Assembly: GCA_949300325.1 (NCBI GenBank)
Contig: CASGDQ010000057.1
Span: forward strand, 1 to 64,000
Origin: an uncultured Spirochaetales bacterium
GTDB lineage: Bacteria > Spirochaetota > Spirochaetia > Sphaerochaetales > Sphaerochaetaceae
Reading direction: 5' to 3'
Length of the DNA stretch: 64,000 nucleotides
This document shows positions 1 to 64,000 of this stretch, one piece after another. Position 1 is the stretch's first letter; each line of letters begins with the position of its first letter. Under the pieces are notes generated by a model. That model did no database searches, was not told where the DNA came from, and worked only from the letters and a program-made list of their open reading frames with translations. Position numbers and translations under genes: made by a program.

Positions 1-86
1 CTGCCGAAGCAGGCCATTCGCTCGTCTTGCATGCTTAAAACGCGCCGCCAGCGTTCGTTCTGAGCCAGGATCAAACTCGCCGTTAT
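1..86 (-). rRNA. 16S ribosomal RNA, 5' end (partial)
   Basis: Read on the minus strand, the conserved 16S start (GAGTTTGATCCTGGCTCAG) begins about ten bases inside this feature and is followed by the AACGAACGCTGGCGGCGCG block and AAGCATGCAAG. That combination is typical of spirochaetes. Only the first ~86 bases lie in the window and the rest runs off the left edge. The exact mature 5' end is an estimate from the usual distance to GAGTTTGAT. Confidence 0.95.
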
Positions 87-355
87 CGAATCCCGCGGCC
101 GTAGCCGCGGATACTTTCAACTTCAAGTGTCCTGCCTTTTCCTCGCCGAACCTTGGCTAAATCTTTTCAATCTACCCTTTGTTGTTCGTGAATTGACAGG
201 AAGCCCTCAAGCTTCCTTCCATTCTCTCTTTCCCTTCGCTTCCTGATTTAAAAAACCTTTGCGCCTTCTTGCGGCGCTACAACAATCTAGCCCAAAACCA
301 CGTCCTGTGTCAATTATCTTTTTTACTTTTTTTCGCTTTTTAAACCATTTTTTTT
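87..355 (-). promoter_or_regulatory. rRNA operon promoter and leader
   Basis: The minus strand has a TTGACA -35 box (308-313) and a TAGATT -10 box (284-289) 18 bases apart. Upstream (314-355) is a very A-rich tract that could act as an UP element. The ~200-base leader before the 16S contains three GC-rich hairpins: stems 261-265/273-277, 199-204/211-216 and 93-99/104-110. The last (CCGCGGC, four-base loop) sits just before the mature 16S end. These are probably processing or antitermination structures. No other gene is seen here. Confidence 0.7.
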
Positions 356-380
356 AGATGTTTTATTTAATTCAATATTG

Positions 381-386
381 TATAAT
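381..386 (+). promoter_or_regulatory. -10 box of the LUD gene, seven bases from the ATG
   Basis: A perfect TATAAT ends seven bases before the ATG at 394. No Shine-Dalgarno lies between them and no clear -35 is visible. The transcript would start at or within a base or two of the start codon. Confidence 0.5.
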
Positions 387-393
387 AAAAAGC

Positions 394-1032
394 ATGGAAA
401 AATTTGACGATCTGAAAAGAATATTTGAAAACAACAACTTCAATTTTGTTGTTCTGGAAAGCAAAAAAGATGTTATTGCATACTTGAAAGACAACATTGA
501 AAAGGGCGCTAAATGTGCAGTAGGCGGATCTGTGAGCCTGGATGAATGCGGAATCCTTTCCCTTCTTAGAAACGGAGATTACGTATTTTATGATAGATAT
601 GCCGAAAACGTGGATGTTAAGGAAATATATCATAAATCCTTTTGTACCGATTATTATTTTTCAAGTGCTAATGCGATCACACGGCATGGTGAAGTATATC
701 TCGTAGACGGAACAGGAAACCGCGTAGCTGCTGTCACATACGGTCCGGAAAAGGTATTTTTGGTAGTTGGAAAGAACAAGCTTGTGAACAACCTTGCAGA
801 AGCTGTCATAAGAGTTGAAAAAACCGCAGCACCGTTAAACGCAAAAAGACTTGGAATCGACACTTATTGCGCATCATCCGGACACTGCGGCAAAACGGAA
901 ACGGACAAGGACAATCTGATGTGTTCCTTCAGATGCAAGGAGACGATATGCTCGTCAACCCTCATAATGTCGAGACAACGTCAGAAAAATAGGATCACAA
1001 TCCTTTTTGTCCTTGAAAACCTCGGATATTAA
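394..1032 (+). CDS. LUD-domain protein (LutC/YkgG family)
   Basis: A 212-residue protein of the LUD family (lactate utilisation/YkgG domain). The family includes LutC, a component of the iron-sulfur lactate oxidation complex, but stand-alone members such as this have no proven role. The central VGGSVSLDECG and later VDGTGNRVAA and GPEKVFLVVG segments are typical. The C-terminal part holds a Cys cluster (YCASSGHCGK, then CSFRCKETIC) that could bind a metal or cluster. The internal ATG was preferred to the ORF start at 358 because a -10 box lies between them. No lutA/lutB is adjacent. It converges with the PTS EIIA gene and the two stop codons overlap by four bases. Confidence 0.85.
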   Translation: MEKFDDLKRIFENNNFNFVVLESKKDVIAYLKDNIEKGAKCAVGGSVSLDECGILSLLRNGDYVFYDRYAENVDVKEIYHKSFCTDYYFSSANAITRHGEVYLVDGTGNRVAAVTYGPEKVFLVVGKNKLVNNLAEAVIRVEKTAAPLNAKRLGIDTYCASSGHCGKTETDKDNLMCSFRCKETICSSTLIMSRQRQKNRITILFVLENLGY

Positions 1033-1478
1033 AAAAACACATCAGATAAGTCGGAGCCGCTTTTTGCTGCTTTCAAAAGGCGGAGCACCGACTGATTCTT
1101 TGCAAGCTTTGCTATTTGTGCCAGAACCTGTATATGCTCGCTGGGATTCTCATCGCTTCCTAAAACAAGGAAGTAAAGATTTGTGGCTTTTCCGTCAGAG
1201 GAGCCATAATCGATGGCCTTTTCGCCAAGGCCCACCGCAACAATGCTCTTATCTATAAACGAAAGTTTTGCATGAGGTATCGCAACTCCCTCTTCCAAGC
1301 CGGTAGAACCTAAAGCCTCGCGTTTGAGTACGGCATTAAGGATTTCCATTTCCTTAGCTTCATCAAATTTTGCAGCTATGGAGAAATCCTTAATGAGATT
1401 CGACAGTACCTCCTGCTTATCATCCCCTTTTACGGGGCAAAAGCAGTATTCTTTTTTCAATGATTCAATCAAGCCCAT
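1029..1478 (-). CDS. PTS EIIA-type (fructose/PtsN-like) protein
   Basis: A 149-residue EIIA domain of the fructose/mannitol/PtsN type. The phosphoacceptor motif GVAIPHAK gives His69. No EIIB or EIIC is attached or adjacent, so it is more likely a regulatory EIIA (PtsN-like, nitrogen-PTS or potassium/energy control) than a sugar carrier component. It starts one base into the stop of the universal stress gene (TAATG) with GAGGAGG seven bases upstream. It is therefore the last gene of the V-ATPase transcript, which suggests a link to membrane energetics. The C-terminus overlaps the convergent LUD gene by four bases. Confidence 0.88.
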   Translation of the reverse strand: MGLIESLKKEYCFCPVKGDDKQEVLSNLIKDFSIAAKFDEAKEMEILNAVLKREALGSTGLEEGVAIPHAKLSFIDKSIVAVGLGEKAIDYGSSDGKATNLYFLVLGSDENPSEHIQVLAQIAKLAKNQSVLRLLKAAKSGSDLSDVFF

Positions 1479-1969
1479 TAGAAATCCTCCTCAAACATCG
1501 ACCAGATGCTTTCATCATCCTTGACGACAAGAACCGGACAAGGACTGGTACGCAGCATCCTGTCATTCTCACTCGCAAGCTCTTCCCTGCGGCTTCTTAT
1601 GACATTGATGCTGCCAAGGAGCAAAAGGTCTATATGGTTTTCCTTGATATATTTCATCACCTCGCCATGAGGAGCACCTTCCAGCTCCGCCACGTTGATC
1701 TGCACCCCTTTCTGTGCAGCCAGCTTTTCAGCATGCCTCAAATGCCTTTTAGCATCCTTCTTGATTTCAGAAAGGTACTCGCTCTTTTCTACATCGACAA
1801 AGATATGGCTGCTGACAAGATCTCCTAAAGCCTTCGTATTTACTACGTAAAGCGCGTGAAGCCGGCTTGATGTGCTTTTTGCAAGCAGGATCGAATACAT
1901 CAAGGCACTCATCGATCCTTCCGAACCGTCAAGGTACACCAGAATATCAGTAAAAGGTGCACTACTCAT
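1478..1969 (-). CDS. universal stress protein (UspA family)
   Basis: A 163-residue single-domain UspA protein. The N-terminal strand ILVYLDGSEGSM carries the conserved Asp, and the C-terminal LLLGSINVIR and CPVLVVKDDE segments frame the nucleotide site. The canonical G-x2-G-x9-G-S/T loop is degenerate (the usual Gly-Ser before the last helix is Ala-Ser), so ATP binding is uncertain. The start was placed at the ATG preceded by AAGGAGAG, seven bases away, rather than the longer open frame to 2023. It overlaps the end of atpD by eight bases and is translated with the V-ATPase operon. Confidence 0.88.
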   Translation of the reverse strand: MSSAPFTDILVYLDGSEGSMSALMYSILLAKSTSSRLHALYVVNTKALGDLVSSHIFVDVEKSEYLSEIKKDAKRHLRHAEKLAAQKGVQINVAELEGAPHGEVMKYIKENHIDLLLLGSINVIRSRREELASENDRMLRTSPCPVLVVKDDESIWSMFEEDF

Positions 1970-2615
1970 TAACACTCTCCTTTTTATTTTCCACGTTGTT
2001 ATCTCCCATCCTGTCCTTAACAACTTTCAACAGAATGAAAGACTCCCTTTCCTGCTCTTCTATCCTCCCGAGCAGATATTTGCAGGTTTCCTCCTTATCA
2101 GGGATGACGAGTTTTTCAAGCGCATTGACCTTTCGTATGGTTTTTTTCACCTCTTTTGCCAACCGCATGATGGAAACCTTCAATTCCGCCATCCGTCCCA
2201 TGAGCTCAAGAGCCTGGCGATAGCGATTAAGCGCCAACTCGCTGAGCATGCTTGTTCCTTCTGGAGAAAAAAAAGGACCTTCTCCAGAAAATGCCGTTTC
2301 GACTTTCGGCAGGCTCACCCCCATGACCTTCCTGCTACCGAGATTGATGCTGCTCGTGATATTGACCGCTCCTGCAAGATTACCGATTTTCAGCCTTCCC
2401 ATATGCATTATCGCATCCTGCAAAGTCTGTTCGGCTTCCTGAAGAGACTTCTCAACCCGGTTCTGATAATCTACAGCCTGGTCCACAAGCGTCAACAGCT
2501 CGCTGACCAAGATGCTTCTTTTCTGATCGAGCAGATCATACCCCAGGCGGGAAAAAGCCAGCTCATCCTTGAGTTTCATCAAATTGCTTCTTGTCGGTGC
2601 AAGACTTGTATCCAT
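1962..2615 (-). CDS. atpD: V-type ATP synthase subunit D
   Basis: This is the central-shaft subunit of the V1 sector, 217 residues, within the usual length. The N-terminal APTRSNLMKLKDEL and LLDQKRSILVSEL helices are the family hallmark, and the protein is predicted to be a long antiparallel coiled coil. It follows atpB with a four-base gap, giving the conserved A-B-D order. The soluble complex couples ATP turnover to rotation of the K ring. Confidence 0.97.
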   Translation of the reverse strand: MDTSLAPTRSNLMKLKDELAFSRLGYDLLDQKRSILVSELLTLVDQAVDYQNRVEKSLQEAEQTLQDAIMHMGRLKIGNLAGAVNITSSINLGSRKVMGVSLPKVETAFSGEGPFFSPEGTSMLSELALNRYRQALELMGRMAELKVSIMRLAKEVKKTIRKVNALEKLVIPDKEETCKYLLGRIEEQERESFILLKVVKDRMGDNNVENKKESVNE

Positions 2616-2618
2616 AAA

Positions 2619-4040
2619 TCAACCCTTATAATGTGCGCTGATCTCTTCCTCAGTAAGACGCTGAAGCTCTTCTGCGGGAAGGATTGAAAGCGCTTCCCAT
2701 CCCAAATCGAGAGTTTCCTCGATGGAACGGTCCTCATCATATCTTTGAGATACAAACTTCTTTTCGAAGAACTCTCCGAACTCCAAATAATGATGATCCA
2801 CCTCGGTGAGCTCCTCCTCTCCGATGACCGAAGCAAGATTACGAACGTCCTTCACATGTGAATAGGAGGCAAAGAGCTGGTTCGAAAGATGTGGATGGTC
2901 ATCTCTGGTCATCCCCTCGCCGATTCCGTCCTTCATGAGTCTGGAAAGAGAGGGCAGGCAATTTATCGGCGGATAAATACCACGGCCATGCATTTCACGA
3001 TCGAAGACAATCTGGCCTTCTGTGATATACCCGGTAAGATCAGGAATAGGATGGGATATATCATCGTTAGGCATAGTAAGGATCGGCAGCTGTGTGATGC
3101 TTCCGCTCTTTCCGCTGATTTTTCCGCTGCGCTCATACAATTCGGCAAGGTTTGAATACAGATATCCTGGATATCCCTTTCTCGACGGTATTTCACCGCG
3201 GAGAGTGGATATCTCCCTCAGAGATTCGCAGTAATTCGTCATGTCGGTCATAATCACGAGCACCTGCTTGCCCTTGTCAAAGGCAAGATGCTCAGCAAGT
3301 GTCAACGCAGTCTTCGGGGTGATCGTCCTTTCAATGGAAGGATCATCTGCAAGCGACAGGAAAAGTGCAACATTATCAAGAACCCCGGTCTCCTCAAAGG
3401 AATCGATAAAGTACTTGGCCACATCGTATTTGACGCCCATCGCGGCAAAAACAATAGCAAAATCGCTCTTGCCGCCACGCACCTTGGCCTGACGTACAAT
3501 CTGGGAGGCAAGCTGATTATGCTCCATTCCGTTACCGCTGAAAATAGGAAGCTTCTGTCCCTGTATCAGCGTGGTCATCCCATCGATTACAGAAATACCT
3601 GTCTGGATGAAATCCCTAGGATATTCACGTGCAGTAGGATTGATAGGAACGCCGTTGACATCCCTTTCATCATAGGATGCGGGATTACGGGCGCCGTCAC
3701 GCGGTTTTCCAAGACCGTTCATGACTCGGCCGAGCATCTTTTCCGTTACTCCGAGCGTCAAAGGCTCTCCTAAGAAATGCATGCTTGTCTGAGGCAGAGA
3801 AAGCCCGTCGGTACCTTCAAAAACCTGAACGCATACAGCCTCGTCGGACGTATCAAGCACCTGGCCGCTGCGTATGCTGCCATCCGGTCCCTTCACTTCG
3901 ACCAGTTCGCCATATCCAACCGGATGCGTATGCCTCATATATACAAGCGGACCGTCTATCTTGCTTGCACCCCGGTATTCCCTTCCTGCAAGCAGGCTCT
4001 TATCACCTTGCTTTAACAATGTTTCTTCAGTTTTCATCAT
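2619..4040 (-). CDS. atpB: V-type ATP synthase subunit B
   Basis: This is the non-catalytic nucleotide-binding subunit of V1, 473 residues. It has the beta-barrel start ([10 protein letters not shown]), the central GLGKPRDG and [20 protein letters not shown] region, and the conserved [16 protein letters not shown] block. As expected for a B subunit there is no Walker A lysine loop: [14 protein letters not shown] stands in its place. AGGAAG lies five bases before the ATG. The start overlaps the end of atpA by 14 bases, indicating translational coupling. Confidence 0.98.
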
Positions 4041-5811
4041 ATAGGCTTCCTAACTGCATCATCGCCCTATCCAGCTTGAGTGAAAGCTTATCGATCTGGT
4101 CAAGATCGTCATTGGCGATATTGAATCTCATCCTGGCAATCTCGCTGACAACCGAAAGACGGCGTATTTTAACCATTGGCACTCCCTTGGAAATCGCCTG
4201 CTGTCCCAAATCATAATAATGGAGGATGATCTCCAGCATCTTGACCTGCTTTGCAACAGCACAATATCTATCTATCTCATCAAATGCGTTCTGCTGCAGG
4301 AATGCTGTCTTAAAGAGAGAACAAACCTCGATTATGAAATTCTGGCTGTCAGGAAGAGCATCAGGGCCTACAAGTTTGACAATCTGGTTGAGTCTGACCT
4401 CTTTCTGCAGAAGCTCCATAATCCTCTGCCTGTTCTCAAACCAAAGGTTGTTGGACTCCTTCCCCCACCAGGATTTCACCTCGTCTACATACTCGCTGTA
4501 GCTGTCAAGCCAGCTGATTGCAGGATAATGGCGGCTGGAAGCAAGAGACTTGTCAAGCCCCCAGAAACAACGTACAAACCTCTTCGTATGCTGCGTAACA
4601 GGTTCTGAGAAATCACCACCGGGAGGGGACACCGCTCCGATTACGGAAACAGATCCATCTTCTCCATTGAGGCTCCTCATGTGCCCCGCCCTCTCATAGA
4701 ACTGTGCGATTCGCGTCGGAAGATAGGCAGGGAACCCTTCCTCTGCAGGCATCTCCTCCATTCGTCCGCTCAATTCCCTCAGAGCCTCAGCCCAACGTGA
4801 GGTGCTGTCGGCCATGATTGCGACATTGTATCCCATATCACGGTAATACTCAGCCATGGTTATTCCAGTGTAAATGCTCGCTTCACGTGCAGAAACAGGC
4901 ATATTGGAGGTATTTGCAATCAAAATAGTCCTGTGCATGAGGCTCTGTCCCGTACGTGGATCGACCAGATGCGGGAATTCCCGCAGAACATCTGTCATCT
5001 CGTTTCCACGTTCTCCACAGCCTATATATACGATGATATCTGCATCACACCACTGTGCAATCGAGTGCTGAGTCATCGTTTTGCCGGTTCCAAATCCTCC
5101 AGGGATCGCAACCGTTCCACCCTTTGCCAGAGGAAAAAGCGAATCAATGACCCTCAATCCAGTAATAAGAGGAACTGACAAATCAAGCCGCTCCTTTACC
5201 GGACGGGGAACACGGATCGGCCAATACTGCACCATAGTCAGTTTTGCAGTAGATCCTTTTGCATCGGTTATGATCGCAATTTCCTCTTCCACATCATAAT
5301 CCCCTTCTTCTGCAATGGAAACAAGGGTCCAGGAACCTTTGTATGAAGGAGGCACCATGATCTTATGCACCACCCTGTCCGTCTCCTCGACAGCAGCGAT
5401 GATTGTTCCAGCCTCCACAGCATCCCCTTCTTTCAAAAGAGGCTTGAAATGCCAGAGCTTATCGTGGCTGACTGCATTTGTGGAAATGCCCCTTGCGATA
5501 AAATCTCCGCTGAGGGTTCTGATCTCCTCAAGCGGTCTCTGTATACCATCATAAATATTGCCGATTAGTCCGGGGCCAAGCTCCACGGACAAGCTCATGC
5601 CCGATCCATAGATATTATCCCCGGGGGCAATACCGGTGGCATCCTCATAAACCTGGATCGTAGCCTCATTTCCGTTGAGTTTGACAATCTCACCAACGAT
5701 ACGCATCTCGCTGACATGCACGAGCTCCATCATCTTGGCGTCCGTGATTCCGGTAGCGGTGAGAACAGGTCCATTGACCCTTTTGACTGTGCCAACTATC
5801 CTATTTTGCAT
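4027..5811 (-). CDS. atpA: V-type ATP synthase catalytic subunit A
   Basis: This is the catalytic V1 subunit, 594 residues, normal length. Walker A is PGGFGTGKT (residues 237-245). Further marks are the GCGERGNEM segment with the catalytic Glu, the SRWAEALRE helix and [16 protein letters not shown]. The N-terminal barrel and the ~90-residue bulge specific to V/A-type A subunits are present (residues ~110-190). AGGAAGAAA directly precedes the ATG, which overlaps the end of atpE by 11 bases. In anaerobic spirochaetes this enzyme usually hydrolyses ATP to maintain the ion gradient, but direction cannot be read from sequence. Confidence 0.98.
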
Positions 5812-6415
5812 TTTCTTCCTGTATTATCTTCTTGATATCCTTACCATACCTTCTGATTCTCGTGGAAAGAAGGTTGTTATAGGACACTTTCGAATCCTCG
5901 CTGGAGACAATAACACCGATTTCTCCAACTTTCTTATCATCCAAGCTCAAAACAACTTCAGCACCCGTGATCTTTTTCACGAGCCCCTCCGCCTCATCCA
6001 GCATAGTACGGTCCACAGGAGCCTTCTGGCTAAAGGAAACTTTCGCTTTCTTACGGTCAAGACCTATCGCAGCCTCGGCAATCCAGGAAACAAGATAATC
6101 CCTGAGCCCGCCGTCTGCAGCCATTTCATCTATTTTTCTTCCGACGTCGTCCATGACAGCGGTAAAAGCCGAATCGAGCTTCCGTATTTCAGAAAGCCTG
6201 TCAACACTGCGCTTGGCACTCTCTTCCTTGAGCTGCAGCTGCGTAAGCCTCAGATTTATGGAACGCTGTTCAGCCTCCACTTTGATCCGGGCTTCATCTT
6301 TTGCCTGCTCGGCTATTTGTGCAGCCTCTTTTTTTGCTTCGGCAATAATCGAGCTTGCTTTCTTCTCCGCATCATCTATGATTCCTGATACAAGCGCATT
6401 GCTGTTTTCAATCAT
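5801..6415 (-). CDS. atpE: V-type ATP synthase subunit E
   Basis: A 204-residue peripheral-stalk subunit. The N-terminal ~90 residues form a charged Ala/Glu/Lys-rich coiled coil (AEKKASSIIAEAKKEAAQ), and the C-terminal half is a mixed alpha/beta head (KKVGEIGVIVSSED). AGGAG lies six bases before the ATG. It overlaps the end of atpF by four bases and the start of atpA by 11. Sequence similarity in this family is low, so the call rests on coiled-coil form, length and position just upstream of atpA. Confidence 0.9.
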   Translation of the reverse strand: MIENSNALVSGIIDDAEKKASSIIAEAKKEAAQIAEQAKDEARIKVEAEQRSINLRLTQLQLKEESAKRSVDRLSEIRKLDSAFTAVMDDVGRKIDEMAADGGLRDYLVSWIAEAAIGLDRKKAKVSFSQKAPVDRTMLDEAEGLVKKITGAEVVLSLDDKKVGEIGVIVSSEDSKVSYNNLLSTRIRRYGKDIKKIIQEENAK

Positions 6416-6711
6416 ATTGACACTCCTATGGCCTGATTAACCAGTTCCTTCAAGTCACGCTTGAAGTGTCCGTCGCGGGATGGGATCTCAACCACGAGAG
6501 GAAAGGTCTCGGAAAAGAGATACCTATCTACTGTCTCACGGATGAGATCCGCAACATCCTCGGTGATGATGATTACCCCGTACTCCTTATGCTCCAAAGC
6601 CTTCTGCCAGGCCATGGACGCTTCTTCCTTGGTATGGGCGACCTCGCCCATCACCCCTACGATGGAAAATCCGAGTACAGTGTCGTCATCGGCGATGACA
6701 AAATACTCCAT
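6412..6711 (-). CDS. atpF: V-type ATP synthase subunit F
   Basis: A 99-residue small Rossmann-like shaft subunit. It has the N-terminal YFVIADDDTVLGFSIVG strand-loop, the YGVIIITEDVADLIRE core and a C-terminal VVEIPSRDGH strand, all standard for subunit F. It lies between atpK and atpE. This differs from the I-K-E-C-F-A-B-D order of many clostridia and archaea, where F directly precedes A. Confidence 0.95.
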   Translation of the reverse strand: MEYFVIADDDTVLGFSIVGVMGEVAHTKEEASMAWQKALEHKEYGVIIITEDVADLIRETVDRYLFSETFPLVVEIPSRDGHFKRDLKELVNQAIGVSI

Positions 6712-6714
6712 TAA

Positions 6715-7059
6715 TCATACCTTGCCGAGAATCATCAGGGCAGTGATGAAGCCGAATACGACGAGACCTTCAGCAAGACCGATGAAGATCAGGGCGTTGC
6801 TGGCGATTTCAGGCTTTTCCGAGATGGCGCCCATAGCTGCAGATCCGACGTTCGAGATTGCAAGGCCCGCACTGATAGCACCAAGTCCGAATGCAAGAGC
6901 GGCTGCAAGGCAAATCCATGCTGCATTGCTGTTTCCAGCCACAACCTCCTCAGCTGCAGCATAAACCACTGGCGAGTAGATGAATGCTGATCCCAAAAGG
7001 AGTACGAGCGTCAAAAATAACGAAAGCGATACTTTTCTCTTAAAAGCAAATGCGGTCAT
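6715..7059 (-). CDS. atpK: V-type ATP synthase subunit K (membrane ring)
   Basis: This is the rotor-ring proteolipid, 114 residues. Two hydrophobic helices (about 46-77 and 88-111) form a single hairpin, and the ion-binding carboxylate is Glu97 in GLAEGLVVFG. The Gln in helix 1 and the Ser/Thr beside the Glu that mark Na+-binding rings are not seen, so H+ coupling is the simpler reading, as inference only. The first ~36 residues look like a signal sequence (KRK, hydrophobic stretch, VVYA-AAEE), which is long for a two-helix c subunit. AGGAGGG precedes the ATG. Confidence 0.95.
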   Translation of the reverse strand: MTAFAFKRKVSLSLFLTLVLLLGSAFIYSPVVYAAAEEVVAGNSNAAWICLAAALAFGLGAISAGLAISNVGSAAMGAISEKPEIASNALIFIGLAEGLVVFGFITALMILGKV

Positions 7060-7080
7060 ATAAAGACCCTCCTAATTTAT

Positions 7081-9060
7081 TCAATTGGCTTTGACCCTGC
7101 CGCTCAATCCGATAGGACTGTAGGCAAAGCCATGACCAGTAAAATACTTTGTGAAGAACTCGTAGTAATTGAGTCTGAGGCTGTTGATTCCTGCGGAAAG
7201 CCCTTCCAGAACTATTACGAGCAGATTTCCCAATATCATGATCAGGATATAGCAAACAATATTGCCTGTCATTGCAGCCATATCCTCGAAAGCTGTCATC
7301 AGGGAAACATGCGCTATTCCAAGACCAGCTACACGCATGAAGGAAAGCGTATTAGCCAACAATCCGGAAAAGATCTCCAATATCTCGATCAGAGATTCCA
7401 TCACTGTATTGATTATAAGCTGGGAAACGCTTTCCTTGTGCCCTTTGCGTTTTTGGATAACGAAATGCACAGGTTCCTTGAGAAATATGAGGACCAGGGG
7501 GATAACCACAGCAGGGGCAAGCCAAGGCGCAGTCGGGAATTCCTTATACCCGCCAGCTACGAAACCGAAGCCGAACCATACGCCCACAGCATAAAGCACA
7601 CCGCCCACAAGCCCGTTCTTATCAAAGATAAGCTCAAAATATCTTTTTTTCCTAACAAGATTTATCCAGTTCAATACAAGGCCTGTCGCTATAACAATTA
7701 TTCCAAATTTGATGGTAATGCCCAAAATGTCATACACATCCTGTATCAAACCTTCTCCGCCGTAGCCATTTACTACGCTATGGTAATTGAACCAAAGAGC
7801 GGGAATCCAAGAAAAGCCGAAACAGGAGCCGAACAAAAGTCCGCCTACCATGCTTGCAGGCCCTAGATAAATTAAAAGGGAACAGAGATATCTGCTTATC
7901 AGGCCATCCTTTGCCAAAGGATGCTTCTTATACCAGGATTTACCTAAAAGGCCGATCAGCAAAAGGACAAAGCCCTGTCCAAGGTCAGCAAACATCAGCA
8001 TGAACATTACTATGTAAGCCACTGCTGTAAACGGTGTCGGATTGATCGAGCCATATTCAGGCGTGCCATAGTTGTTTACAATATGCTCAAAGGGCTTTAG
8101 GAAAGAGGGGCTGGTCATGGAAACCGGGACCTGCTGCCTCTCAACAGTCTCTGCGCTCTTGCTTTCTATGATGCATTTACCCTTGGTGGCATCAAAGATG
8201 CAGTCATAAACCGTCTGATAATCATCCTCGGGAACCCATCCGGAAAAAAGAGTTGTATTCTTAGTATAAGAGAAATAGGATTCAACCGATTCGCAGAGCT
8301 CGTGAAGCCTTACAACCTTCCACATGGAATCAAGCTCGTCCTTCTTTTCCTTGATCTTATCAGAAACCTCGAGCCTGAGCTTCTCAAGCCCGGCCTTATC
8401 AGAGGCTATCCTCTTTTCCAGCTCCTCGCTGCATCTCTCATATCCTTTCTTCTGCTCGGAGGCATCGCTGGTTTCTGTCCAAGAGAACTTATCCAATATC
8501 TCATTGGTCCTGCTGGAATCCCTCTTCAAAGAAAGTGTCACAATAGGATCCCTGTCCGCAAGCACCACAGCTCCCGTAGAGACTATTCGGTTTACAAAAT
8601 CTTCTCTCCTGAGCCCTACTGAACCGACACGGAGATCGAGATATTCCCTTTTGTTTTCTGTGACATATTTCAGCATCTCGGTGTTCTTCAAAAGGCGCTG
8701 GTTCACCGTCTTCTGATTATCCTTGATACCCTGAAGCGCAATAGTCAGCCTGTCAAGAAACCTTCTGATCTTATCTATATCCAGCTCAGGAGTCTTCTCC
8801 AAATCCACCCCCGCGAGGCTTGGAACATCCAAATCAGCCTGTCTGTAGAGTGTTTCAATCCTGACGCGGAAATCAGCAAGGGTCTGGCTGCTTATATCGG
8901 AACTGTGCCGGCTGAGCTTCTTCATGCTCTCCTTGTCCAGATCGCCGATGCTGACAAAGTCCATAACCCCCTTCTCTAGAAGATTCCTGACAACCTTGTC
9001 CTTATCTTCATCAAGCACGACTGCGGTGATTATCCGCATCTTGCGAGTGAACATGCTCAT
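7081..9060 (-). CDS. atpI: V-type ATP synthase subunit I (a-type stator)
   Basis: This is the membrane stator subunit that carries the ion half-channels, 659 residues. The first ~340 residues are soluble and coiled-coil rich. The second half has about seven to eight membrane segments, including FADLGQGFVLLLIGLLG and the conserved SFMRVAGLGIAHVSL helix with the essential Arg. The start was set at the ATG (MSMFTRKM) because it follows AGGGAGGG and overlaps the stop of atpC as ATGA. The longer open frame to 9093 has no such signal. Confidence 0.97.
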   Translation of the reverse strand: MSMFTRKMRIITAVVLDEDKDKVVRNLLEKGVMDFVSIGDLDKESMKKLSRHSSDISSQTLADFRVRIETLYRQADLDVPSLAGVDLEKTPELDIDKIRRFLDRLTIALQGIKDNQKTVNQRLLKNTEMLKYVTENKREYLDLRVGSVGLRREDFVNRIVSTGAVVLADRDPIVTLSLKRDSSRTNEILDKFSWTETSDASEQKKGYERCSEELEKRIASDKAGLEKLRLEVSDKIKEKKDELDSMWKVVRLHELCESVESYFSYTKNTTLFSGWVPEDDYQTVYDCIFDATKGKCIIESKSAETVERQQVPVSMTSPSFLKPFEHIVNNYGTPEYGSINPTPFTAVAYIVMFMLMFADLGQGFVLLLIGLLGKSWYKKHPLAKDGLISRYLCSLLIYLGPASMVGGLLFGSCFGFSWIPALWFNYHSVVNGYGGEGLIQDVYDILGITIKFGIIVIATGLVLNWINLVRKKRYFELIFDKNGLVGGVLYAVGVWFGFGFVAGGYKEFPTAPWLAPAVVIPLVLIFLKEPVHFVIQKRKGHKESVSQLIINTVMESLIEILEIFSGLLANTLSFMRVAGLGIAHVSLMTAFEDMAAMTGNIVCYILIMILGNLLVIVLEGLSAGINSLRLNYYEFFTKYFTGHGFAYSPIGLSGRVKAN

Positions 9061-10151
9061 AACAGTCCCTCCCTTATCCTGGATTCGGACCACTTATAAT
9101 ATTTGGCACTCAAAATCGCTCTGATCATCCTGTCCTCCTCCTTATATAGAAATAGATATGCAAGGGTGATGCCTATCGTGAAAGGCTTGCCCGAAAGTAT
9201 CTTTGTAAATTCCTTTTTCCTGGTACGCCCGAGATACTCCTCCATCATCAGGATATGGTTTGCGTTCTCATCCCTTGTGGTCATCTCGTCGTCATTCTTC
9301 CTAATATCAGCCAAATCCGCCATCAAAGCAGGATACTTCCTTCTTACTACTGTGCGGAGAGCCTCCGTGGGATCAGAAAGGGAGAAAAGCTTCTTCCTCT
9401 CTACCTCCTGATATATTCCCCCGTAAGGGATCATTACCTTCTCCAGATCCTTCGGATCGAGATGGTGATATGAAGAATACCTTATGAAAAGAAGTATGTT
9501 TTTAAGATCCATATCTACAAGATATATGTTCTCGCTGACCTCTCTATCCTCGCCCTTTAAAGAAGAGATGGAAGTAAAAAGCCGTTTGAACCAAAGATGA
9601 TCCAATGCTATTTCCAAAGGAAACAATCCGGAAAGAGACAGCTTTTCAAGATCAAAAAGCGAAAACACATCGTAATACGGAGTATCCTTGACAGAAGAAA
9701 GGATGCCCTCGTAATCCCTGGCGTTTATTATGCCGTTGTAGTTTATGTCGTTGACTATCTTCTGCTTGCAGATATAGCTGCTTCTATAGCTTATCTGGTG
9801 ATGGCGCACTATATTCGAATACCAAAGCCTGACCGCATTCTTGAGATTATCTATCTCCACCTTTTCTAGGAGGATGGACACAAATCCCACTTCACGGTCC
9901 TTAAGATAGCGGGCTATCTCACGATGGACTTCTATCTCCGCTTCGAGCAGCGCCAGCTCCACCTGCTGCAAGTCTCCAGTGCTGTCATATACCCGTACAA
10001 GTTCCGAATATCTGGTATCCTTCAGGGTTCCTATCGATTCAACAAGTGAAGGAGCTTTTATCATCGCCTCTAAAAGCGTGGATTGATGCATCTCTCCGAT
10101 ACGTGCACGGAGCTTTGCATTTATAAAAGCATACTCACTTACCTTGCCCAT
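9057..10151 (-). CDS. atpC: V-type ATP synthase subunit C (ring-shaft connector)
   Basis: A 364-residue funnel-shaped subunit that joins the V1 shaft to the K ring (subunit d/NtpC family). Typical features are the early AFINAKLRARIG segment, repeated YSELVRVYD / YYDVFSLFD / YSSYHHLD helical repeats, and a C-terminal KPFTIGITLAYLFLYKEED stretch. AGGGGAT precedes the ATG and the start overlaps the end of the H/G subunit by 17 bases. Here C lies upstream of I, an unusual position. Confidence 0.92.
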   Translation of the reverse strand: MGKVSEYAFINAKLRARIGEMHQSTLLEAMIKAPSLVESIGTLKDTRYSELVRVYDSTGDLQQVELALLEAEIEVHREIARYLKDREVGFVSILLEKVEIDNLKNAVRLWYSNIVRHHQISYRSSYICKQKIVNDINYNGIINARDYEGILSSVKDTPYYDVFSLFDLEKLSLSGLFPLEIALDHLWFKRLFTSISSLKGEDREVSENIYLVDMDLKNILLFIRYSSYHHLDPKDLEKVMIPYGGIYQEVERKKLFSLSDPTEALRTVVRRKYPALMADLADIRKNDDEMTTRDENANHILMMEEYLGRTRKKEFTKILSGKPFTIGITLAYLFLYKEEDRMIRAILSAKYYKWSESRIREGLL

Positions 10152-10473
10152 AGATATCCCCTATCTCAAGAATGCGCTTGATGACCCGCTCGCTGGAACG
10201 CTCAATAACATCCTTATCTGTAACAGACGGATCCTTTTCTATCTCAAGCCGCTGGCGCTCATAATCCTCAAGATGCTCGTCAAGCAGCTTTTTCTGGGCA
10301 TCAATCTCTTCTTCTCCAAGCGACCTGACCCGGTCTATTTCCTTCTGGATATAATCTTTTTTCTCCGTCTGGGCATTGAAAACAATATCGCGGGCCTGCT
10401 TCTCGGCATCCTCAACGATTTTAACAGCGGAGTCTTCCACTTCAAGGATATTATCTATGATATCACTATGCAT
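10135..10473 (-). CDS. atpH: V-type ATP synthase subunit H/G-like peripheral stalk protein
   Basis: A 112-residue, almost wholly helical and highly charged protein. Heptad-like stretches (IVEDAEKQARDIV, KKDYIQKEIDRVRS) match the archaeal-type AhaH / bacterial subunit G family that pairs with subunit E in the peripheral stalk. It is the first gene of the operon, with AAGGAG six bases before the ATG. Similarity in this family is weak, so position and coiled-coil character carry much of the call. Confidence 0.8.
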   Translation of the reverse strand: MHSDIIDNILEVEDSAVKIVEDAEKQARDIVFNAQTEKKDYIQKEIDRVRSLGEEEIDAQKKLLDEHLEDYERQRLEIEKDPSVTDKDVIERSSERVIKRILEIGDIYGQGK

Positions 10474-10555
10474 TTCATACTCCTTATAGCGTTACTTTCT
10501 GCTTTTTTATCCCGCTTGTCAACAGAGAAAAAAACTTGATAAAAAGCAAGAAAAT

Positions 10556-10582
10556 GTAAAAAAGGGCAGCTTCGCCACCCTT
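10556..10582 (-). terminator. rho-independent terminator after tRNA-Pro
   Basis: On the minus strand a 9-bp stem (AAGGGTGGC / GCTGCCCTT, with two wobble pairs) and GAA loop are followed by six T. It lies ~50 bases downstream of the tRNA and upstream of the V-ATPase operon start, so it separates the two units. Confidence 0.75.
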
Positions 10583-10632
10583 TCCTCCGACCCCATCTAA
10601 AAAGAATGGGGAGAACAAAACTAAAAATGCAT

Positions 10633-10706
10633 TCGGGCAAGGCGGATTTGAACCGCCGACCCCAAGTCCCCCAGACTTGTACGCTAAACCCCTGCGCTAT
10701 TGCCCG
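10633..10706 (-). tRNA. tRNA-Pro (anticodon GGG)
   Basis: The minus strand folds as a full cloverleaf. Acceptor CGGGCAA pairs with TTGCCCG. The D arm is GCGC/GCGT. The anticodon arm is CAAGT/ACTTG with loop CTGGGGG, giving anticodon GGG. The T arm is GGCGG/CCGCC with loop TTCAAAT. The discriminator is A and CCA is not encoded. Acceptor and anticodon both fit proline. Confidence 0.97.
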
Positions 10707-10860
10707 CAACATGATGTATATTACAGACCATTTGGATTATTGTCAAAGCCTTAATGAAAAATTTCCGCTCCGTCATTAAAAAAAATTGCATCCCCCTCAC
10801 TTTCCCTTATTTCCTCTTTTGCTGTAAAATTCGTTAACCCATACCATAAGGAGAAGGAAA

Positions 10861-12444
10861 ATGCCTGTTTCTGAAGAATGCGACATTCTAGCCAGAGTTG
10901 AAAACCTATGTATCGGTTTCAAAGACGGAAACGGCAGGAATGTGGTCGATGACATCTCTTTCTCCATCAAAAAGGGAACGATCACCGCATTGGCCGGCAG
11001 ATCAGGATGCGGCAAGAGCATAACCGCTTTAGCACTGATCGGAATGCTTGGATATAAGAAAAATGCTTATGCAAAAGGAAGAATCACTTTTTATAGCAAA
11101 GAATGCAATGTTGATATGCTTTCTGGTGACAAAAAAGTGCTGCAGGAAATAAGGAAGCACCACATTTCCATGATTTTCCAGGATACGGGCGCTGGGCTGA
11201 ATCCGACACAGAGAATCGGCGCACAGATGAAAAGAGCTGTAAAGCTGAAAGAGGGAATCGGAAAAAGAGGCGCCATCATGAATGAAAGGGTTGAAGAGCT
11301 TTTAGCGGAAGCTGGGCTTGATGCCAGAAAGGTATTCAGCAAATATCCGCATGAACTTTCCGGCGGCATGAAGCAAAGGGTTGCAATCGCCATGAGCCTC
11401 ATAGGAGAGCCCGATCTGATCATAGCGGATGAACCCACAACCGCACTGGATGCATCAACACAGGAAGGGATACTGAAGCTGTTAGAAAAGCTTAAGAGAA
11501 ATCATGGCTGCGCAATACTCATAATCAGCCATGATATATCCTTGCTTAAAAGGATTTCGGATGAGATCCTCTTCATGGAGAATGGTAGGATAGCCGATAG
11601 CAGCGGGATGGAAAGGCTTTTCTTTCAAAATGACAGAATAAGAATCAGTGAAGCTTCCGAAAAAAAAGAAAACAAGGAAGTTCTTATCGTGAACCATCTT
11701 GAAAAATCCTTTCCAAACGGATTCAAACATAAAAGCAAAGGCACTTTTGTCCTTAAGGATGTTTCATTTTTTATAAAAAAAGGCGAAGTTTTTGCAATTG
11801 CCGGCAAATCCGGATGCGGTAAAAGCACGCTGGCAAAAGCAATCATGCGCCTCATTCCTACAGATAACGGTGAAATCCTCTTTTACAATACGGACATAAC
11901 CAAATGCGGTAAAAAGGAGTTCTTTTGCATCAGACCGAAAATCCAGATGGTTTTTCAAGACACCTACTCTAGCCTAGATCCCCTGATGCCTTCAAAAAAA
12001 CAGATTATCGAAGCTGTCCAGGATAACAAGATAACAAAAAAGGGAGAAGAGGATGATTACGTATCCTTTCTGCTTTCATCTTGCGGCATAACAGAAGAAG
12101 AGGCGCAAAAGCGCCCAACAGAGCTTTCAGGCGGACAGCGGCAAAGGATATCGATTGCAAGAGCTCTGGCGTTGAAACCAGATCTTCTGATTGCAGACGA
12201 GCCGGTCTCGTCTATCGACGGAATCATGAAAAAGCAGATCATCGATTTGCTTATGGAACAGAAAAGAAAGAACGGGCTGTCCCTTATGATAATCAGCCAT
12301 GATTTGAGCTTTTTAAGGAAAAACGCCGACCGTATAGCCATAATGCAGGATGGCAGGATAATCGAGATAGATTATGCGGAAAACATCTTCACCCATCCCA
12401 AGCAGCCATATACAAGACAGCTTGTTTCTGTAATTGAAAACTAA
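10861..12444 (+). CDS. orphan two-domain ABC ATPase, oligopeptide/nickel type
   Basis: A 527-residue protein with two complete ABC ATPase domains of the DppD/DppF (OppD/OppF) type fused in one chain. Domain 1 (residues ~10-255) has Walker A GRSGCGKS, signature LSGGMKQR and Walker B DLIIADEPTTALD. Domain 2 (~275-525) has GKSGCGKS, LSGGQRQR and DLLIADEPVSSID. Such fusions energise peptide, nickel or glutathione importers (YejF/GsiA-like). AAGGAGAAGG precedes the ATG. No permease or binding-protein gene of that class is adjacent: the neighbours are a tRNA and a TauE-type gene on the other strand. The partner must be elsewhere in the genome. Confidence 0.92.
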   Translation: MPVSEECDILARVENLCIGFKDGNGRNVVDDISFSIKKGTITALAGRSGCGKSITALALIGMLGYKKNAYAKGRITFYSKECNVDMLSGDKKVLQEIRKHHISMIFQDTGAGLNPTQRIGAQMKRAVKLKEGIGKRGAIMNERVEELLAEAGLDARKVFSKYPHELSGGMKQRVAIAMSLIGEPDLIIADEPTTALDASTQEGILKLLEKLKRNHGCAILIISHDISLLKRISDEILFMENGRIADSSGMERLFFQNDRIRISEASEKKENKEVLIVNHLEKSFPNGFKHKSKGTFVLKDVSFFIKKGEVFAIAGKSGCGKSTLAKAIMRLIPTDNGEILFYNTDITKCGKKEFFCIRPKIQMVFQDTYSSLDPLMPSKKQIIEAVQDNKITKKGEEDDYVSFLLSSCGITEEEAQKRPTELSGGQRQRISIARALALKPDLLIADEPVSSIDGIMKKQIIDLLMEQKRKNGLSLMIISHDLSFLRKNADRIAIMQDGRIIEIDYAENIFTHPKQPYTRQLVSVIEN

Positions 12445-12470
12445 ATTCACTTCAAAAGTCAGAAAGACTA

Positions 12471-13187
12471 TTACATATTAGTAACGATTAAAAAAACTCC
12501 AGAAACCAATATCATCACAACTACGATTTTTCCAACTATTTGCTCATTGAGCATACGACTGCTTTTCATACCACCAAATAGTCCCAAAAGCATGAAAGGC
12601 ACCAATAATAAAAAAGTCTTAAGCACTTTAAAATTGATTATCGCTAAACCAGCGTATAATATCATCCGAAAAGTATTTTCAACAAGAAATACAACACAGA
12701 TATTAGCTTTGAATTCCTTGCTATCTTCTGTAATTTTGGCAAAATATGCACCAAGAAGAGCACCAATACCATACAGACCACAAAGAATTCCAGACAAAAA
12801 GCCAATTAAATAAAGAATGATGCGGCTATTTGGGCCGCATTCTTTTTGTTCTTTTCTGAAAAGCATTTCAAAAGCAACAATGATAAGAACGAAGCCACAT
12901 GCTATCTTTATTATCTGGCCATCAACATTTTTTAATAACACTACGCCAAGTATGCTGCCGATGATCACCAATATGGATATGGGTATGCATATTTTCGCGC
13001 GTATGTATTTTCTTTCCCGGAATGCGATGATGCAATTTGTGGGATATCCGAGCAAAAGTTCCACGGGGGAAATCGCTATATTATCATTTCCTAAACTGAG
13101 AACGGAAGTAAATACAAGGGTGTTTGCAAAACCACAAAGCCCTTTCACAAAAAATGCGAGCAAAGATGCAATTATCCAAATCAACAT
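12471..13187 (-). CDS. TauE/SafE-family anion exporter
   Basis: A polytopic membrane protein of 238 residues with about seven to eight hydrophobic segments. It has the two family half-repeats (N-terminal FFVKGLCGFANTLVF, second half LSGILCGLYGIGALLGAYF). TauE/SafE proteins export sulfite, sulfoacetate or other small organic anions. The start was set at the ATG with AAGGG seven bases upstream, not the open-frame start at 13202, which lacks a ribosome site. It follows the MalG-type permease by ~40 bases on the same strand, so it is probably the last gene of the transporter/2H-phosphoesterase operon and may dispose of a catabolic by-product. Confidence 0.88.
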   Translation of the reverse strand: MLIWIIASLLAFFVKGLCGFANTLVFTSVLSLGNDNIAISPVELLLGYPTNCIIAFRERKYIRAKICIPISILVIIGSILGVVLLKNVDGQIIKIACGFVLIIVAFEMLFRKEQKECGPNSRIILYLIGFLSGILCGLYGIGALLGAYFAKITEDSKEFKANICVVFLVENTFRMILYAGLAIINFKVLKTFLLLVPFMLLGLFGGMKSSRMLNEQIVGKIVVVMILVSGVFLIVTNM

Positions 13188-13226
13188 GCAAACACCCTTC
13201 ATATTACAGGATTTTCTGTTTTGTCC

Positions 13227-14060
13227 TCATTTTACTGCACTATCCATAGAACCCTTGATAAAATATTTCTGCAGACACAGATACAGTATTATAACAGGAA
13301 GAACAGCAATTATTGCAGCTGCAGCAGCTGCCGCCATGTTAGTACTTTCCCCGAAGAAGGTCGACATTGCCAGAGTTATCGTTTTCAGCGAAGGTTTTTG
13401 TAATATATAAAGCTGGAAACTATAATCATTCCAGATTCCGACACCAGTAAGGATCAGGACCGAAGAAACAACAGGCATCATGTTAGGAAGTATGATCCTA
13501 GGGAATATCATGAACTGACTGCATCCGTCTATAAGCGCTGCCTCATCAAGCGATTTAGGGATCGCAGAAATAAAATTAGTAAACATAAAAATCGCAAGTG
13601 GAAGATTATAGGTCACAGACAACACTATTATGCCCCAATAAGTATTAACTCCTTTTAAAGCAATCATCTCCTTATATATTGGGACCAGGACAGAAAGTGG
13701 AGGTACCATCATGACCCCTACAATAAGAGAAAGAACCGTTTTATTAAACTTTGTCTTTCGACGAGCAAGCGGATAAGAAGCTATTGAGCCGATTATAACA
13801 ACAAGAATGACTGAAATCACAGTGATTATCAGCGTATTGTATATAGCAAGTCCGATCTTTCCGTTCTTAAACGCATAAGCATATGATTCAAGTGTAGGTT
13901 CCTTTGGAAATATCCAATGGCTTGTTCTGTCCGATCTTGTTTTAAACGACAAGGAAAGAAGAATGTAAAATGGAGCGAAATAAAATGCACTGATCAAAAT
14001 CGCTACAAGGTTTTTAAGCCAATTGTACCTGCTTTTCAGATTGTTTTTAATTTTAGCCAT
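13227..14060 (-). CDS. carbohydrate ABC transporter permease (MalG type)
   Basis: A 277-residue CUT1-family permease with six hydrophobic segments. The coupling loop ALIDGCSQFMIFPRIILPNM carries the EAA motif that docks the ATPase. The start at MAKIKNN is preceded by AAGGAGATG, and the longer open frame to 14084 is not. It overlaps the MalF-type gene by eight bases, so the two are translationally coupled. No cognate ATPase gene is present in the operon. Confidence 0.95.
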   Translation of the reverse strand: MAKIKNNLKSRYNWLKNLVAILISAFYFAPFYILLSLSFKTRSDRTSHWIFPKEPTLESYAYAFKNGKIGLAIYNTLIITVISVILVVIIGSIASYPLARRKTKFNKTVLSLIVGVMMVPPLSVLVPIYKEMIALKGVNTYWGIIVLSVTYNLPLAIFMFTNFISAIPKSLDEAALIDGCSQFMIFPRIILPNMMPVVSSVLILTGVGIWNDYSFQLYILQKPSLKTITLAMSTFFGESTNMAAAAAAAIIAVLPVIILYLCLQKYFIKGSMDSAVK

Positions 14061-14955
14061 TGTACTGCATCTCCTTTCTCTCAAGATATTTTCTCAGCAG
14101 GATGCTGACCAGCATTATGAAAATGAAGCTTGCCATACCAAGTGCAGCAGAAAAACCTGCTTGCTGAGTACCGAAATAAAGCTCGTTTATAAGCGATGAG
14201 AGGGAATGCGAAGCATATCCTGGACCTCCGTTAGTCAAAGCCACTACCAACCCGAACATCTTAAGTCCGCCGATGACGTTAAGTACAAGACTTGTAGTGA
14301 ATGCCGGCATAAGCATTGGCAGTGTAATATGAATAGTCGACTGCCAAAGATTGGCTCCATCTATGCTCGCCGCTTCCTTGTACATATCAGGAATAGATTC
14401 AAGGCCGGCAATGAAGATGATCATTGTTTTTCCACAATATTCTATTGCGTTAATAAACATTATAATCATTACAGCCCTTATGCCATTGCTCATCCAATCG
14501 ACAGGAGCATGACCAAACAGTTTAACGATATCGTTTATTGCTCCTCTCTCATAAGTAACAAGAAAATACCATATGTAACCGATTATGAGCTGTGCGACCA
14601 TTGCAGGCATGTAAATCAATGTCCTTGCTACTCCACGCAGCAAGAATCGGTTAACAAGCAGCATTGCGAAAGCAAGTCCTAGTATAGTTTGGAGCAAAGT
14701 TGAGCCAAAACCATAAATCAGAGTATTCCTGAAAGCAATGCGTACAGAGTCATCCTTAAACAGGTTGACATAGTTTTTCATTCCCACATATGAATAGTTT
14801 TGCGAATATCCGTTCCAATTTGTAAATGATATGTTTATACCACTTATTATCGGAATCAGGACAAACATGAAAAATAGGATCAATGCAGGAACCGTCATGA
14901 GCGAAAGCGCTTTCGGATCTGATTGAAAAAACCGCTTAATAGAATTCTTTTTCAC
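14053..14955 (-). CDS. carbohydrate ABC transporter permease (MalF/UgpA type)
   Basis: A 300-residue CUT1 permease with six membrane segments and the EAA loop EAASIDGANLWQSTIHITLPML. I set the start at a GTG (MKKNSIKRF) with AAGGGG six bases upstream. The open frame extends to a TTG at 14988, but that TTG lies inside the loop of a perfect 9-bp hairpin and lacks a free ribosome site. The gene lies between the binding protein and the MalG partner. Confidence 0.92.
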   Translation of the reverse strand: MKKNSIKRFFQSDPKALSLMTVPALILFFMFVLIPIISGINISFTNWNGYSQNYSYVGMKNYVNLFKDDSVRIAFRNTLIYGFGSTLLQTILGLAFAMLLVNRFLLRGVARTLIYMPAMVAQLIIGYIWYFLVTYERGAINDIVKLFGHAPVDWMSNGIRAVMIIMFINAIEYCGKTMIIFIAGLESIPDMYKEAASIDGANLWQSTIHITLPMLMPAFTTSLVLNVIGGLKMFGLVVALTNGGPGYASHSLSSLINELYFGTQQAGFSAALGMASFIFIMLVSILLRKYLERKEMQYNG

Positions 14956-14975
14956 CGTTTTCCCCTTGATGAAAA

Positions 14976-14998
14976 CGGGGATTGTCAACCAATCCCCG
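14976..14998 (-). other. intercistronic hairpin after the binding-protein gene
   Basis: A perfect 9-bp inverted repeat (CGGGGATTG / CAATCCCCG, five-base loop) is followed on the minus strand by TTTTC. It lies between the binding-protein stop and the permease start. It probably acts as a leaky terminator or 3' stabiliser that raises binding-protein mRNA over permease mRNA. Confidence 0.7.
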
Positions 14999-15021
14999 AT
15001 CGAAATGGCATGGATGCTGTA

Positions 15022-16278
15022 TTACAGCTGAGCTCTCAAATCGTTGTAGCTCTTCTCCATGATCGAGCAAGACTCTTTAACGGAAATCTCACCGGAGGTC
15101 AGGCCGCCACCGATACTTCGCATTGTTGCCCACATTCCACTAGGCAGCCATTCCCTATCAAAGTAAGGAAGTATTGCAAGATCCTGGTATGTTGCAAAAT
15201 CTTCTGCCAAAGGCACTTCGACATCAACATTCGTAAAAGCGCAAGGCATTCCCGTAGTTTCACAGAAGTACTTGATGTTCTCAGGTCTCGCGATGAATTC
15301 GATGAATACCTTTGCAATTTCAAGGTTCGGGCTGTCCTTCCAGATTCCGTAGCTTTCCCTCTCTCCTCCGATAAGAATCTGCTTGTCGGTTTCGAGATAT
15401 GCAGGGATAGGCATCATGGACAGATCCACATCTGGATTAATGTCCTTAGCGTTAGTAATAACGGACATACCGGAGAATACAAACATCACTTCGCCAAAGG
15501 CAAGTTTTTCAGGAATATAGATCGGATCTGCGGTATTGCAATCCACATTCAGATATCCTCTTTCCTTAAGCTCATACAGGAATCCTGAAACTCTTTCCCA
15601 ATTAGACCAATCGAATGAACCGTCATACAATGCTTCAGAATAATCCTCATCCGTGGCAATAAGCATGGAAGGAGCAATCAAATCCATAAGGTTCGCCTGC
15701 TGTCTCGTATCCTTTCCTGCGATATAAACAGGAATCACACCAAGAGCTTTTACATCCTCGCAGCATTCTAAAAACTCATCAAATGTTCTTGGAACAGAAT
15801 CCCATCCTGCTTGTTTAAGTATGTCCTTGTTATATATGATACCTGTCTGCTCTATGTTCATCGGAACAGTAAGCACATCTCCATTCTCCGTGGAAAGAAT
15901 ATCCTTGGATGCAGAGGCGATATTGTTGACGAAATCAAACTCGTTCAACGGAAGAAGATATTCAGCATATCTCTTTACAGACCAACCATGAGTTGCAAAA
16001 ACATCAGGAAGATCGTTTGCCGCCATCTTGGCTTTCATCAAATTCTCATAATCCTTGGAATAGGAAATGAATTCAACATCTATGCCAGGATTCTCATCCA
16101 TGAAATTGTCGACAAGGGTCTGCATAGCCTCATACTGGAGTTCCGTCGCATTAGAAGCAACGGTGATCTTACCTTTAAGACCATTACTCGATGCAGAACT
16201 TTTCTCACTGCCACCCTGAGCAAATACACATAGGCAGCAGATTACAGCAATGAACAGAATTGATAAAATCTTTTTCAT
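15022..16278 (-). CDS. sugar-type ABC substrate-binding protein
   Basis: A 418-residue family-1 extracellular solute-binding protein. The N-terminus is a signal peptide ending ...CLCVFA, followed by QGGSEKSSAS. There is no proper lipobox, although Cys residues lie just before the cleavage site. The NEQ/EFISY strand, the GWSVKRYAEYLLPL helix and the GIWKDSPNLEIAKVFIEFIA C-terminal region match UgpB/MalE-like proteins. It captures the substrate outside the inner membrane for the two permeases. The substrate is unknown, but the adjacent 2H phosphoesterases point to a phospho-ester or cyclic-phosphate compound. Confidence 0.93.
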   Translation of the reverse strand: MKKILSILFIAVICCLCVFAQGGSEKSSASSNGLKGKITVASNATELQYEAMQTLVDNFMDENPGIDVEFISYSKDYENLMKAKMAANDLPDVFATHGWSVKRYAEYLLPLNEFDFVNNIASASKDILSTENGDVLTVPMNIEQTGIIYNKDILKQAGWDSVPRTFDEFLECCEDVKALGVIPVYIAGKDTRQQANLMDLIAPSMLIATDEDYSEALYDGSFDWSNWERVSGFLYELKERGYLNVDCNTADPIYIPEKLAFGEVMFVFSGMSVITNAKDINPDVDLSMMPIPAYLETDKQILIGGERESYGIWKDSPNLEIAKVFIEFIARPENIKYFCETTGMPCAFTNVDVEVPLAEDFATYQDLAILPYFDREWLPSGMWATMRSIGGGLTSGEISVKESCSIMEKSYNDLRAQL

Positions 16279-16294
16279 TTACTTCTCCTTTTAT

Positions 16295-16978
16295 TTATTT
16301 TTTTCTTGGAATTCTGTTTTTATTAAAAAAGAACATGTCATCAAAGAAAGTTAAGGAAGGTTCAGGGATTTCGAAAGTGAACGTTTCTTCTTTACATTTT
16401 TGATCGAATTCTTTTTTCAAATTCTCTAAATAATCGTTTTCTTCCTTATTAGGCATTCGGATCCCATAAGCAAGACTTATATGAAAACGGTACCTGTCAT
16501 GCCCAGGAAACCTCAAACCGGTAAGGTTGGATACAAAATCCCTCCAATCCCGGATCCGCTTATCATCATCGTATCTGTCAGGATAAAGACCTATGCATAT
16601 GCCGCTATCGAGCCAAAGCTGATCGAACCGCATTACAACTGCCCCGAGTGGAGGAATCTTTTTCCACTGCTCTTCAAGAAAATCGTCAATTTCCGATAAA
16701 GGTGCATCCAGCGGCAATCTATCAGTCCAGTATGGCTTCTTTCTTACCTCGTCACAAACTCCTTCGATTGCTGTCATATGCAGGCTCTCATCCGGCAACA
16801 CTGTGATACAATCCTTTGCAGGTGAACAAGCCAAAAGATCCTTTTGATCTTTCACCCTACGAAACACTTCAGTAGAATGATCCAGCAGGCAGATGATTGT
16901 ATTGCCAGAAAAATGCTTAACGCTTCCGTCCTGGTTGAATTTATGCCCTACAGACTGTCCAAAATTCAAATGCAGCAT
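16295..16978 (-). CDS. DUF1868 2H phosphoesterase-like protein, copy A
   Basis: A 227-residue DUF1868 protein of the 2H phosphoesterase superfamily, whose members open 2',3'-cyclic phosphates or hydrolyse 2'-5' bonds. Both catalytic motifs are intact: H67-M-T69 (DESLHMTA) and H166-I-S168 (YRFHISLAYG). The region GLRFPGHDRYR before the second motif is characteristic. No signal peptide is present, so it is cytoplasmic. AGGAG precedes the ATG. It lies 16 bases upstream of the binding-protein gene and 16 bases downstream of its close paralogue, so it belongs to the transporter operon. A role in processing the imported compound is inference. Confidence 0.88.
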   Translation of the reverse strand: MLHLNFGQSVGHKFNQDGSVKHFSGNTIICLLDHSTEVFRRVKDQKDLLACSPAKDCITVLPDESLHMTAIEGVCDEVRKKPYWTDRLPLDAPLSEIDDFLEEQWKKIPPLGAVVMRFDQLWLDSGICIGLYPDRYDDDKRIRDWRDFVSNLTGLRFPGHDRYRFHISLAYGIRMPNKEENDYLENLKKEFDQKCKEETFTFEIPEPSLTFFDDMFFFNKNRIPRKK

Positions 16979-16994
16979 ATATATCTCCTATAAA

Positions 16995-17669
16995 TTAGCG
17001 TGGTATCCGCTTTGTGTTAAAAAAGAACATATCATCAAAAAATGTCAGCGACGGCTGCGGTACAGAAAACTCGAATATCTCCTTTCTGCACTTCTTGTCA
17101 AAGCAAAACCGTATTTCCTTCAACGCTTCCTTTTCCTCCTTGTCCGGCATCCGTATCCCATAAGCAAGTCCAATATGGAAACGATATCTGTCATGGCCTG
17201 GAAATCTAAGACCGGTAAGATCAGAAATCTCGTCACGCCAATTTCTGATCCTTTTATCATCTTCGTAGGAGGCTGGATATAAGACTATGTTTATACCGCT
17301 GTCCATCCAAAGCTGGTCGAATCTCATTCTGACATTTCCCAAAGCAGGAGCCTTCTGCCATTGGATTTCAAAGTAGTCATCAATTTGTGACAAAGGCGCA
17401 TCCAAAGGAAATCTGTCGGTCCAATACAATTTCTCCCTCACTTCATCACAAACCCCTTCAAGCGCTGTCATATGCAGGCTTTCATCCGGCAATATCGTGA
17501 GACAGGGACCAGCTTTTGAAGAGGCTATGGTATCCTTAAGCTCTTTCACCCTTTGAAAGACACTTGAAGAGGAATCAAGCAGACAAATGAACGTATTGCC
17601 TGGAAAATGCCTCACACTACCATCCTGATTGAACTTCTGACCTACCGCCTTACCAAAAGAAAGACTCAT
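16995..17669 (-). CDS. DUF1868 2H phosphoesterase-like protein, copy B (altered second motif)
   Basis: A 224-residue tandem paralogue of copy A, clearly more than half identical along its length, and the first gene of the operon. Motif one is intact (H66-M-T68), but the second reads H165-I-G167 where copy A has Ser168. Because the Ser/Thr of each HxS/T motif contacts the phosphate, this copy may have lost or changed activity while keeping both histidines. AGGAGCG lies upstream of the ATG. The gene is divergent from the sensor kinase across ~180 bases. Confidence 0.88.
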   Translation of the reverse strand: MSLSFGKAVGQKFNQDGSVRHFPGNTFICLLDSSSSVFQRVKELKDTIASSKAGPCLTILPDESLHMTALEGVCDEVREKLYWTDRFPLDAPLSQIDDYFEIQWQKAPALGNVRMRFDQLWMDSGINIVLYPASYEDDKRIRNWRDEISDLTGLRFPGHDRYRFHIGLAYGIRMPDKEEKEALKEIRFCFDKKCRKEIFEFSVPQPSLTFFDDMFFFNTKRIPR

Positions 17670-17849
17670 TTTCTTTCGCTCCTTTTTTTTAGGATACGGA
17701 AGAAAAAAAATAATAAAATGATACTTATTTAGTAATCGATGAAAAGATTTTAATGTTGAATCACACTATTACAAAAAAATTAACAATATATTATAATTCA
17801 TGAAATTATTTATATTTAAGTTTGCAAATCTTTGTGCTAGCCTGTTAGC
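17670..17849. promoter_or_regulatory. divergent promoter region, 2H/transporter operon and two-component system
   Basis: This is an AT-rich 180-base spacer between divergent operons. For the rightward sensor gene a TTACAA (17769-17774) and TATAAT (17792-17797) pair is spaced by 17. No Shine-Dalgarno is visible before the sensor ATG at 17850. The leftward operon has an SD but no clear -35/-10 that I could choose with confidence. The response regulator product is the obvious candidate to bind here. Confidence 0.5.
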
Positions 17850-19559
17850 ATGACAAAGAAAAAAAACAATCTCTCGCGTCGTCTGATGCGTTACTTCCTC
17901 CTTAGTACCCTGATACCATTTTTTCTTATCGTCATACTCAGTTCGGGCATCCTTCTAGAGTATTATAAAAAAGACATCAACATAATCGCCGATAGTTACA
18001 TAAAGAGTCTGGCAAGAGAGGCTGGACTTTATATCAACCAGCTCAAGCAGATCATAATACTGCCAAGTTTCTCAACTGAAACCGTCAATAAGATCAAGGA
18101 CATCAGAAAAAAAGGCATGGTTGAATATATCGATAAAGCTGAATTCGATACCCTTATGGGGAACCTCATTTCATCAATAAGATATACAGGAAACGATTTC
18201 CACAGCGCCTTGATAGTAACGGAGAAAGACACAATATACTTCAGCTCGAACTATGTTTTTGCAGACCCTCTGCCAAACTATGATTGGACAAAAGAAGAAT
18301 GGTATCAGACCGCCATGAAGAACAACGGCCAGATAATATTCATTCCACCTCATGTCCCGCAGTACTTTGATTCCGGAAAAGATGAAAAAGTGGCTTCAAT
18401 CGTCACAACCATCCGCAACTATATCTCAACCGAACCATATGCCGTGATAAAGATCGATTTCCTCCCTTCTATGATGAACACATACCTTCATCTGGAGGAA
18501 TTCCATGTTCCAAGTGCTATATATGTTGCAGATGAAAACGACAATCTGATATTCCATGAAGCCACGAACAGCAGGATGGAAAATCTCATTTCACTTGATA
18601 ATGGAAAAATAGCAAAGATAAGCAGTTTCGAAGTAAGGCATTTCTCACAGAAAATAGAAGGCACCCCCTACACTCTCAATGTTCTTCTGGATAACAGAGC
18701 AATAATAATCAATTCCATCAAAATCTATTCCATCGGATTGGTTTTATATCTTATCGCTCTATTTACAGCAATCTATCTAAACAGGCGGTTCTCCAACAGG
18801 ATAACCGAACCGATCTCCAGCATGAAGGATCTGCTGGGCCATGTTGAGGTCGGAGATTTTTCCGTACGATATGAACATAAAAAGCAATGGGAATTGGAGG
18901 AATTAGGAAACAGTCTGAATGAGATGGTTGAACAACTTGAAATAATGATAGAGAAGACGTATTTAGCGCAGATAGCAAAACAGGAAGCCGAATACAAGGC
19001 GCTGCTTAAACAAATACAGCCGCATTTTCTCTTCAACACGCTTAATACAATGGTAGGACTTTTATATCAAGGAAGATACGAACAACTCGAAAAAAACATA
19101 ATCTGTCTTTCCGATTTGCTTAGGAATGTATTGAAATCTGATTTGTATTGTACTTTAGAAGAAGAAATAAAATTCATAAACGATTATCTTGTCCTGCAGC
19201 AGAGCAGATTTGAAAATAAATTAAGCTACACTATTGATGTTTCAAAAGATGTAGAACAAATCAGAATCCCAAAGCTTCTGCTCCAGCCGTTTGTCGAAAA
19301 CTCAATAATCCATGGAATGGAGCCCTCAAAAAAAGCATGCCATATACTGATCAAAGCCATTAAAGAAAATAATTCGATAATCATCACCATAAAAGATAAT
19401 GGAATAGGTTTTGATAAGAACAAAATAGATATTTACTCTTCCATAGGTATTTCAAATTGCATAAAACGTTTGAAGCTATCTTATCCTAAAAGCGATATAA
19501 GCATTGACAGCATCCCACATGATGGGTGCACGGTAATCATTTCATTCATGGAGTACTAA
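17850..19559 (+). CDS. YesM/LytS-type sensor histidine kinase
   Basis: A 569-residue membrane sensor. It has a TM1 at residues ~13-35, an extracellular Cache-like domain, a TM2 at ~291-311, a HAMP linker (NRRFSNRITEPISSMKDLL), then a His-kinase domain with the QIQPHFLFNTLNTM motif (phosphoacceptor His392) and an HATPase domain (LLLQPFVENSIIHG, DNGIGFD). This family controls sugar-transporter operons together with AraC-type response regulators. It is divergent from the 2H/transporter operon and four bases upstream of its response regulator, so it probably senses that operon's substrate, perhaps via the binding protein. Confidence 0.94.
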   Translation: MTKKKNNLSRRLMRYFLLSTLIPFFLIVILSSGILLEYYKKDINIIADSYIKSLAREAGLYINQLKQIIILPSFSTETVNKIKDIRKKGMVEYIDKAEFDTLMGNLISSIRYTGNDFHSALIVTEKDTIYFSSNYVFADPLPNYDWTKEEWYQTAMKNNGQIIFIPPHVPQYFDSGKDEKVASIVTTIRNYISTEPYAVIKIDFLPSMMNTYLHLEEFHVPSAIYVADENDNLIFHEATNSRMENLISLDNGKIAKISSFEVRHFSQKIEGTPYTLNVLLDNRAIIINSIKIYSIGLVLYLIALFTAIYLNRRFSNRITEPISSMKDLLGHVEVGDFSVRYEHKKQWELEELGNSLNEMVEQLEIMIEKTYLAQIAKQEAEYKALLKQIQPHFLFNTLNTMVGLLYQGRYEQLEKNIICLSDLLRNVLKSDLYCTLEEEIKFINDYLVLQQSRFENKLSYTIDVSKDVEQIRIPKLLLQPFVENSIIHGMEPSKKACHILIKAIKENNSIIITIKDNGIGFDKNKIDIYSSIGISNCIKRLKLSYPKSDISIDSIPHDGCTVIISFMEY

Positions 19560-19562
19560 AAA

Positions 19563-20537
19563 ATGAAAATATTGATCGCAGATGATGAATCACTTGTATG
19601 TACGATTTTTACCCATCACATAAACCAATATGGTTCTCCTTATGTTTCCTTTGAATTTGTTTGTGATGGAAACGAGCTTATTGAAAAATGCGTCTCCGAT
19701 ACACCGGATCTGATAATAACTGATATTAAGATGCCCAATATGTCCGGTCTTGAAGCAATTGAAGAAATCAGGAAATCATATTCGGACAAGTTCAGGATAT
19801 ACATCCTTTCCGGTTTTACGGATTTTGAGCTTGTCAGATCGGCTCTGCAGCTTGGTGTCGTGGATTATATTCCCAAGCCAATAAAGTATGGACAAATCAA
19901 AGAGCTTCTGGAAAAAGAGGAAAAGCGCAGATACATGGGGCTCGAACTTGAAGATGCTTACAAGATAAATGACGAGGGCCTTGCCCTCCATCTTTCAGAA
20001 ATAATTCAGAAACTGGCCTATTTCTACTCAAATAAGGATAAAAAGAATTTTCTGATATCTCTTGATGAATATAGCAGATTGTCTGCAATGTACTCTACAA
20101 AAATAGAAAGCACTTACTTTCTTGAAAAATTTAATTTTAATTGTGAAAAAGAGGATCAGATAAACGTTCTTAAAAAAATATCAGACGAAGCCTTTATAGC
20201 AGATAACGATCTATCAATTGTTGATAAAATTAAAAACCTGATCAAACAAAATTTTTCAAACGTTATGTTCGGGCTGGATACAGTCTCTGCAGAGCTAGGA
20301 TATAGTACACAATATCTTAGTATGATTTTCAAAAAGGAAACAGGAGAAAACTTCTCTTCATACCTTACAAGGGAACGAATCGACCATGCAAAGAAACTGC
20401 TTATGACGACAAATATGAAAATCAAGGATATTGCTTCCGCTTGCGGCTATAATTATACGAATTATTTTATTAAAGTATTTAACAGACAAGAAAAACTTGC
20501 TCCTGCCGAATGGAAAAACATTATGAAAAATAATTAA
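19563..20537 (+). CDS. YesN-type AraC-family response regulator
   Basis: A 324-residue response regulator with an N-terminal receiver domain (acidic pocket D7-D8, phosphoacceptor D54 in LIITDIKMPN, K105 in YIPKPIK). A linker follows, then a C-terminal AraC double helix-turn-helix (about residues 225-320, GLDTVSAELGYSTQYLSMIF and IKDIASACGYNYTNYFIKVF). It is the partner of the preceding sensor kinase and the probable activator of the divergent transporter/2H operon. Confidence 0.94.
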   Translation: MKILIADDESLVCTIFTHHINQYGSPYVSFEFVCDGNELIEKCVSDTPDLIITDIKMPNMSGLEAIEEIRKSYSDKFRIYILSGFTDFELVRSALQLGVVDYIPKPIKYGQIKELLEKEEKRRYMGLELEDAYKINDEGLALHLSEIIQKLAYFYSNKDKKNFLISLDEYSRLSAMYSTKIESTYFLEKFNFNCEKEDQINVLKKISDEAFIADNDLSIVDKIKNLIKQNFSNVMFGLDTVSAELGYSTQYLSMIFKKETGENFSSYLTRERIDHAKKLLMTTNMKIKDIASACGYNYTNYFIKVFNRQEKLAPAEWKNIMKNN

Positions 20538-20543
20538 TGTCAT

Positions 20544-20568
20544 ATCAGAAAAAAAGGGTTCTGATTTT
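20544..20568 (+). terminator. likely terminator after the response regulator
   Basis: A 7-bp stem (ATCAGAA / TTCTGAT) with an eight-base loop runs into TTTAT, starting seven bases after the response-regulator stop. The stem is AT-rich, so strength is modest. Confidence 0.5.
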
Positions 20569-20598
20569 ATAGAGTCTAACACGAAAAAATAAGGCGCT

Positions 20599-22029
20599 TT
20601 ATCCTTTCGTAATTCTAAATAGGAAAAATAGTCCCCAAAAAATATCGATAAAAATAGATAAAAGAAGAAGAAAAGAACCTTTTAAGCCGAGCAGAACCGA
20701 TATGGATATGGAAAAGACTTCCAGAGAAAAGGAAAAAAGAAATGACTTTAAAGCGCAGAAATTGGTTTGAAAACCTTCTAGCCGCATGCTGCAAGCATTT
20801 TTTTCAATCCTTTTTTTATCGCTTCTTAAAGCTAGGATTGCTATAGCAAGGCTATGGATAATCTGATAAGAAAAAGCAAGAAAAACAAAAATCCCCTTAT
20901 ATCCATCAAGCAGCAATATGACAAGCAGAAAAAAAGAGCTGAACAGGCAGGAGGCTATGAAATGGAAAAGGAGCCGGCAAGATATATCCGCCTTATCAGG
21001 CACGGGAAGAGGCGCAAGAAGCTCCCGATAGCAAAGATCTCGGGAATACGAGGTGGAAGAGAGAGAAGAATATGATGAAAGAAGGGCGTATGCGAACACA
21101 ATAATAAGGCTTTCCATCCGTCCTTCCATCATAAAAAGGGCTATTGATGCAAGAAGCGGAGGCAATATTGTCTCAACCACGACCTTTATAAGGATTGTGC
21201 TATCAGATAACAGGCCTTTTATCTGACATCTGAAAAGGGTTTTCAGCATTCCTGAGGTCTTTGGCTCATACGAGATCCTGCCATCTGCTTTATTTTCCTC
21301 ATCAATACTGCAAAAAGCCTTATATGCAGAAAAAAGAAGCAGAATGAAAAGAAGCAATGCAAAAACAGTCGAAAAAGGCAGTCCTGAAATTCTTTCAACA
21401 GCTTGTCCATCTGTTTTTCTCAATGAAGAATAAAGAAAGAAAGCTGAAACTAAAACAGCATCTGCTGTCACAAAGCCTATAAATAGCCTTCTATTCAGCT
21501 TCATTGCAAGCAATGCGGTAATAAGCGACGATATGAACCAAGAAAGAAGAAACAATGGAATGAAGGATAGGAGCCTGCCTTCTCCTCCTGCCTTTATGAA
21601 CAATGGCAAAAAGGCGGCAAAGGCAGGGAAAACCGAATCGGCGCACAGCTCGATAAGACGGGCGAAAAAGAAATCCTTATCTTCTATCGGATAGCTCTTC
21701 AGCATCCTAATCTCCCCGCTCATATGAAACAGGCCATAAGAAAAGGATGCAGAAGTGAAAAAAACGGAAGCATCCAAAATCAGCAGATAAAGAGGAAGAA
21801 AGGCTTTTTCCATGAAAGAGAATATGTCGAATAAGGAAAAGAAAGCTAGGAATATCAAAATAAGCGCATAAAGAGAAAATAATATGCCTGCAATTCTTGA
21901 AAAGACTCCATCTCCAAAAGGTCTTAAAAAGGAAAAGAAACCTCCCTTATTTTTATAATGCGCCTTAACGAGTTTGAAGATCACCATACGCCACCGAGAA
22001 AAAATAATCCTCCAATCCATCTTTACCAT
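20599..22029 (-). CDS. ABC-2-type membrane protein, partner of the adjacent ATPase
   Basis: A ~476-residue very hydrophobic protein with about ten to twelve membrane segments in two blocks separated by a short charged region (CSIDEENKADGRISYE). I do not recognise a specific family, but size, topology and coupling to an ABC ATPase (overlap of ~65 bases) make it the membrane half of an ABC-2 type exporter. The ATG has GGAAAG five bases upstream. The substrate is unknown. Confidence 0.7.
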   Translation of the reverse strand: MVKMDWRIIFSRWRMVIFKLVKAHYKNKGGFFSFLRPFGDGVFSRIAGILFSLYALILIFLAFFSLFDIFSFMEKAFLPLYLLILDASVFFTSASFSYGLFHMSGEIRMLKSYPIEDKDFFFARLIELCADSVFPAFAAFLPLFIKAGGEGRLLSFIPLFLLSWFISSLITALLAMKLNRRLFIGFVTADAVLVSAFFLYSSLRKTDGQAVERISGLPFSTVFALLLFILLLFSAYKAFCSIDEENKADGRISYEPKTSGMLKTLFRCQIKGLLSDSTILIKVVVETILPPLLASIALFMMEGRMESLIIVFAYALLSSYSSLSSTSYSRDLCYRELLAPLPVPDKADISCRLLFHFIASCLFSSFFLLVILLLDGYKGIFVFLAFSYQIIHSLAIAILALRSDKKRIEKNACSMRLEGFQTNFCALKSFLFSFSLEVFSISISVLLGLKGSFLLLLSIFIDIFWGLFFLFRITKG

Positions 22030-22723
22030 CAAGACTTTCCACAGAAACGGTATCCAAAAGCCGTCCTGAGGAAACTATTGCTATTTTTGAGCAAAGCTGC
22101 TTCACCTCATCAAGCTTATGCGTGGATAAGAAGACAGAACACTTATAAGAGGAAAGGGATAACAGGATTTTCCTAACTTCAAGACAGGCCAATGGATCGA
22201 GAGAATTGAAAGGCTCGTCCAAAATCAGCAGCCGCGGCTCGTGCACCAGAGCCGAAAGCAATGAAAGCTTCTGCCTTCTTCCCCTGCTGAGGGACGATAT
22301 CCTTTCACCCATCAGGAAAGAAAAAGAGAATTTCTCGCAGAGGTTTTCAATCCGATTTTTTCTCTCATTTTTCCCGATTGAGAAAATATCAGAGATGAAA
22401 TCCAAATGCTCCCCTACTTTCATATTCTCATAAAACACAGGCTCATCGGGAACATAGGCAATAAGCTTCTTATATCCTACCGGATCTTTGCGAAGGCTTA
22501 CCCCGCACGAAAAGATATTTCCAGACTTAAGTGGCAACACTCCGGATGCAAGCTTCATCAAAGTAGTCTTGCCAGCCCCATTGGCTCCAAGAAGTCCGAA
22601 CACCTCTCCCGGCTTTATCTCAAGAAAGATATCCTTTAAAACCTCCGGATCGTTATTATACGAATAGCAAAGGTCTTCAATCCTGAGGCATGGACTAGAT
22701 TTGCTATCGAAAAATTCACACAT
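21965..22723 (-). CDS. ABC transporter ATP-binding protein (ABC-2 exporter type)
   Basis: A 252-residue ABC ATPase. Walker A is GANGAGKT, the signature is the variant SSLSRGRRQK, Walker B is LLILDEPFNSLD, and the H-loop is LSTHK. A lone Arg-Gly-Arg signature like this is common in CcmA/NatA-like exporters. The start at MCEFFDS overlaps the TIGR04076 stop. An upstream in-frame TTG at 22744 is also possible. It pairs with the overlapping membrane gene. Confidence 0.9.
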   Translation of the reverse strand: MCEFFDSKSSPCLRIEDLCYSYNNDPEVLKDIFLEIKPGEVFGLLGANGAGKTTLMKLASGVLPLKSGNIFSCGVSLRKDPVGYKKLIAYVPDEPVFYENMKVGEHLDFISDIFSIGKNERKNRIENLCEKFSFSFLMGERISSLSRGRRQKLSLLSALVHEPRLLILDEPFNSLDPLACLEVRKILLSLSSYKCSVFLSTHKLDEVKQLCSKIAIVSSGRLLDTVSVESLDGKDGLEDYFFSVAYGDLQTR

Positions 22724-23027
22724 CCTCGTCGATAGCCTCCACAAGGAAGCTGACGGGACGGAACCCGTCGTTGCAGGAAACCATGGCAGAATGCTTATTC
22801 TTCATCCATCCATCAAAGAAGTCAGATCCGCCATGACTCAGCGCGAACACAAATGGCGAAAGGCTCTCCCATGCTGAAGGGCAGAAACCATCTGGCATAG
22901 CCCAGCCGTTTGCAAAATACACCATCCCTTCCTGCATGAAGCATGCATGCTCGATCGGGTTCTCGTATTCTTTGATCAGATCCTCGTGTCTGACGATCTT
23001 TTTTACGGTGATCCTCACCTTCTTCAT
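22716..23027 (-). CDS. TIGR04076-family small protein
   Basis: A 103-residue protein matching the TIGR04076 family by its layout: KKVRITVKKI start, GFCPSAWESLSPFVFAL centre, CNDGFRPVSFLVEAI end. Members are small Cys-containing proteins of unknown function, common in anaerobes. It overlaps the EamA gene stop by four bases (ATGA) and the ABC ATPase start by eight, so all four genes are co-translated. Confidence 0.82.
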   Translation of the reverse strand: MKKVRITVKKIVRHEDLIKEYENPIEHACFMQEGMVYFANGWAMPDGFCPSAWESLSPFVFALSHGGSDFFDGWMKNKHSAMVSCNDGFRPVSFLVEAIDEDV

Positions 23028-23929
23028 TCTTTTCCCCCTAATGCGGGCCTATCGGCCACTAGAGTATCCGAGACCATGAATGCAGTGCCTGCAGCCATGA
23101 TCGCCAGAGCCGCAAAAAACCGTATCGATGGATTTTCTTTCAGAAGCAGGAAACTTAAGGCCACCCCTATGAATGGGGCAATGGAATAATATGCGCTTGT
23201 TTTTGCCGCTCCAAGCCGGCTCTGAGCCATTATATAGAAATTGATGCTCAGGCCGTAGGATACGAAGCCTAAAAGCATCACCTTCAGCACCATCGAAAAA
23301 GCTGGCATCTCCTCTTTTGCAATAAAAGCAAGGATAAGGCTTCCCAGTCCGGAAAAGCATCCCTTTACCATGACAATCTCTTCAGAGCTCTTGCTGCTGA
23401 GCATCCTTGTAGAGTTGTTTTCAAATCCCCAGCATATTGTCGCCGCTATGACAAACAATGAACCGGTATTGAACGAAAAAGCCCCTTTATCTGAATAAGC
23501 CAGGATTGCAGAAGACAGCGTGGCAAGAATGATTGCAATCCATAGCCTCAGAGAAACAGCTTCCTTGAAAACAAAGAGTGCGACCAAAGTCGTTGCTACG
23601 ATCTCAAAATTGTTCAAAAGAGATACGTTGGAAGCCTCCGTCCTTGCTATCCCATACATCAGAAGAACTGGTGCGGCAATATCGAGAAGGATCATCATTA
23701 TGGTAAACGGAAGATCATCCTGAGTTAGCCATTTCTTTTTTTCCTTGATTCCAAGGCTTTTGCTGCATGCAATCCATATGGCCATTCCGATCCCTGCTCC
23801 AAGATACAGCAGAGCAGCCATCGTGAACTTTCCTACCGATTGCAGAAAGAGCTTTGAAAGTGGTGTATTGATCGCATACAAAGCCGCAGCAAGAACTGCA
23901 AAAGCTGCAGCACATAATCCGGATTCCAT
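23024..23929 (-). CDS. EamA/DMT-family membrane transporter
   Basis: A 301-residue transporter with ten predicted membrane segments in two EamA repeats (first ALYAINTPLSKLFLQ, second GFENNSTRML...SYGLSINFYIMAQ). This family exports or imports metabolites such as amino acids, and specificity cannot be assigned. The ATG was chosen over the TTG two codons upstream. A promoter with a -10 box eight bases before the ATG precedes it. It heads the four-gene operon. Confidence 0.9.
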   Translation of the reverse strand: MESGLCAAAFAVLAAALYAINTPLSKLFLQSVGKFTMAALLYLGAGIGMAIWIACSKSLGIKEKKKWLTQDDLPFTIMMILLDIAAPVLLMYGIARTEASNVSLLNNFEIVATTLVALFVFKEAVSLRLWIAIILATLSSAILAYSDKGAFSFNTGSLFVIAATICWGFENNSTRMLSSKSSEEIVMVKGCFSGLGSLILAFIAKEEMPAFSMVLKVMLLGFVSYGLSINFYIMAQSRLGAAKTSAYYSIAPFIGVALSFLLLKENPSIRFFAALAIMAAGTAFMVSDTLVADRPALGGKE

Positions 23930-23937
23930 ATCCAACC

Positions 23938-23966
23938 ATTTTAAAAGCGGATGAAGCGTTATTCAA
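23938..23966 (-). promoter_or_regulatory. promoter of the EamA operon, near-leaderless
   Basis: On the minus strand TTGAAT (23961-23966), a 17-base spacer and TAAAAT (23938-23943) are followed after eight bases by the ATG. No Shine-Dalgarno is seen. Confidence 0.6.
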
Positions 23967-23990
23967 GTTCGCACCAGGTTATCCTTGAAA

Positions 23991-24020
23991 GAAAAGAAAA
24001 CCGCACGGAACCCGTGCGGT
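23991..24020 (-). terminator. rho-independent terminator after nrdD
   Basis: A perfect 9-bp stem ACCGCACGG / CCGTGCGGT with a three-base loop is followed on the minus strand by TTTCTTTTC. It starts ~20 bases after the nrdD stop. Confidence 0.88.
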
Positions 24021-24038
24021 AAACAGACCAAAAAGTTT

Positions 24039-26432
24039 TTAAACAGCCTTGCTTGTATATGCTTTGATCTTAGCGACCCCTGTAATAACTTCAGCTCTCT
24101 CGCCGTTGTCTATAACAAGTGTCGGAGCCTGCATGATGCCATATTTGATTGCAAGCTCGGGATTCTCCTCTGCATCGATCAGGATATAGGAGACTCCGGC
24201 TTTCTCAAGTTCGGCTTTGGCCACCTTGCAGTTAGGACAGGTCTTAGTGGTGAAAAGCATCACCTTGCCCTGAATGGGAGCCGTTGCTGATGAAGCATGC
24301 TCGCAGCTGGAGGATGAACCGGCTTCATGGTGCAGGACAACACCTTCGTGCGTCAGAACACTTGTTCCGATATTATAGGTCTTTCTTTCCTTGAATTCCT
24401 CGCTCTTTCCGGTATTCCAGTTCTGTACTGGACGATAATAGCCGGTGATTCTGGAATAGACCTCGGTAGCCTTTCCGCACTTGGGGCATTTATAAACCTC
24501 TCCTGAGATGTATCCATGATCCACGCATACGCTGTAAGTCGGGCTGATCGTGTAATACGGGAGCTCATAGTTCTCGGCAATCTTCTTGACAAGCTTCGCC
24601 GCACTCTTCCAATCTGGAAGCTTTTCGCCAAGGAACGCATGGAAAACTGTTCCAGAGGTGTAAAGAGTCTGCAGGCGGTCCTGGACATCAAGAGCAGAGA
24701 AGATGTCGTCAGTGTATCCGACAGGCAGATGCGAAGAGTTGGTGTAATACGGCGCATCACCGTTGCTGCTTGCAGTGATGATGTCTGGGAACTGCTCCAC
24801 ATCGTGCTTTGCAAAGCGGTATGATGTGCTCTCTGCCGGTGTGGCCTCAAGGTTGTAAAGATCCCCATAAAGCTCCTGGTAATCCGAAAGCCTGTTCCTC
24901 ATATGATTGAGCACATCCACAGCGAAATCCTGAGCCTTCTTTTCTGTAAGATCGCAGGAAAGCCACTTTGCATTGAGAGTGCATTCGTTCATGCCGACTA
25001 GGCCGATTGTAGAAAAATGGTTGTCGAAGCTTCCAAGGTATCTCTTGGTATACGGATAAAGACCCTCATCCAAAAGCCTTGTGATAACCTCCCTCTTTCT
25101 CTTGAGGCTGCGGGCAGAAATATCCATCACATGATCCAAGCGGGCATAGAAATCCTTCTCATCCTTTGCAAGGTATCCAAGCCTTGGAAGGTTGATTGTG
25201 ACAACACCGATGCTTCCTGTGCTCTCTCCAGATCCGAAATATCCTCCTGTCTTCTTTCTCAGCTCCCTCAAATCGAGGCGCAGGCGGCAGCACATGCTCC
25301 TGACATCGTTAGGGCTCATATCCGAATTGATGTAGTTGGAGAAATACGGCGTGCCGTACTTGGCTGTCATCTCGAAAAGAAGCTTGTTGTTCTCGGTTTC
25401 GGACCAATCAAAATCCTTTGTTATGGAATAAGTGGGAATAGGATACTGGAAACCGCGGCCGTTGGCATCCCCTTCGATCATGATTTCGATGAAGGCCTTG
25501 TTGACAAGATCCATTTCCTTCTGGCATTCGCCGTAGGTGAAATCCATCTCTTTGCCGCCGACGATCGCACGGACGTCCTTAAGGTCGGCAGGACATACCC
25601 AGTCGAGAGTGATGTTCGAGAACGGAGCCTGAGTGCCCCACCTTGAAGGAGTATTGACTCCATAGATGAAAGATTCGATGCATTTCTTGACTTCACGGTA
25701 TGAAAGGTTATCCACTTTCACAAACGGGGAAAGGTAGGTATCGAAAGAAGAGAAAGCCTGAGCTCCGGCCCATTCGTTCTGCAGTATGCCGAGGAAGTTG
25801 ACCATCTGGTTGCAAAGCGTTGAAAGATGGCTTGCCGGGGAAGAGGTGATCTTTCCGGGGATGCCGCCCAAACCTTCCTGAATGAGCTGCTTGATGGACC
25901 AGCCGGCACAGTATCCGGTGAGCATGGAAAGATCATGCAGATGGATGTCGCAGTTGCGGTGTGCATTTGCTATCTCCTGATCATATACTTCGCTGAGCCA
26001 GTAGTTTGCAGTTATCGCACCGCTGTTGGAAAGGATGAGGCCTCCGACGGAATATGTTACAGTCGAGTTCTCCTTGACTCTCCAATCGTTCAGCTTGAGA
26101 TAATTGTCGACGACGTTCTTGTAATCGAGGATCGTCGAGCGCATGTTCCTGATCTTCTCACGCTGCTTTCTATAAAGTATATAGGTCTTCGCAACCTCGC
26201 CGTATCCAGCCTGGCCGAGAACCTCTTCTACCGAATCCTGTATGTCTTCGACGCTGATCTTGTCGTCTTTGATCTTCTTTGCAAAATTCGCTGTTACTTT
26301 CAAAGCGATGAAATCAATGACATCATCGTTATACTGGGTGTTGGACGCTGTGAATGCCTTTTTAATGGCAGTAGCGATTTTTGAGATGTTGAAATCGACA
26401 ACCGCGCCATCTCTTTTCAATACCTGATACAT
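24039..26432 (-). CDS. nrdD: anaerobic ribonucleoside-triphosphate reductase with C-terminal glutaredoxin-like domain
   Basis: A 797-residue class III ribonucleotide reductase that makes dNTPs without oxygen. An N-terminal ATP-cone (residues ~1-95, KRDGAVVDFNISKIA) is followed by the glycyl-radical enzyme core. A Cys-rich zinc site (CVDHGYISGEVYKCPKCG) precedes the glycyl radical loop RITGYYRPVQNWN, radical Gly ~664. After a Ser/His-rich linker, residues ~725-797 form a glutaredoxin/thioredoxin-like domain with active site TKTCPNC. The fused domain could serve as built-in thiol reductant. GGAGG lies seven bases before the ATG and two NrdR boxes lie further upstream. The activase gene nrdG is directly upstream. 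Confidence 0.96.
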   Translation of the reverse strand: MYQVLKRDGAVVDFNISKIATAIKKAFTASNTQYNDDVIDFIALKVTANFAKKIKDDKISVEDIQDSVEEVLGQAGYGEVAKTYILYRKQREKIRNMRSTILDYKNVVDNYLKLNDWRVKENSTVTYSVGGLILSNSGAITANYWLSEVYDQEIANAHRNCDIHLHDLSMLTGYCAGWSIKQLIQEGLGGIPGKITSSPASHLSTLCNQMVNFLGILQNEWAGAQAFSSFDTYLSPFVKVDNLSYREVKKCIESFIYGVNTPSRWGTQAPFSNITLDWVCPADLKDVRAIVGGKEMDFTYGECQKEMDLVNKAFIEIMIEGDANGRGFQYPIPTYSITKDFDWSETENNKLLFEMTAKYGTPYFSNYINSDMSPNDVRSMCCRLRLDLRELRKKTGGYFGSGESTGSIGVVTINLPRLGYLAKDEKDFYARLDHVMDISARSLKRKREVITRLLDEGLYPYTKRYLGSFDNHFSTIGLVGMNECTLNAKWLSCDLTEKKAQDFAVDVLNHMRNRLSDYQELYGDLYNLEATPAESTSYRFAKHDVEQFPDIITASSNGDAPYYTNSSHLPVGYTDDIFSALDVQDRLQTLYTSGTVFHAFLGEKLPDWKSAAKLVKKIAENYELPYYTISPTYSVCVDHGYISGEVYKCPKCGKATEVYSRITGYYRPVQNWNTGKSEEFKERKTYNIGTSVLTHEGVVLHHEAGSSSSCEHASSATAPIQGKVMLFTTKTCPNCKVAKAELEKAGVSYILIDAEENPELAIKYGIMQAPTLVIDNGERAEVITGVAKIKAYTSKAV

Positions 26433-26492
26433 TAGTTTTCCTCCGTGCGTTCCACCACTTTATCACGCCTTTTAAAACTTAGCAAGAGAAAA

Positions 26493-26508
26493 ACTCAACA
26501 TAAAGTGG
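26493..26508. promoter_or_regulatory. NrdR box 2 (degenerate), upstream of nrdD
   Basis: ACTCAACATAAAGTGG agrees with the NrdR consensus acaCwAtATaTwGtgt at 12 of 16 positions. It starts exactly 31 bases from the first box, the helical spacing usual for paired NrdR sites. Confidence 0.6.
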
Positions 26509-26523
26509 AGCATTTTCGCTACT

Positions 26524-26539
26524 ACACCATATATAGCGT
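26524..26539. promoter_or_regulatory. NrdR box 1, upstream of nrdD
   Basis: ACACCATATATAGCGT is a close match to the NrdR operator consensus, differing in two positions. It lies between the nrdG stop and the nrdD start. NrdR represses ribonucleotide reductase genes when dATP is plentiful. Confidence 0.78.
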
Positions 26540-26541
26540 GG

Positions 26542-27234
26542 TCACTCATTCCTAATTTGTACGTTATTTATAGTTTTACTAAGTATTTCCATATAACTTT
26601 GCAATTGCTCATGAGTACACGGAGAATTTATTTTTTTTATTGTATTTTCATTAGCCATAAAATTTTGGAGATAATAATTTCTGCATCCTGCAAGCCTTGA
26701 CGCTAATTGCTCAAAACTTTTTTCATCGTGGTCTTCCCTGGTGACGGTTGTGCGGAATTCATACTCGACAACCCCGGAGAGAAGATAATCTGCAGACTCC
26801 TCCACCCGAAAGGTATCAAATGAAGGAATTCCGATTGTATGGCCATAGCGGTCGAAGCTATTTTTTATATCCATAGCCACATAATCCACCAGGTGTGAAG
26901 AGACGACTGCTTTGAGCATTTCGGGATTTGAACCGTTGGTATCCAGCTTGACGAGAAATCCTAAATCCTTGATTTTCCTCAAAAAATCAGGAAGATCCTT
27001 TTCCAATGTCGGCTCTCCTCCGGATACCACCACGCCATCCAGAACCCCCACCCTTTTTTTCAAAAAGGAAAAGATATCCTCTTCTGCGATGAGGGGAAAA
27101 TCATCAGGACGGAGCACCAGTTCCCCGTTGTGGCAGTAAGGACAGCGGAAATTGCAGCCGCCGGAAAAAAGGATGCAAGCAACCTGGCCCGGATAATCCA
27201 CGAGCGTCATCTTCTGAATTCCATGAATTTTCAT
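26542..27234 (-). CDS. nrdG: anaerobic RNR activating enzyme (radical SAM)
   Basis: A 230-residue radical SAM activase that installs the glycyl radical on NrdD. The cluster motif is C27-N-F-R-C31-P-Y-C34, within FSGGCNFRCPYCHNGEL, followed by the VVSGGEPTLE motif for SAM. This form (NrdG2, like PflA/YjjW) begins MKIHGIQKMTLVDYPG. The start was chosen at that ATG, against an open frame to 27318, because homologues start there and a -10 box lies just upstream. It sits upstream of nrdD and is separated from it by the NrdR-box region. Confidence 0.95.
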   Translation of the reverse strand: MKIHGIQKMTLVDYPGQVACILFSGGCNFRCPYCHNGELVLRPDDFPLIAEEDIFSFLKKRVGVLDGVVVSGGEPTLEKDLPDFLRKIKDLGFLVKLDTNGSNPEMLKAVVSSHLVDYVAMDIKNSFDRYGHTIGIPSFDTFRVEESADYLLSGVVEYEFRTTVTREDHDEKSFEQLASRLAGCRNYYLQNFMANENTIKKINSPCTHEQLQSYMEILSKTINNVQIRNE

Positions 27235-27241
27235 GCAAATG

Positions 27242-27247
27242 ATTATA
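27242..27247 (-). promoter_or_regulatory. -10 box of nrdG, seven bases from the ATG
   Basis: A perfect TATAAT on the minus strand ends seven bases before the nrdG ATG, with no Shine-Dalgarno. A -35 is not clear because that region is occupied by the upstream terminator. Confidence 0.5.
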
Positions 27248-27260
27248 GCCGTTTTTATGA

Positions 27261-27292
27261 AAAAAAAAAGCTTCCGGATATAGCTCCGGAAG
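27261..27292 (-). terminator. rho-independent terminator of the dap/lys operon
   Basis: On the minus strand CTTCCGGA / TCCGGAAG (8-bp perfect stem, six-base loop) is followed by C and nine T. It begins seven bases after the thioesterase stop. Confidence 0.9.
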
Positions 27293-27298
27293 TCTTGA

Positions 27299-27700
27299 TC
27301 AATTCTGCAACGCCTCAAGGACCTTCTGAGGAATCGGCACTATCTTCTTCTTTTCAGCACTGACTGAAGCGACTCTTACAGAAAGGGAGGCGAGAATTTC
27401 GCCATCTCTCATCACATCCTGCTTGAATACAGCAGAAAACCGTTCGGCTTTCTCTAATGCCGTACGCACAAAAAGAAGATCATCCAGATATGCAGGCTTG
27501 CGGTAATCGATGGAAATGCTCTTTACAACAAAGATCACCCCATCATCCTTGATATCAGACTGCCCGATATCTGGCAGGATTTCTCTCAGCATCTCCGTAC
27601 GGGCATGCTCCGCAAAATCAAGATAACGGGCATGATAGACGATTCCTCCAGCATCCGTATCGGAAAAATAGACCCTAGCATTATAAAAAAACTCTTTCAC
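27299..27700 (-). CDS. acyl-CoA thioesterase, 4HBT/YbgC family
   Basis: A 133-residue hot-dog-fold thioesterase. The YbgC/4-hydroxybenzoyl-CoA thioesterase motif is complete: VYFSDTDAGGIVYHARYLDF, with the catalytic Asp in DTDAGG. It hydrolyses acyl-CoA or acyl-ACP thioesters in the cytoplasm. It overlaps the end of lysA by four bases (ATGA), so it is the last gene of the lysine operon, though no functional link to lysine synthesis is obvious. No tol-pal genes are nearby. Confidence 0.93.
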   Translation of the reverse strand: MKEFFYNARVYFSDTDAGGIVYHARYLDFAEHARTEMLREILPDIGQSDIKDDGVIFVVKSISIDYRKPAYLDDLLFVRTALEKAERFSAVFKQDVMRDGEILASLSVRVASVSAEKKKIVPIPQKVLEALQN

Positions 27701-28956
27701 ATGACCTCCTCGGGATCATAGAGCATCGTCCTGACATAATCCTCGAAGGTCTCGTTTCTCCTGATGCGTGAAATCCTGCCGTCAAGGCCGATGAGATATT
27801 CAGCGTGGCGGAGCTTGGCATTATAATTGAACCCCATGGAATGCCCATGTGCTCCAGTATCATGGATTACAAGAACATCCCCCTCCTCGATTTCAGGAAG
27901 GCTGCGGTCTATTGCAAACTTATCGTTGTTCTCGCATAAGGATCCGGTAACATCGTATACATGATCTTCAGCCATATCTTCCTTGCCGAGGACCGTTATA
28001 TGATGATATGCCCCATATAAAGCAGGCCGCATCAAATCTGCCATGCATGCATCAAGCCCGACATAGTCCTTGTATTTTCTGCAGACATGGCGGACGGTGG
28101 AGACAAGATATCCGAAAGGTCCCGTGATCGCACGGCCCATCTCAAAAGTAACTTTTACCGGTCCATAGCCCTTTTCTACGATCATCGACTCATAAAGCTT
28201 CCTGATTTCGCTTCCAAGGAAGGAAAAGGAGATCGCATCATCGCTTTTTCTGTATGGGATTCCCACGCCTCCGCCAAGGTCGACAAAGGAAATCCTGACG
28301 CCGGCTTCTTTATAAAGCAGATCGACAAGGGAAAAGATCATGCGGGCAGTCTCGACGATATAGGTCGGATCAAGCTCATTGGAAGCAACCATCGTATGGA
28401 GGCCGAAAGTCTCAACCCCAAGGCTCTTTGCCCTCTTATAGGCCTCGACAAGCTGCACCTTCGTAAGCCCGTATTTGGCTTCTACAGGATTGCCTATTAT
28501 CGCATTTCCAGTTCTTTCCGGGCCTGGGTTATAGCGGAAGCAGAGAGTCTTTGGAAGACGGCCGCAGCTTCTGATCACGGCATCGATATGGCTTATGTCA
28601 TCGAGATTCAGTATAGCGCCCATGTCATAAGCGGCCTTGAACTCCTCATCGGGCGTATCATTTGAGGTGAATACGATCTTCTCCGGCTCAATTCCCGCCT
28701 GCTTAGCAAGAATAAGCTCAGGAAGGCTTGAGCAATCGGCACCGAATCCAAGGGATGCAAGAAGGCGGAGGATATTGATATTAGGAAGGGCCTTGACCGC
28801 AAAGAAATCGGTAAAGCCTCCATCGACCCAGGAAAAGGCATCATAAAGAGCCTTGGCATTCTCAGCAATCGCCTTACCGTCATAGATGTTGAACGGAGTG
28901 CCGACCTTCTTTGCTAAAGAAAGCAGATTAACATCGGGAAGCTTCTTCTCAGTCAT
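27697..28956 (-). CDS. lysA: diaminopimelate decarboxylase
   Basis: A 419-residue PLP enzyme that converts meso-diaminopimelate to lysine, the last step. The PLP lysine is in FFAVKALPN. The glycine-rich FVDLGGGVGIPY loop and the HDTGAHGHSMGFNYN C-terminal motif with the substrate-binding Cys region (SLCENNDKF) are present. It overlaps dapL by eight bases. Confidence 0.97.
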   Translation of the reverse strand: MTEKKLPDVNLLSLAKKVGTPFNIYDGKAIAENAKALYDAFSWVDGGFTDFFAVKALPNINILRLLASLGFGADCSSLPELILAKQAGIEPEKIVFTSNDTPDEEFKAAYDMGAILNLDDISHIDAVIRSCGRLPKTLCFRYNPGPERTGNAIIGNPVEAKYGLTKVQLVEAYKRAKSLGVETFGLHTMVASNELDPTYIVETARMIFSLVDLLYKEAGVRISFVDLGGGVGIPYRKSDDAISFSFLGSEIRKLYESMIVEKGYGPVKVTFEMGRAITGPFGYLVSTVRHVCRKYKDYVGLDACMADLMRPALYGAYHHITVLGKEDMAEDHVYDVTGSLCENNDKFAIDRSLPEIEEGDVLVIHDTGAHGHSMGFNYNAKLRHAEYLIGLDGRISRIRRNETFEDYVRTMLYDPEEVM

Positions 28957-30175
28957 TTATATGCTCCTTTATAGCCTCCACAGCTTTGATGATGTCTTCC
29001 CTATGCCCATATGATGAAACCCTGACATAGCCTTCTCCTGCTGGTCCGAATCCAGATCCGGGAGTCACTACAACATGTGCATGCTCAAGAAGGAAATCGA
29101 AAAAATCCCAGCTAGAAAGCCCGCACGGGCATCTGGCCCATATGTAAGGGCTGTTTACGCCGCCGTAGCATGTAAGGCCGACGGATTCCAATCCTTTTTT
29201 GATGATATCGGCATTACCAAGATAATAATCGACAAGCCCCTTGCACTCCTCGCGCCCTTTTTCAGAAAGCGCGGCAAGTCCGCCTGCCTGCGCTATATTG
29301 GAAGCTCCGTTGAAGAACGTACATTGCCTCCTGTTCCAAAGCCTATGAATTGTTCCAGGACCTCCGTTTTCGCTTTCAAGGCTTTCTGGAACAATTGCCC
29401 AGCCCAGGCGGACCCCGGTAAAGCCTGCGTTCTTGCTGAACGAATTGATTTCGATGGCACACCGCTTTGCACCTTCGATTTCGTAGATTGTACGCACATA
29501 TCCAGGCTCGCGGATGTAATCGGTGTAGGCGGCATCATAGATTATGATGGCTTTGTTCTCAAGCGCATAATCGACAAACTTCTTCAATTGCGCATGATTT
29601 ATTACAGCTCCTGTAGGGTTGTTGGGAAAACAAAGATAGATCAGATCGACCTTTTGAGCCGGCACATCAGGTATGAATCCGTTTTCGCTGTTGCTTTCAA
29701 GATAGACAAAGCCATCGTAATTGGTGCCGTTGAAACCTGTGCTCCTGCCCCCAACCACATTCGAATCGACATAAACCGGATAGGCAGGATCCTGCACAGC
29801 AACAATCATCGAAGAAGAAAAAAGCTCCTGTATGTTGGCAGCATCGCTCTTAGCACCATCGCTGATGAAGAAATCGGTATCTTCAAGCTCGACTCCGTAC
29901 TGCTTATGATAGAAATCCCTAAGAGCCTTACGCAGCGCAGTATCACCCTGCTCATCGCCATATCCGGTATAAGTCGTGCGGTCGGAAAGCAGATCGATCT
30001 TGTCGTGCATCGCCTTAGCAATATGCGGAGTTATGGCCTCCGTGGTGTTGCCTATTCCGAGACGAAGCACCTTTTCGCCCAAATTGCGCTCCTGCCATGC
30101 TTTTGTGCGGCGCGCAATTTCAGGAAAGAGATATCCTGAAGCAAGAGAAAGAAAATTTTCATTGACCAGAGCCAT
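28949..30175 (-). CDS. dapL: LL-diaminopimelate aminotransferase
   Basis: A 408-residue class I/II aminotransferase that makes LL-diaminopimelate from tetrahydrodipicolinate in one step, bypassing the DapD/DapC/DapE route. It has the DapL-type start (NENFLSLASGYLFPEIARR), LRLGIGNTTEAI, the PLP lysine in NSFSKNAGFTGVR, and CFPNNPTGAV. The DapL route occurs in plants, chlamydiae and spirochaetes. Its start overlaps the dapA stop by one base. Confidence 0.97.
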   Translation of the reverse strand: MALVNENFLSLASGYLFPEIARRTKAWQERNLGEKVLRLGIGNTTEAITPHIAKAMHDKIDLLSDRTTYTGYGDEQGDTALRKALRDFYHKQYGVELEDTDFFISDGAKSDAANIQELFSSSMIVAVQDPAYPVYVDSNVVGGRSTGFNGTNYDGFVYLESNSENGFIPDVPAQKVDLIYLCFPNNPTGAVINHAQLKKFVDYALENKAIIIYDAAYTDYIREPGYVRTIYEIEGAKRCAIEINSFSKNAGFTGVRLGWAIVPESLESENGGPGTIHRLWNRRQCTFFNGASNIAQAGGLAALSEKGREECKGLVDYYLGNADIIKKGLESVGLTCYGGVNSPYIWARCPCGLSSWDFFDFLLEHAHVVVTPGSGFGPAGEGYVRVSSYGHREDIIKAVEAIKEHIND

Positions 30176-31083
30176 CAGATCCTGCCCTCCTTCACATCGC
30201 TGTTCATCCTGTCCACCAGATCAAGCAGGTTCTTTCTGTGCTCTTCGCTCTCAAGCGTGCATAGCGGGAGACGGAATATTTCCTTGCAATATCCGGAATG
30301 GGCCATTGCCACCTTTATTGGAATCGGGTTGGTCTCGCAGAATTCCGCCTTATAAAAATCCTGCATCCAGGCATTGAGCCTCTCTGCTGTCGCATAATCC
30401 CCATCCAAGGCGGCATGCACCATCTGCTTCATCTGCTTCGGATAAAGGTTTGAAGCAACCGAAATGACTCCGGAGCCTCCAAGCTTGATGAGATCCAATG
30501 CAAGATTGTCATCTCCGGAAAGAACAGTAAAATCATCGCTGCTCCTTTCAATCACATCCTTCATCTGCTCAAGGCTTCCGCTTGCCTCCTTTACAGCAAC
30601 TACATTCGGGCATTCGGACTGAAGGCGCAAGAGGGTGTCCGTCTCAAGATTGACCCCTGTCCGCCCTTTGATATTATAAAGGATGCAAGGTACGCTCACA
30701 CTCTCGGCAATAGCTTTGAAATGCAGATACAGCCCCATCTGCGTAGGCTTGTTGTAATACGGGTTCACAAGCAGGACGGCATCGACTCCTGCATCCTGCG
30801 CATGCTGGCTAAGCCTGATAGCCTCGCTTGTGGCGTTGCTTCCCGTTCCGGCAATTACAGGAACCCTTCCTGCTGCGAACTTGATGGTCTGTGCGATCAC
30901 CCTGTCATGCTCCTCATGGCTGAGCGTCGGCGACTCTCCTGTTGTGCCGCAAGGGACCAAGCCGTCAATGCCGTTTTCAATCTGAGAAAAAACCAGATCC
31001 TCAAGAGCGGCGTAATCAACCGTGTTATAACTCGTAAACGGTGTGATAAGGGCCGTATACACCCCTTTGAACTTCTTATCCAT
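30175..31083 (-). CDS. dapA: 4-hydroxy-tetrahydrodipicolinate synthase
   Basis: A 302-residue TIM-barrel aldolase that condenses pyruvate with aspartate semialdehyde. The CGTTGESPTLSHEEH loop and the Schiff-base lysine in VVAVKEASGS are present, and the tyrosine motif reads LYNIKGRTGVN, with Lys where Pro is usual. It lies three bases after dapB. Confidence 0.97.
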   Translation of the reverse strand: MDKKFKGVYTALITPFTSYNTVDYAALEDLVFSQIENGIDGLVPCGTTGESPTLSHEEHDRVIAQTIKFAAGRVPVIAGTGSNATSEAIRLSQHAQDAGVDAVLLVNPYYNKPTQMGLYLHFKAIAESVSVPCILYNIKGRTGVNLETDTLLRLQSECPNVVAVKEASGSLEQMKDVIERSSDDFTVLSGDDNLALDLIKLGGSGVISVASNLYPKQMKQMVHAALDGDYATAERLNAWMQDFYKAEFCETNPIPIKVAMAHSGYCKEIFRLPLCTLESEEHRKNLLDLVDRMNSDVKEGRI

Positions 31084-31086
31084 AGA

Positions 31087-31836
31087 TCACTCTCCCAAAA
31101 AATCCTTTAAAAAATCATCCATGCTGAAAAAACCTTTCTTTCCAACGATCCAAGATGCAGCCTTGACCGCGCCGACTGCGAACCCTTCCCGGCTTCTTGC
31201 GCTATGGGTGAGCGTAATCGTGTCCACGCTGCTGTCAGCAATCAAAGCATGCGTGCCAGGACAGGAGCCGACCCTAGTACAGGAAATCTGCAGCGCCTCG
31301 GGCTCTATCTTTCCCTCCGGGCATCCGACCAGCACCTTCTTCTTTTGCGGAAACGAGGAAAGAACACGCTCTGCAATCATAAGCGCGGTCCCTGAGGGGC
31401 AATCAGCTTTCGCATTATGATGCACCTCCTCTATTGCAACATCATAAATTCCAGCCTTTGAAAGAAGGGATGCAATATAAAAAGAAGCTTCCAGCATTAT
31501 TGCAACGCCTATCGAGAAATTGCCTGAATAAATTATAGAACAGGCAGAAGTGTCGATGCTTGCAAGAATCTCATCCTTCCTATCAAGCCAGCCGGTTGTT
31601 CCAATCACCGCAGGATAACCTTTTTCTGCATAGTAAAGAATATTTTCAACTGCAGCAGAGGGATGGGAGAAATCGATTACGACATCAAAAGACTCATCTT
31701 TTAAAGCATCTATTCTGGTCAGCACCCCTTCTCCTCCGACCGGATCGACGATAGCTGTGATCCTATGTCCCGCTGCAAGTGCGGCACTTTGAATCATTCT
31801 GCCCATCTTTCCATATCCAACAATAGCTATATCCAT
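31087..31836 (-). CDS. dapB: 4-hydroxy-tetrahydrodipicolinate reductase
   Basis: A 249-residue NAD(P)H reductase. It has an N-terminal Rossmann motif GYGKMGRMIQ and the substrate motif EVHHNAKADCPSGTA with the catalytic His and Lys. It is the first gene of the dapB-dapA-dapL-lysA-thioesterase operon. AAGGAAA lies before the ATG. No lysine riboswitch fits in the ~150-base leader region. Confidence 0.97.
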   Translation of the reverse strand: MDIAIVGYGKMGRMIQSAALAAGHRITAIVDPVGGEGVLTRIDALKDESFDVVIDFSHPSAAVENILYYAEKGYPAVIGTTGWLDRKDEILASIDTSACSIIYSGNFSIGVAIMLEASFYIASLLSKAGIYDVAIEEVHHNAKADCPSGTALMIAERVLSSFPQKKKVLVGCPEGKIEPEALQISCTRVGSCPGTHALIADSSVDTITLTHSARSREGFAVGAVKAASWIVGKKGFFSMDDFLKDFLGE

Positions 31837-31928
31837 ATTTTTTCCTTTGTTAGACTATATCAAATGTAAAAAAGTATGTCCATATATAACAAAATGTTTT
31901 TATAATAACAAAAAATTTTATATAAATA

Positions 31929-31965
31929 GACAATATTTGTCCACTTATTTACCCTACACTATGCA
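31929..31965 (+). promoter_or_regulatory. palindrome overlapping a possible promoter
   Basis: GACAA-TAT-TTGTC (31929-31941) is a perfect 5-bp inverted repeat. It overlaps a possible -35 TTGTCC (31937-31942), which is 17 bases from a weak -10, TATGCA. It could be an operator for the gene at 31985 or for the divergent dapB operon. Confidence 0.35.
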
Positions 31966-31984
31966 TGTAAAAGGAGAAGAAGAG

Positions 31985-32482
31985 ATGTCAAGAATCCCAA
32001 TATATGAAGGTTATGAAGGCTCATACTTCTTTTTTGTCGTGATGCATGACAGGGCAAAGGGAAGCATGATGGAAAAATCAAGCGGCTTTTCAATCGAAAA
32101 AGAAGCGGGAAGGATGTATCTTGAAAAATTTTTTCTGCGTTTTTTTGATGAAACGCTAAGGATCAACAAGGCGCATTCAAAAGTGCATGATCAGGCGTTT
32201 TACAGTCAGAAGACATGGATGAGCATTCTTGAAGAAATCCATAATGAGAACGTTTTTTTGAAAAACTGCTTCAAAAACCTTACGGGAAAGAAATATAAAA
32301 GAGCGGAGGATATGGGATTTTATTCATTCGATGGAAAAGAAAAAAATACCGGCATAAGGGACACATCCTTTTCGGACGGGCTTATGTCGGTAATAGAATT
32401 CTATGAGAGGTTCACATACTTCTCTAAGAAAATGATATCGAAAAGCTCTGAAAAACCCTACATAATGGTGAAAAGGAATTAG
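31985..32482 (+). CDS. protein of unknown function, 165 residues
   Basis: I do not recognise a family. The chosen ATG has AGGAGA seven bases upstream, and the longer open frame to 31847 has none. The product is hydrophilic, rich in Lys, Phe and Tyr (YEGSYFFFVVMHDRAKG, YLEKFFLRFFDE), with no signal peptide, membrane span or Cys motif. It is probably cytoplasmic and mostly helical in the middle. It is divergent from dapB and convergent with topB, overlapping the topB stop by four bases. Confidence 0.7.
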   Translation: MSRIPIYEGYEGSYFFFVVMHDRAKGSMMEKSSGFSIEKEAGRMYLEKFFLRFFDETLRINKAHSKVHDQAFYSQKTWMSILEEIHNENVFLKNCFKNLTGKKYKRAEDMGFYSFDGKEKNTGIRDTSFSDGLMSVIEFYERFTYFSKKMISKSSEKPYIMVKRN

Positions 32483-34716
32483 CGTTTCTTCTTTTTGTCC
32501 CTCTCTTCAGCTTTTTTCTGGCTTTTAAGGAAGAAATCCGCCATGGTTCCTCCAGAAAAATCCGAGCCCCGGGTGGAAAACGCATTTTCCCTCATCGGGC
32601 GCGCAGTACGGTTCTCCTGGCTCTTGAAACTTTTCTTAGAGGGTCTGACAACTTCAATCTTCGTCTCATACACCGCCTTCGGCACATGCACCGAAGGCTT
32701 TTTGATCACGACCTTCACCTTTCCCTCTGCTGTATACGGATTGACTTTCTTCACGTTCGCCATGCCGGTGTCGATCTTGACCTTGACCTCTCTTTCCTCG
32801 TATTGGCAGGAAAGGCTTTGGCATATGAAATGCACCGAAGAATCCGCATCCACGGCCCTCATCATCGCTCCGCCGCAGAACGGGCATTTCTTTCCATCCT
32901 TGAAATCAGGTGAGAATTTGAGGCTGCTCTTCTCGACTTCCTGGACCAGGGAAGATGCCATCTCCTTTATATCCCTGATAAAAAGATCCGGATCCTCTTG
33001 TCCCTTGCTGATCTTCTCAAGCCTGCCTTCCCATACTCCTGTAAGCTCTGGAGACCTGAGCACTTCCGGTGCGAGACGGACCACTTCGCGGCCTTTTGCA
33101 GTGGGCACAAGATATTTGCCATCCCGTTCGATATAACGGTTCTGAATCAGCTTTTCGATCATGTCCGCCCTGGTTGCAGGAGTCCCCAGCCCGTTGCCGA
33201 GGTTGCTCTTCAGCTCCTGGTCGTCCACAAATCTTCCCGCATGCTCCATTGCTGAAAGAAGCGTTGCATCGCTATATCTTTCAGGAGGCGTCGTGCTGCT
33301 CTTCCTCACCTTCACAGATGATAGCACTACCTCATCGTTTTCTTTCATTCTCATCAAAGCAAAGCTGTTGTCGCTATCATCAGGAATAGCAGCAACGCTC
33401 TTCAAGCCGCTGGATTCCGCAACTCCGCGGTATCCTTTTCTAAGAGGAATTGTAAGCCTGGTCTTGAAAATCCTTCCTTCAACATCGAGTTCTGCAGTGG
33501 TTGTCCGGTAGCTGTAGTTCTCCCCAAGCACCTCCAGAAATCTCAATGCGATCAGGCGCCAAAGCTTTTCCTCATCCCCTGTGAGCTTCGAAAGGTCGAC
33601 TTTCTGCTCCGTTGGGATTATTGCATGATGATCAGAGACAAGCTCATCGTTCACAAATCTGGGGTTATCTGAAATAAATCCGTTTTCAAGATATTCATCG
33701 CATTGGCGTGAGAACACCGTCTCCCTTATGGCGGAAATCCTTTCTTTTAATGTCGGAACGATATCCTTTGTAATGTATCTGCTGTCCGTCCTCGGATAAG
33801 TGACGATCTTATGCACCTCATAAAGGCGCTGGAGGGTATCCAAAGTCTCTTTTGCGCTGAAACCCAATGCGGTATTCGCATCCCTCTGCAGCTCGGTAAG
33901 ATCATAAGCCTGCGGCACAGGCTCTTCCTTATCCTCGCTCTTGAGGCTTTTCACAATGCCTTTCTTATCCTTCCAGCTCTTGAACTCCTCAGCCAAAGCC
34001 TCATCCGTAAACCTTATGGAATTCTCCTCTGGATAGTAAGAGGCATTAAAGAGCCCGAAATCACCACGCGCGGAGAAATAGAAAGAGCCAAGAAATTTGT
34101 CTATCTCATCCTCCCTGCCGGTCATAAGGGCAAGCGTCGGCGTCTGAACCCTTCCTGCGCTGAGCTTTGCATCATAAAAGCAGGTAAGAGCCCTGGTTAC
34201 GTTCATTCCCACATACCAGTCTGCCGCCGCCCGGCATTCTGCCGCATGATAAAGATTGTCATACAGGCTCGAATCCTTCAGGTTCTCAAAGCCTTCCCTT
34301 ATTGCCTTGTCTGTCTGGCTGCTTATCCAAAGGCGCTCAGTCTTGCCTTGATAGCCGGAAAGCTTCAAGATCCATCTTGCAACAAGCTCCCCTTCCCGTC
34401 CGGCATCGGTAGCGATGACGACAGAAGAGATGTCGGGCCGTTTCAAGAGCGACTCTATTACTGCAAACTGCTCCTTCGATTCCTCTATGACTTCCTGATC
34501 AAGATGCTCAGGAAGCATGGGCAGGTCCTTGAGCGACCATCTTTTGTATCTTTCACTGTAATGATTGGGCTCAGCTAACTCCACCAGGTGGCCCAAAGCC
34601 CATGTGACGACATATTCGTTTCCATCGATATAGCCGTTCTCCCTGATCTTGGAACCAAGGGTTTTAGCTATCTCCCTTCCAACGGAAGGTTTTTCGGCAA
34701 TAACCAGTTTTTTCAT
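32479..34716 (-). CDS. topB: DNA topoisomerase III (type IA)
   Basis: A 745-residue type IA topoisomerase. An N-terminal Toprim domain (VIAEKPSVGREIA, VVIATDAGREGELVAR) leads into the catalytic region with the active-site Tyr in IVTYPRTDSRYI. The C-terminus has one zinc ribbon (KKCPFCGGAMM...ICQSLSC) and a Lys/Arg-rich tail of ~100 residues, likely DNA-binding. It relaxes or decatenates DNA through single-strand passage. The promoter places the -10 box seven bases before the ATG, without a Shine-Dalgarno. Confidence 0.96.
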   Translation of the reverse strand: MKKLVIAEKPSVGREIAKTLGSKIRENGYIDGNEYVVTWALGHLVELAEPNHYSERYKRWSLKDLPMLPEHLDQEVIEESKEQFAVIESLLKRPDISSVVIATDAGREGELVARWILKLSGYQGKTERLWISSQTDKAIREGFENLKDSSLYDNLYHAAECRAAADWYVGMNVTRALTCFYDAKLSAGRVQTPTLALMTGREDEIDKFLGSFYFSARGDFGLFNASYYPEENSIRFTDEALAEEFKSWKDKKGIVKSLKSEDKEEPVPQAYDLTELQRDANTALGFSAKETLDTLQRLYEVHKIVTYPRTDSRYITKDIVPTLKERISAIRETVFSRQCDEYLENGFISDNPRFVNDELVSDHHAIIPTEQKVDLSKLTGDEEKLWRLIALRFLEVLGENYSYRTTTAELDVEGRIFKTRLTIPLRKGYRGVAESSGLKSVAAIPDDSDNSFALMRMKENDEVVLSSVKVRKSSTTPPERYSDATLLSAMEHAGRFVDDQELKSNLGNGLGTPATRADMIEKLIQNRYIERDGKYLVPTAKGREVVRLAPEVLRSPELTGVWEGRLEKISKGQEDPDLFIRDIKEMASSLVQEVEKSSLKFSPDFKDGKKCPFCGGAMMRAVDADSSVHFICQSLSCQYEEREVKVKIDTGMANVKKVNPYTAEGKVKVVIKKPSVHVPKAVYETKIEVVRPSKKSFKSQENRTARPMRENAFSTRGSDFSGGTMADFFLKSQKKAEERDKKKKR

Positions 34717-34723
34717 GCGTGAA

Positions 34724-34753
34724 AGTATAGCCGATTAGCTTTACAAATGACAA
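34724..34753 (-). promoter_or_regulatory. promoter of topB, near-leaderless
   Basis: On the minus strand TTGTCA (34748-34753), an 18-base spacer and TATACT (34724-34729) are followed after seven bases by the ATG, with no ribosome site between. Confidence 0.65.
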
Positions 34754-34794
34754 TAGAAAAGAAAACTGCTAGAATTGAGCAAGGAGGGTTGGTG

Positions 34795-35253
34795 ATGTAT
34801 TGTAAAAATTGTGGAACAAAGCTTGACGATATGGCATACACGTGTCCTAACTGCGGGTGCAAGACGGATAATCCATATTATGAAGAGAACAGGCAAAACA
34901 CAGCAAAGTCTGGAAAAAATCTAGTAGTAGCAGGGCTTCTTGCATTATTTCTCGGGCTATTAGGGATACATAATTTCTATCTCGGATACAAAAAAAGAGG
35001 CATGGTACAGCTTCTTCTCACACTTGGAAGCGTATTCCTTTTTCTGATACCGTTCTTATCTTCGGTGCTGTTTGTCCTGTTCGGACCTCATTTGCATAGG
35101 GCATTGGGCCCGGGATTCGGCCTCGGCCTGTTTTCCTTTGTTTCGCTTTATACCGCTATCGAGGTTTTTGGAGTCGGGATCTGGGTCCTCATCGAAGCAG
35201 TCCTCATATTCCTCGGCAAAATTCCAGACAGCGACGGAAGGCCGCTTGTTTGA
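34795..35253 (+). CDS. zinc-ribbon and TM2-domain membrane protein
   Basis: A 152-residue protein. Residues 1-25 form a zinc ribbon (MYCKNCGTKLDDMAYTCPNCG, two CxxC pairs). The next ~80 residues are a TM2 domain with the GIHNFYLGYKKRG motif between two membrane segments, then a further hydrophobic pair. Function is unknown, and TM2 proteins are widespread small membrane proteins. AAGGAGGG six bases before the ATG decides the start. Confidence 0.88.
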   Translation: MYCKNCGTKLDDMAYTCPNCGCKTDNPYYEENRQNTAKSGKNLVVAGLLALFLGLLGIHNFYLGYKKRGMVQLLLTLGSVFLFLIPFLSSVLFVLFGPHLHRALGPGFGLGLFSFVSLYTAIEVFGVGIWVLIEAVLIFLGKIPDSDGRPLV

Positions 35254-35315
35254 ATCCGGGATGACGCCTAAGAATCCGAATCAACAAAAAAATTCTGGTT
35301 TTTCAGGCATTTCAA

Positions 35316-35345
35316 TTGACCGTACAGCCTTGCGGATATTATAAT
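35316..35345 (+). promoter_or_regulatory. promoter of the ferredoxin gene
   Basis: TTGACC (35316-35321), an 18-base spacer and a perfect TATAAT (35340-35345). This gives a ~30-base leader ending in an AAGGAG ribosome site. It is one of the strongest-looking promoters in the window. Confidence 0.75.
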
Positions 35346-35382
35346 TCAAGCACTAAGGAACTAAAAACCAAGGAGAATCAAA

Positions 35383-35553
35383 ATGGCTTACAAAATCACA
35401 GATTCATGCGTTTCTTGTGGAACTTGTCAGGGCGAATGCCCTGTTGGAGCAATCAGCGAAGGTGCCGATCACTATGTAATCGATGCTGATACCTGCATTT
35501 CCTGCGGAACATGCGCAAGCGTTTGCCCGACAGGAGCAATCGAAGAGGAGTAA
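35383..35553 (+). CDS. 2[4Fe-4S] ferredoxin
   Basis: A 56-residue clostridial-type ferredoxin with two full CxxCxxCxxxCP motifs: C9-C12-C15-C19 and C38-C41-C44-C48. It is a small cytoplasmic low-potential electron carrier for anaerobic metabolism, for example pyruvate:ferredoxin oxidoreductase or radical SAM enzymes. Monocistronic, with AAGGAG before the ATG, a strong promoter upstream and a terminator 20 bases downstream. Layout suggests high expression. Confidence 0.97.
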   Translation: MAYKITDSCVSCGTCQGECPVGAISEGADHYVIDADTCISCGTCASVCPTGAIEEE

Positions 35554-35573
35554 AAACCCTTCACGCACCGACG

Positions 35574-35596
35574 GGGCGGTATATCCGCCCTTTTTT
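35574..35596 (+). terminator. rho-independent terminator of the ferredoxin gene
   Basis: GGGCGG / CCGCCC (6-bp perfect stem, five-base loop) followed by six T. The T-run also occupies the place where a -35 for xseA would lie. Confidence 0.9.
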
Positions 35597-35613
35597 CATG
35601 CCTTTTTCTCTGC

Positions 35614-35619
35614 TATAAT
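35614..35619 (+). promoter_or_regulatory. -10 box of xseA, ten bases from the ATG
   Basis: A perfect TATAAT lies ten bases before the xseA ATG, with no Shine-Dalgarno between. No good -35 is seen. Confidence 0.5.
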
Positions 35620-35629
35620 CCAAAAGAGT

Positions 35630-37036
35630 ATGAACAATGCTTTCTTTGAAGACAGGATCTTAAGCGTAAGCGACGTATGCAAACTGCTCTCTGATTCCCT
35701 TTCTGAGATGTTCTGGGGATTGAATGTCGAAGGGGAAGTATGCAATTTCAAGGTCAATTCTTCCAAGCATTGGTATTTTTCCATAAAGGATGACAAGGGA
35801 AGCCTTTTGAACTGCACGTGTTTTGCCAGCAGGAACTGGAATCAGGAGAAACCTGAAAACGGGGATCTTGTCGTACTATCAGGAAGTCTTTCATTCTGGG
35901 CTAAAGGCGGCTCGCTTAATTTCAATGTAGATAAATTAAGAAAGAAAGGTGCCGGCGATTTGAGAGCGGAAATTGAAAAAAGACGCTCCTATTATCAAGA
36001 ACTGGGTTATTTTGATGCATCTAACAAAAAGAGCCTGCCGGATAACATAAGGACAGTTGGCGTTGTCACAAGTGAAACTGGTGCTGTGATACACGACATA
36101 CTCAACATCACAAGGCGAAGGGCAAAAGGGATAAACATCCTCCTTTTTCCATGCATGGTGCAGGGAGAAGGAGCTGAGGAGACAATAGCGGCCCGGATAC
36201 GGCAGGCAAACAACTTCTGTGCATGCGATGTCCTGATAATCGCCAGAGGAGGAGGAAGCGAGGAGGATCTTGCTCCATATTCAACTTCCGAGGTAATAGA
36301 AGCGATACATAAATCGGATATAGTCACCATAAGCGCCGTCGGACACGACTCTGATTATCCCCTATCTGATTTTGTCGCCGACATAAGGGCTTCCACGCCT
36401 TCTGCAGCCGCAGAGATTGTTACAGAAAAAGCATACAGGAGCAAAGAAAGGCTGCTTGCGCTTGAGACTGGGCTTGATGCAGCAATATTGAAAATACTCA
36501 ATAAAAATAGGAAAAAGCTGGAAGCAGTTTCAATCGACAAGGAAACGATCATAAGGAAACTTCTCGAGGCAAAAAGCATTTTGAAAGAGGCAGAGGGCCT
36601 CAACCGGGCGGTAAAGAAGAATATTTCAGATCACCGCATGTTGATCGACAGGCTTGAGGATGAGGCTGCAATATCGCTTAAGGCGGCATGCAGAAGGAAA
36701 AAGAGCCTCCTTTCAGCATTGGAGCAGGATATAAGACAGGAAATGAGAATAAGGATCGGCAAGACCTGTTCGCTTATGGAAAAACTGACGCTTGAGTACA
36801 ATATGAGCATGAAAGCCATTGTGAGGGCAAAGAGGAAACAGCTTGATATTTTCTGTGCTGAAGCATCCGCACTCAATCCGCTTGCCATCCTCTCCAGGGG
36901 GTATTCGATTGTCACAGACAGCCAGGGCAGGCTCATAAAAAGCATCAAGGGCATAAAGACCGGACAGGAGCTGACCATCACTGTCCGTGATGGCAAGATC
37001 AAGGCGGAAACAAAAGAAAAGAGCAAGGAGATTTGA
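35630..37036 (+). CDS. xseA: exodeoxyribonuclease VII large subunit
   Basis: A 468-residue nuclease subunit that, with XseB, degrades single-stranded DNA to oligonucleotides. An N-terminal OB-fold (LSDSLSEMFWGLNVEGEVCNF, SKHWYFSIKDD) is followed by the catalytic region with VGVVTSETGAVIHDI, DVLIIARGGGSEEDL and AVGHDSDYPLSDFVAD. A long coiled-coil C-terminal part follows, ending LSRGYSIVTD. The open frame runs back to 35483 through the ferredoxin gene, so the start was set at the ATG after the terminator and -10 box. Confidence 0.95.
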   Translation: MNNAFFEDRILSVSDVCKLLSDSLSEMFWGLNVEGEVCNFKVNSSKHWYFSIKDDKGSLLNCTCFASRNWNQEKPENGDLVVLSGSLSFWAKGGSLNFNVDKLRKKGAGDLRAEIEKRRSYYQELGYFDASNKKSLPDNIRTVGVVTSETGAVIHDILNITRRRAKGINILLFPCMVQGEGAEETIAARIRQANNFCACDVLIIARGGGSEEDLAPYSTSEVIEAIHKSDIVTISAVGHDSDYPLSDFVADIRASTPSAAAEIVTEKAYRSKERLLALETGLDAAILKILNKNRKKLEAVSIDKETIIRKLLEAKSILKEAEGLNRAVKKNISDHRMLIDRLEDEAAISLKAACRRKKSLLSALEQDIRQEMRIRIGKTCSLMEKLTLEYNMSMKAIVRAKRKQLDIFCAEASALNPLAILSRGYSIVTDSQGRLIKSIKGIKTGQELTITVRDGKIKAETKEKSKEI

Positions 37037-37038
37037 TT

Positions 37039-37263
37039 ATGGGTTTTGAAGAGGATTTGAAAAGGCTTGAAGAAATTACATCAAGGCTTAAAGATGAGGA
37101 AACTCCTTTGGAAGAGGCGATCAGCCTATATGAAGAGGCAGGCAAACTGACAAAAAGCCTCAATAAGACTTTAAACAGTCTGGAAAGGAAAATAGAAAAG
37201 GTCACAAGCCAGGACGAGGGAGAACTGGCAGTTAAGGAAATGGAAGAGGACTGCGATGAATAA
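37039..37263 (+). CDS. xseB: exodeoxyribonuclease VII small subunit
   Basis: A 74-residue helical XseB with the typical FEEDLKRLEEITSRL and LEEAISLYEEAGKL helices. AAGGAG eight bases upstream supports this ATG. The C-terminal acidic tail overlaps the purU start by eight bases. It forms the enzyme complex with XseA encoded just upstream. Confidence 0.95.
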   Translation: MGFEEDLKRLEEITSRLKDEETPLEEAISLYEEAGKLTKSLNKTLNSLERKIEKVTSQDEGELAVKEMEEDCDE

Positions 37264-38113
37264 GATAGTTTTCCTTATCCAGTGTGACGATAAGAAGGGA
37301 ATACTCGCCTCCACTGTGAACTATTTTTATGAAAAGGGATTCAATATCCTTCATTGCCAGCAGCACACCGACAGCTATGAGAACATGTATTACATGCGCA
37401 TAGAGCTCGATGCGGCAGATCTCTCGTGCGCAAGAATGCAGCTCATGGAGGATTTCGGGCATTTTGCAGAGCCCTTGAAAATGAAATGGTCCTGCCATTT
37501 TTCCGACTACAAGGCCAGGGTTGCAATCCTCGTATCCAAGACCAGCCATTGCCTTTACGACCTTCTTGCCAGAAAACTTGAAGGAGAGCTTGATTGCGAA
37601 ATACCCTTGATAATCTCAAACCATCCGGATTTAGAGATTGTCGCAAACCAATTCCGCATCCCCTACTACTACTTTCCTGTCGGAGATGATAAGAAAGCGC
37701 AGGAGGAGAAGATATTATCGCTTTTGGAGCGCTTTGACATAGATCTGGTGGTTTTGGCAAGATACATGCAGATCCTTTCCGGCTCTTTCATAGAGAAATG
37801 GAACGGGAAAATCATCAACATCCACCATGCTTTTCTTCCTGCCTTCCAAGGTGCAAATCCATATCTCAGGGCATATAAGAGAGGGGTAAAAATGATCGGG
37901 GCTACAGCCCACTATGCTTCGGAAGACCTGGATCAGGGCCCGATAATAGAACAGGATGTTGTCAGGGTCAACCATGAATTGAGTCCTGCAGGACTGAAGG
38001 AAGTCGGAAAGGATTGCGAAAAGCGCGTGCTTGCAAAAGCGGTCAAGGCGCATCTGGAGCATAGGATAATAATCCACAATAACCGCACGATAGTATTCAA
38101 CGCGGAAATCTAA
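37256..38113 (+). CDS. purU: formyltetrahydrofolate deformylase
   Basis: A 285-residue enzyme that hydrolyses 10-formyl-THF to formate and THF, balancing one-carbon pools. An N-terminal ACT domain (IVFLIQCDDKKGILASTV) is followed by a formyltransferase-type catalytic domain with INIHHAFLPAFQG (catalytic Asn/His) and LDQGPIIEQDV (Asp). It is translationally coupled to xseB. The gene converges with the RluA-type gene, with a four-base stop overlap. Confidence 0.95.
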   Translation: MNKIVFLIQCDDKKGILASTVNYFYEKGFNILHCQQHTDSYENMYYMRIELDAADLSCARMQLMEDFGHFAEPLKMKWSCHFSDYKARVAILVSKTSHCLYDLLARKLEGELDCEIPLIISNHPDLEIVANQFRIPYYYFPVGDDKKAQEEKILSLLERFDIDLVVLARYMQILSGSFIEKWNGKIINIHHAFLPAFQGANPYLRAYKRGVKMIGATAHYASEDLDQGPIIEQDVVRVNHELSPAGLKEVGKDCEKRVLAKAVKAHLEHRIIIHNNRTIVFNAEI

Positions 38114-38757
38114 ATGGACACATCCTGTCCTAAAAATGAGCTGCTCCAGCTTTCCAGCGAAAAAGAACCTTCTGGCGCTCCGTACAGCAGATCGCCGGTT
38201 ATCACATGTCCGCACCAGGCCAGATGGCACCTGACCTGGTGCCTGAAGCCGCGGGCAAGGCTTAAGAAAACCTCATCTTCTCTTATATCCTCTATCTTTG
38301 TGGAATATATCGCATCATCAGTCTTGATTTTCCCACCAGAAACGGGACGGACAGCTTTACGCCCAGGCCCGTATGCCCGGAAAGCAGATTCGATCATGCA
38401 CCCTTTTTCAAAGCTTCCATAAAACGGAGGAAAGCCTTCAATCGGATCAAGAGAGAGGGTTTTTGCCCGATAGCGTTTTATGAAACGCCCTTCTTCCTGT
38501 TCCTTTCTCATGAGATCGTAAAAGGATCTGGTTCTTGCAATCAAGACAAGCCCGCTTGTAACCGTATCCAGACGGTGCAGAACCCCGCCCTCCCAATAGT
38601 TCTTGGAAAACGGCAGCCCAACCTCAGGAAAAAACGAGCTGGCAACAGATAAAAGAGAGGACCCGCCTCCCGTCTTCAACGGTACCGTAGCGAGTCCTCT
38701 TTGCTTGTAAAATACAACAAAATCCTTATCCTCGAGAACGAGCTCAGTTGTTGTCAC
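38110..38757 (-). CDS. RluA-family pseudouridine synthase
   Basis: A 215-residue RNA pseudouridine synthase of the RluA family. The catalytic motif is GGVLHRLDTVTSGL with Asp64. Other marks are FIKRYRAKTL and SLARGFRHQVRCHLAWCGH. No S4 domain is present. The target site (23S, tRNA or other) cannot be told from sequence. The start overlaps the preceding BI-1 gene by 14 bases. Confidence 0.93.
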   Translation of the reverse strand: MTTTELVLEDKDFVVFYKQRGLATVPLKTGGGSSLLSVASSFFPEVGLPFSKNYWEGGVLHRLDTVTSGLVLIARTRSFYDLMRKEQEEGRFIKRYRAKTLSLDPIEGFPPFYGSFEKGCMIESAFRAYGPGRKAVRPVSGGKIKTDDAIYSTKIEDIREDEVFLSLARGFRHQVRCHLAWCGHVITGDLLYGAPEGSFSLESWSSSFLGQDVSI

Positions 38758-39445
38758 GTCCGAAAATCCTCAAAAGATAAAGGAATATGTTGATGAAATC
38801 GAGATAAAGCTCGAGAGCACCCATAATTCCCAGCTTGGTCATATCCGCGCTGGTAAGCTCGCTTCCAAATTCCCTATTGAGATCGCAGATCTTGTTTGTA
38901 TCCCAAACAGTGAGCCCAGTAAAAAGAAGCACGCCTACGATGCTTATCATCAAATCCATCATCGACGAATAGAAAAACATGTTGATGAGCGAAGCGATGA
39001 TTATTCCCCAGAGTCCCATGAAAATATAGCGGCCCCAGCTCCTTACATTTTTCTTGGTGACAGAGCCATAGACGCTTGCACCGATGAACACACCTGCTGC
39101 AGAGAGGAATGCCTTTGTTATCGCCATCTGGGAATAAGCTATGAATAATACGCTGAATGTCACTCCGGTAAGCACCGCATAAAGAACGAACGCGAAAACT
39201 GCGCTGCCTGTCTTCATATGCTGCAGCCTGGCGCTGAGATAGAACACCACTGCAAGCTGCGCGATTGCCACAATTATCAGGCTGTACGGATTTGTTACCA
39301 CCAATGCCATGAGCGAGGGGCTCTTCGAAAGTGCATAAGAAACACAGGCTGTAAGGGCAAGCCCTGCGACAAGCCACATATAAACACTGGTAAGAAGTGA
39401 ATTCTCCCTAAGTTGAACATTTTGAAGAACCGATTTGTCTTTCAT
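38744..39445 (-). CDS. Bax inhibitor-1/YccA-family membrane protein
   Basis: A 233-residue protein with seven membrane segments (from SVYMWLVAGLALTAC to LDFINIFLYLLRIF), matching bacterial BI-1/YccA proteins, which act as pH-gated calcium leak channels or as modulators of FtsH. The start MKDKSVLQN was taken because AAGGAGA lies upstream. The frame is open to 39496 but without a ribosome site. Confidence 0.93.
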   Translation of the reverse strand: MKDKSVLQNVQLRENSLLTSVYMWLVAGLALTACVSYALSKSPSLMALVVTNPYSLIIVAIAQLAVVFYLSARLQHMKTGSAVFAFVLYAVLTGVTFSVLFIAYSQMAITKAFLSAAGVFIGASVYGSVTKKNVRSWGRYIFMGLWGIIIASLINMFFYSSMMDLMISIVGVLLFTGLTVWDTNKICDLNREFGSELTSADMTKLGIMGALELYLDFINIFLYLLRIFGRDNN

Positions 39446-39498
39446 CAAATAATAATCTCCTTGCCTAAAATATAACATAAAAGCGAATAAAAGCAAAC

Positions 39499-39527
39499 TT
39501 GCCCAATGTGTAGAATAAAAGTATAGT
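39499..39527 (+). promoter_or_regulatory. promoter of the lipoprotein-rarA operon, near-leaderless
   Basis: TTGCCC (39499-39504), a 17-base spacer and TATAGT (39522-39527) lie seven bases before a GTG start codon. No Shine-Dalgarno is visible. Confidence 0.6.
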
Positions 39528-39534
39528 TTGTTGT

Positions 39535-40233
39535 GTGAAGAAACTGATTATCCTTATCCTAGCTGTAACCATGGCCGTAGGCTGCTCGACCACGAAAGAA
39601 ACCAATCAGGAGATACCTGTTTATGACACATCAAGCTTGAAAAATGTTTTCCAGGTGCTTGTTGGCGATTGCTTGTCAACAGTGGACGGCTATGCAGCAT
39701 TCAGCCAATCTGAAATCTATAGCATGCTTGATGACAGCGTAAAGGCATACGAGGGATATCTTCCGCTTTATGATGTTCTTATGGCTTCCTATATCCAGGA
39801 AATCCAGAGTGTTGCAGAATCCTCATCAATCTGGGCTCTCAATGCCCTATCTGATCTTGATTTGGAGCTTCCAGAAAATCTGAGCCCTTATTTAAAAGAA
39901 GAAATGATAATGGAATATATTGAAAGCGAGACCCGTCCAAAGATGGAAGCGATGCTTTCCAACCACATATCCGCAATAATGGACAAAGCAGATGAGAAAT
40001 GGAACATTTTTGCAACGGAATGCGGGATCATCAAAGCCAATTACGACAATTTAAACCAGCTTGGATTTGTATTGTTCCTCCCGGAGGTAAAGCCGATTGC
40101 GGCAGTCCAAATATCCTCCCTTGTCTTGAATAAGCTGTATTTTGCACTTGAAAGCACTGAGAACTACCTCAAGAACAGGCCGCTGAGCGAAAACGATAAT
40201 CCGGTCTACTCTGTATTCTGGCAGGAGGTTTGA
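39535..40233 (+). CDS. predicted lipoprotein of unknown function
   Basis: A 232-residue protein with a GTG start. The N-terminus MKKLIILILAVTMAVGCSTTKE is a lipoprotein signal with Cys17. The mature part is acidic and helical, without recognised domains. It is probably a membrane-anchored periplasmic or surface protein. Its TGA stop abuts the rarA ATG with no spacing, and its last codons supply the rarA ribosome site (GGAGG), so the two are tightly coupled despite unrelated functions. Confidence 0.75.
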   Translation: MKKLIILILAVTMAVGCSTTKETNQEIPVYDTSSLKNVFQVLVGDCLSTVDGYAAFSQSEIYSMLDDSVKAYEGYLPLYDVLMASYIQEIQSVAESSSIWALNALSDLDLELPENLSPYLKEEMIMEYIESETRPKMEAMLSNHISAIMDKADEKWNIFATECGIIKANYDNLNQLGFVLFLPEVKPIAAVQISSLVLNKLYFALESTENYLKNRPLSENDNPVYSVFWQEV

Positions 40234-42453
40234 ATGGATCTGTTTTCAAGTTCTACAGAAAAGGAAAAGACCAACGAACCTTTAGCCTCCCGCATGAGGC
40301 CGAGAAATCTCTCTGAGTACATCGGACAGGAGCATATCCTCGGAAAAGGACGGCTGCTAAGGCGTGCGATACAGATGGACCAGCTTTCATCGGTCATCTT
40401 CTACGGACCTCCGGGAACAGGCAAAACGACCCTTGCAAAGGTCATTGCAAACACAACAAAAAGCCATTTTTCCACATTGAACGCCGTTCTTGCAGGGGTA
40501 AAGGAGCTTGAGACAGAAATAAACCTGGCAAAAGAAAGGCGGGATCTTTACGGAATAAAGACGATACTCTTCATCGACGAGGTACACCGCTGGAACAAGA
40601 GGCAGCAGGATGCGCTTCTGCCTTGGGTCGAGAACGGCACCGTGATATTGATCGGCGCCACAACTGAAAACCCCTATTTCGAGGTGAACGCCGCACTCGT
40701 ATCCCGCTCAAGGATTTTCCAGCTCAAAAAACTTACCGAAAGCGATCTGTATAAAATCGCATGGCAGGCCATAAATGATAAGGAAAGAGGCTATGGCAAA
40801 TACGACGTATCATTTGAAGATGGGGCATTGGAACACCTGGTATCGGTTTCATCTGGAGATGCCAGAAGCCTGCTGAACGCACTTGAATTGGCCGTGGAGA
40901 CCACAGGGGACAGCTTTCCTCCCAAAGACGGGGAAAAGATACACATAACAAAGGAGATTGCTGAAGAATCGATACAGCAGAAAGCGGTTTTATATGATAA
41001 AGAAGGCGATTACCATTTCGATGTGATAAGCGCATTCATCAAATCACTGAGGGGATCGGATCCGGATGCAGCGCTCTATTGGCTGGCCCGAATGGTATCC
41101 GCAGGCGAGGATCCCAGATTCATATTCCGCCGCATGATGATCCTTGCCAGCGAGGATGTGGGAATGGCAGATCCTTTTGCACTGGTGTTCGTCACATCCT
41201 GTGCGGAGGCTTTCGACAGGATAGGACTTCCTGAGGGCAGGTTCCATCTTGCACATGCCGCAATCTATCTCTCCACCTGCAAGAAAAGCAATTCAAGCCT
41301 TGCATTCTTCGATGCGCTCAGCGATGTCGAGAAGGAAAAGAACGACGAAGTGCCCAATCATCTGAAAGATGCAAGCAGGGACAAGGAGGGCTTTGGGCAC
41401 GGGGAAGGCTACCTCTACCCCCACTCCTTCAAGGATCATTGGGTAAGCCAGCAATACATGCCCACAGGGCTTCAAGGCAAGATATATTACAGGCCGGGAG
41501 ACCTTGGATATGAAAAGCAGATAAGAAGCGAGGTGCTTGAAAAACGCCAGATACAGCTGGAGACGGTTGTTGAAGATGAATTTGAAGAGATTCTGACCTA
41601 TTCGCCCGGGGACAGGAAAAGGAACATGTGGATTGAGCGGGCTATGGGAGAAAGGAGCAGCAGCCTCAAGAGCCAGATGGACAAGCTGTATTTCGACCTC
41701 AGGCTCAGAAGGCACGAGAATGCGCTCGTGCTGAATGCATCCAGCGGCCTATTGCTATGGCCATTGATGAAAAGGAATCCAGAAGGGCTTTCCGTTGCAA
41801 TTGTCAAGAAGAAAGAGCAGAAGGACATAATCGACCATTATGCAAAGGAATTGGATGACCTGGCAAAGCCTCTTGTAATAGTAAGCGAAACAAAGGAGTG
41901 CTTCAGCAAGCTCGAGGAAGGATTGAAATTCAGCGCAATAAGTGCCAGAAACATCCTTTCCAGGCTGGAATCTGCTGAAGAGATTGTAAAGAACATAAGC
42001 CAGATTATGGAGGATGACGGGTGTTTTTATCTTTTGCAGGCAGTCCCTAGCCTTTCATCCCGTCTCAGCGATTTCTCCGCTTTATTGAAAAATGAGCTGC
42101 TTATGGCAGAAAAGAGCATCTATTCGGATTTGAATCCGCTTACTAACTGGTGCGAAAAAGATATTGAAAAGCTTCTTAAAAGGTATTTTCCATCCGTAAG
42201 CATCGAAATATTCGAGCAAAAGGAGAAAAGGGTCCTTAAGAAGGAAATGCTTTCTTCCTGGTACGAGAACAGCTACAAGGCACATTTAAAAGAGGATATC
42301 AAGGACAGGTTTTTGCAGGAGTTGTCTGATAAGGAGGTTGAATTCTCTTCTTCAACCCTGATAATCCGCTGTGAAAAGAAAAAGAAAGCGGAAATAAAAG
42401 CAAAGAAGACAACAGAAAAGGAATGGGAAAAGGTCCAGGAAATGACAAAGTGA
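40234..42453 (+). CDS. rarA: RarA-like AAA+ ATPase fused to a methyltransferase-like domain
   Basis: A 739-residue protein. Residues ~1-440 are a full RarA/MgsA replication-recovery ATPase: MRPRNLSEYIGQEHILG, Walker A YGPPGTGKTT, Walker B TILFIDEVHRW, sensor GATTENPYFEVNAALVSRS, and the tetramerisation/C-terminal region ending YMPTGLQGKIYYRPGDLGYE. RarA normally ends near there. A further ~300 residues follow. Within them ENALVLNASSGLLLWPL (~493) looks like Rossmann motif I of SAM methyltransferases, and FSAISARNILSRLESAEEIV (~566) like a later motif, but the Gly-rich loop is poor. This suggests a degenerate, perhaps non-catalytic, methyltransferase fold. Confidence 0.9.
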   Translation: MDLFSSSTEKEKTNEPLASRMRPRNLSEYIGQEHILGKGRLLRRAIQMDQLSSVIFYGPPGTGKTTLAKVIANTTKSHFSTLNAVLAGVKELETEINLAKERRDLYGIKTILFIDEVHRWNKRQQDALLPWVENGTVILIGATTENPYFEVNAALVSRSRIFQLKKLTESDLYKIAWQAINDKERGYGKYDVSFEDGALEHLVSVSSGDARSLLNALELAVETTGDSFPPKDGEKIHITKEIAEESIQQKAVLYDKEGDYHFDVISAFIKSLRGSDPDAALYWLARMVSAGEDPRFIFRRMMILASEDVGMADPFALVFVTSCAEAFDRIGLPEGRFHLAHAAIYLSTCKKSNSSLAFFDALSDVEKEKNDEVPNHLKDASRDKEGFGHGEGYLYPHSFKDHWVSQQYMPTGLQGKIYYRPGDLGYEKQIRSEVLEKRQIQLETVVEDEFEEILTYSPGDRKRNMWIERAMGERSSSLKSQMDKLYFDLRLRRHENALVLNASSGLLLWPLMKRNPEGLSVAIVKKKEQKDIIDHYAKELDDLAKPLVIVSETKECFSKLEEGLKFSAISARNILSRLESAEEIVKNISQIMEDDGCFYLLQAVPSLSSRLSDFSALLKNELLMAEKSIYSDLNPLTNWCEKDIEKLLKRYFPSVSIEIFEQKEKRVLKKEMLSSWYENSYKAHLKEDIKDRFLQELSDKEVEFSSSTLIIRCEKKKKAEIKAKKTTEKEWEKVQEMTK

Positions 42454-42534
42454 GCTGCTTTTTAGCTTATGCTTAAAATGGAGCTTCTCCTTACAGAATG
42501 CTTTTATCTCTCATACTTCCTTTTCACTGGCTGT

Positions 42535-42563
42535 TAAAAAACCGCACCCTGAAACGGATGCGG
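42535..42563 (-). terminator. terminator of the liv-CBS/ACT region
   Basis: On the minus strand CCGCATCC / GGGTGCGG (8 bp, one wobble pair, six-base loop) is followed by seven T/A-rich bases (TTTTTT). It starts a few bases after the CBS-ACT stop. Confidence 0.88.
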
Positions 42564-42569
42564 CAAATA

Positions 42570-43214
42570 CTATGCAACCCTGATATCTATTACGGATTTC
42601 ACAAGAGGCTTCAAGAGATCGAGCACCTTGTCCTTGTCCTCCGTTGCAACCTTGAGCGTGCAGATCCTGTTGCTGGCATCCGTGCCCATGAAGGTTCCGA
42701 AAGCTATGATATCATATCCTGCATCGGAAATGACCTTGCTGACTTTTGCGATTACGCCCGGGGTATCCTCGACGATGAAGCTTATCCTGGTTCCAATATT
42801 CCTTGCACCGAAAAGCTCGATCAAAATCTTGAACAGATCGCTTTTGGATACGATGCCGACAAGTTTTCCGTCTTCGACGACAGGCAGGCAGGAAAGATCC
42901 TGATCAACCATCATCCTCGCAGCCTCCTCCACGGGGACATCCTTTGATATCGTAACTGGATTCTTTGTCATAAGCTTTTTGACAGTCAGCTTGCTTAAAA
43001 GATATGCCATCTCATGTATTGAAAGGCTTGAAGCAGGACTTGGGGTGGCATGGAGTATATCCTTTTCGGTTATGACACCGATAAGCTTCTTGTCCTTATC
43101 CAGAACAGGAAGACGGTGGACCTTTTCCTTCTTCATCAGATCGGAAGCTTCGACCACATTGGCATCCGGCCCGATTGTGACAGGATTCAAAGTCATTCTT
43201 CTTTCTACGGTCAT
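42570..43214 (-). CDS. CBS-pair and ACT-domain protein (AcuB-like)
   Basis: A 214-residue protein with two CBS domains (residues ~1-60, TLNPVTIGPDANVVEASDLM, and ~75-130, MTKNPVTISKDVPVEEAARMM) followed by an ACT domain (~138-214, RISFIVEDTPGVIAKVSKVI). CBS pairs bind adenosyl nucleotides and ACT domains often bind amino acids. It lies 52 bases after livF on the same strand, with the shared terminator beyond it. A role as nucleotide/amino-acid sensor for the transporter is therefore plausible. Confidence 0.9.
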   Translation of the reverse strand: MTVERRMTLNPVTIGPDANVVEASDLMKKEKVHRLPVLDKDKKLIGVITEKDILHATPSPASSLSIHEMAYLLSKLTVKKLMTKNPVTISKDVPVEEAARMMVDQDLSCLPVVEDGKLVGIVSKSDLFKILIELFGARNIGTRISFIVEDTPGVIAKVSKVISDAGYDIIAFGTFMGTDASNRICTLKVATEDKDKVLDLLKPLVKSVIDIRVA

Positions 43215-43266
43215 ATCATAAACCTCCTAAATTCATTTTAGACCTGTTTTCCAAATAACGGGTATA

Positions 43267-44022
43267 TTATTCTCCCAGATATGCAGCTTTCACCTTCTCG
43301 TTCTGCAAGAGGTTTGAAGAGGCATCAGAAAGGACGATCTTACCCGTTTCCATCACATAGCCATCGGTGCTGTTCTTAAGCGCCATGCGCGCATTCTGCT
43401 CGACAAGGAACACTGTGACATTTTCCTCCTCGTTGATCATGCGGATCTTATGGAAAATGTCCTGGACGATCAGCGGAGCAAGCCCAAGTCCGGGCTCATC
43501 GAGAAGCAGAAGCTTCGGGCTGCTCATAAGCGCACGGGCTATGGCCATCATCTGCTGCTCCCCTCCAGAAAGGCTTCGGGTCTTCTGCTTCCTTCTTGCA
43601 CCGAGGATCGGAAAGAGATCGTACATCTCCTCCTTCTTCCGCTCTATCAGATTGGCATCCCTGACCATGAAAGCTCCCATATCGAGGTTCTCCTCGATCG
43701 TCATGTCGGAAAAGACATGACGCCCTTCCGGCACGAGTGCGATTCCAAGAGAGGCTATCACATGAGTAGGCACAAGAGTATGTTTTTCACCCTTTGAATG
43801 CTTTTTGGGGCTGCAGATCTCGCGATCCTCGAACCTGATGCTTCCACTCGTGAGAGGAACCTGCCCCACAATCGCTTTCAAAAGGGTGCTTTTTCCTGCT
43901 CCGTTGGCTCCGATAAGGGAGACGATATCTCCTTGGTTTACGCTCATCGAAACCCCGTGAAGAGCCTCTATGCTGCCATATTTCACGCTGATTGAATCAA
44001 TTTCAAGCATTTTAGCGCCCAT
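43267..44022 (-). CDS. livF: branched-chain amino acid ABC transporter ATPase LivF
   Basis: A 251-residue ABC ATPase of the LivF type. Walker A is GANGAGKS, the signature is SLSGGEQQM and Walker B is LLLLDEPGLGLAP, with the FLVEQNA H-loop variant (EQN) typical of LivF. The start ATG overlaps the livG stop (TGATG) after a GAGGAGG site. It pairs with LivG in the cytoplasm. Confidence 0.95.
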   Translation of the reverse strand: MGAKMLEIDSISVKYGSIEALHGVSMSVNQGDIVSLIGANGAGKSTLLKAIVGQVPLTSGSIRFEDREICSPKKHSKGEKHTLVPTHVIASLGIALVPEGRHVFSDMTIEENLDMGAFMVRDANLIERKKEEMYDLFPILGARRKQKTRSLSGGEQQMMAIARALMSSPKLLLLDEPGLGLAPLIVQDIFHKIRMINEEENVTVFLVEQNARMALKNSTDGYVMETGKIVLSDASSNLLQNEKVKAAYLGE

Positions 44023-44807
44023 CACTCATCCTCCTCTTCTCTTCCGAGATAAGCCTCGATGACCTGTGGATTCTTCTGTATATCATCCGGTGTGCCATGC
44101 GCGATCTTCTGCCCAAAGCTGAGGACGGTTATCAGATCGCAGATGTTCATAACCAGCTTCATATCGTGTTCGATAAGCACAACAGTGATGCCAAGCCCCT
44201 TGATCTTATCCACAACCTGCATCAGATGCTCGGTTTCTGCAGGGTTCATTCCAGCGGCAGGCTCGTCCAAAAACAAAAGCTTAGGATCGGATGCAAGTGC
44301 ACGGGCTATTTCAAGCTCCCTCTGTTTTCCATACGGGAGATTGCGCGCAAACTCCTGCGCCTCCGCCTCAAGCTCAAAGAACCTGAGCCATTCCATCGCT
44401 TTGGTATAAACCTCCCTGTTTTCCTTTCCTGCGGAGAAATAGCTTTTCACAGCCTGTGTGAAACGGTGCTTGAAAGGATCAGAGCCGACCTTGAAGTGCA
44501 GTCCCATCATGACATTCTCCACCACAGTAAGCTCACGATAAAGGCGTATGTTCTGGAATGTCCTCGCAATGCCCATGCGGCTGATTTTCCAAGCAGGAAG
44601 CCCTGTGATGTCGTTTCCATTGAACAAAATCTTTCCTGAAGTAGGCTTGTCCATTCCGGTTATCTGATTGAAAAGGGTTGTTTTACCAGCACCGTTTGGA
44701 CCGATCAAACCATTGACAAGCCCCTGCTCCACTTCAAAATCCACATCATTGACGGCGACAACGCCTCCGAATATTCGGCTGAGATGCTGTGTCTCAAGTA
44801 TCTTCAT
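44022..44807 (-). CDS. livG: branched-chain amino acid ABC transporter ATPase LivG
   Basis: A 261-residue ABC ATPase of the LivG type. Walker A is GPNGAGKT, there is the IARTFQNIRLYRELTV Q-loop region, and Walker B is LLFLDEPAAGMNP, with VVLIEHDMKLV. The usual LSGG signature is replaced by NLPYGKQRELE, which is normal for LivG. It overlaps livM by four bases. Confidence 0.96.
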   Translation of the reverse strand: MKILETQHLSRIFGGVVAVNDVDFEVEQGLVNGLIGPNGAGKTTLFNQITGMDKPTSGKILFNGNDITGLPAWKISRMGIARTFQNIRLYRELTVVENVMMGLHFKVGSDPFKHRFTQAVKSYFSAGKENREVYTKAMEWLRFFELEAEAQEFARNLPYGKQRELEIARALASDPKLLFLDEPAAGMNPAETEHLMQVVDKIKGLGITVVLIEHDMKLVMNICDLITVLSFGQKIAHGTPDDIQKNPQVIEAYLGREEEDE

Positions 44808-45745
44808 ACAGCACCTCCTTTTTTAGCAAACCTGCCTTTAAGCTCATTGATGCGCACAGAAAGCCTCTTCTTTGCAACACCATATCTGAACTTATCCCTT
44901 CCCAAAAGCCCCTGAGGCCTCCAAATCATCATCACCACAAGGATAAGGCCGAAAATGATCTGCTTTGCTTGTGCAGGAATCACATTTGTCAGACTTGTAA
45001 GCTGAGGAAAATAAGAAATGAATTGGATGATCACCGCTCCGAGGATGACTGCTGCACCATTACCCATTCCGCCGAGGACCACCATACAGAGCACCATGAC
45101 AGAAACCATGAAAGTGAACGATCCCGGATTGACGGTGGAGGTATATGCAGTCATAAAGCATCCGGCGACACCGCCTACTGCCGCGCCGAGTGTGAATGCC
45201 CCGATCTTGTATTTTGTAACGTTGATTCCATTGCTCTGGGCCGCTATCTCATCTTCTCTTACTGCATTCATTGCACGGCCCAGCCTGCTGTGGGCAAGCC
45301 GCTGGAACAGAAGGAAGAAAACAAGAACAAAGAGCCATACGAGAGCGATGAAAGCAATCTTATCCTTAGAGGAAAACTGATAGCCGAGGATGGAGGCTCT
45401 GGGAACCGACTGATAGCCGACCGGGTTGAGGTTTGTAGCAACGTTTCTGATGATTTCTCCAAGCCCGAGCGTGGCGATGCAAAGATAATCTCCTTTCAGA
45501 CGCAGTGTGGGAACGCCGATTAAAAATCCAACGATGCCTGCACATACTGCCGCCACAGGAATGGAGAACCAGAAGCTCATGCCATATGTCTTGCAAAGGA
45601 TTGCGGTGACGTAGCTTCCGATGCAGAAAAAACCAGCATGGCAGAGGCTGAGCATGCCGGTATAGCCGGTGATGCAGTTCTGTCCGAGAGCCATCATCGC
45701 ATAAATGCCGGAATAAATCAGAATCAATAAAAAGAAATTCCACAT
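44804..45745 (-). CDS. livM: branched-chain amino acid ABC transporter permease LivM
   Basis: A 313-residue permease with about eight membrane segments. The LivM hallmark is present: LIYSGIYAMMALGQNCITGYTGMLSL in two adjoining parts, then AIREDEIAAQSNGINVTKYK-like coupling loop (here NAVREDEIAAQSNGINV). It lies one base after livH on the same transcript. Confidence 0.94.
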   Translation of the reverse strand: MWNFFLLILIYSGIYAMMALGQNCITGYTGMLSLCHAGFFCIGSYVTAILCKTYGMSFWFSIPVAAVCAGIVGFLIGVPTLRLKGDYLCIATLGLGEIIRNVATNLNPVGYQSVPRASILGYQFSSKDKIAFIALVWLFVLVFFLLFQRLAHSRLGRAMNAVREDEIAAQSNGINVTKYKIGAFTLGAAVGGVAGCFMTAYTSTVNPGSFTFMVSVMVLCMVVLGGMGNGAAVILGAVIIQFISYFPQLTSLTNVIPAQAKQIIFGLILVVMMIWRPQGLLGRDKFRYGVAKKRLSVRINELKGRFAKKGGAV

Positions 45746-45746
45746 A

Positions 45747-46667
45747 TCACACCTTCTCCCTTTCGTTCTTGCCGAGTATGCCTTCCGGTTTCACAAGAAG
45801 GATTATGATAAGAATCGCAAATGCGATCGTGTCTTTCATTGCATTGGGAATATGTAAAAGCGGAGCACCGACCGATTCCAGTATGCCGAGCAATACCCCG
45901 CCTACCATCGCACCCTGGATGTTCCCGATCCCTCCTATGACAGCTGCGACAAAGGCTTTGAGACCTGTCATCGTTCCCATCGAAGGATAGACGCGGAAAT
46001 CGAACGAGGCAAGAATTCCTCCTACAGCTGCAAGTGCCGATCCGATTGCAAATGTCATCGAAATGACCTTGTTGACATTTATTCCCATCAGCTCGCTTGT
46101 CGGCTGATCAAGCGAGGTGGCTCTCATTGCCTTGCCCATTCTTGTCTTATTTACAAAGAAAGTAAGGGCGACCATCATCACAACCGATACTATCAGCACC
46201 AGAATTTGATGGGGAGTAACTGAAACGCCTCCCAAAATTATCGGGTTGTTCTCAAACGGATAAGGAAAACGCCTGGACTGCGTTCCAAATATCCATGCCG
46301 CGCCGTTTGAGAGTATGAAGGAAACGCCGATTGCTGAAAGCAGAGGGGCCAGACGGCTTGCATTTCTGAGCGGTTTATAAGCCACGCGCTCGATGAACAT
46401 CCCCAAAAGCGCGCAGAAGACCATGCTCACAATCATGGCGATGAAAAATGCGCAGAGCGTCCATAAGGACGAGGAAGCTGTTCCGATAAGAGCCTGGAAC
46501 ACAAGCAGTCCGACGAATGCTCCTACCATCAGAATATCGCCATGTGCGAAATTGATGAATTTCAATATGCCGTATACCATCGTGTAGCCCAAGGCTATGA
46601 GCGAATAAATCGCACCAAGAGTGAGACCATTTACGATATACTGCATGTAAATCGTTATCGAATCCAC
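45747..46667 (-). CDS. livH: branched-chain amino acid ABC transporter permease LivH
   Basis: A 306-residue permease of the LivH type. Typical marks are ALGYTMVYGILKFINFAHGD, the RATSLDQPTSELMGINVNKV coupling loop and FVAAVIGGIGNIQGAMVGG. It begins with GTG preceded by GGAGG. A strong hairpin separates it from the upstream livK gene. Confidence 0.95.
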   Translation of the reverse strand: MDSITIYMQYIVNGLTLGAIYSLIALGYTMVYGILKFINFAHGDILMVGAFVGLLVFQALIGTASSSLWTLCAFFIAMIVSMVFCALLGMFIERVAYKPLRNASRLAPLLSAIGVSFILSNGAAWIFGTQSRRFPYPFENNPIILGGVSVTPHQILVLIVSVVMMVALTFFVNKTRMGKAMRATSLDQPTSELMGINVNKVISMTFAIGSALAAVGGILASFDFRVYPSMGTMTGLKAFVAAVIGGIGNIQGAMVGGVLLGILESVGAPLLHIPNAMKDTIAFAILIIILLVKPEGILGKNEREKV

Positions 46668-46714
46668 AAATGCCTCCGATAATTTTATTTATATCAAGTC
46701 CATATTAAAACATA

Positions 46715-46745
46715 AATCTGCCGGAAGAGGAACTTCCGACAGATT
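46715..46745 (-). other. intercistronic hairpin between livK and livH
   Basis: On the minus strand AATCTGTCGGAAG pairs with CTTCCGGCAGATT (13 bp, one G-T, five-base loop), followed by TATGTTTTAAT. It follows the livK stop by ~25 bases and precedes livH. It is likely a leaky terminator or mRNA stabiliser that favours binding-protein expression. Confidence 0.75.
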
Positions 46746-46771
46746 CAAAAACGGCTAAATTATCAAATTAA

Positions 46772-47941
46772 TCAACCGACTTGAACGATGTGACCGTTCT
46801 GTACCTGGAAGGATCCTTCATAAACAGGAGTCTGGTCGACAACTTCATAAACCCCCTGGCTGGCTACGAGATCGCCATTAGGTGCGAAATTGATCGTACC
46901 GTTGGCACCTTCGAAATCCTTTGTCGCCGCAACTTCGTTCTTGATCGCTTCACGGTCTGCGCTTCCTACCCTTCCGATTGCCGCAGCGAGAATATACATC
47001 GCATCATAGCTGTTTGTAGCAAACGAATCAGGAGCATCGCCGTTGTAGGCCTTTGCATAAGCTGCTGTGAAATCTGCAAGCTTTGTGGAAGCTTCAGCCT
47101 GTGCAGGACCGATGTAAATCACGCCGTTTGTAAAATCTCCAGCAAGCTTATAGATCTCAGGATCGGAGAAGCCGTCGCCGGAAAGGAAAGGAGTTGTGAT
47201 TCCAAGCTGGGAAGCCTGTTCGAGGATCTGTGCCATCTCAACCGTGTAGTTCGGGATATAGATTGCTTCCGGATTAAGGCTCTTGATCTTGGTAAGCTGT
47301 GTTCTGAAGTCCTTGTCACCCACCATGCAGGTCTCTTCGGAAACGATGTTTCCGCCAAGAGCGGTAAAATAATCCTTGAGTCCGGTTGCAAGTCCCTGGC
47401 TGTAATCGTTCATAGCATAGAGGGTTGCAATATTCCTATATCCGAGGACCTCATAGAAATAATGTGCAGCGACTTCGGACTGGAGAGCATCAGAAGGAAC
47501 TGTTCTGAAAACATACTCGCCGATGCTTGTGATATCCTTGTGTGTAGCACTCGGAGTTATCATTACAATCCCATCCTCGCATGCCCTTTGAGCAACAGCA
47601 AGAGCAGGAGAAGTGAAAACTGGTCCGATGATTGCGCATACGTTGTCCATATAGGCAAGCTTTTCATATCCGGCAAGAGCCTTATCTACAGTACCCTCGC
47701 TGTCCTCGCTGATAAGTTCAACCATCTTGCCATTGATTCCACCGGCTGCATTGATTTCCGAAACTGCAAGCTTGGCTGCATTGGAACATCTGATTCCATA
47801 GTTTGCATTATCTCCGGTCAGAGGTCCGATGAAACCGACCTTATAGGTATCGGAAGCGGATTCAGATGCCCCGCCAGCAAATACCCCTGCGACGGCTATA
47901 AGAGCAACCAAAGCAAAAACAAAAAGTTTTTTTGCTTTCAT
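46772..47941 (-). CDS. livK: branched-chain amino acid-type substrate-binding protein
   Basis: A 389-residue periplasmic-binding protein of the Leu/Ile/Val family. The signal peptide ends VAGVFA, followed by GGASESAS. The core shows VGFIGPLTGDNANYGIR, GPVFTSPALAVAQ, and NSYDAMYILAAAI. It captures branched-chain or related amino acids outside the inner membrane. It heads the livK-H-M-G-F operon, with GGGAGG before the ATG. Confidence 0.95.
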   Translation of the reverse strand: MKAKKLFVFALVALIAVAGVFAGGASESASDTYKVGFIGPLTGDNANYGIRCSNAAKLAVSEINAAGGINGKMVELISEDSEGTVDKALAGYEKLAYMDNVCAIIGPVFTSPALAVAQRACEDGIVMITPSATHKDITSIGEYVFRTVPSDALQSEVAAHYFYEVLGYRNIATLYAMNDYSQGLATGLKDYFTALGGNIVSEETCMVGDKDFRTQLTKIKSLNPEAIYIPNYTVEMAQILEQASQLGITTPFLSGDGFSDPEIYKLAGDFTNGVIYIGPAQAEASTKLADFTAAYAKAYNGDAPDSFATNSYDAMYILAAAIGRVGSADREAIKNEVAATKDFEGANGTINFAPNGDLVASQGVYEVVDQTPVYEGSFQVQNGHIVQVG

Positions 47942-48071
47942 ATTACACCTCCCAAAAGCATTCTTTTTGTAATAATAAAGATATATACATTAAAGCGTAT
48001 ATTTATACAATATATATTCCTTGAAAAATTAATTTTTTTATCCAAATACTTTCATATTCTTATAGGCTCAC

Positions 48072-48106
48072 AAAATAAAGCCCTCCCTCAAACCGAGGAA
48101 GGGCTT
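48072..48106 (-). terminator. rho-independent terminator after the BMP gene
   Basis: On the minus strand AAGCCCTTCCTC / GAGGGAGGGCTT (12 bp, one wobble pair, five-base loop) is followed by TATTTTG. It lies ~23 bases after the stop of the BMP protein gene. Confidence 0.85.
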
Positions 48107-48128
48107 CATCCATCTGAAATCTTTAAGA

Positions 48129-49355
48129 TCAATAAGCGGCATTAAGCCATGTGATTCCGTCGATCTGTGCAGTAAAGTACGGAGCGGACTGGAATTCCGA
48201 TTCGTGGAATGCGCCATCATAGACTGCTTCTTCTGTCTCTGCGGTGAAATCGCCATCGAGATCAAGAGCAAATGCATGAGTAAGAGGTGCTCCGCCAACG
48301 GTGAACTTGCTTGTATCAAAGACCTCGATCTTGCCTGAAGAAATGGCAGAAATGGTCTCTTCCATCTTTTCCTTTGTGCCAGGAGCAGCAATGGCTTCAT
48401 TAAGAGCGGTCATAACAACAGCGCCGTCTGCCATGCCCTTGCACCAATCCTGAGGAATCTCTTTTCCTTCAGCATATGCCTTGATTGCTTCGTAGAAATA
48501 GATGCCCCAGTCGATCCTTGTGGAGATGAGGGAAGCATTCGGTGCGATACCGCTCATGTCATTATTGTATCCAGTATGGAAAACACCCTTGCTCTGTGCA
48601 GCTGTTGCCGGAGTAGTATTGTCGGAATGCTGGCTGATCATCACGCATCCCCTATCGGCAAGAGCAAGAGCTGCGTCGGATTCAGCTGTCGCATCAGACC
48701 ATGATCCTACGAAGGAAACGAGCATTGTTACAGACGGACATACGGATTTTGCACCGAGATAGTAGGATGTGAATCCAGAAATAACCTCTGCAAACGAGTA
48801 TGCGCCGACATAGCCGATAACAGCCTGCTCAGGAGTGATCTTGCCTTCATCTATCATCTGCTGGAGCTTCATGCCCGCAACAACACCGGCTACGTATCTG
48901 CCTTCGTAGATATCGGCAAAAGCGTTATGGGTGTTGGCTCTGTCATCAAGAGCGGATGCGCAGTTTGTGCAGCTGATGAACTCGATGTCGGGATAGCTGT
49001 CTACAACTTCGAGCATGTACGGTTCGAAACCATAGCTGTTGTTGATGATGATCTGACAACCTTCTTCGGCTGCTTCGATATTAGCATCTACACAGGAGGA
49101 ATCTTCCCTTACATTGTACTTCGTAACCCAGTCGACTGTAATGCCGTCTGCGGCAAGAAGCTTTGTGGCCTCATCCCTTCCTCTGATGAAATTGTAAGTG
49201 TAGCCTTGGTCATTTTCATCACCGATGCAGAGCAGACCGACCTTGACAGTATTTGTATCGGCAGCGGATGTCGATGCAGCTTCCTTGCTTCCGCCGGCAA
49301 AGGCGATGGCTGATACGAATAACAGTACGATCAGCACAGAAAGAGTTTTCTTCAT
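48129..49355 (-). CDS. BMP-family substrate-binding protein (nucleoside type)
   Basis: A 408-residue BMP/PnrA/TmpC-like binding protein. The signal peptide ends AIAFA, followed by GGSKEAAS. The core has VGLLCIGDENDQGYTYN, GCQIIINNSYGFEP and the ISQHSDNTTPATAAQSKG region typical of the family. Members bind purine nucleosides. It lies downstream of the matching ATPase and permeases but behind a terminator, so it has its own promoter. GAAAGGAG precedes the ATG. Confidence 0.94.
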   Translation of the reverse strand: MKKTLSVLIVLLFVSAIAFAGGSKEAASTSAADTNTVKVGLLCIGDENDQGYTYNFIRGRDEATKLLAADGITVDWVTKYNVREDSSCVDANIEAAEEGCQIIINNSYGFEPYMLEVVDSYPDIEFISCTNCASALDDRANTHNAFADIYEGRYVAGVVAGMKLQQMIDEGKITPEQAVIGYVGAYSFAEVISGFTSYYLGAKSVCPSVTMLVSFVGSWSDATAESDAALALADRGCVMISQHSDNTTPATAAQSKGVFHTGYNNDMSGIAPNASLISTRIDWGIYFYEAIKAYAEGKEIPQDWCKGMADGAVVMTALNEAIAAPGTKEKMEETISAISSGKIEVFDTSKFTVGGAPLTHAFALDLDGDFTAETEEAVYDGAFHESEFQSAPYFTAQIDGITWLNAAY

Positions 49356-49369
49356 ATGTTTCTCCTTTC

Positions 49370-49392
49370 GGGACCGGCAACGCCGGCCTTAA
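49370..49392 (-). other. hairpin in the BMP gene 5' leader
   Basis: On the minus strand GGCCGGC-GTT-GCCGGTC (7-bp stem, one G-T) lies directly upstream of the GAAAGGAG ribosome site. With no T-run it is unlikely to be a terminator. A 5' stabiliser or translation-tuning hairpin is possible. Confidence 0.5.
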
Positions 49393-49515
49393 TTGAATTT
49401 TACCATATCAAAAATAATCGTACGAGTATTTTTTTCCTCTTTTTCAATAGCAGGAACAAGAATTCAATATTTTTCTTTGAAAGAGACGCTCTTGAAATAC
49501 ATTAAATAATATTTC

Positions 49516-49543
49516 AAAAAAGGAAAGGGACCAAATGGTCCCC
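49516..49543 (-). terminator. terminator of the ATPase-permease operon
   Basis: On the minus strand GGGACC / GGTCCC (6-bp perfect stem, four-base loop) is followed by TTTCCTTTTTT. It starts seven bases after the second permease stop and isolates the BMP gene. Confidence 0.75.
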
Positions 49544-49549
49544 TATTCC

Positions 49550-50533
49550 TCATCGCTCCTCTCTGAAGTAATTGATGCCAAGCGAAGCAGGCGGCTGCTT
49601 GTCCCTGCTGTTTCTGATGCTTGTTATGATCAGAACGATCACAGTGACAATGTACGGCAGGATTTTGTAAATCTCCGTAGGAATGAACGGGAGGGACAGC
49701 CGGAGGTACATTATCATCATAGCCCCGAACACTATCGATCCCCAAATTGCATTCAAGGGTCTCCAGATGCAGAAAATTACAAGCGCAACAGCAAGCCAGC
49801 CAACACCGGAAAGCCCTTCATGGTTCCAGACGCATCCAGCGGTGGTCATGATATAAACCATGCCGCCGATAGCGGAAATGCCTCCTCCGATCGTCGTCGC
49901 AAGATACTTATATTTTGTGATGTTTATTCCTGCAGCATCCGAAGTCGACGGAGATTCGCCGACAGCTGTAAGATAAAGGCCGTACCTTGTCCTCTTCAAA
50001 AACAGATGCATGGCAATCGCAATCACTATTGCCATATAGAAAAAGACGGTATGGGAGAAGAATATGCGTCCCACGACAGGAATGTTCACAAGGAAATCAG
50101 GAAATATGGTTGCCGAGAATGCATTTTTCAGATTGTTGCTGAGCGCCACATATCCTTTTTCGCTTACCCTCATGTATTCACCGACAAACTGTCCGATGCC
50201 TGTTCCGAATATTGCAAGGGCAAGCCCTGTTACGTTCTGGTTCGTCCTCAAGGTTATCGTAAGAAAACTATATATGAGGGATGCTGCCATTCCGGCAAGG
50301 AATGCGCATAATAAAGCTATGATTATCGCAACAGGGCCGCTAGCTGCAGCTCCGACCGCCTTTTCATAATAGAAGGCGCCTGCAAGGCCGAACGCACCTC
50401 CCATGTACATGATCCCTTCGACTCCAAGATTGAGATTTCCAGATTTCTCTGTAAGGATCTCACCCAGCGTACCATACATAAGAACTGTTCCAAAAGTGAC
50501 TGCAGCCACTATCAAAGCGATTAAAGTAGTCAT
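49550..50533 (-). CDS. nucleoside ABC transporter permease 2 (YufQ/NupQ-like)
   Basis: A 327-residue permease of the RbsC/BmpP class with about eight to ten membrane segments. The GTLGEILTEKSGNLNLGVEGIMYMGG start is split here as GTLGEILTEKSG and NLNLGVEGIMYMGG. The coupling loop GESPSTSDAAGINITKYK is well conserved. It overlaps permease 1 by four bases. It forms the channel with permease 1. Confidence 0.93.
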   Translation of the reverse strand: MTTLIALIVAAVTFGTVLMYGTLGEILTEKSGNLNLGVEGIMYMGGAFGLAGAFYYEKAVGAAASGPVAIIIALLCAFLAGMAASLIYSFLTITLRTNQNVTGLALAIFGTGIGQFVGEYMRVSEKGYVALSNNLKNAFSATIFPDFLVNIPVVGRIFFSHTVFFYMAIVIAIAMHLFLKRTRYGLYLTAVGESPSTSDAAGINITKYKYLATTIGGGISAIGGMVYIMTTAGCVWNHEGLSGVGWLAVALVIFCIWRPLNAIWGSIVFGAMMIMYLRLSLPFIPTEIYKILPYIVTVIVLIITSIRNSRDKQPPASLGINYFREER

Positions 50534-51621
50534 ACGCTGTCCTCCTTCTTGTCCTTATGCCGGAATATCAGGCGGTAATTGATGAAGAATTCGCTGCTGA
50601 GCATGCAGAAAAGCAGGATTCCTGTGATGATATCCGCAATAGATGTCGGCACCTGCAATTTCGTCTGAAGCGTATTTGCTCCCTTTTCCAAAATTGCAAG
50701 TATCATGGATATAGCTATCATTGCAAAAGAATTCAGCTGCGAAAGCCACGCCACTGTTATAGATGTGAACCCCACCCCGTTTGCAACACCGCTGTATAAG
50801 GTATAGTTCGCACCTGCCACAGTGATGAACCCGACGATGCCGCTTATTGCGCCGGAAATGAACATGGTGCGCATTATGATATTGCCAACGTTCATACCTG
50901 CATAGCGGGCCGTATTTACCGAATCGCCGATTACAGCAATCTCATATCCCTGCTTGGTCTTATTCATATATATGTACATGAAGACTACAAGAATCAAGAC
51001 GATTATCCATCCGCAATGCACGCCGAATACGGATGGAAGACGAGCATTGTTGCTGAACATCGGAATGAGCTGGGATCCTTTTCTTCCTTCCCAGGGCCCT
51101 CCCTGCAGCCATGCAACTATTCCAATGGCTATATAGTTCATCATCAACGTAAAAAGGGTCTCGTTCGTGTTCCATTTCGCCTTGAAAAAAGCAGGGATCA
51201 ACGCCCAAAGGCCTCCTGCGACAGCTCCTACAATAAACATGATGACTAAAAGCGGAACATGGGGGATCCTATCAGCCCAGAAAAGTGCGAAATAAGTTGC
51301 AAAAACCGCACCCATGGTTATCTGTCCCTCGGCACCTATGTTCCAGAATCTCATTTTAAAACAAGGCGCAATTGCAAGTGCACAGCCGAGCAGAGGGACG
51401 GCGATCTTCACAGTCTGCTTTATGTAAATAGGTCGGGAAAGCGATCCCTGGATAATGACAGAATATGCAGAAAAAGGATTCACGCCTGTAAGAAGCATGG
51501 GAATAAATCCGAGCAACAAAGCAAAAATTATGGAACCGACACGTATCATCCATGCTTTTTTAGGACTCATGTCAGTCCTTTTTGCAAGTCTGATCAAAGG
51601 AATTTTGGATTCGCCAGCCAT
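50530..51621 (-). CDS. nucleoside ABC transporter permease 1 (YufP/NupP-like)
   Basis: A 363-residue permease with about nine to ten membrane segments. The family pattern includes MRFWNIGAEGQITMGAV, NTNETLFTLMMNYIA and the coupling loop GDSVNTARYAGMNV. The ATG overlaps the ATPase stop (TGATG). It is the first of the two channel subunits. Confidence 0.93.
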   Translation of the reverse strand: MAGESKIPLIRLAKRTDMSPKKAWMIRVGSIIFALLLGFIPMLLTGVNPFSAYSVIIQGSLSRPIYIKQTVKIAVPLLGCALAIAPCFKMRFWNIGAEGQITMGAVFATYFALFWADRIPHVPLLVIMFIVGAVAGGLWALIPAFFKAKWNTNETLFTLMMNYIAIGIVAWLQGGPWEGRKGSQLIPMFSNNARLPSVFGVHCGWIIVLILVVFMYIYMNKTKQGYEIAVIGDSVNTARYAGMNVGNIIMRTMFISGAISGIVGFITVAGANYTLYSGVANGVGFTSITVAWLSQLNSFAMIAISMILAILEKGANTLQTKLQVPTSIADIITGILLFCMLSSEFFINYRLIFRHKDKKEDSV

Positions 51622-53183
51622 CACTCATCCTCCTTTGGCTCGAATTGGGTCATCATCAACCCGATTTCCTCTTTTGTGGCGGTCCTGGCATCCACAAGTC
51701 CGCTCACCCTGCCGCCGCAAAGAACGAGTATCCTGTCGGCCAATTCAATCAGCACATCAAGATCTTCTCCGACATATACGACAGCAACTCCCTTCATCTT
51801 CTGCTCTGTAAGCAAGTTGTAAATCGTGTAAGAAGTATTTATATCAAGGCCTCTGACTGCATAGGCAGTCATCAGCACCGCAGGCTCACTGGAAATCTCG
51901 CGGCCGACAAGCACCTTCTGGACATTTCCTCCGGAAAGTTTTCTTACAGGAAAATCGACACCGGGGGTAACAACATCCAGCTCATCCCAAATCCTGTTTG
52001 CAAGCGCTTCCGGATCCTTTTTCCTCAAAAGCGCACCCTTGCCGTTCTTCCAGGACCGGAGCATCATGTTTCCTGTCATTCCCATCGATCCCACAAGACC
52101 CATGCCAAGGCGGTCTTCAGGAACAAAAGCCATGCCGACTCCAGTACGCCTGATCTGCATCGGGGTCTTTCCGACAAGCTCGGTCTCAGCCCCATCATTT
52201 CCGATGAAGCGCACGCTGCCTTCTTTTACCGGATATAACCCGGTCATAGCCTCCAGCAGCTCTTTCTGACCAGAGCCGGAAATTCCTGCTACCCCGAGTA
52301 TCTCACCTGTTTTTGCGGTAAAACTGACATGATCGAGCCTTGTGATGCCCTCGTTATCGATGCAGGTAAGATTTTCAACAATCAGCTTTGTCTGAGGATT
52401 GTCATATTTAGGCCTGTCGATATTCAGCGAGACAGCGTGGCCTACCATCATATCAGTCAGAGCCTGAGGATTCGTCTCACAGGTATTGACCGTGCCGATG
52501 TATTTGCCCTTCCTGAGAACGGCAACCTTATCGGACACTTCCATCACTTCATGAAGCTTATGCGTTATGATGATGATCGCCTTTCCATCTGCCTTCATGT
52601 TTTTCAGGACATTGAAAAGCTTCTTGGTCTCCTGCGGAGTCAGCACCGCCGTCGGCTCGTCCAAGACAAGCACCTTTGCCCCGCGGTAAAGGACTTTTAC
52701 GATCTCGACCGTCTGCTTTTGGGATACGGACATGTCATAGACCTTTTTCACCGGGTCTATATCAAAGCCGTACCGTCCGCATATTTCGGCAACCTTCGCA
52801 TTCGTCTGGGCCAGATCCATCTTCTCCTCATCCAATCCGAGAATGATATTCTGAGCCGCTGTAAAAACCTCCACAAGCTTATAATGCTGGTGGATCATTC
52901 CGATACCATAGCCATAGGCATCCTTAGGAGAACGGATGTAGATGGGCTTGCCATCCTCGTAAATTTCCCCTCCGTCAGGCTGGTATATGCCTGAAAGCAT
53001 ATTCATCAAGGTCGTTTTGCCACTACCGTTTTCTCCGAGCAAAGCCAATATCTCACCATAGTTGATATCTAGGTCAATGCCATCGTTAGCGACTACCTGT
53101 CCGAAACGCTTGGTAATGCCTTTCATTTCGATTGCGCATTTTTTTTCCACTGCGTTCTTTTCCTTATTTGCAAATTTTAACAT
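51621..53183 (-). CDS. nucleoside-type ABC transporter ATPase (two domains)
   Basis: A 520-residue two-domain ABC ATPase of the YufO/NupO type. Domain 1 has Walker A GENGSGKT and Walker B VLVLDEPTAVLTP. Domain 2 has a degenerate Walker A-like GISGSGQKE, the signature KLSGGNVQKV and a poor Walker B (PAVLMTAYAVRGLD). This leaves domain 2 with an unusual Thr-Ala where DEP-like acidic residues are expected; homologues in this family often read P-T-R-G-L-D there. The first ATG lacks a ribosome site. A GTG at 53150 (residue 12) has AAGGAAA eight bases upstream and may be the true start. Confidence 0.92.
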   Translation of the reverse strand: MLKFANKEKNAVEKKCAIEMKGITKRFGQVVANDGIDLDINYGEILALLGENGSGKTTLMNMLSGIYQPDGGEIYEDGKPIYIRSPKDAYGYGIGMIHQHYKLVEVFTAAQNIILGLDEEKMDLAQTNAKVAEICGRYGFDIDPVKKVYDMSVSQKQTVEIVKVLYRGAKVLVLDEPTAVLTPQETKKLFNVLKNMKADGKAIIIITHKLHEVMEVSDKVAVLRKGKYIGTVNTCETNPQALTDMMVGHAVSLNIDRPKYDNPQTKLIVENLTCIDNEGITRLDHVSFTAKTGEILGVAGISGSGQKELLEAMTGLYPVKEGSVRFIGNDGAETELVGKTPMQIRRTGVGMAFVPEDRLGMGLVGSMGMTGNMMLRSWKNGKGALLRKKDPEALANRIWDELDVVTPGVDFPVRKLSGGNVQKVLVGREISSEPAVLMTAYAVRGLDINTSYTIYNLLTEQKMKGVAVVYVGEDLDVLIELADRILVLCGGRVSGLVDARTATKEEIGLMMTQFEPKEDE

Positions 53184-53218
53184 AATAAATCAGCTGAATG
53201 TGAAAAAAATAACACAAA

Positions 53219-53947
53219 TTAATAGGTATCCTTAAAAGCTTTAACAATCAGGAAAGTAGGACGGATAAAATCTTTTTCAAGATCCGGACGTTCCCTCAAA
53301 GCCATAGAAGAAGGGACAGGCTCAATCACATCTGTTATTCGGAACCCATTTTTTGCAATCGTAGTAAGAATTGTGGCCGCTGTTCTGTGGTAACTCTCCA
53401 CATCCTTGACAAACCAGGTTCCATACCTTTTACCCTCAGCCTGGTAATCCCCGAAGACATAATGGCCGAAATCATCGAAGTGCCCCCGGTAATCCTTTGT
53501 GGCGGTAACAACCGGATGCTCTTGGGAAAACAGAAGCACCCCGCGGGGAGCCAAAAGGCCGTGTATATCTTGGATAAGCTTTTCAAAATCCTTCACATAA
53601 TGAAAGGCCAGCGAGGAATATACAAGATCGAAAGGCCCTTCCAAATCTGAAATATCGGCCATGTCCTTCTCTAAATACTCTATATTTCCCAGGCTGTTTT
53701 CCCTTCTTGCCTTTTCCAGCATCTTTTTTGAAATATCGATTCCAACCACCCTTTCAGCCCCGCACTCGGAAAACGATCTGCAGTTGGCCCCATACCCGCA
53801 GCCCGCATCGAGCACCGCCTTTCCAGACAAAGGAGGAAGAAGCTTGGCCATTTCAGGCTGCTCTAATAGATCATTATAATTTTTCTCGCTGCGGAGCTTC
53901 ATGTATTCTGAAAAGAATGTGCTGTTGTCAAATATGTTCCGGGCCAT
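53219..53947 (-). CDS. class I SAM-dependent methyltransferase
   Basis: A 242-residue methyltransferase of the Methyltransf_11/UbiE-like type. Motif I is VLDAGCGYGANC, the acidic loop is VVGIDISKKML, and the catalytic-side strands are DLVYSSLAFHYVKDF and GVLLFSQEHPV. The substrate is unknown. It is monocistronic. The ATG was chosen over the TTG two codons upstream. A TATACT box lies seven bases before it, suggesting a leaderless message. Confidence 0.92.
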   Translation of the reverse strand: MARNIFDNSTFFSEYMKLRSEKNYNDLLEQPEMAKLLPPLSGKAVLDAGCGYGANCRSFSECGAERVVGIDISKKMLEKARRENSLGNIEYLEKDMADISDLEGPFDLVYSSLAFHYVKDFEKLIQDIHGLLAPRGVLLFSQEHPVVTATKDYRGHFDDFGHYVFGDYQAEGKRYGTWFVKDVESYHRTAATILTTIAKNGFRITDVIEPVPSSMALRERPDLEKDFIRPTFLIVKAFKDTY

Positions 53948-53954
53948 GTGCAAT

Positions 53955-53960
53955 AGTATA
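53955..53960 (-). promoter_or_regulatory. -10 box of the methyltransferase gene
   Basis: TATACT on the minus strand ends seven bases before the ATG. No Shine-Dalgarno, and no convincing -35. Confidence 0.45.
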
Positions 53961-54012
53961 ATTCAAGCAGAAAGCAAAGTGCAGTTTTTTTTAATAATTA
54001 TTGAAAGAAAAG

Positions 54013-54054
54013 CAAAAGACCGCTGGAAGAAAACAACATTTTTCCGAAGCGGTC
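54013..54054 (-). terminator. terminator after the sulfatase gene
   Basis: On the minus strand AGACCGCT and AGCGGTCT (8-bp perfect arms) enclose a ~24-base inner region that can partly pair (GGAAAA with TTTTCTTCC), followed by TTTGCTTTTC. It begins ~25 bases after the sulfatase stop. Confidence 0.75.
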
Positions 54055-54079
54055 TATATGAGATCATTGAGAAAATAAA

Positions 54080-55819
54080 TCACAATACATTTCTTATGGT
54101 CTTTATGGTTGCTTCCATAAAACGAGGATTCTCCACATCTCTTATACCATTGAAAACATCCTCCTCATCAACAGTCCTTCCCGCATATTTCTTTTCAAGA
54201 TGTCTTATAAAGTTTTTCTGTACCTCTGGAACCAGCATGGAAAGGTAAATTGCCAAAGCCTTTTCTGCTGTTGAAGAAAGCGTTATCCCTTCTACCTCTG
54301 GTTTATCATATTTCTTTGAACCTTTCATGATGCAGGAGGAATCCACATTTCCTTCAAAAGGTATTCCAAGCCTCTGAAATTGTTCCTTGGGAGCTTCAGA
54401 CAGAATAAGCATATCCCTCAGTTTTTTACACATGTTTACTTCGAGTTCCGCACAGTCGAGGCTTTCATTCTCATCAGGATCATTTTGTAAATCGTAAAGA
54501 AGAGAGCCATACCAATAGCTGTTGCATCCTCCCCTAGCCTCTACTTTCAGCATCTTAAGGCCATCGGTGAAACTAAATCCATCAACCAGCATAGCATTTT
54601 TTAATTCCGCAGTAGAAAAGGGAGCGCTCATATGGCATGGCATCAAGGTATACTCATATAACGGAGTATTGGAAGAATTTACTGCACTTCTCATGTACAC
54701 ATACCGCCCATCCGTAATATTCACATGTCCTCCAAATACTCCAAAAAGTGCGTATTCGTGTATACTTGTCCCCATGAGGGCTTTTTCTAAAGAGACCCCT
54801 TGCGCATGAAGTAAAGAATCTGCGCCAAAATATTCGCAAAGGGTTACAGGGATATCGATCGTTTGACAAAGCGCCTGGCACCTAGTACCGTCCTTTTCCT
54901 TATGACGGGGATCATGGATAAAGAAAGGAAGCCGGCAAAGCTCACTGTACATAGGTTGTACGTTCTTACCCATCCATTCCTTCTCGCCTAGCATGAAACC
55001 ATGGTCTGTATTGACAATCAGCATCGTATCATCCCATAGCCCATATTCATCCATCTTATCCATAAGCTTTCCAAGATAATAGTCGCACATCGACAGCAGG
55101 GATGCGTATTCATATCTCACATGCTTCGTAGTTTCGCAATCGAGTTCATTCTTGCCATAATCAGGCCAGTCCATCTGTTTGCCAGCATAGTCATGAGGAT
55201 AAAGATCCTTCCATTGCTTCAAGCTATAGAATGGCTCATGTGGATCGAAAGCCTCGATCTGCAGCAACCAAGAATCATTACCATGGTTATCATCAATGAA
55301 ATGCAACCCGTTTTCAAAGGTTTTATGAACAGGCATCTTCTCTTCGCTATCCAGATATGCCCGATTCGCCCAATCGTGACGCCAGTTGGCTCCGGCTGTT
55401 CTCTTCGAAAGGGTTTCCGGCCAATAAGGCTTTTCGACACAGGCTATCCAAGGATCGCCCTGCTGCCCTCTGTTGATCTCAAAACTGTCATACTTGCTCA
55501 GATAGCAAGACCCTCCATCCTCCCAATAATGGAAATGGTCGGTAGTAATATGCGAATAAACCCCTTTTTTCCTTAAATTGCAAAAAACGGATTCGTCATA
55601 AGGCTCCATAGGAGACCAAGATCTATGCAAAAAATTATACCGTCCTGTATGAAGTTCCCTTCTAGCCGGCATGCATGGCATGCTGCCAGCATAAAAATTG
55701 TCAAAGGTAACGGAATGTTCGCCCAAACGGATGAAATTAGGCAATTTCGTCCACTCACATCCGTAATTAGGTAAGAAATGCCTATTAAGAGAATCGAAAA
55801 GCACCATTATGGCCTTCAT
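54080..55819 (-). CDS. Cys-type sulfatase
   Basis: A 579-residue type I sulfatase. The formylglycine motif C-x-P-x-R is C49-M-P-A-R53 within SMPCMPARRELHTGRYNF, so the enzyme needs maturation (anSME in an anaerobe). The N-terminal metal site is VLFDSLNRHFLPNYG and the second NTDHGFMLGEKEWMGK. No signal peptide is seen, so it should act on imported substrate in the cytoplasm. It is the last gene of the transporter-SBP-AraC operon and 26 bases after the regulator. A sulfated sugar or amino sugar from host glycans is a reasonable substrate. GGAGG precedes the ATG. Confidence 0.92.
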   Translation of the reverse strand: MKAIMVLFDSLNRHFLPNYGCEWTKLPNFIRLGEHSVTFDNFYAGSMPCMPARRELHTGRYNFLHRSWSPMEPYDESVFCNLRKKGVYSHITTDHFHYWEDGGSCYLSKYDSFEINRGQQGDPWIACVEKPYWPETLSKRTAGANWRHDWANRAYLDSEEKMPVHKTFENGLHFIDDNHGNDSWLLQIEAFDPHEPFYSLKQWKDLYPHDYAGKQMDWPDYGKNELDCETTKHVRYEYASLLSMCDYYLGKLMDKMDEYGLWDDTMLIVNTDHGFMLGEKEWMGKNVQPMYSELCRLPFFIHDPRHKEKDGTRCQALCQTIDIPVTLCEYFGADSLLHAQGVSLEKALMGTSIHEYALFGVFGGHVNITDGRYVYMRSAVNSSNTPLYEYTLMPCHMSAPFSTAELKNAMLVDGFSFTDGLKMLKVEARGGCNSYWYGSLLYDLQNDPDENESLDCAELEVNMCKKLRDMLILSEAPKEQFQRLGIPFEGNVDSSCIMKGSKKYDKPEVEGITLSSTAEKALAIYLSMLVPEVQKNFIRHLEKKYAGRTVDEEDVFNGIRDVENPRFMEATIKTIRNVL

Positions 55820-55845
55820 ATGCAAACCTCCTTTCTCATCGATTT

Positions 55846-57999
55846 TTATTCTTTTTCTTTAATCCTGTATGCAGTCGGAGTAACACCTTTCTCCCTTATG
55901 AAAACCTTATACATGCTATTTGAGGAAGAGAATCCTGATTTCAATGCGATTTCAGAAACCGGCAGATCCGTTTCTCGTAAAAGCCGTATCGCTTCTGCAA
56001 TTCTGATTTCTGAAAGACTAGAATTCAAAGTTCTCCCTGCTGCATCCCTAAAGAGCTTGAACACATATTTTTCAGAAATCCCGAATTTATCTGCAATTGC
56101 AGCAGCACACAGGTTCTTGTCTGCAAAATTCGCTTTAACATAACTGACAATGCTTTCAGCAAGACCATTGATCTTCTTTTCTACCCGACTCTCGTGATTT
56201 TTAAACACTACTCCGTTAAGCGTCATGAAGAATTTCTCCATATCAAAAGTCGAATAATTCTCGAATTCATTCGGAAGGTCAGGAATATCTGGACGCTTAT
56301 CAGGCGCACTCAATTCCTCCTCTATCATATACGAACTGAGTACAGAAGAGTATATCGACCTTAGGGAGAAGAACAGCTGTCTAAGTTCCACCTCATCAAA
56401 ATCCATACACCTAAACTCTTCGAATATATGTGCTATAAGCTTGTTCGAGGAATCAAGATCCCCATTCATAAGAGTCTGCTGTAGGATATCGAGATCCTTA
56501 ACATTGACTGCAGGCGTGATTGCACGGGAGCCATGCGTATGTGTAAAAACATTAACCTCGGACATCTTTGGCCCCGAAGCAAGGCGGCGCTGGGCTACGA
56601 TAGTCTCCTTAAAGGCCTCTTTCAAATCTGTCGAACAATGGCTTATTCCTGCCCAAATACGGATTTTCAGCTCCTCGTTGATTTTTCTTAGCATCCGGCT
56701 TAAGACTATCGGATCAACATCTTGGCTGGAAATGAGTATGATGCTGTTTTTGGCATCGTAAAAAGTGATAAATGGGTTACTGGTCATCCTTTCTCCGATC
56801 TTTTGCAATAAAAGCTCATCGACCGAAGTCTCTCCTTCCGCATAAAATGCCACGATCGTGTACTGTTTTGGCAGGGTGCCATAATAACGCTCAAGTGTAG
56901 AAATCTCATCATCTCCAATTCCATTGAAAAACAATTTTTCTATTAGAGATTTTCTTTCGCTTTCTTTAAGGGAAGAAATAGCGGATTTCATATTGTTGAC
57001 ACCATCTTCTATCCTAAGCATCTCATTTCCATCTGAGCTTCCAGCCTCCGACCCGATGGAATCGATGATTCTACCTATTGAAGAGGCTCTTTTATGTACA
57101 AAAAATGCAGAGACAAAAAAGCTTGTGAGTATTGCGGCAAAAATACTCATGGTGATCCCGAAAAAAATGTTCTTACGATACTTTGAAAAATAAGAATCCG
57201 CGATACCTATCTGAAGGGTATAGCCAGACTCACTGAAATCAATGACATGCATTCCCGATAATGCATCGCCATTTTCCTCATCTTTTATGTTCCTACAAGC
57301 AATCAGATTGCCTGATCTATCTCTCAAGATAGAAAAAGCCTCATCCCCCACTTCGGGATATATGAATCTGGAGACAAGACTGCTGCCATCCCTGGCCACA
57401 AGCATAACCATTTCAAAACTTCCATCCCCAACCATTGGGAAAGTAAAGCAGGTAAACAGTTCAGTACCTTTTTCGCCGCTTGGAATTTTCTCATATCCGC
57501 TTATGAAAGAAGCCCAACTCATGGTGCTGAGAAGATTTAGGCCGTTAAGCCAGTCCTCATTGCCGAATTTTGAGATCTTGAACATCTCGTAAAATTTTTT
57601 CCGATCGGTGAAAATATAATCATATGTTATGACGTAGTCGAACTTAGGAATATATATTATGACATCATTGACATAAGCCAGGTTATTGAAGCAGAGCTTT
57701 AGACGCTGCTGTAGCTTTGTGGCTTGGTAAAACAATCCGGTTTCTTCTTGTGACCCATAATATATTTTCTTAAGCTCGCTATCTGTATAAAACGTACGGG
57801 CTGTATTAAATAGCACGTTCTCATCCATTACAAATTCATGAAAGGATTTGTCGGCATATGAACAGATAGACTGAAGCACCTTCTCGCTTTCCGTCCTCTC
57901 AAAAAAGAAATAAACGGGGGAAAGACAAAGGACTACCAGGAAAATGACAAGAAAATATGACGCAATGTACTTTGCGAACAGATGCCGGTTTTTAGACAA
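55846..57999 (-). CDS. membrane-bound AraC-family transcriptional regulator
   Basis: A 717-residue one-component regulator. TM1 is at ~11-31 and TM2 at ~278-302, with a Cache-like extracellular domain between them. A cytoplasmic linker of ~300 residues leads to a C-terminal AraC helix-turn-helix pair (~615-715, AAAIADKFGISEKYVFKLF and VSEIALKSGFSSSNSMYKVF). It has no kinase or receiver domain, so sensing and DNA binding are in one protein. Translation starts at a TTG with AGGAAGGA upstream. It lies between the binding-protein and sulfatase genes and probably controls this operon. Confidence 0.92.
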   Translation of the reverse strand: MSKNRHLFAKYIASYFLVIFLVVLCLSPVYFFFERTESEKVLQSICSYADKSFHEFVMDENVLFNTARTFYTDSELKKIYYGSQEETGLFYQATKLQQRLKLCFNNLAYVNDVIIYIPKFDYVITYDYIFTDRKKFYEMFKISKFGNEDWLNGLNLLSTMSWASFISGYEKIPSGEKGTELFTCFTFPMVGDGSFEMVMLVARDGSSLVSRFIYPEVGDEAFSILRDRSGNLIACRNIKDEENGDALSGMHVIDFSESGYTLQIGIADSYFSKYRKNIFFGITMSIFAAILTSFFVSAFFVHKRASSIGRIIDSIGSEAGSSDGNEMLRIEDGVNNMKSAISSLKESERKSLIEKLFFNGIGDDEISTLERYYGTLPKQYTIVAFYAEGETSVDELLLQKIGERMTSNPFITFYDAKNSIILISSQDVDPIVLSRMLRKINEELKIRIWAGISHCSTDLKEAFKETIVAQRRLASGPKMSEVNVFTHTHGSRAITPAVNVKDLDILQQTLMNGDLDSSNKLIAHIFEEFRCMDFDEVELRQLFFSLRSIYSSVLSSYMIEEELSAPDKRPDIPDLPNEFENYSTFDMEKFFMTLNGVVFKNHESRVEKKINGLAESIVSYVKANFADKNLCAAAIADKFGISEKYVFKLFRDAAGRTLNSSLSEIRIAEAIRLLRETDLPVSEIALKSGFSSSNSMYKVFIREKGVTPTAYRIKEKE

Positions 58000-58026
58000 T
58001 CAATCCTTCCTATCAAATAAGACAGC

Positions 58027-58044
58027 TCCGCCCCGAAGGGCGGA
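58027..58044 (-). other. intercistronic hairpin after the binding-protein gene
   Basis: On the minus strand TCCGCCC-TTCG-GGGCGGA is a perfect 7-bp stem with a stable UUCG loop. It lies ~20 bases after the binding-protein stop and before the AraC gene. No long T-run follows, so a 3' stabiliser or leaky terminator is likely. Confidence 0.75.
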
Positions 58045-58061
58045 AACCTAATTTAAGAATA

Positions 58062-59417
58062 TCAATCCTCATATTCGGCAATAACAGAATTGCCACGTTT
58101 CATAAGATTTTCCACGGTCTTATCAAGACTTTGCGAACCAAGCAGGAACATATCGGTCTCCTCAGTTAGGATTGTATCAATCTCATTCTGATATTCGGGG
58201 ACCCATTCCTCATAACTGCTTTCCCAATCGGGATCGGTCATGATGTTTGTAAGAGCTTCAAGGTCAATCTTGTCCGTGAATCCTGCAACTATCTGCATTA
58301 CACTCTCCATCCTATCGACGTTCTTTTCATTAGAAATGAACATTCCCTTTATTGCAACCCCTTCTGTAGTCCAGAATCTGAGGAAATCATAAGCTTCCTT
58401 AGGATGCTCACTTGTTCTTGAAATTGAGAAGACCTGTCCCTGCGTGATGTAATAATGCGGATCATCCTCAGACCATGAAGGTATTCTGGCAAAGGTTGTA
58501 ACGAAATCAGGAGAGTACTTCTCATTTCCGATATCGCTGAGCATGAAAGTGCCCATCGGAAGCATCGCAATCTGTCCTCTGAAGAACTGATCCCTGTAAT
58601 TCATATTCAAACTCTTTATATCTGCAAGAGGAGTCGAACTCTTATCTACATTCTCCATATCATATCTGAACTGGAGGAAATTGGTGAAGCTGGGATCCTC
58701 AAAAATCAAAGAATGATCGTCATTGAAATACCTGTTTCCCTTCTTTGCGGACGAAACGCCATAGAGATTGACATTACCCCAAGAATAGAAGAACGAACCA
58801 TATATCCTGCTCGCCCCTTCCCCTTTTGTGAGCGCTTTTGCATATTCTCTATAATCATCCCAAGTCCAATCAAGAGAAGGAACATCAAGCCCTGCTTCAT
58901 CAAGCAGATCCTTATTGATGAGAATCATATCATACTTCATCTCGCCAGGAATCCCGTAAGCCCCTCCGTTTACCCGAAGAACCGCATCATATGCATCCTC
59001 TAAGCTGGTGCCTTCTGCTTCAAAATACGGATCCAGATCCAAGTATGCGCCGCTAGCTGCTCTGGAAGCAAAAGCCGTAAAACTTGGTGTCATGACAATA
59101 TCCATGGCCTCTCCGCCCATTATCATTATATCCGTTTTGGTCAGATAATCGTTGCTGTTCATGTCTCCGATATAATCAAAAACAACATTGACCTCTGGAT
59201 GCAGTTCATGATAGGCATCTGCAACCGCCTGATTCGCCTCTGCATGGTTTGTCTGCCAACTCACAAAACGGATTGTTACAGGTTCGTTTGCAGTTGCGGT
59301 GCTTTTTGCTGCCGCCGACGTTGTTGAAGCAGCTGCAGAAGATGAATCCTTGGAACAGGATACGAAAGCGAAAGAGATCAAACATATGATCAGCATGAAA
59401 GACAATAATCTTTTCAT
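58062..59417 (-). CDS. sugar-type ABC substrate-binding lipoprotein
   Basis: A 451-residue family-1 solute-binding protein. The signal peptide ends with lipobox AFVSC (Cys21), so it is a lipoprotein, unlike the binding protein at 15-16 kb. A Ser/Ala/Thr-rich linker (DSSSAAASTTSAAAKSTA) follows, then the binding fold beginning VTIRFVSWQTN. Its place after two CUT1 permeases and next to a sulfatase and amino-sugar genes suggests an oligosaccharide or sulfated sugar ligand. Confidence 0.94.
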   Translation of the reverse strand: MKRLLSFMLIICLISFAFVSCSKDSSSAAASTTSAAAKSTATANEPVTIRFVSWQTNHAEANQAVADAYHELHPEVNVVFDYIGDMNSNDYLTKTDIMIMGGEAMDIVMTPSFTAFASRAASGAYLDLDPYFEAEGTSLEDAYDAVLRVNGGAYGIPGEMKYDMILINKDLLDEAGLDVPSLDWTWDDYREYAKALTKGEGASRIYGSFFYSWGNVNLYGVSSAKKGNRYFNDDHSLIFEDPSFTNFLQFRYDMENVDKSSTPLADIKSLNMNYRDQFFRGQIAMLPMGTFMLSDIGNEKYSPDFVTTFARIPSWSEDDPHYYITQGQVFSISRTSEHPKEAYDFLRFWTTEGVAIKGMFISNEKNVDRMESVMQIVAGFTDKIDLEALTNIMTDPDWESSYEEWVPEYQNEIDTILTEETDMFLLGSQSLDKTVENLMKRGNSVIAEYED

Positions 59418-59461
59418 CTCTTTTCCTCCTTTTTAAATATATGAGATAAATAGATGTATTT

Positions 59462-60307
59462 TCATCCTTTTACTGCACCGGACGCGATTCCATCGATTAT
59501 ATAGCGCTGTCCAAGCAGGAATACCAATATCAGAGGAAGCGTGGAAGAAACCGCAGCAGCCATCATAAGGGAATAGATATTACCCGATTCGGAAGCAAAC
59601 AGCTTCATACCTAGCTGTATTGTAAAAAGCGTCCTTTTACTCAAGAAAATCAACGCAGTCTGATAATCATTCCAGGTCCATACAAACTTAAGTACGGCAA
59701 GAGTTGCTATGGATGGAACGATGAGAGGAAGCATCAGCTGGAAGAAAATCCTCAAATGTCCTGCACCGTCTATCTTTGCAGATTCACAAAGCGAATCTGG
59801 TATTCCAAGCATGGCCTGCCTCAAAAGGAACAATCCATAAGTGCTTACCATCGTCATAAGAATGATACCAAGATGTGTGTTATATAATCCCAGTTTCTGC
59901 ATTATCACAAACCGGCTGACTATCATCACCTGTGGAGGGATCATCATGGAAGCAAGGTAGACAAGGAACAGCTTATCCCTATACTTCCACTTGATTTTTG
60001 TGAATCCATAAGCGGCGAATGCAGAAATAAGTATTTGAAAGACTGTTGAAATTACAGTTATTTTTATACTGTTCCAATAATACATGCCGAAATTGTACCG
60101 GCTACCCCACACCTCCAAATAGTTTGCAAAACCAACACTATTTTTCGGTATCCATCTTATGGGGAATTCAAAAACATCGTTTTCCGCCTTAAAAGAAGTG
60201 GAAATCATCCATACAAGCGGGGTAAGCATTGTCAACCCGATCAAAAACAGCAATATCGTCAGAACAATCTGATGAAAGAATATTCTTTTACCTCTGATTA
60301 CAAGCAT
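59462..60307 (-). CDS. carbohydrate ABC transporter permease (MalG type)
   Basis: A 281-residue CUT1 permease with six membrane segments and the EAA loop SAKIDGAGHLRIFFQLMLPL. It follows the MalF-type gene by 16 bases and precedes the binding protein by 44. No ATPase gene is in the operon. Confidence 0.95.
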   Translation of the reverse strand: MLVIRGKRIFFHQIVLTILLFLIGLTMLTPLVWMISTSFKAENDVFEFPIRWIPKNSVGFANYLEVWGSRYNFGMYYWNSIKITVISTVFQILISAFAAYGFTKIKWKYRDKLFLVYLASMMIPPQVMIVSRFVIMQKLGLYNTHLGIILMTMVSTYGLFLLRQAMLGIPDSLCESAKIDGAGHLRIFFQLMLPLIVPSIATLAVLKFVWTWNDYQTALIFLSKRTLFTIQLGMKLFASESGNIYSLMMAAAVSSTLPLILVFLLGQRYIIDGIASGAVKG

Positions 60308-60323
60308 CTTTTCTCACCCCTCC

Positions 60324-61262
60324 TTACTCGTTTTCAAAATTCTTCTGGAATTTCCATTGGACCATCGTGACAGCGAAAATCACAACAAAAAGAGCCCAAG
60401 CCAAAGCACTTGCATACCCCATCTTAAAATCTGTAAATGCAGATTTATATATATAAAAAGCCATTACAGAGGTTGAATTACCTGGCCCGCCGTTAGTCAA
60501 GACGCTTATGAGATCGAATACTTTGAAAGAACCGATTATGCCCATAGTGGAAAGGAAGAATGTTGTAGGCTTAACCATTGGAATCGTTATTGAGAAGAAT
60601 TGACGGACTCCTGAAGCCCCATCGATCGTTGCAGCCTCATAAATGTCTGCAGGAACGTTCTTCAATCCAGCCATATAGACTGCGACATAATATCCCACCT
60701 GAGTCCATATATAAATCATCATTATCGAATAGATAGCCCAATTGTTATCAACCAGCCAGCGAGGTGGATTCTTTATTCCAATAGACATCAGGAATTGATT
60801 GATAGGACCGTAACTTGGTTGGAGCATAACCTGCCAGACCGTACATATGGCAACAACACTTGCGATATAAGGAATGAAAATCATGACTCTGATTATCTTG
60901 CCGCCAAAAACATGCCTATTGATTATCTCGCCCATAACAAGGCCAAGCATGATCAGCAAAGGAATAGTTATCGCAGTAAAAAGAATATTATTCTTAAACG
61001 ATACAAAAAACCAATTGTCGGAAAACATCTTCCTAAAGTTGTCCAATCCTGTAAATTCTATTGCACCCCAGCCTTTTAGAAAGTTCCAATTACAAAAACT
61101 TATTCCAAGCGACATGACAACCGGAATCAATATAAAAATAAAAAATCCGATGAAACTGGGGAGTACGAACCCTATTCCAGCCAAGGTTTCAATCCTAGCC
61201 GCCCTTTTCTTTCCCAAAGCAATGAGCCTGGCATTATCCCCATCGCAAACCGATTTAGCCAT
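60324..61262 (-). CDS. carbohydrate ABC transporter permease (MalF type)
   Basis: A 312-residue CUT1 permease with six membrane segments and the EAA loop EAATIDGASGVRQFFSITIPMV. GGGGAGG eight bases before the ATG fixes the start at MAKSVCDG rather than the open-frame start at 61298. It is the first gene of the operon running to the sulfatase. Confidence 0.95.
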   Translation of the reverse strand: MAKSVCDGDNARLIALGKKRAARIETLAGIGFVLPSFIGFFIFILIPVVMSLGISFCNWNFLKGWGAIEFTGLDNFRKMFSDNWFFVSFKNNILFTAITIPLLIMLGLVMGEIINRHVFGGKIIRVMIFIPYIASVVAICTVWQVMLQPSYGPINQFLMSIGIKNPPRWLVDNNWAIYSIMMIYIWTQVGYYVAVYMAGLKNVPADIYEAATIDGASGVRQFFSITIPMVKPTTFFLSTMGIIGSFKVFDLISVLTNGGPGNSTSVMAFYIYKSAFTDFKMGYASALAWALFVVIFAVTMVQWKFQKNFENE

Positions 61263-61729
61263 CCAGCAACCTCCCCTAGAAATAATGAAAAATGTCAAAC
61301 CAAAATTGTACCGATTTCGTTTTTTTTAGTCTTTTCCACGTAATTTCAGAAGTCAAGTTGAAGTTAAAATAGCGGATTGAAATTAGTACAAAATAAAAGC
61401 TTAGAATTAAAGAATTAACAATGTAAGTTCATATTTTAATTAAATCAAATACTTATATAGAAAGAAATAAAAATTATAACATTATAATATGACATATTTT
61501 CTATAAAAATGCAGCAAGTATACAGACCAATTAATATTTCCAATACTGGCATAAACAATAAAATATAGAAAATCAATCTGTTATAGCTACCTGCGATTTA
61601 TCTTTTCTTAGATACATCTTCTTTCTTTTTTCCACATAATGTTGCACATAATTCATTAAGAAAAAACCAAGATGAAATCACATATAGAAAGAAAGTCTCC
61701 AGATACAATCTGCCTTTATGCTTTTTTGG
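61263..61729. other. AT-rich intergenic region, no gene seen
   Basis: This is a 467-base stretch with no credible ORF, tRNA or RNA motif that I could recognise. It must hold the promoter of the leftward transporter-sulfatase operon (a TTGACA lies close to the start on the minus strand, but no -10 can be paired with it) and the 3' end of the kinase transcript. The A/T content is clearly higher than in the neighbours. No match to the RpiR-type sites further right was found. Confidence 0.5.
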
Positions 61730-62665
61730 TTAACCTCTGCTATCATCTTTTTGATACCATAAAGATTTTGCAATTATTATCGCGCCGGAAAGGGCATCTC
61801 CCGCCGGTTTTTCCATAACGTGGATATCAGGAAGCGACAATTTGATCTTTTTTGTCAATGCAGACCTTATAAGGGCATCATGCTCCATTACCCCGCCATA
61901 CAGCACTAAAGGAAGATCTGACATGTTAAGACGTGAGTAAACAGATTGGACCAATGAAAAAAGCTCATCAACAGCCTTATTTACGATGTCTAAGGCAAGA
62001 GGATCATTTTTTTCCGCATAAATAGACACAATAGGCGCAAAAGATGCAATCCTTCCTTTTTCAGTCTTTTCATCATTAATATAGGATATGAAATCTGATG
62101 GAGAGGAAAAATTAAAGAATTCAAGCAGCTTTACCATCATCTGTGTCTCAAGATCCCTGGATTCCAGGCTCCTTAACGTCCGGGAAATTGCCTGTTGAGA
62201 AATCCACCAGGCAGAACCTTCATCTCCAAGACGCCATCCAAGTCCTCCTGAGCGGACAGATCCCAGTTTTTCATTTTTCCCGATGCAGATCGAACCGGTT
62301 CCTGCAATCAAAGCCATGCCAGGCTTGCCTGCAGTTCCTCCGCAAAGAAGTATCTCGGCATCAGTCGTGACATAGAAAGGAACTTTTGGAAACATGGAAG
62401 AAAAAAAGTTTTCAAAAACTATCCTATCCTGTTGCCGCCCCAGTCCTGCGGACCCCAGACATATCCCACCGATGTCAAAGGAGTTTATTGACAAGCTGTC
62501 AAGGCAATCTTCTACTAGGAAGCGGACGGATGAAAGCGCTCTGTCCTTACCGACAGCAAAAATGTTGGACGATGCCCCTTCTTTTTCATAAAGCACTTCG
62601 CTTTCTGATTCCATCCTAAGCCGGCAGCTGGTGCCGCCGCCATCGATGCCGATATAATACCTCAT
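61730..62665 (-). CDS. BadF/BadG/BcrA/BcrD-type sugar kinase (N-acetylglucosamine kinase-like)
   Basis: A 311-residue ASKHA-fold kinase. The phosphate-1 loop is YYIGIDGGGTSCRL, the adenosine region GMALIAGTGSICIG, and GGLGWRLGDEGSAWWISQQA is characteristic of GlcNAc-kinase-like BadF proteins. It phosphorylates an amino sugar, probably GlcNAc or MurNAc, in the cytoplasm. It is divergent from the RpiR/MurR regulator, which is next to murQ. Confidence 0.9.
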   Translation of the reverse strand: MRYYIGIDGGGTSCRLRMESESEVLYEKEGASSNIFAVGKDRALSSVRFLVEDCLDSLSINSFDIGGICLGSAGLGRQQDRIVFENFFSSMFPKVPFYVTTDAEILLCGGTAGKPGMALIAGTGSICIGKNEKLGSVRSGGLGWRLGDEGSAWWISQQAISRTLRSLESRDLETQMMVKLLEFFNFSSPSDFISYINDEKTEKGRIASFAPIVSIYAEKNDPLALDIVNKAVDELFSLVQSVYSRLNMSDLPLVLYGGVMEHDALIRSALTKKIKLSLPDIHVMEKPAGDALSGAIIIAKSLWYQKDDSRG

Positions 62666-62709
62666 ACGAAAAAGATATCACATTTTTGAAAAATCTTGTA
62701 TAATATATT

Positions 62710-62724
62710 TGAAATTTTTTTTCA
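62710..62724. promoter_or_regulatory. predicted RpiR/MurR operator 1
   Basis: TGAAA-TTTTT-TTTCA, a perfect inverted repeat in the 68-base divergent spacer. It lies just after a TATAAT (62699-62704) and before the regulator's ribosome site. Two close copies lie before murQ. Confidence 0.6.
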
Positions 62725-62733
62725 GGATGGCAT

Positions 62734-63582
62734 ATGATTCTCACAAGACTAAAACAAATTGCTCCTACATTGAGCCCTGCAGAATACAAGGCTGCAACAT
62801 ATATACTTGACAACCCGTACTCTATAACGAGACAGAACATACAATCCCTTGCAGCAAATTGCAAAAGCAGTACTGGCGCAATAATGAGGATATGCAAGAA
62901 AATCGGTATAAAAGGGTTTGCTGAATTGAAGCTGCTGATTGCAGAAGACCTTTCGGGAGATCAGGCATCAGATGGCCCATACCTGATCCCGGATTTGGAG
63001 CACGGGGACAGCGAATCCAGGATAATCGAAAAAATAATTTCCGCGACGGCTCAGAACATACAGATGATTCCTGCAATCCTTGATCCTGAATCGGTCAGGA
63101 CTGCCGCAGAAAAGATCCTTGATGCATCAAGAATATTGCTTGTAGGAATAGGTGCGAGCCATATTGTTGCCGAAGATCTGTATCAAAAGCTATTGAGAAT
63201 AGGTATTTATTCCAACTGTCCTACTGACGAGGATCTTATGCTTCTTTCAGCCTCATGCCTGACAAAAAAGGACGTCTGCATAGCCTTTTCATACTCCGGA
63301 GAGACATCGATAATAAAAAAAGCGGTTGGAGAAGCTTCAAAGAAAGACTGTTTTACAATCGCAATAACCAGGTATGGCACATCATCGCTGACCAAAACCG
63401 CAGATTGCGTTCTCAGCGTGCCTGCAAGCGAATCGACATTCAGGCAAGGGGCTACGCTTTCACGCATAGACCAGCTATTGATCGTCGATGCCCTCTACTC
63501 TTCTATCCTAAGCAAGGTACAAAATGGAATGAGCCTTATTTCAGAATCTTTCAATATAGTGCGCACAAACGCAGATAAATGA
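62734..63582 (+). CDS. MurR/RpiR-family transcriptional regulator
   Basis: A 282-residue regulator with an N-terminal HTH_6 domain (residues ~1-75, QNIQSLAANCKSSTGAIMRI) and a C-terminal SIS domain (~105-250, ILLVGIGASHIVAEDLYQKL, CIAFSYSGETSIIKKAV). The SIS domain binds phosphosugars such as MurNAc-6-P or GlcNAc-6-P. It lies between the divergent sugar kinase and murQ, so it is the likely local repressor. GGATGG lies shortly before the ATG. Confidence 0.93.
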   Translation: MILTRLKQIAPTLSPAEYKAATYILDNPYSITRQNIQSLAANCKSSTGAIMRICKKIGIKGFAELKLLIAEDLSGDQASDGPYLIPDLEHGDSESRIIEKIISATAQNIQMIPAILDPESVRTAAEKILDASRILLVGIGASHIVAEDLYQKLLRIGIYSNCPTDEDLMLLSASCLTKKDVCIAFSYSGETSIIKKAVGEASKKDCFTIAITRYGTSSLTKTADCVLSVPASESTFRQGATLSRIDQLLIVDALYSSILSKVQNGMSLISESFNIVRTNADK

Positions 63583-63594
63583 AAAAAAATTACA
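63580..63594. promoter_or_regulatory. predicted RpiR/MurR operator 2
   Basis: Read on the minus strand TGTAATTTTTTTTCA matches operator 1 at 14 of 15 positions. It overlaps the regulator stop codon and lies ~45 bases upstream of the murQ -35. Confidence 0.55.
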
Positions 63595-63612
63595 AAATAT
63601 AATTTAAATTTT

Positions 63613-63627
63613 AGACATTTTTTTTCA
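63613..63627. promoter_or_regulatory. predicted RpiR/MurR operator 3
   Basis: AGACATTTTTTTTCA matches operator 1 at 13 of 15 positions. It lies eight bases upstream of the murQ -35 box. Together with operator 2 it forms an inverted arrangement (ATGAAAAAAAAT ... ATTTTTTTTCAT). Confidence 0.55.
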
Positions 63628-63635
63628 TTTTTTTG

Positions 63636-63664
63636 TTTACAAACCTATTTCTCCCTCTTACAAT
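63636..63664 (+). promoter_or_regulatory. murQ promoter, near-leaderless
   Basis: TTTACA (63636-63641), a 17-base spacer and TACAAT (63659-63664) lie six bases before the murQ ATG. There is no Shine-Dalgarno. Confidence 0.65.
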
Positions 63665-63670
63665 TTGAGC

Positions 63671-64000
63671 ATGACAAGTGCAATGCTTACAGAGCAGAGG
63701 AATCCAAAGTCCTATCGTATTGACACGCTGGGAACAAAGGAGATCCTCTCGATAATCAATTCCGAGGATGAAAAGGTCCCTTCTGTTGTCCGGGATGCAA
63801 TCAGTGAGATTGCAGCCACAGTGGATGCAATTACAGCTGCGATGAAAAAAGGAGGCAGGCTGTTTTATATTGGAGCCGGCACCAGCGGAAGGCTGGGAGT
63901 TCTGGATGCCTCGGAGTGTCCCCCTACTTATGGAGTTGACCCATCCCTGGTACAAGGCATCATTGCAGGAGGTGATGAGGCTTTGAGAAAGTCCATTGAG
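63671..64000 (+). CDS. murQ: N-acetylmuramic acid 6-phosphate etherase (partial)
   Basis: The first 110 residues of MurQ, continuing past the right edge. It begins [20 protein letters not shown] and shows the SIS-domain loop [20 protein letters not shown] and [10 protein letters not shown], which are diagnostic. The enzyme cleaves the lactyl ether of MurNAc-6-P to GlcNAc-6-P and D-lactate, for recovery of cell-wall or dietary murein sugars. It follows the RpiR/MurR regulator and two predicted operators. Confidence 0.96.

Follow-up and report, generated by a model that had tools for sequence, protein, structure and literature searches.

A conserved operon linking DUF1868 2H phosphoesterases to an MsmE-like ABC importer in Sphaerochaetaceae, a candidate module for sugar-phosphodiester uptake and cleavage

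Introduction

Cytoplasmic cleavage of imported sugar phosphodiesters has been described in two bacterial systems. In Xanthomonas, the 2H phosphoesterase XanP converts imported xanthosan, a cyclic dimer of Gal-1-P, to Gal-1-P, and its activity is lost upon mutation of either the HxT or the HxS motif (PMC12807533). In Agrobacterium, imported agrocinopine is cleaved by AccF (PMC4526662). A related case is the transporter AfuABC, which imports phosphorylated sugars and whose AfuA component binds hexose phosphate (PMC4546632). The 2H family DUF1868 (PF08975) has a single solved structure, that of Atu0111 (PDB 2fsq), which is annotated as a protein of unknown function, and a search of 5.39 million open papers found none on DUF1868.

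Here we describe a DUF1868-containing operon of an uncultured member of the Sphaerochaetaceae. The initial annotation of this locus knew of no described pathway with such a gene set, but the XanT-XanP and agrocinopine Acc systems are precedents for it.

Organization of the operon

The window, a 64,000-nucleotide stretch of contig CASGDQ010000057.1 (assembly GCA_949300325.1), contains an eight-gene locus at positions 12471-20537, in which the ORF list and a Pfam scan recovered the gene families as first described. Coordinates and Pfam families confirm the initially reported layout of six tightly spaced minus-strand genes divergent from a YesM/YesN-like pair. The features of the locus are as follows:

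12471-13202, minus strand: TauE/SafE-family exporter, an accessory gene missing in relatives with a single 2H gene (PF01925, 7.6e-26; 91.7 bits against a cut-off of 32.6)
13227-14084, minus strand: MalG-type permease (Pfam scan)
14053-14988, minus strand: MalF-type permease (Pfam scan)
14976-14998, minus strand: hairpin of nine pairs with a short T-rich tail, immediately 3' of the binding-protein gene and ahead of the permease gene
15022-16278, minus strand: extracellular binding protein, MsmE-like, CUT1 (PF01547)
16295-16978, minus strand: 2H phosphoesterase copy B (PF08975/DUF1868, about 4e-27)
16995-17669, minus strand: 2H phosphoesterase copy A (PF08975/DUF1868, about 4e-27)
17670-17849: AT-rich divergent intergenic region of 180 bp that separates copy A from the sensor kinase and is presumably the control region
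17850-19559, plus strand: YesM-type sensor histidine kinase (HAMP and His_kinase)
19563-20537, plus strand: YesN-type response regulator (AraC-type HTH)

Transcription on the minus strand runs from copy A through copy B, the binding protein, MalF and MalG to TauE, with intergenic distances of 16, 16 and 33 bases, an overlap of the MalF and MalG ORFs, for which it should be noted that ORF starts were assigned mechanically, and then 24 bases. The plus-strand sensor-regulator pair, which combines a HAMP and His_kinase sensor with an AraC-HTH response regulator as in YesM/YesN systems, is separated from the operon by the 180-bp spacer. The G+C content of the operon is about 39-40%, against about 46% over most of the window. 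The position of the hairpin just 3' of the binding-protein gene is the usual one for an attenuator raising the binding protein over the permease, and the hairpin is a possible attenuator, hairpin-type sites being no more numerous in the operon region than in shuffles. A promoter scan gave no enrichment above shuffled sequence. The operon genes include no phosphatase, mutase or kinase for a product, and no glycoside hydrolase.

Two further genes of the window were noted. A plus-strand gene at 10861-12444 encodes a fused double-ATPase OppDF-like protein with no permease or binding-protein genes adjacent, and is kept beside the operon in the relatives G061 and G069. On the minus strand, positions 24039-26432 encode an anaerobic ribonucleotide reductase-like protein with an apparently fused C-terminal redoxin-like stretch (TKTCPNCKVAKAELEKAG...).

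The importer

The SBP_bac_1 binding protein and the MalF and MalG permeases assign the importer to the CUT1 (MsmE-type) class. The nearest solved structures of the binding protein are those of Bacillus MsmE (4rk9, 8.3e-82; 4r6h, 2e-71), to which it is about 40% identical over nearly its full length. This likeness fits an oligosaccharide-sized ligand and gives no sign of phosphate. No MsmX/UgpC-type ATPase is encoded in the operon, and seven candidates are present elsewhere in the genome, the best of which (G000:C33:9880-11037; 53% identical) stands alone. Given this arrangement, the importer likely uses a shared ATPase encoded elsewhere.

The two 2H phosphoesterases

Both proteins annotated as 2H phosphoesterases belong to PF08975, each with about 95 bits against a gathering cut-off of 21, and they share 70% identity. 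Copy B carries two intact H-x-[ST] motifs, H67-M-T69 and H166-I-S168. In copy A the first motif, H66-M-T68, is likewise intact, but the second, H165-I-G167, has Gly in place of Ser, so that the description of the locus as encoding two 2H enzymes holds at the family level and copy A departs from it in its second HxS/T motif. The HIG motif is identical in G069 and G061, and all other sampled DUF1868 proteins, except the second copies of genus g16, have S/T at this position. Thr or Ser there has been described as universal among 2H enzymes, and the equivalent CNPase variant, T311A, is nearly inactive, its activity not being measurable (PMC4643303). Copy A is nevertheless under purifying selection, with a dN/dS of 0.07-0.11 among three genomes.

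The predicted model of copy A (pLDDT 95) has the 2H fold. Its nearest solved structure is 2fsq (phmmer 1e-24; Foldseek 2.1e-16, TM 0.8), followed in the Foldseek search by LigT, Usb1, AKAP18 and plant CPDase.

Conservation within the family

A profile search found PF08975 in 15 of 139 genomes of the family, distributed over three genera. All 15 contain, as far as contigs allow, the same core, in which the kinase-regulator pair is divergent from genes for the binding protein, MalF, MalG and 2H protein. The whole core is visible in 12 genomes; in G061 it is split over two contig ends, and in G012 and G059 it is cut by contig ends. Orthologues of the binding protein (58-100% identity) occur in 14 genomes, every one of which also has the 2H gene, while the next-best match has 43% identity, with lower values thereafter. 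The hypergeometric probability of this overlap is about 3e-18, a value that ignores the relatedness of the genomes. The linkage of the 2H gene to the importer is thus conserved and non-random, and a set confined to the window, which the initial annotation had named as the outcome that would count against it, is excluded by the recurrence of the core, contigs allowing, across the 15 genomes.

The last gene of the operon is variable. TauE-family genes were found in the window clade (three genomes) and in two g16 genomes, the two types sharing only about 25% identity. They are present in all five assessable paired-2H loci (the locus of G111 is cut off) and in none of the nine single-2H loci. In eight single-2H genomes the gene immediately 3' of the 2H gene belongs to the MgtC family, as confirmed by Pfam in one of them and by near-identical sequence in the others, and in G059 the slot is occupied by a sulfatase-family gene. 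At this locus (L032, G059:C23, 13056-16245), the 2H gene is followed by the sulfatase-family gene and a LacI regulator. The exporter, initially proposed as part of the set, was therefore rejected as a core component, since MgtC (8 genomes) or sulfatase (1 genome) takes its place. The variation of this slot across relatives indicates that TauE is an accessory of paired 2H genes. Of the proposed conserved combination of DUF1868, CUT1 transporter and TauE, only the first two belong to the core. MgtC is also a neighbour of DUF1868 in another phylum, as a Streptomyces plasmid (L111, NZ_CP108270.1, 5668-10319) encodes an MFS transporter, LacI, two DUF1868 proteins and MgtC.

A second importer locus with a 2H pair

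Within the genome that contains the window, the binding protein next in similarity (42%) is encoded at locus L088 (G000:C69:50000-61879), where positions 5267-10882 contain genes for LacI, an MsmE-like binding protein, MalF, MalG and two consecutive 2H-fold proteins. The latter are about 250 aa each, resemble DUF1868 at their N-termini, contain two H-x-[TS] motifs each, and are both below every Pfam cut-off. Profile comparison relates them to DUF1868 with 97.6% probability, and the solved structure closest to the AlphaFold model (pLDDT 93) is 2fsq (2.5e-8), followed by other 2H enzymes. Six genomes of the genus have such a pair, and in each of them the two genes lie side by side 3' of MalG. 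In the permease tree, the L088 and window groups form one set, as opposed to the two included MsmE-like loci without 2H genes. Together, the 2H pair and the permease tree support a broader pattern in which MsmE-like importers go together with 2H enzymes. Beyond the genus, this divergent pair was found neither in the plasmids nor in 393 genomes of the phylum (the window's own aside), a draw from which the five further members of the genus carrying it were absent; so far it is thus a narrow family.

Origin of the HxG partner

HIG recurs in genus g16, where the second 2H gene encodes it and the partner has HIS. The window copies A and B are sisters in the trees (support 98/94, 96/93 and 95/93), and the g16 HIG copy branches far from them. 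Approximately unbiased (AU) tests of a single HIG clade gave p values of 0.0063 with outgroups, 0.0086 for the ingroup without the motif column, and 0.088 for the ingroup only, so that a single origin of HxG was rejected in two of the three settings. Gene order differs as well, the 2H genes being first in the window clade and after the permeases in g16. Tree placement, AU tests and gene order favour two independent origins of HxG, in the window clade and in g16, with a long-branch caution, since the g16 HIG copy is a long branch represented in the trees by one distinct sequence. New here are the loss of the second-motif Ser in a copy A that is under purifying selection and the same change, apparently acquired independently, in one of the paired 2H proteins of a distant genus. 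Such a recurrent HxG partner opens the regulation or re-specialization of two-histidine enzymes to study.

DUF1868 genes in other lineages

The wider sample, consisting of plasmid records and other spirochaetes, was small and yielded about 14 DUF1868 lineages. In Rhizobium etli, Thioclava and Alloyangia, DUF1868 is located beside a CUT1/Ugp-type importer with UgpC-annotated ATPases, an inositol-monophosphatase-family gene and ROK, and Rhizobium SSA_523 has a similar layout. Other types of ABC importer adjoin DUF1868 in Rhizobium BT04 and CIAT894 and in Deinococcus. In Kosakonia the neighbours are an ABC importer, GDPD and ROK, and in Vibrio THAF191 an ABC importer, a phosphohexomutase (phosphoglucomutase/phosphomannomutase) and ROK. 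In the closed spirochaete genome G261, DUF1868 adjoins an ABC importer, and the closest solved relatives of the importer's binding protein are P5PA, which binds pyridoxal phosphate, and AfuA, which binds hexose phosphate. An ABC importer is not adjacent in 4 of the about 14 lineages, namely an E. coli plasmid, Rhizobium NLR16a, G191 and Streptomyces, where an MFS gene is present. The inositol-monophosphatase-family, phosphohexomutase, GDPD and ROK neighbours point to a sugar phosphate as the product, and the recurrence of DUF1868 with unrelated importers is the main evidence that supports a nutrient-phosphodiester role.

Two DUF1868 proteins have Tat-like N-termini. The first of the Streptomyces L111 proteins starts with the Tat-like signal SRRMFAKAGG, which suggests that it may act outside the cytoplasm. 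The other (DRRTFIKSSA) is encoded on E. coli IncF plasmids (L046, NZ_CP070073.1, 7884-8684) near microcin B17-type genes and pemIK, with no importer nearby.

Proposed role

Building on the gene content, linkage, motif state, fold and purifying selection on copy A, all of which are established, we consider the chances to be slightly better than even that the gene set is a module for uptake and cleavage of a sugar phosphodiester. The YesM/YesN-type pair would respond to an external signal by switching on the divergent operon. The MsmE-like binding protein with MalF/MalG, and an ATPase from elsewhere, would import a small carbohydrate bearing a phosphodiester bond. Copy B would then hydrolyse the diester in the cytoplasm to a sugar phosphate, as suggested by the family chemistry and by XanP. 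Copy A may be a conserved, probably weak or re-specialized partner that acts on a second diester or an intermediate, or that assists copy B without catalysis of its own, as a subunit or as a ligand sensor. The product of the final gene, TauE here and MgtC in most relatives, might handle the anion or phosphate load. The initial idea that the locus imports and opens a phosphodiester is supported by the conserved 2H-importer linkage and its recurrence with unrelated ABC importers in other phyla, except for the exporter as a core part.

Against this role stand the lack of product-processing enzymes in the operon and the 4 of about 14 lineages in which no ABC importer adjoins DUF1868. In addition, a binding protein nearest to Bacillus MsmE, of the oligosaccharide class, possibly carries an ordinary sugar. 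The operon would then encode a plain MsmE-type oligosaccharide importer, co-transcribed by accident with 2H proteins serving in RNA-end or cyclic-nucleotide housekeeping. The identity of about 40% to MsmE agrees with this, as do the plain sugars usual for YesMN pairs and the distant DUF1868 genes without a transporter neighbour. It is nevertheless improbable in view of the presence of the 2H gene in 14/14 genomes with an orthologous binding protein, the repeated linkage of DUF1868 to unrelated ABC importers, the two divergent 2H genes adjoining the sister transporter, and the lack of a glycoside hydrolase in the operon. Somewhat less unlikely is a cyclic polyol phosphate as substrate, for instance the myo-inositol 1,2-cyclic phosphate or glycerol cyclic phosphate that phospholipase C-type enzymes set free, with the 2H protein opening the five-membered ring and a monophosphatase completing the degradation. 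Classical 2H enzymes open such rings, and the inositol-monophosphatase-family gene lies 3' of DUF1868 in Rhizobium etli, Thioclava and Alloyangia, with their UgpC-annotated ATPases. However, enzymes of that family also act on hexose phosphates, the spirochaete operons lack such a phosphatase gene, the Vibrio phosphohexomutase and the ROK genes at many loci suit hexoses, and the binding protein in the window is MsmE-like.

Anti-CBASS Acb1 and viral phosphodiesterases share the 2H fold and appear as distant fold matches, so the pair could be viewed as degrading cyclic (oligo)nucleotides in counter-defence or signalling. This is hardly credible, since in all family genomes seen DUF1868 shares an operon with a nutrient importer and no defence genes occur in this operon or in those of family relatives; a phage or counter-defence origin was rejected on the basis of 0 matches to DUF1868 in 50,697 phage records. 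Compatible with any substrate of copy B is the view that copy A merely decays after duplication and has no role. The missing Ser and the near-inactivity of the corresponding CNPase variant speak for it, but the low dN/dS, the retention of both histidines and the first Thr, the presence of HIG in all three genomes and the HxG pair partner in another genus make it very doubtful.

Sugar-phosphodiester uptake and cleavage is the reading we retain. The repeated DUF1868-importer linkage turns it into a testable assignment for the family, cytoplasmic cleavage of imported sugar phosphodiesters. If true, feeding on such compounds would be far wider than the plant-pathogen cases and would include gut-type spirochaetes, so that a source of them must exist there. 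A more elaborate proposal, which we advance tentatively and with clearly less confidence, is that the 2H proteins form an unequal pair of an active enzyme and an HxG partner that evolved at least two times as a non-catalytic or re-specialized subunit, tied to an importer for an unrecognized gut sugar phosphodiester. With the further 2H pair that accompanies the sister transporter and escapes Pfam, this would extend to a family of phosphodiester-sugar importers.

Comparison with known systems

Atu0111 is 28% identical to copy A and has HxT as its second motif, in contrast to the HxG of copy A. AfuA, the binding protein of AfuABC, is one of the closest solved relatives of the one adjoining DUF1868 in G261, but the transporter class is unlike that in the window. 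Bacillus MsmE (4rk9, 4r6h) represents oligosaccharide-type import, whereas the window operon lacks a glycosidase; we know of no 2H partner for Bacillus MsmE.

With XanT-XanP the locus shares a dedicated importer and a cytoplasmic 2H phosphoesterase (HxT and HxS in XanP) serving, in the window putatively, nutrition on a sugar phosphodiester, the 2H genes of the window being in one operon with the importer. The comparison of XanP (WP_014501370.1) with DUF1868 was by motif spacing alone, the distance between the histidines being 105 in XanP and 93-110 across the DUF1868 proteins examined. The differences are that XanT is a TonB-dependent outer-membrane transporter and the window encodes a CUT1 ABC importer, that XanT-XanP has one 2H gene and the window two, one of them HxG, and that the synthase gene, ROK regulator and plant host of XanT-XanP have no counterpart in the window operon. 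Neither a TonB-dependent transporter nor a GDE-type synthase is encoded in the operon or in the adjoining genes.

The agrocinopine system AccABCDE-AccF-AccG resembles the proposed module in that an ABC transporter imports the sugar phosphodiester, a cytoplasmic phosphodiesterase cleaves it and a sugar phosphate results. Its enzymes are, however, the phosphodiesterase AccF and the phosphatase AccG rather than a 2H pair, an arrangement that the window operon does not share, and its importer differs, AccA binding a pyranose-2-phosphate motif (PMC4526662). Overall, these likenesses suggest that the operon works in the manner of XanT-XanP and Acc, as an analogue rather than an established member of either.
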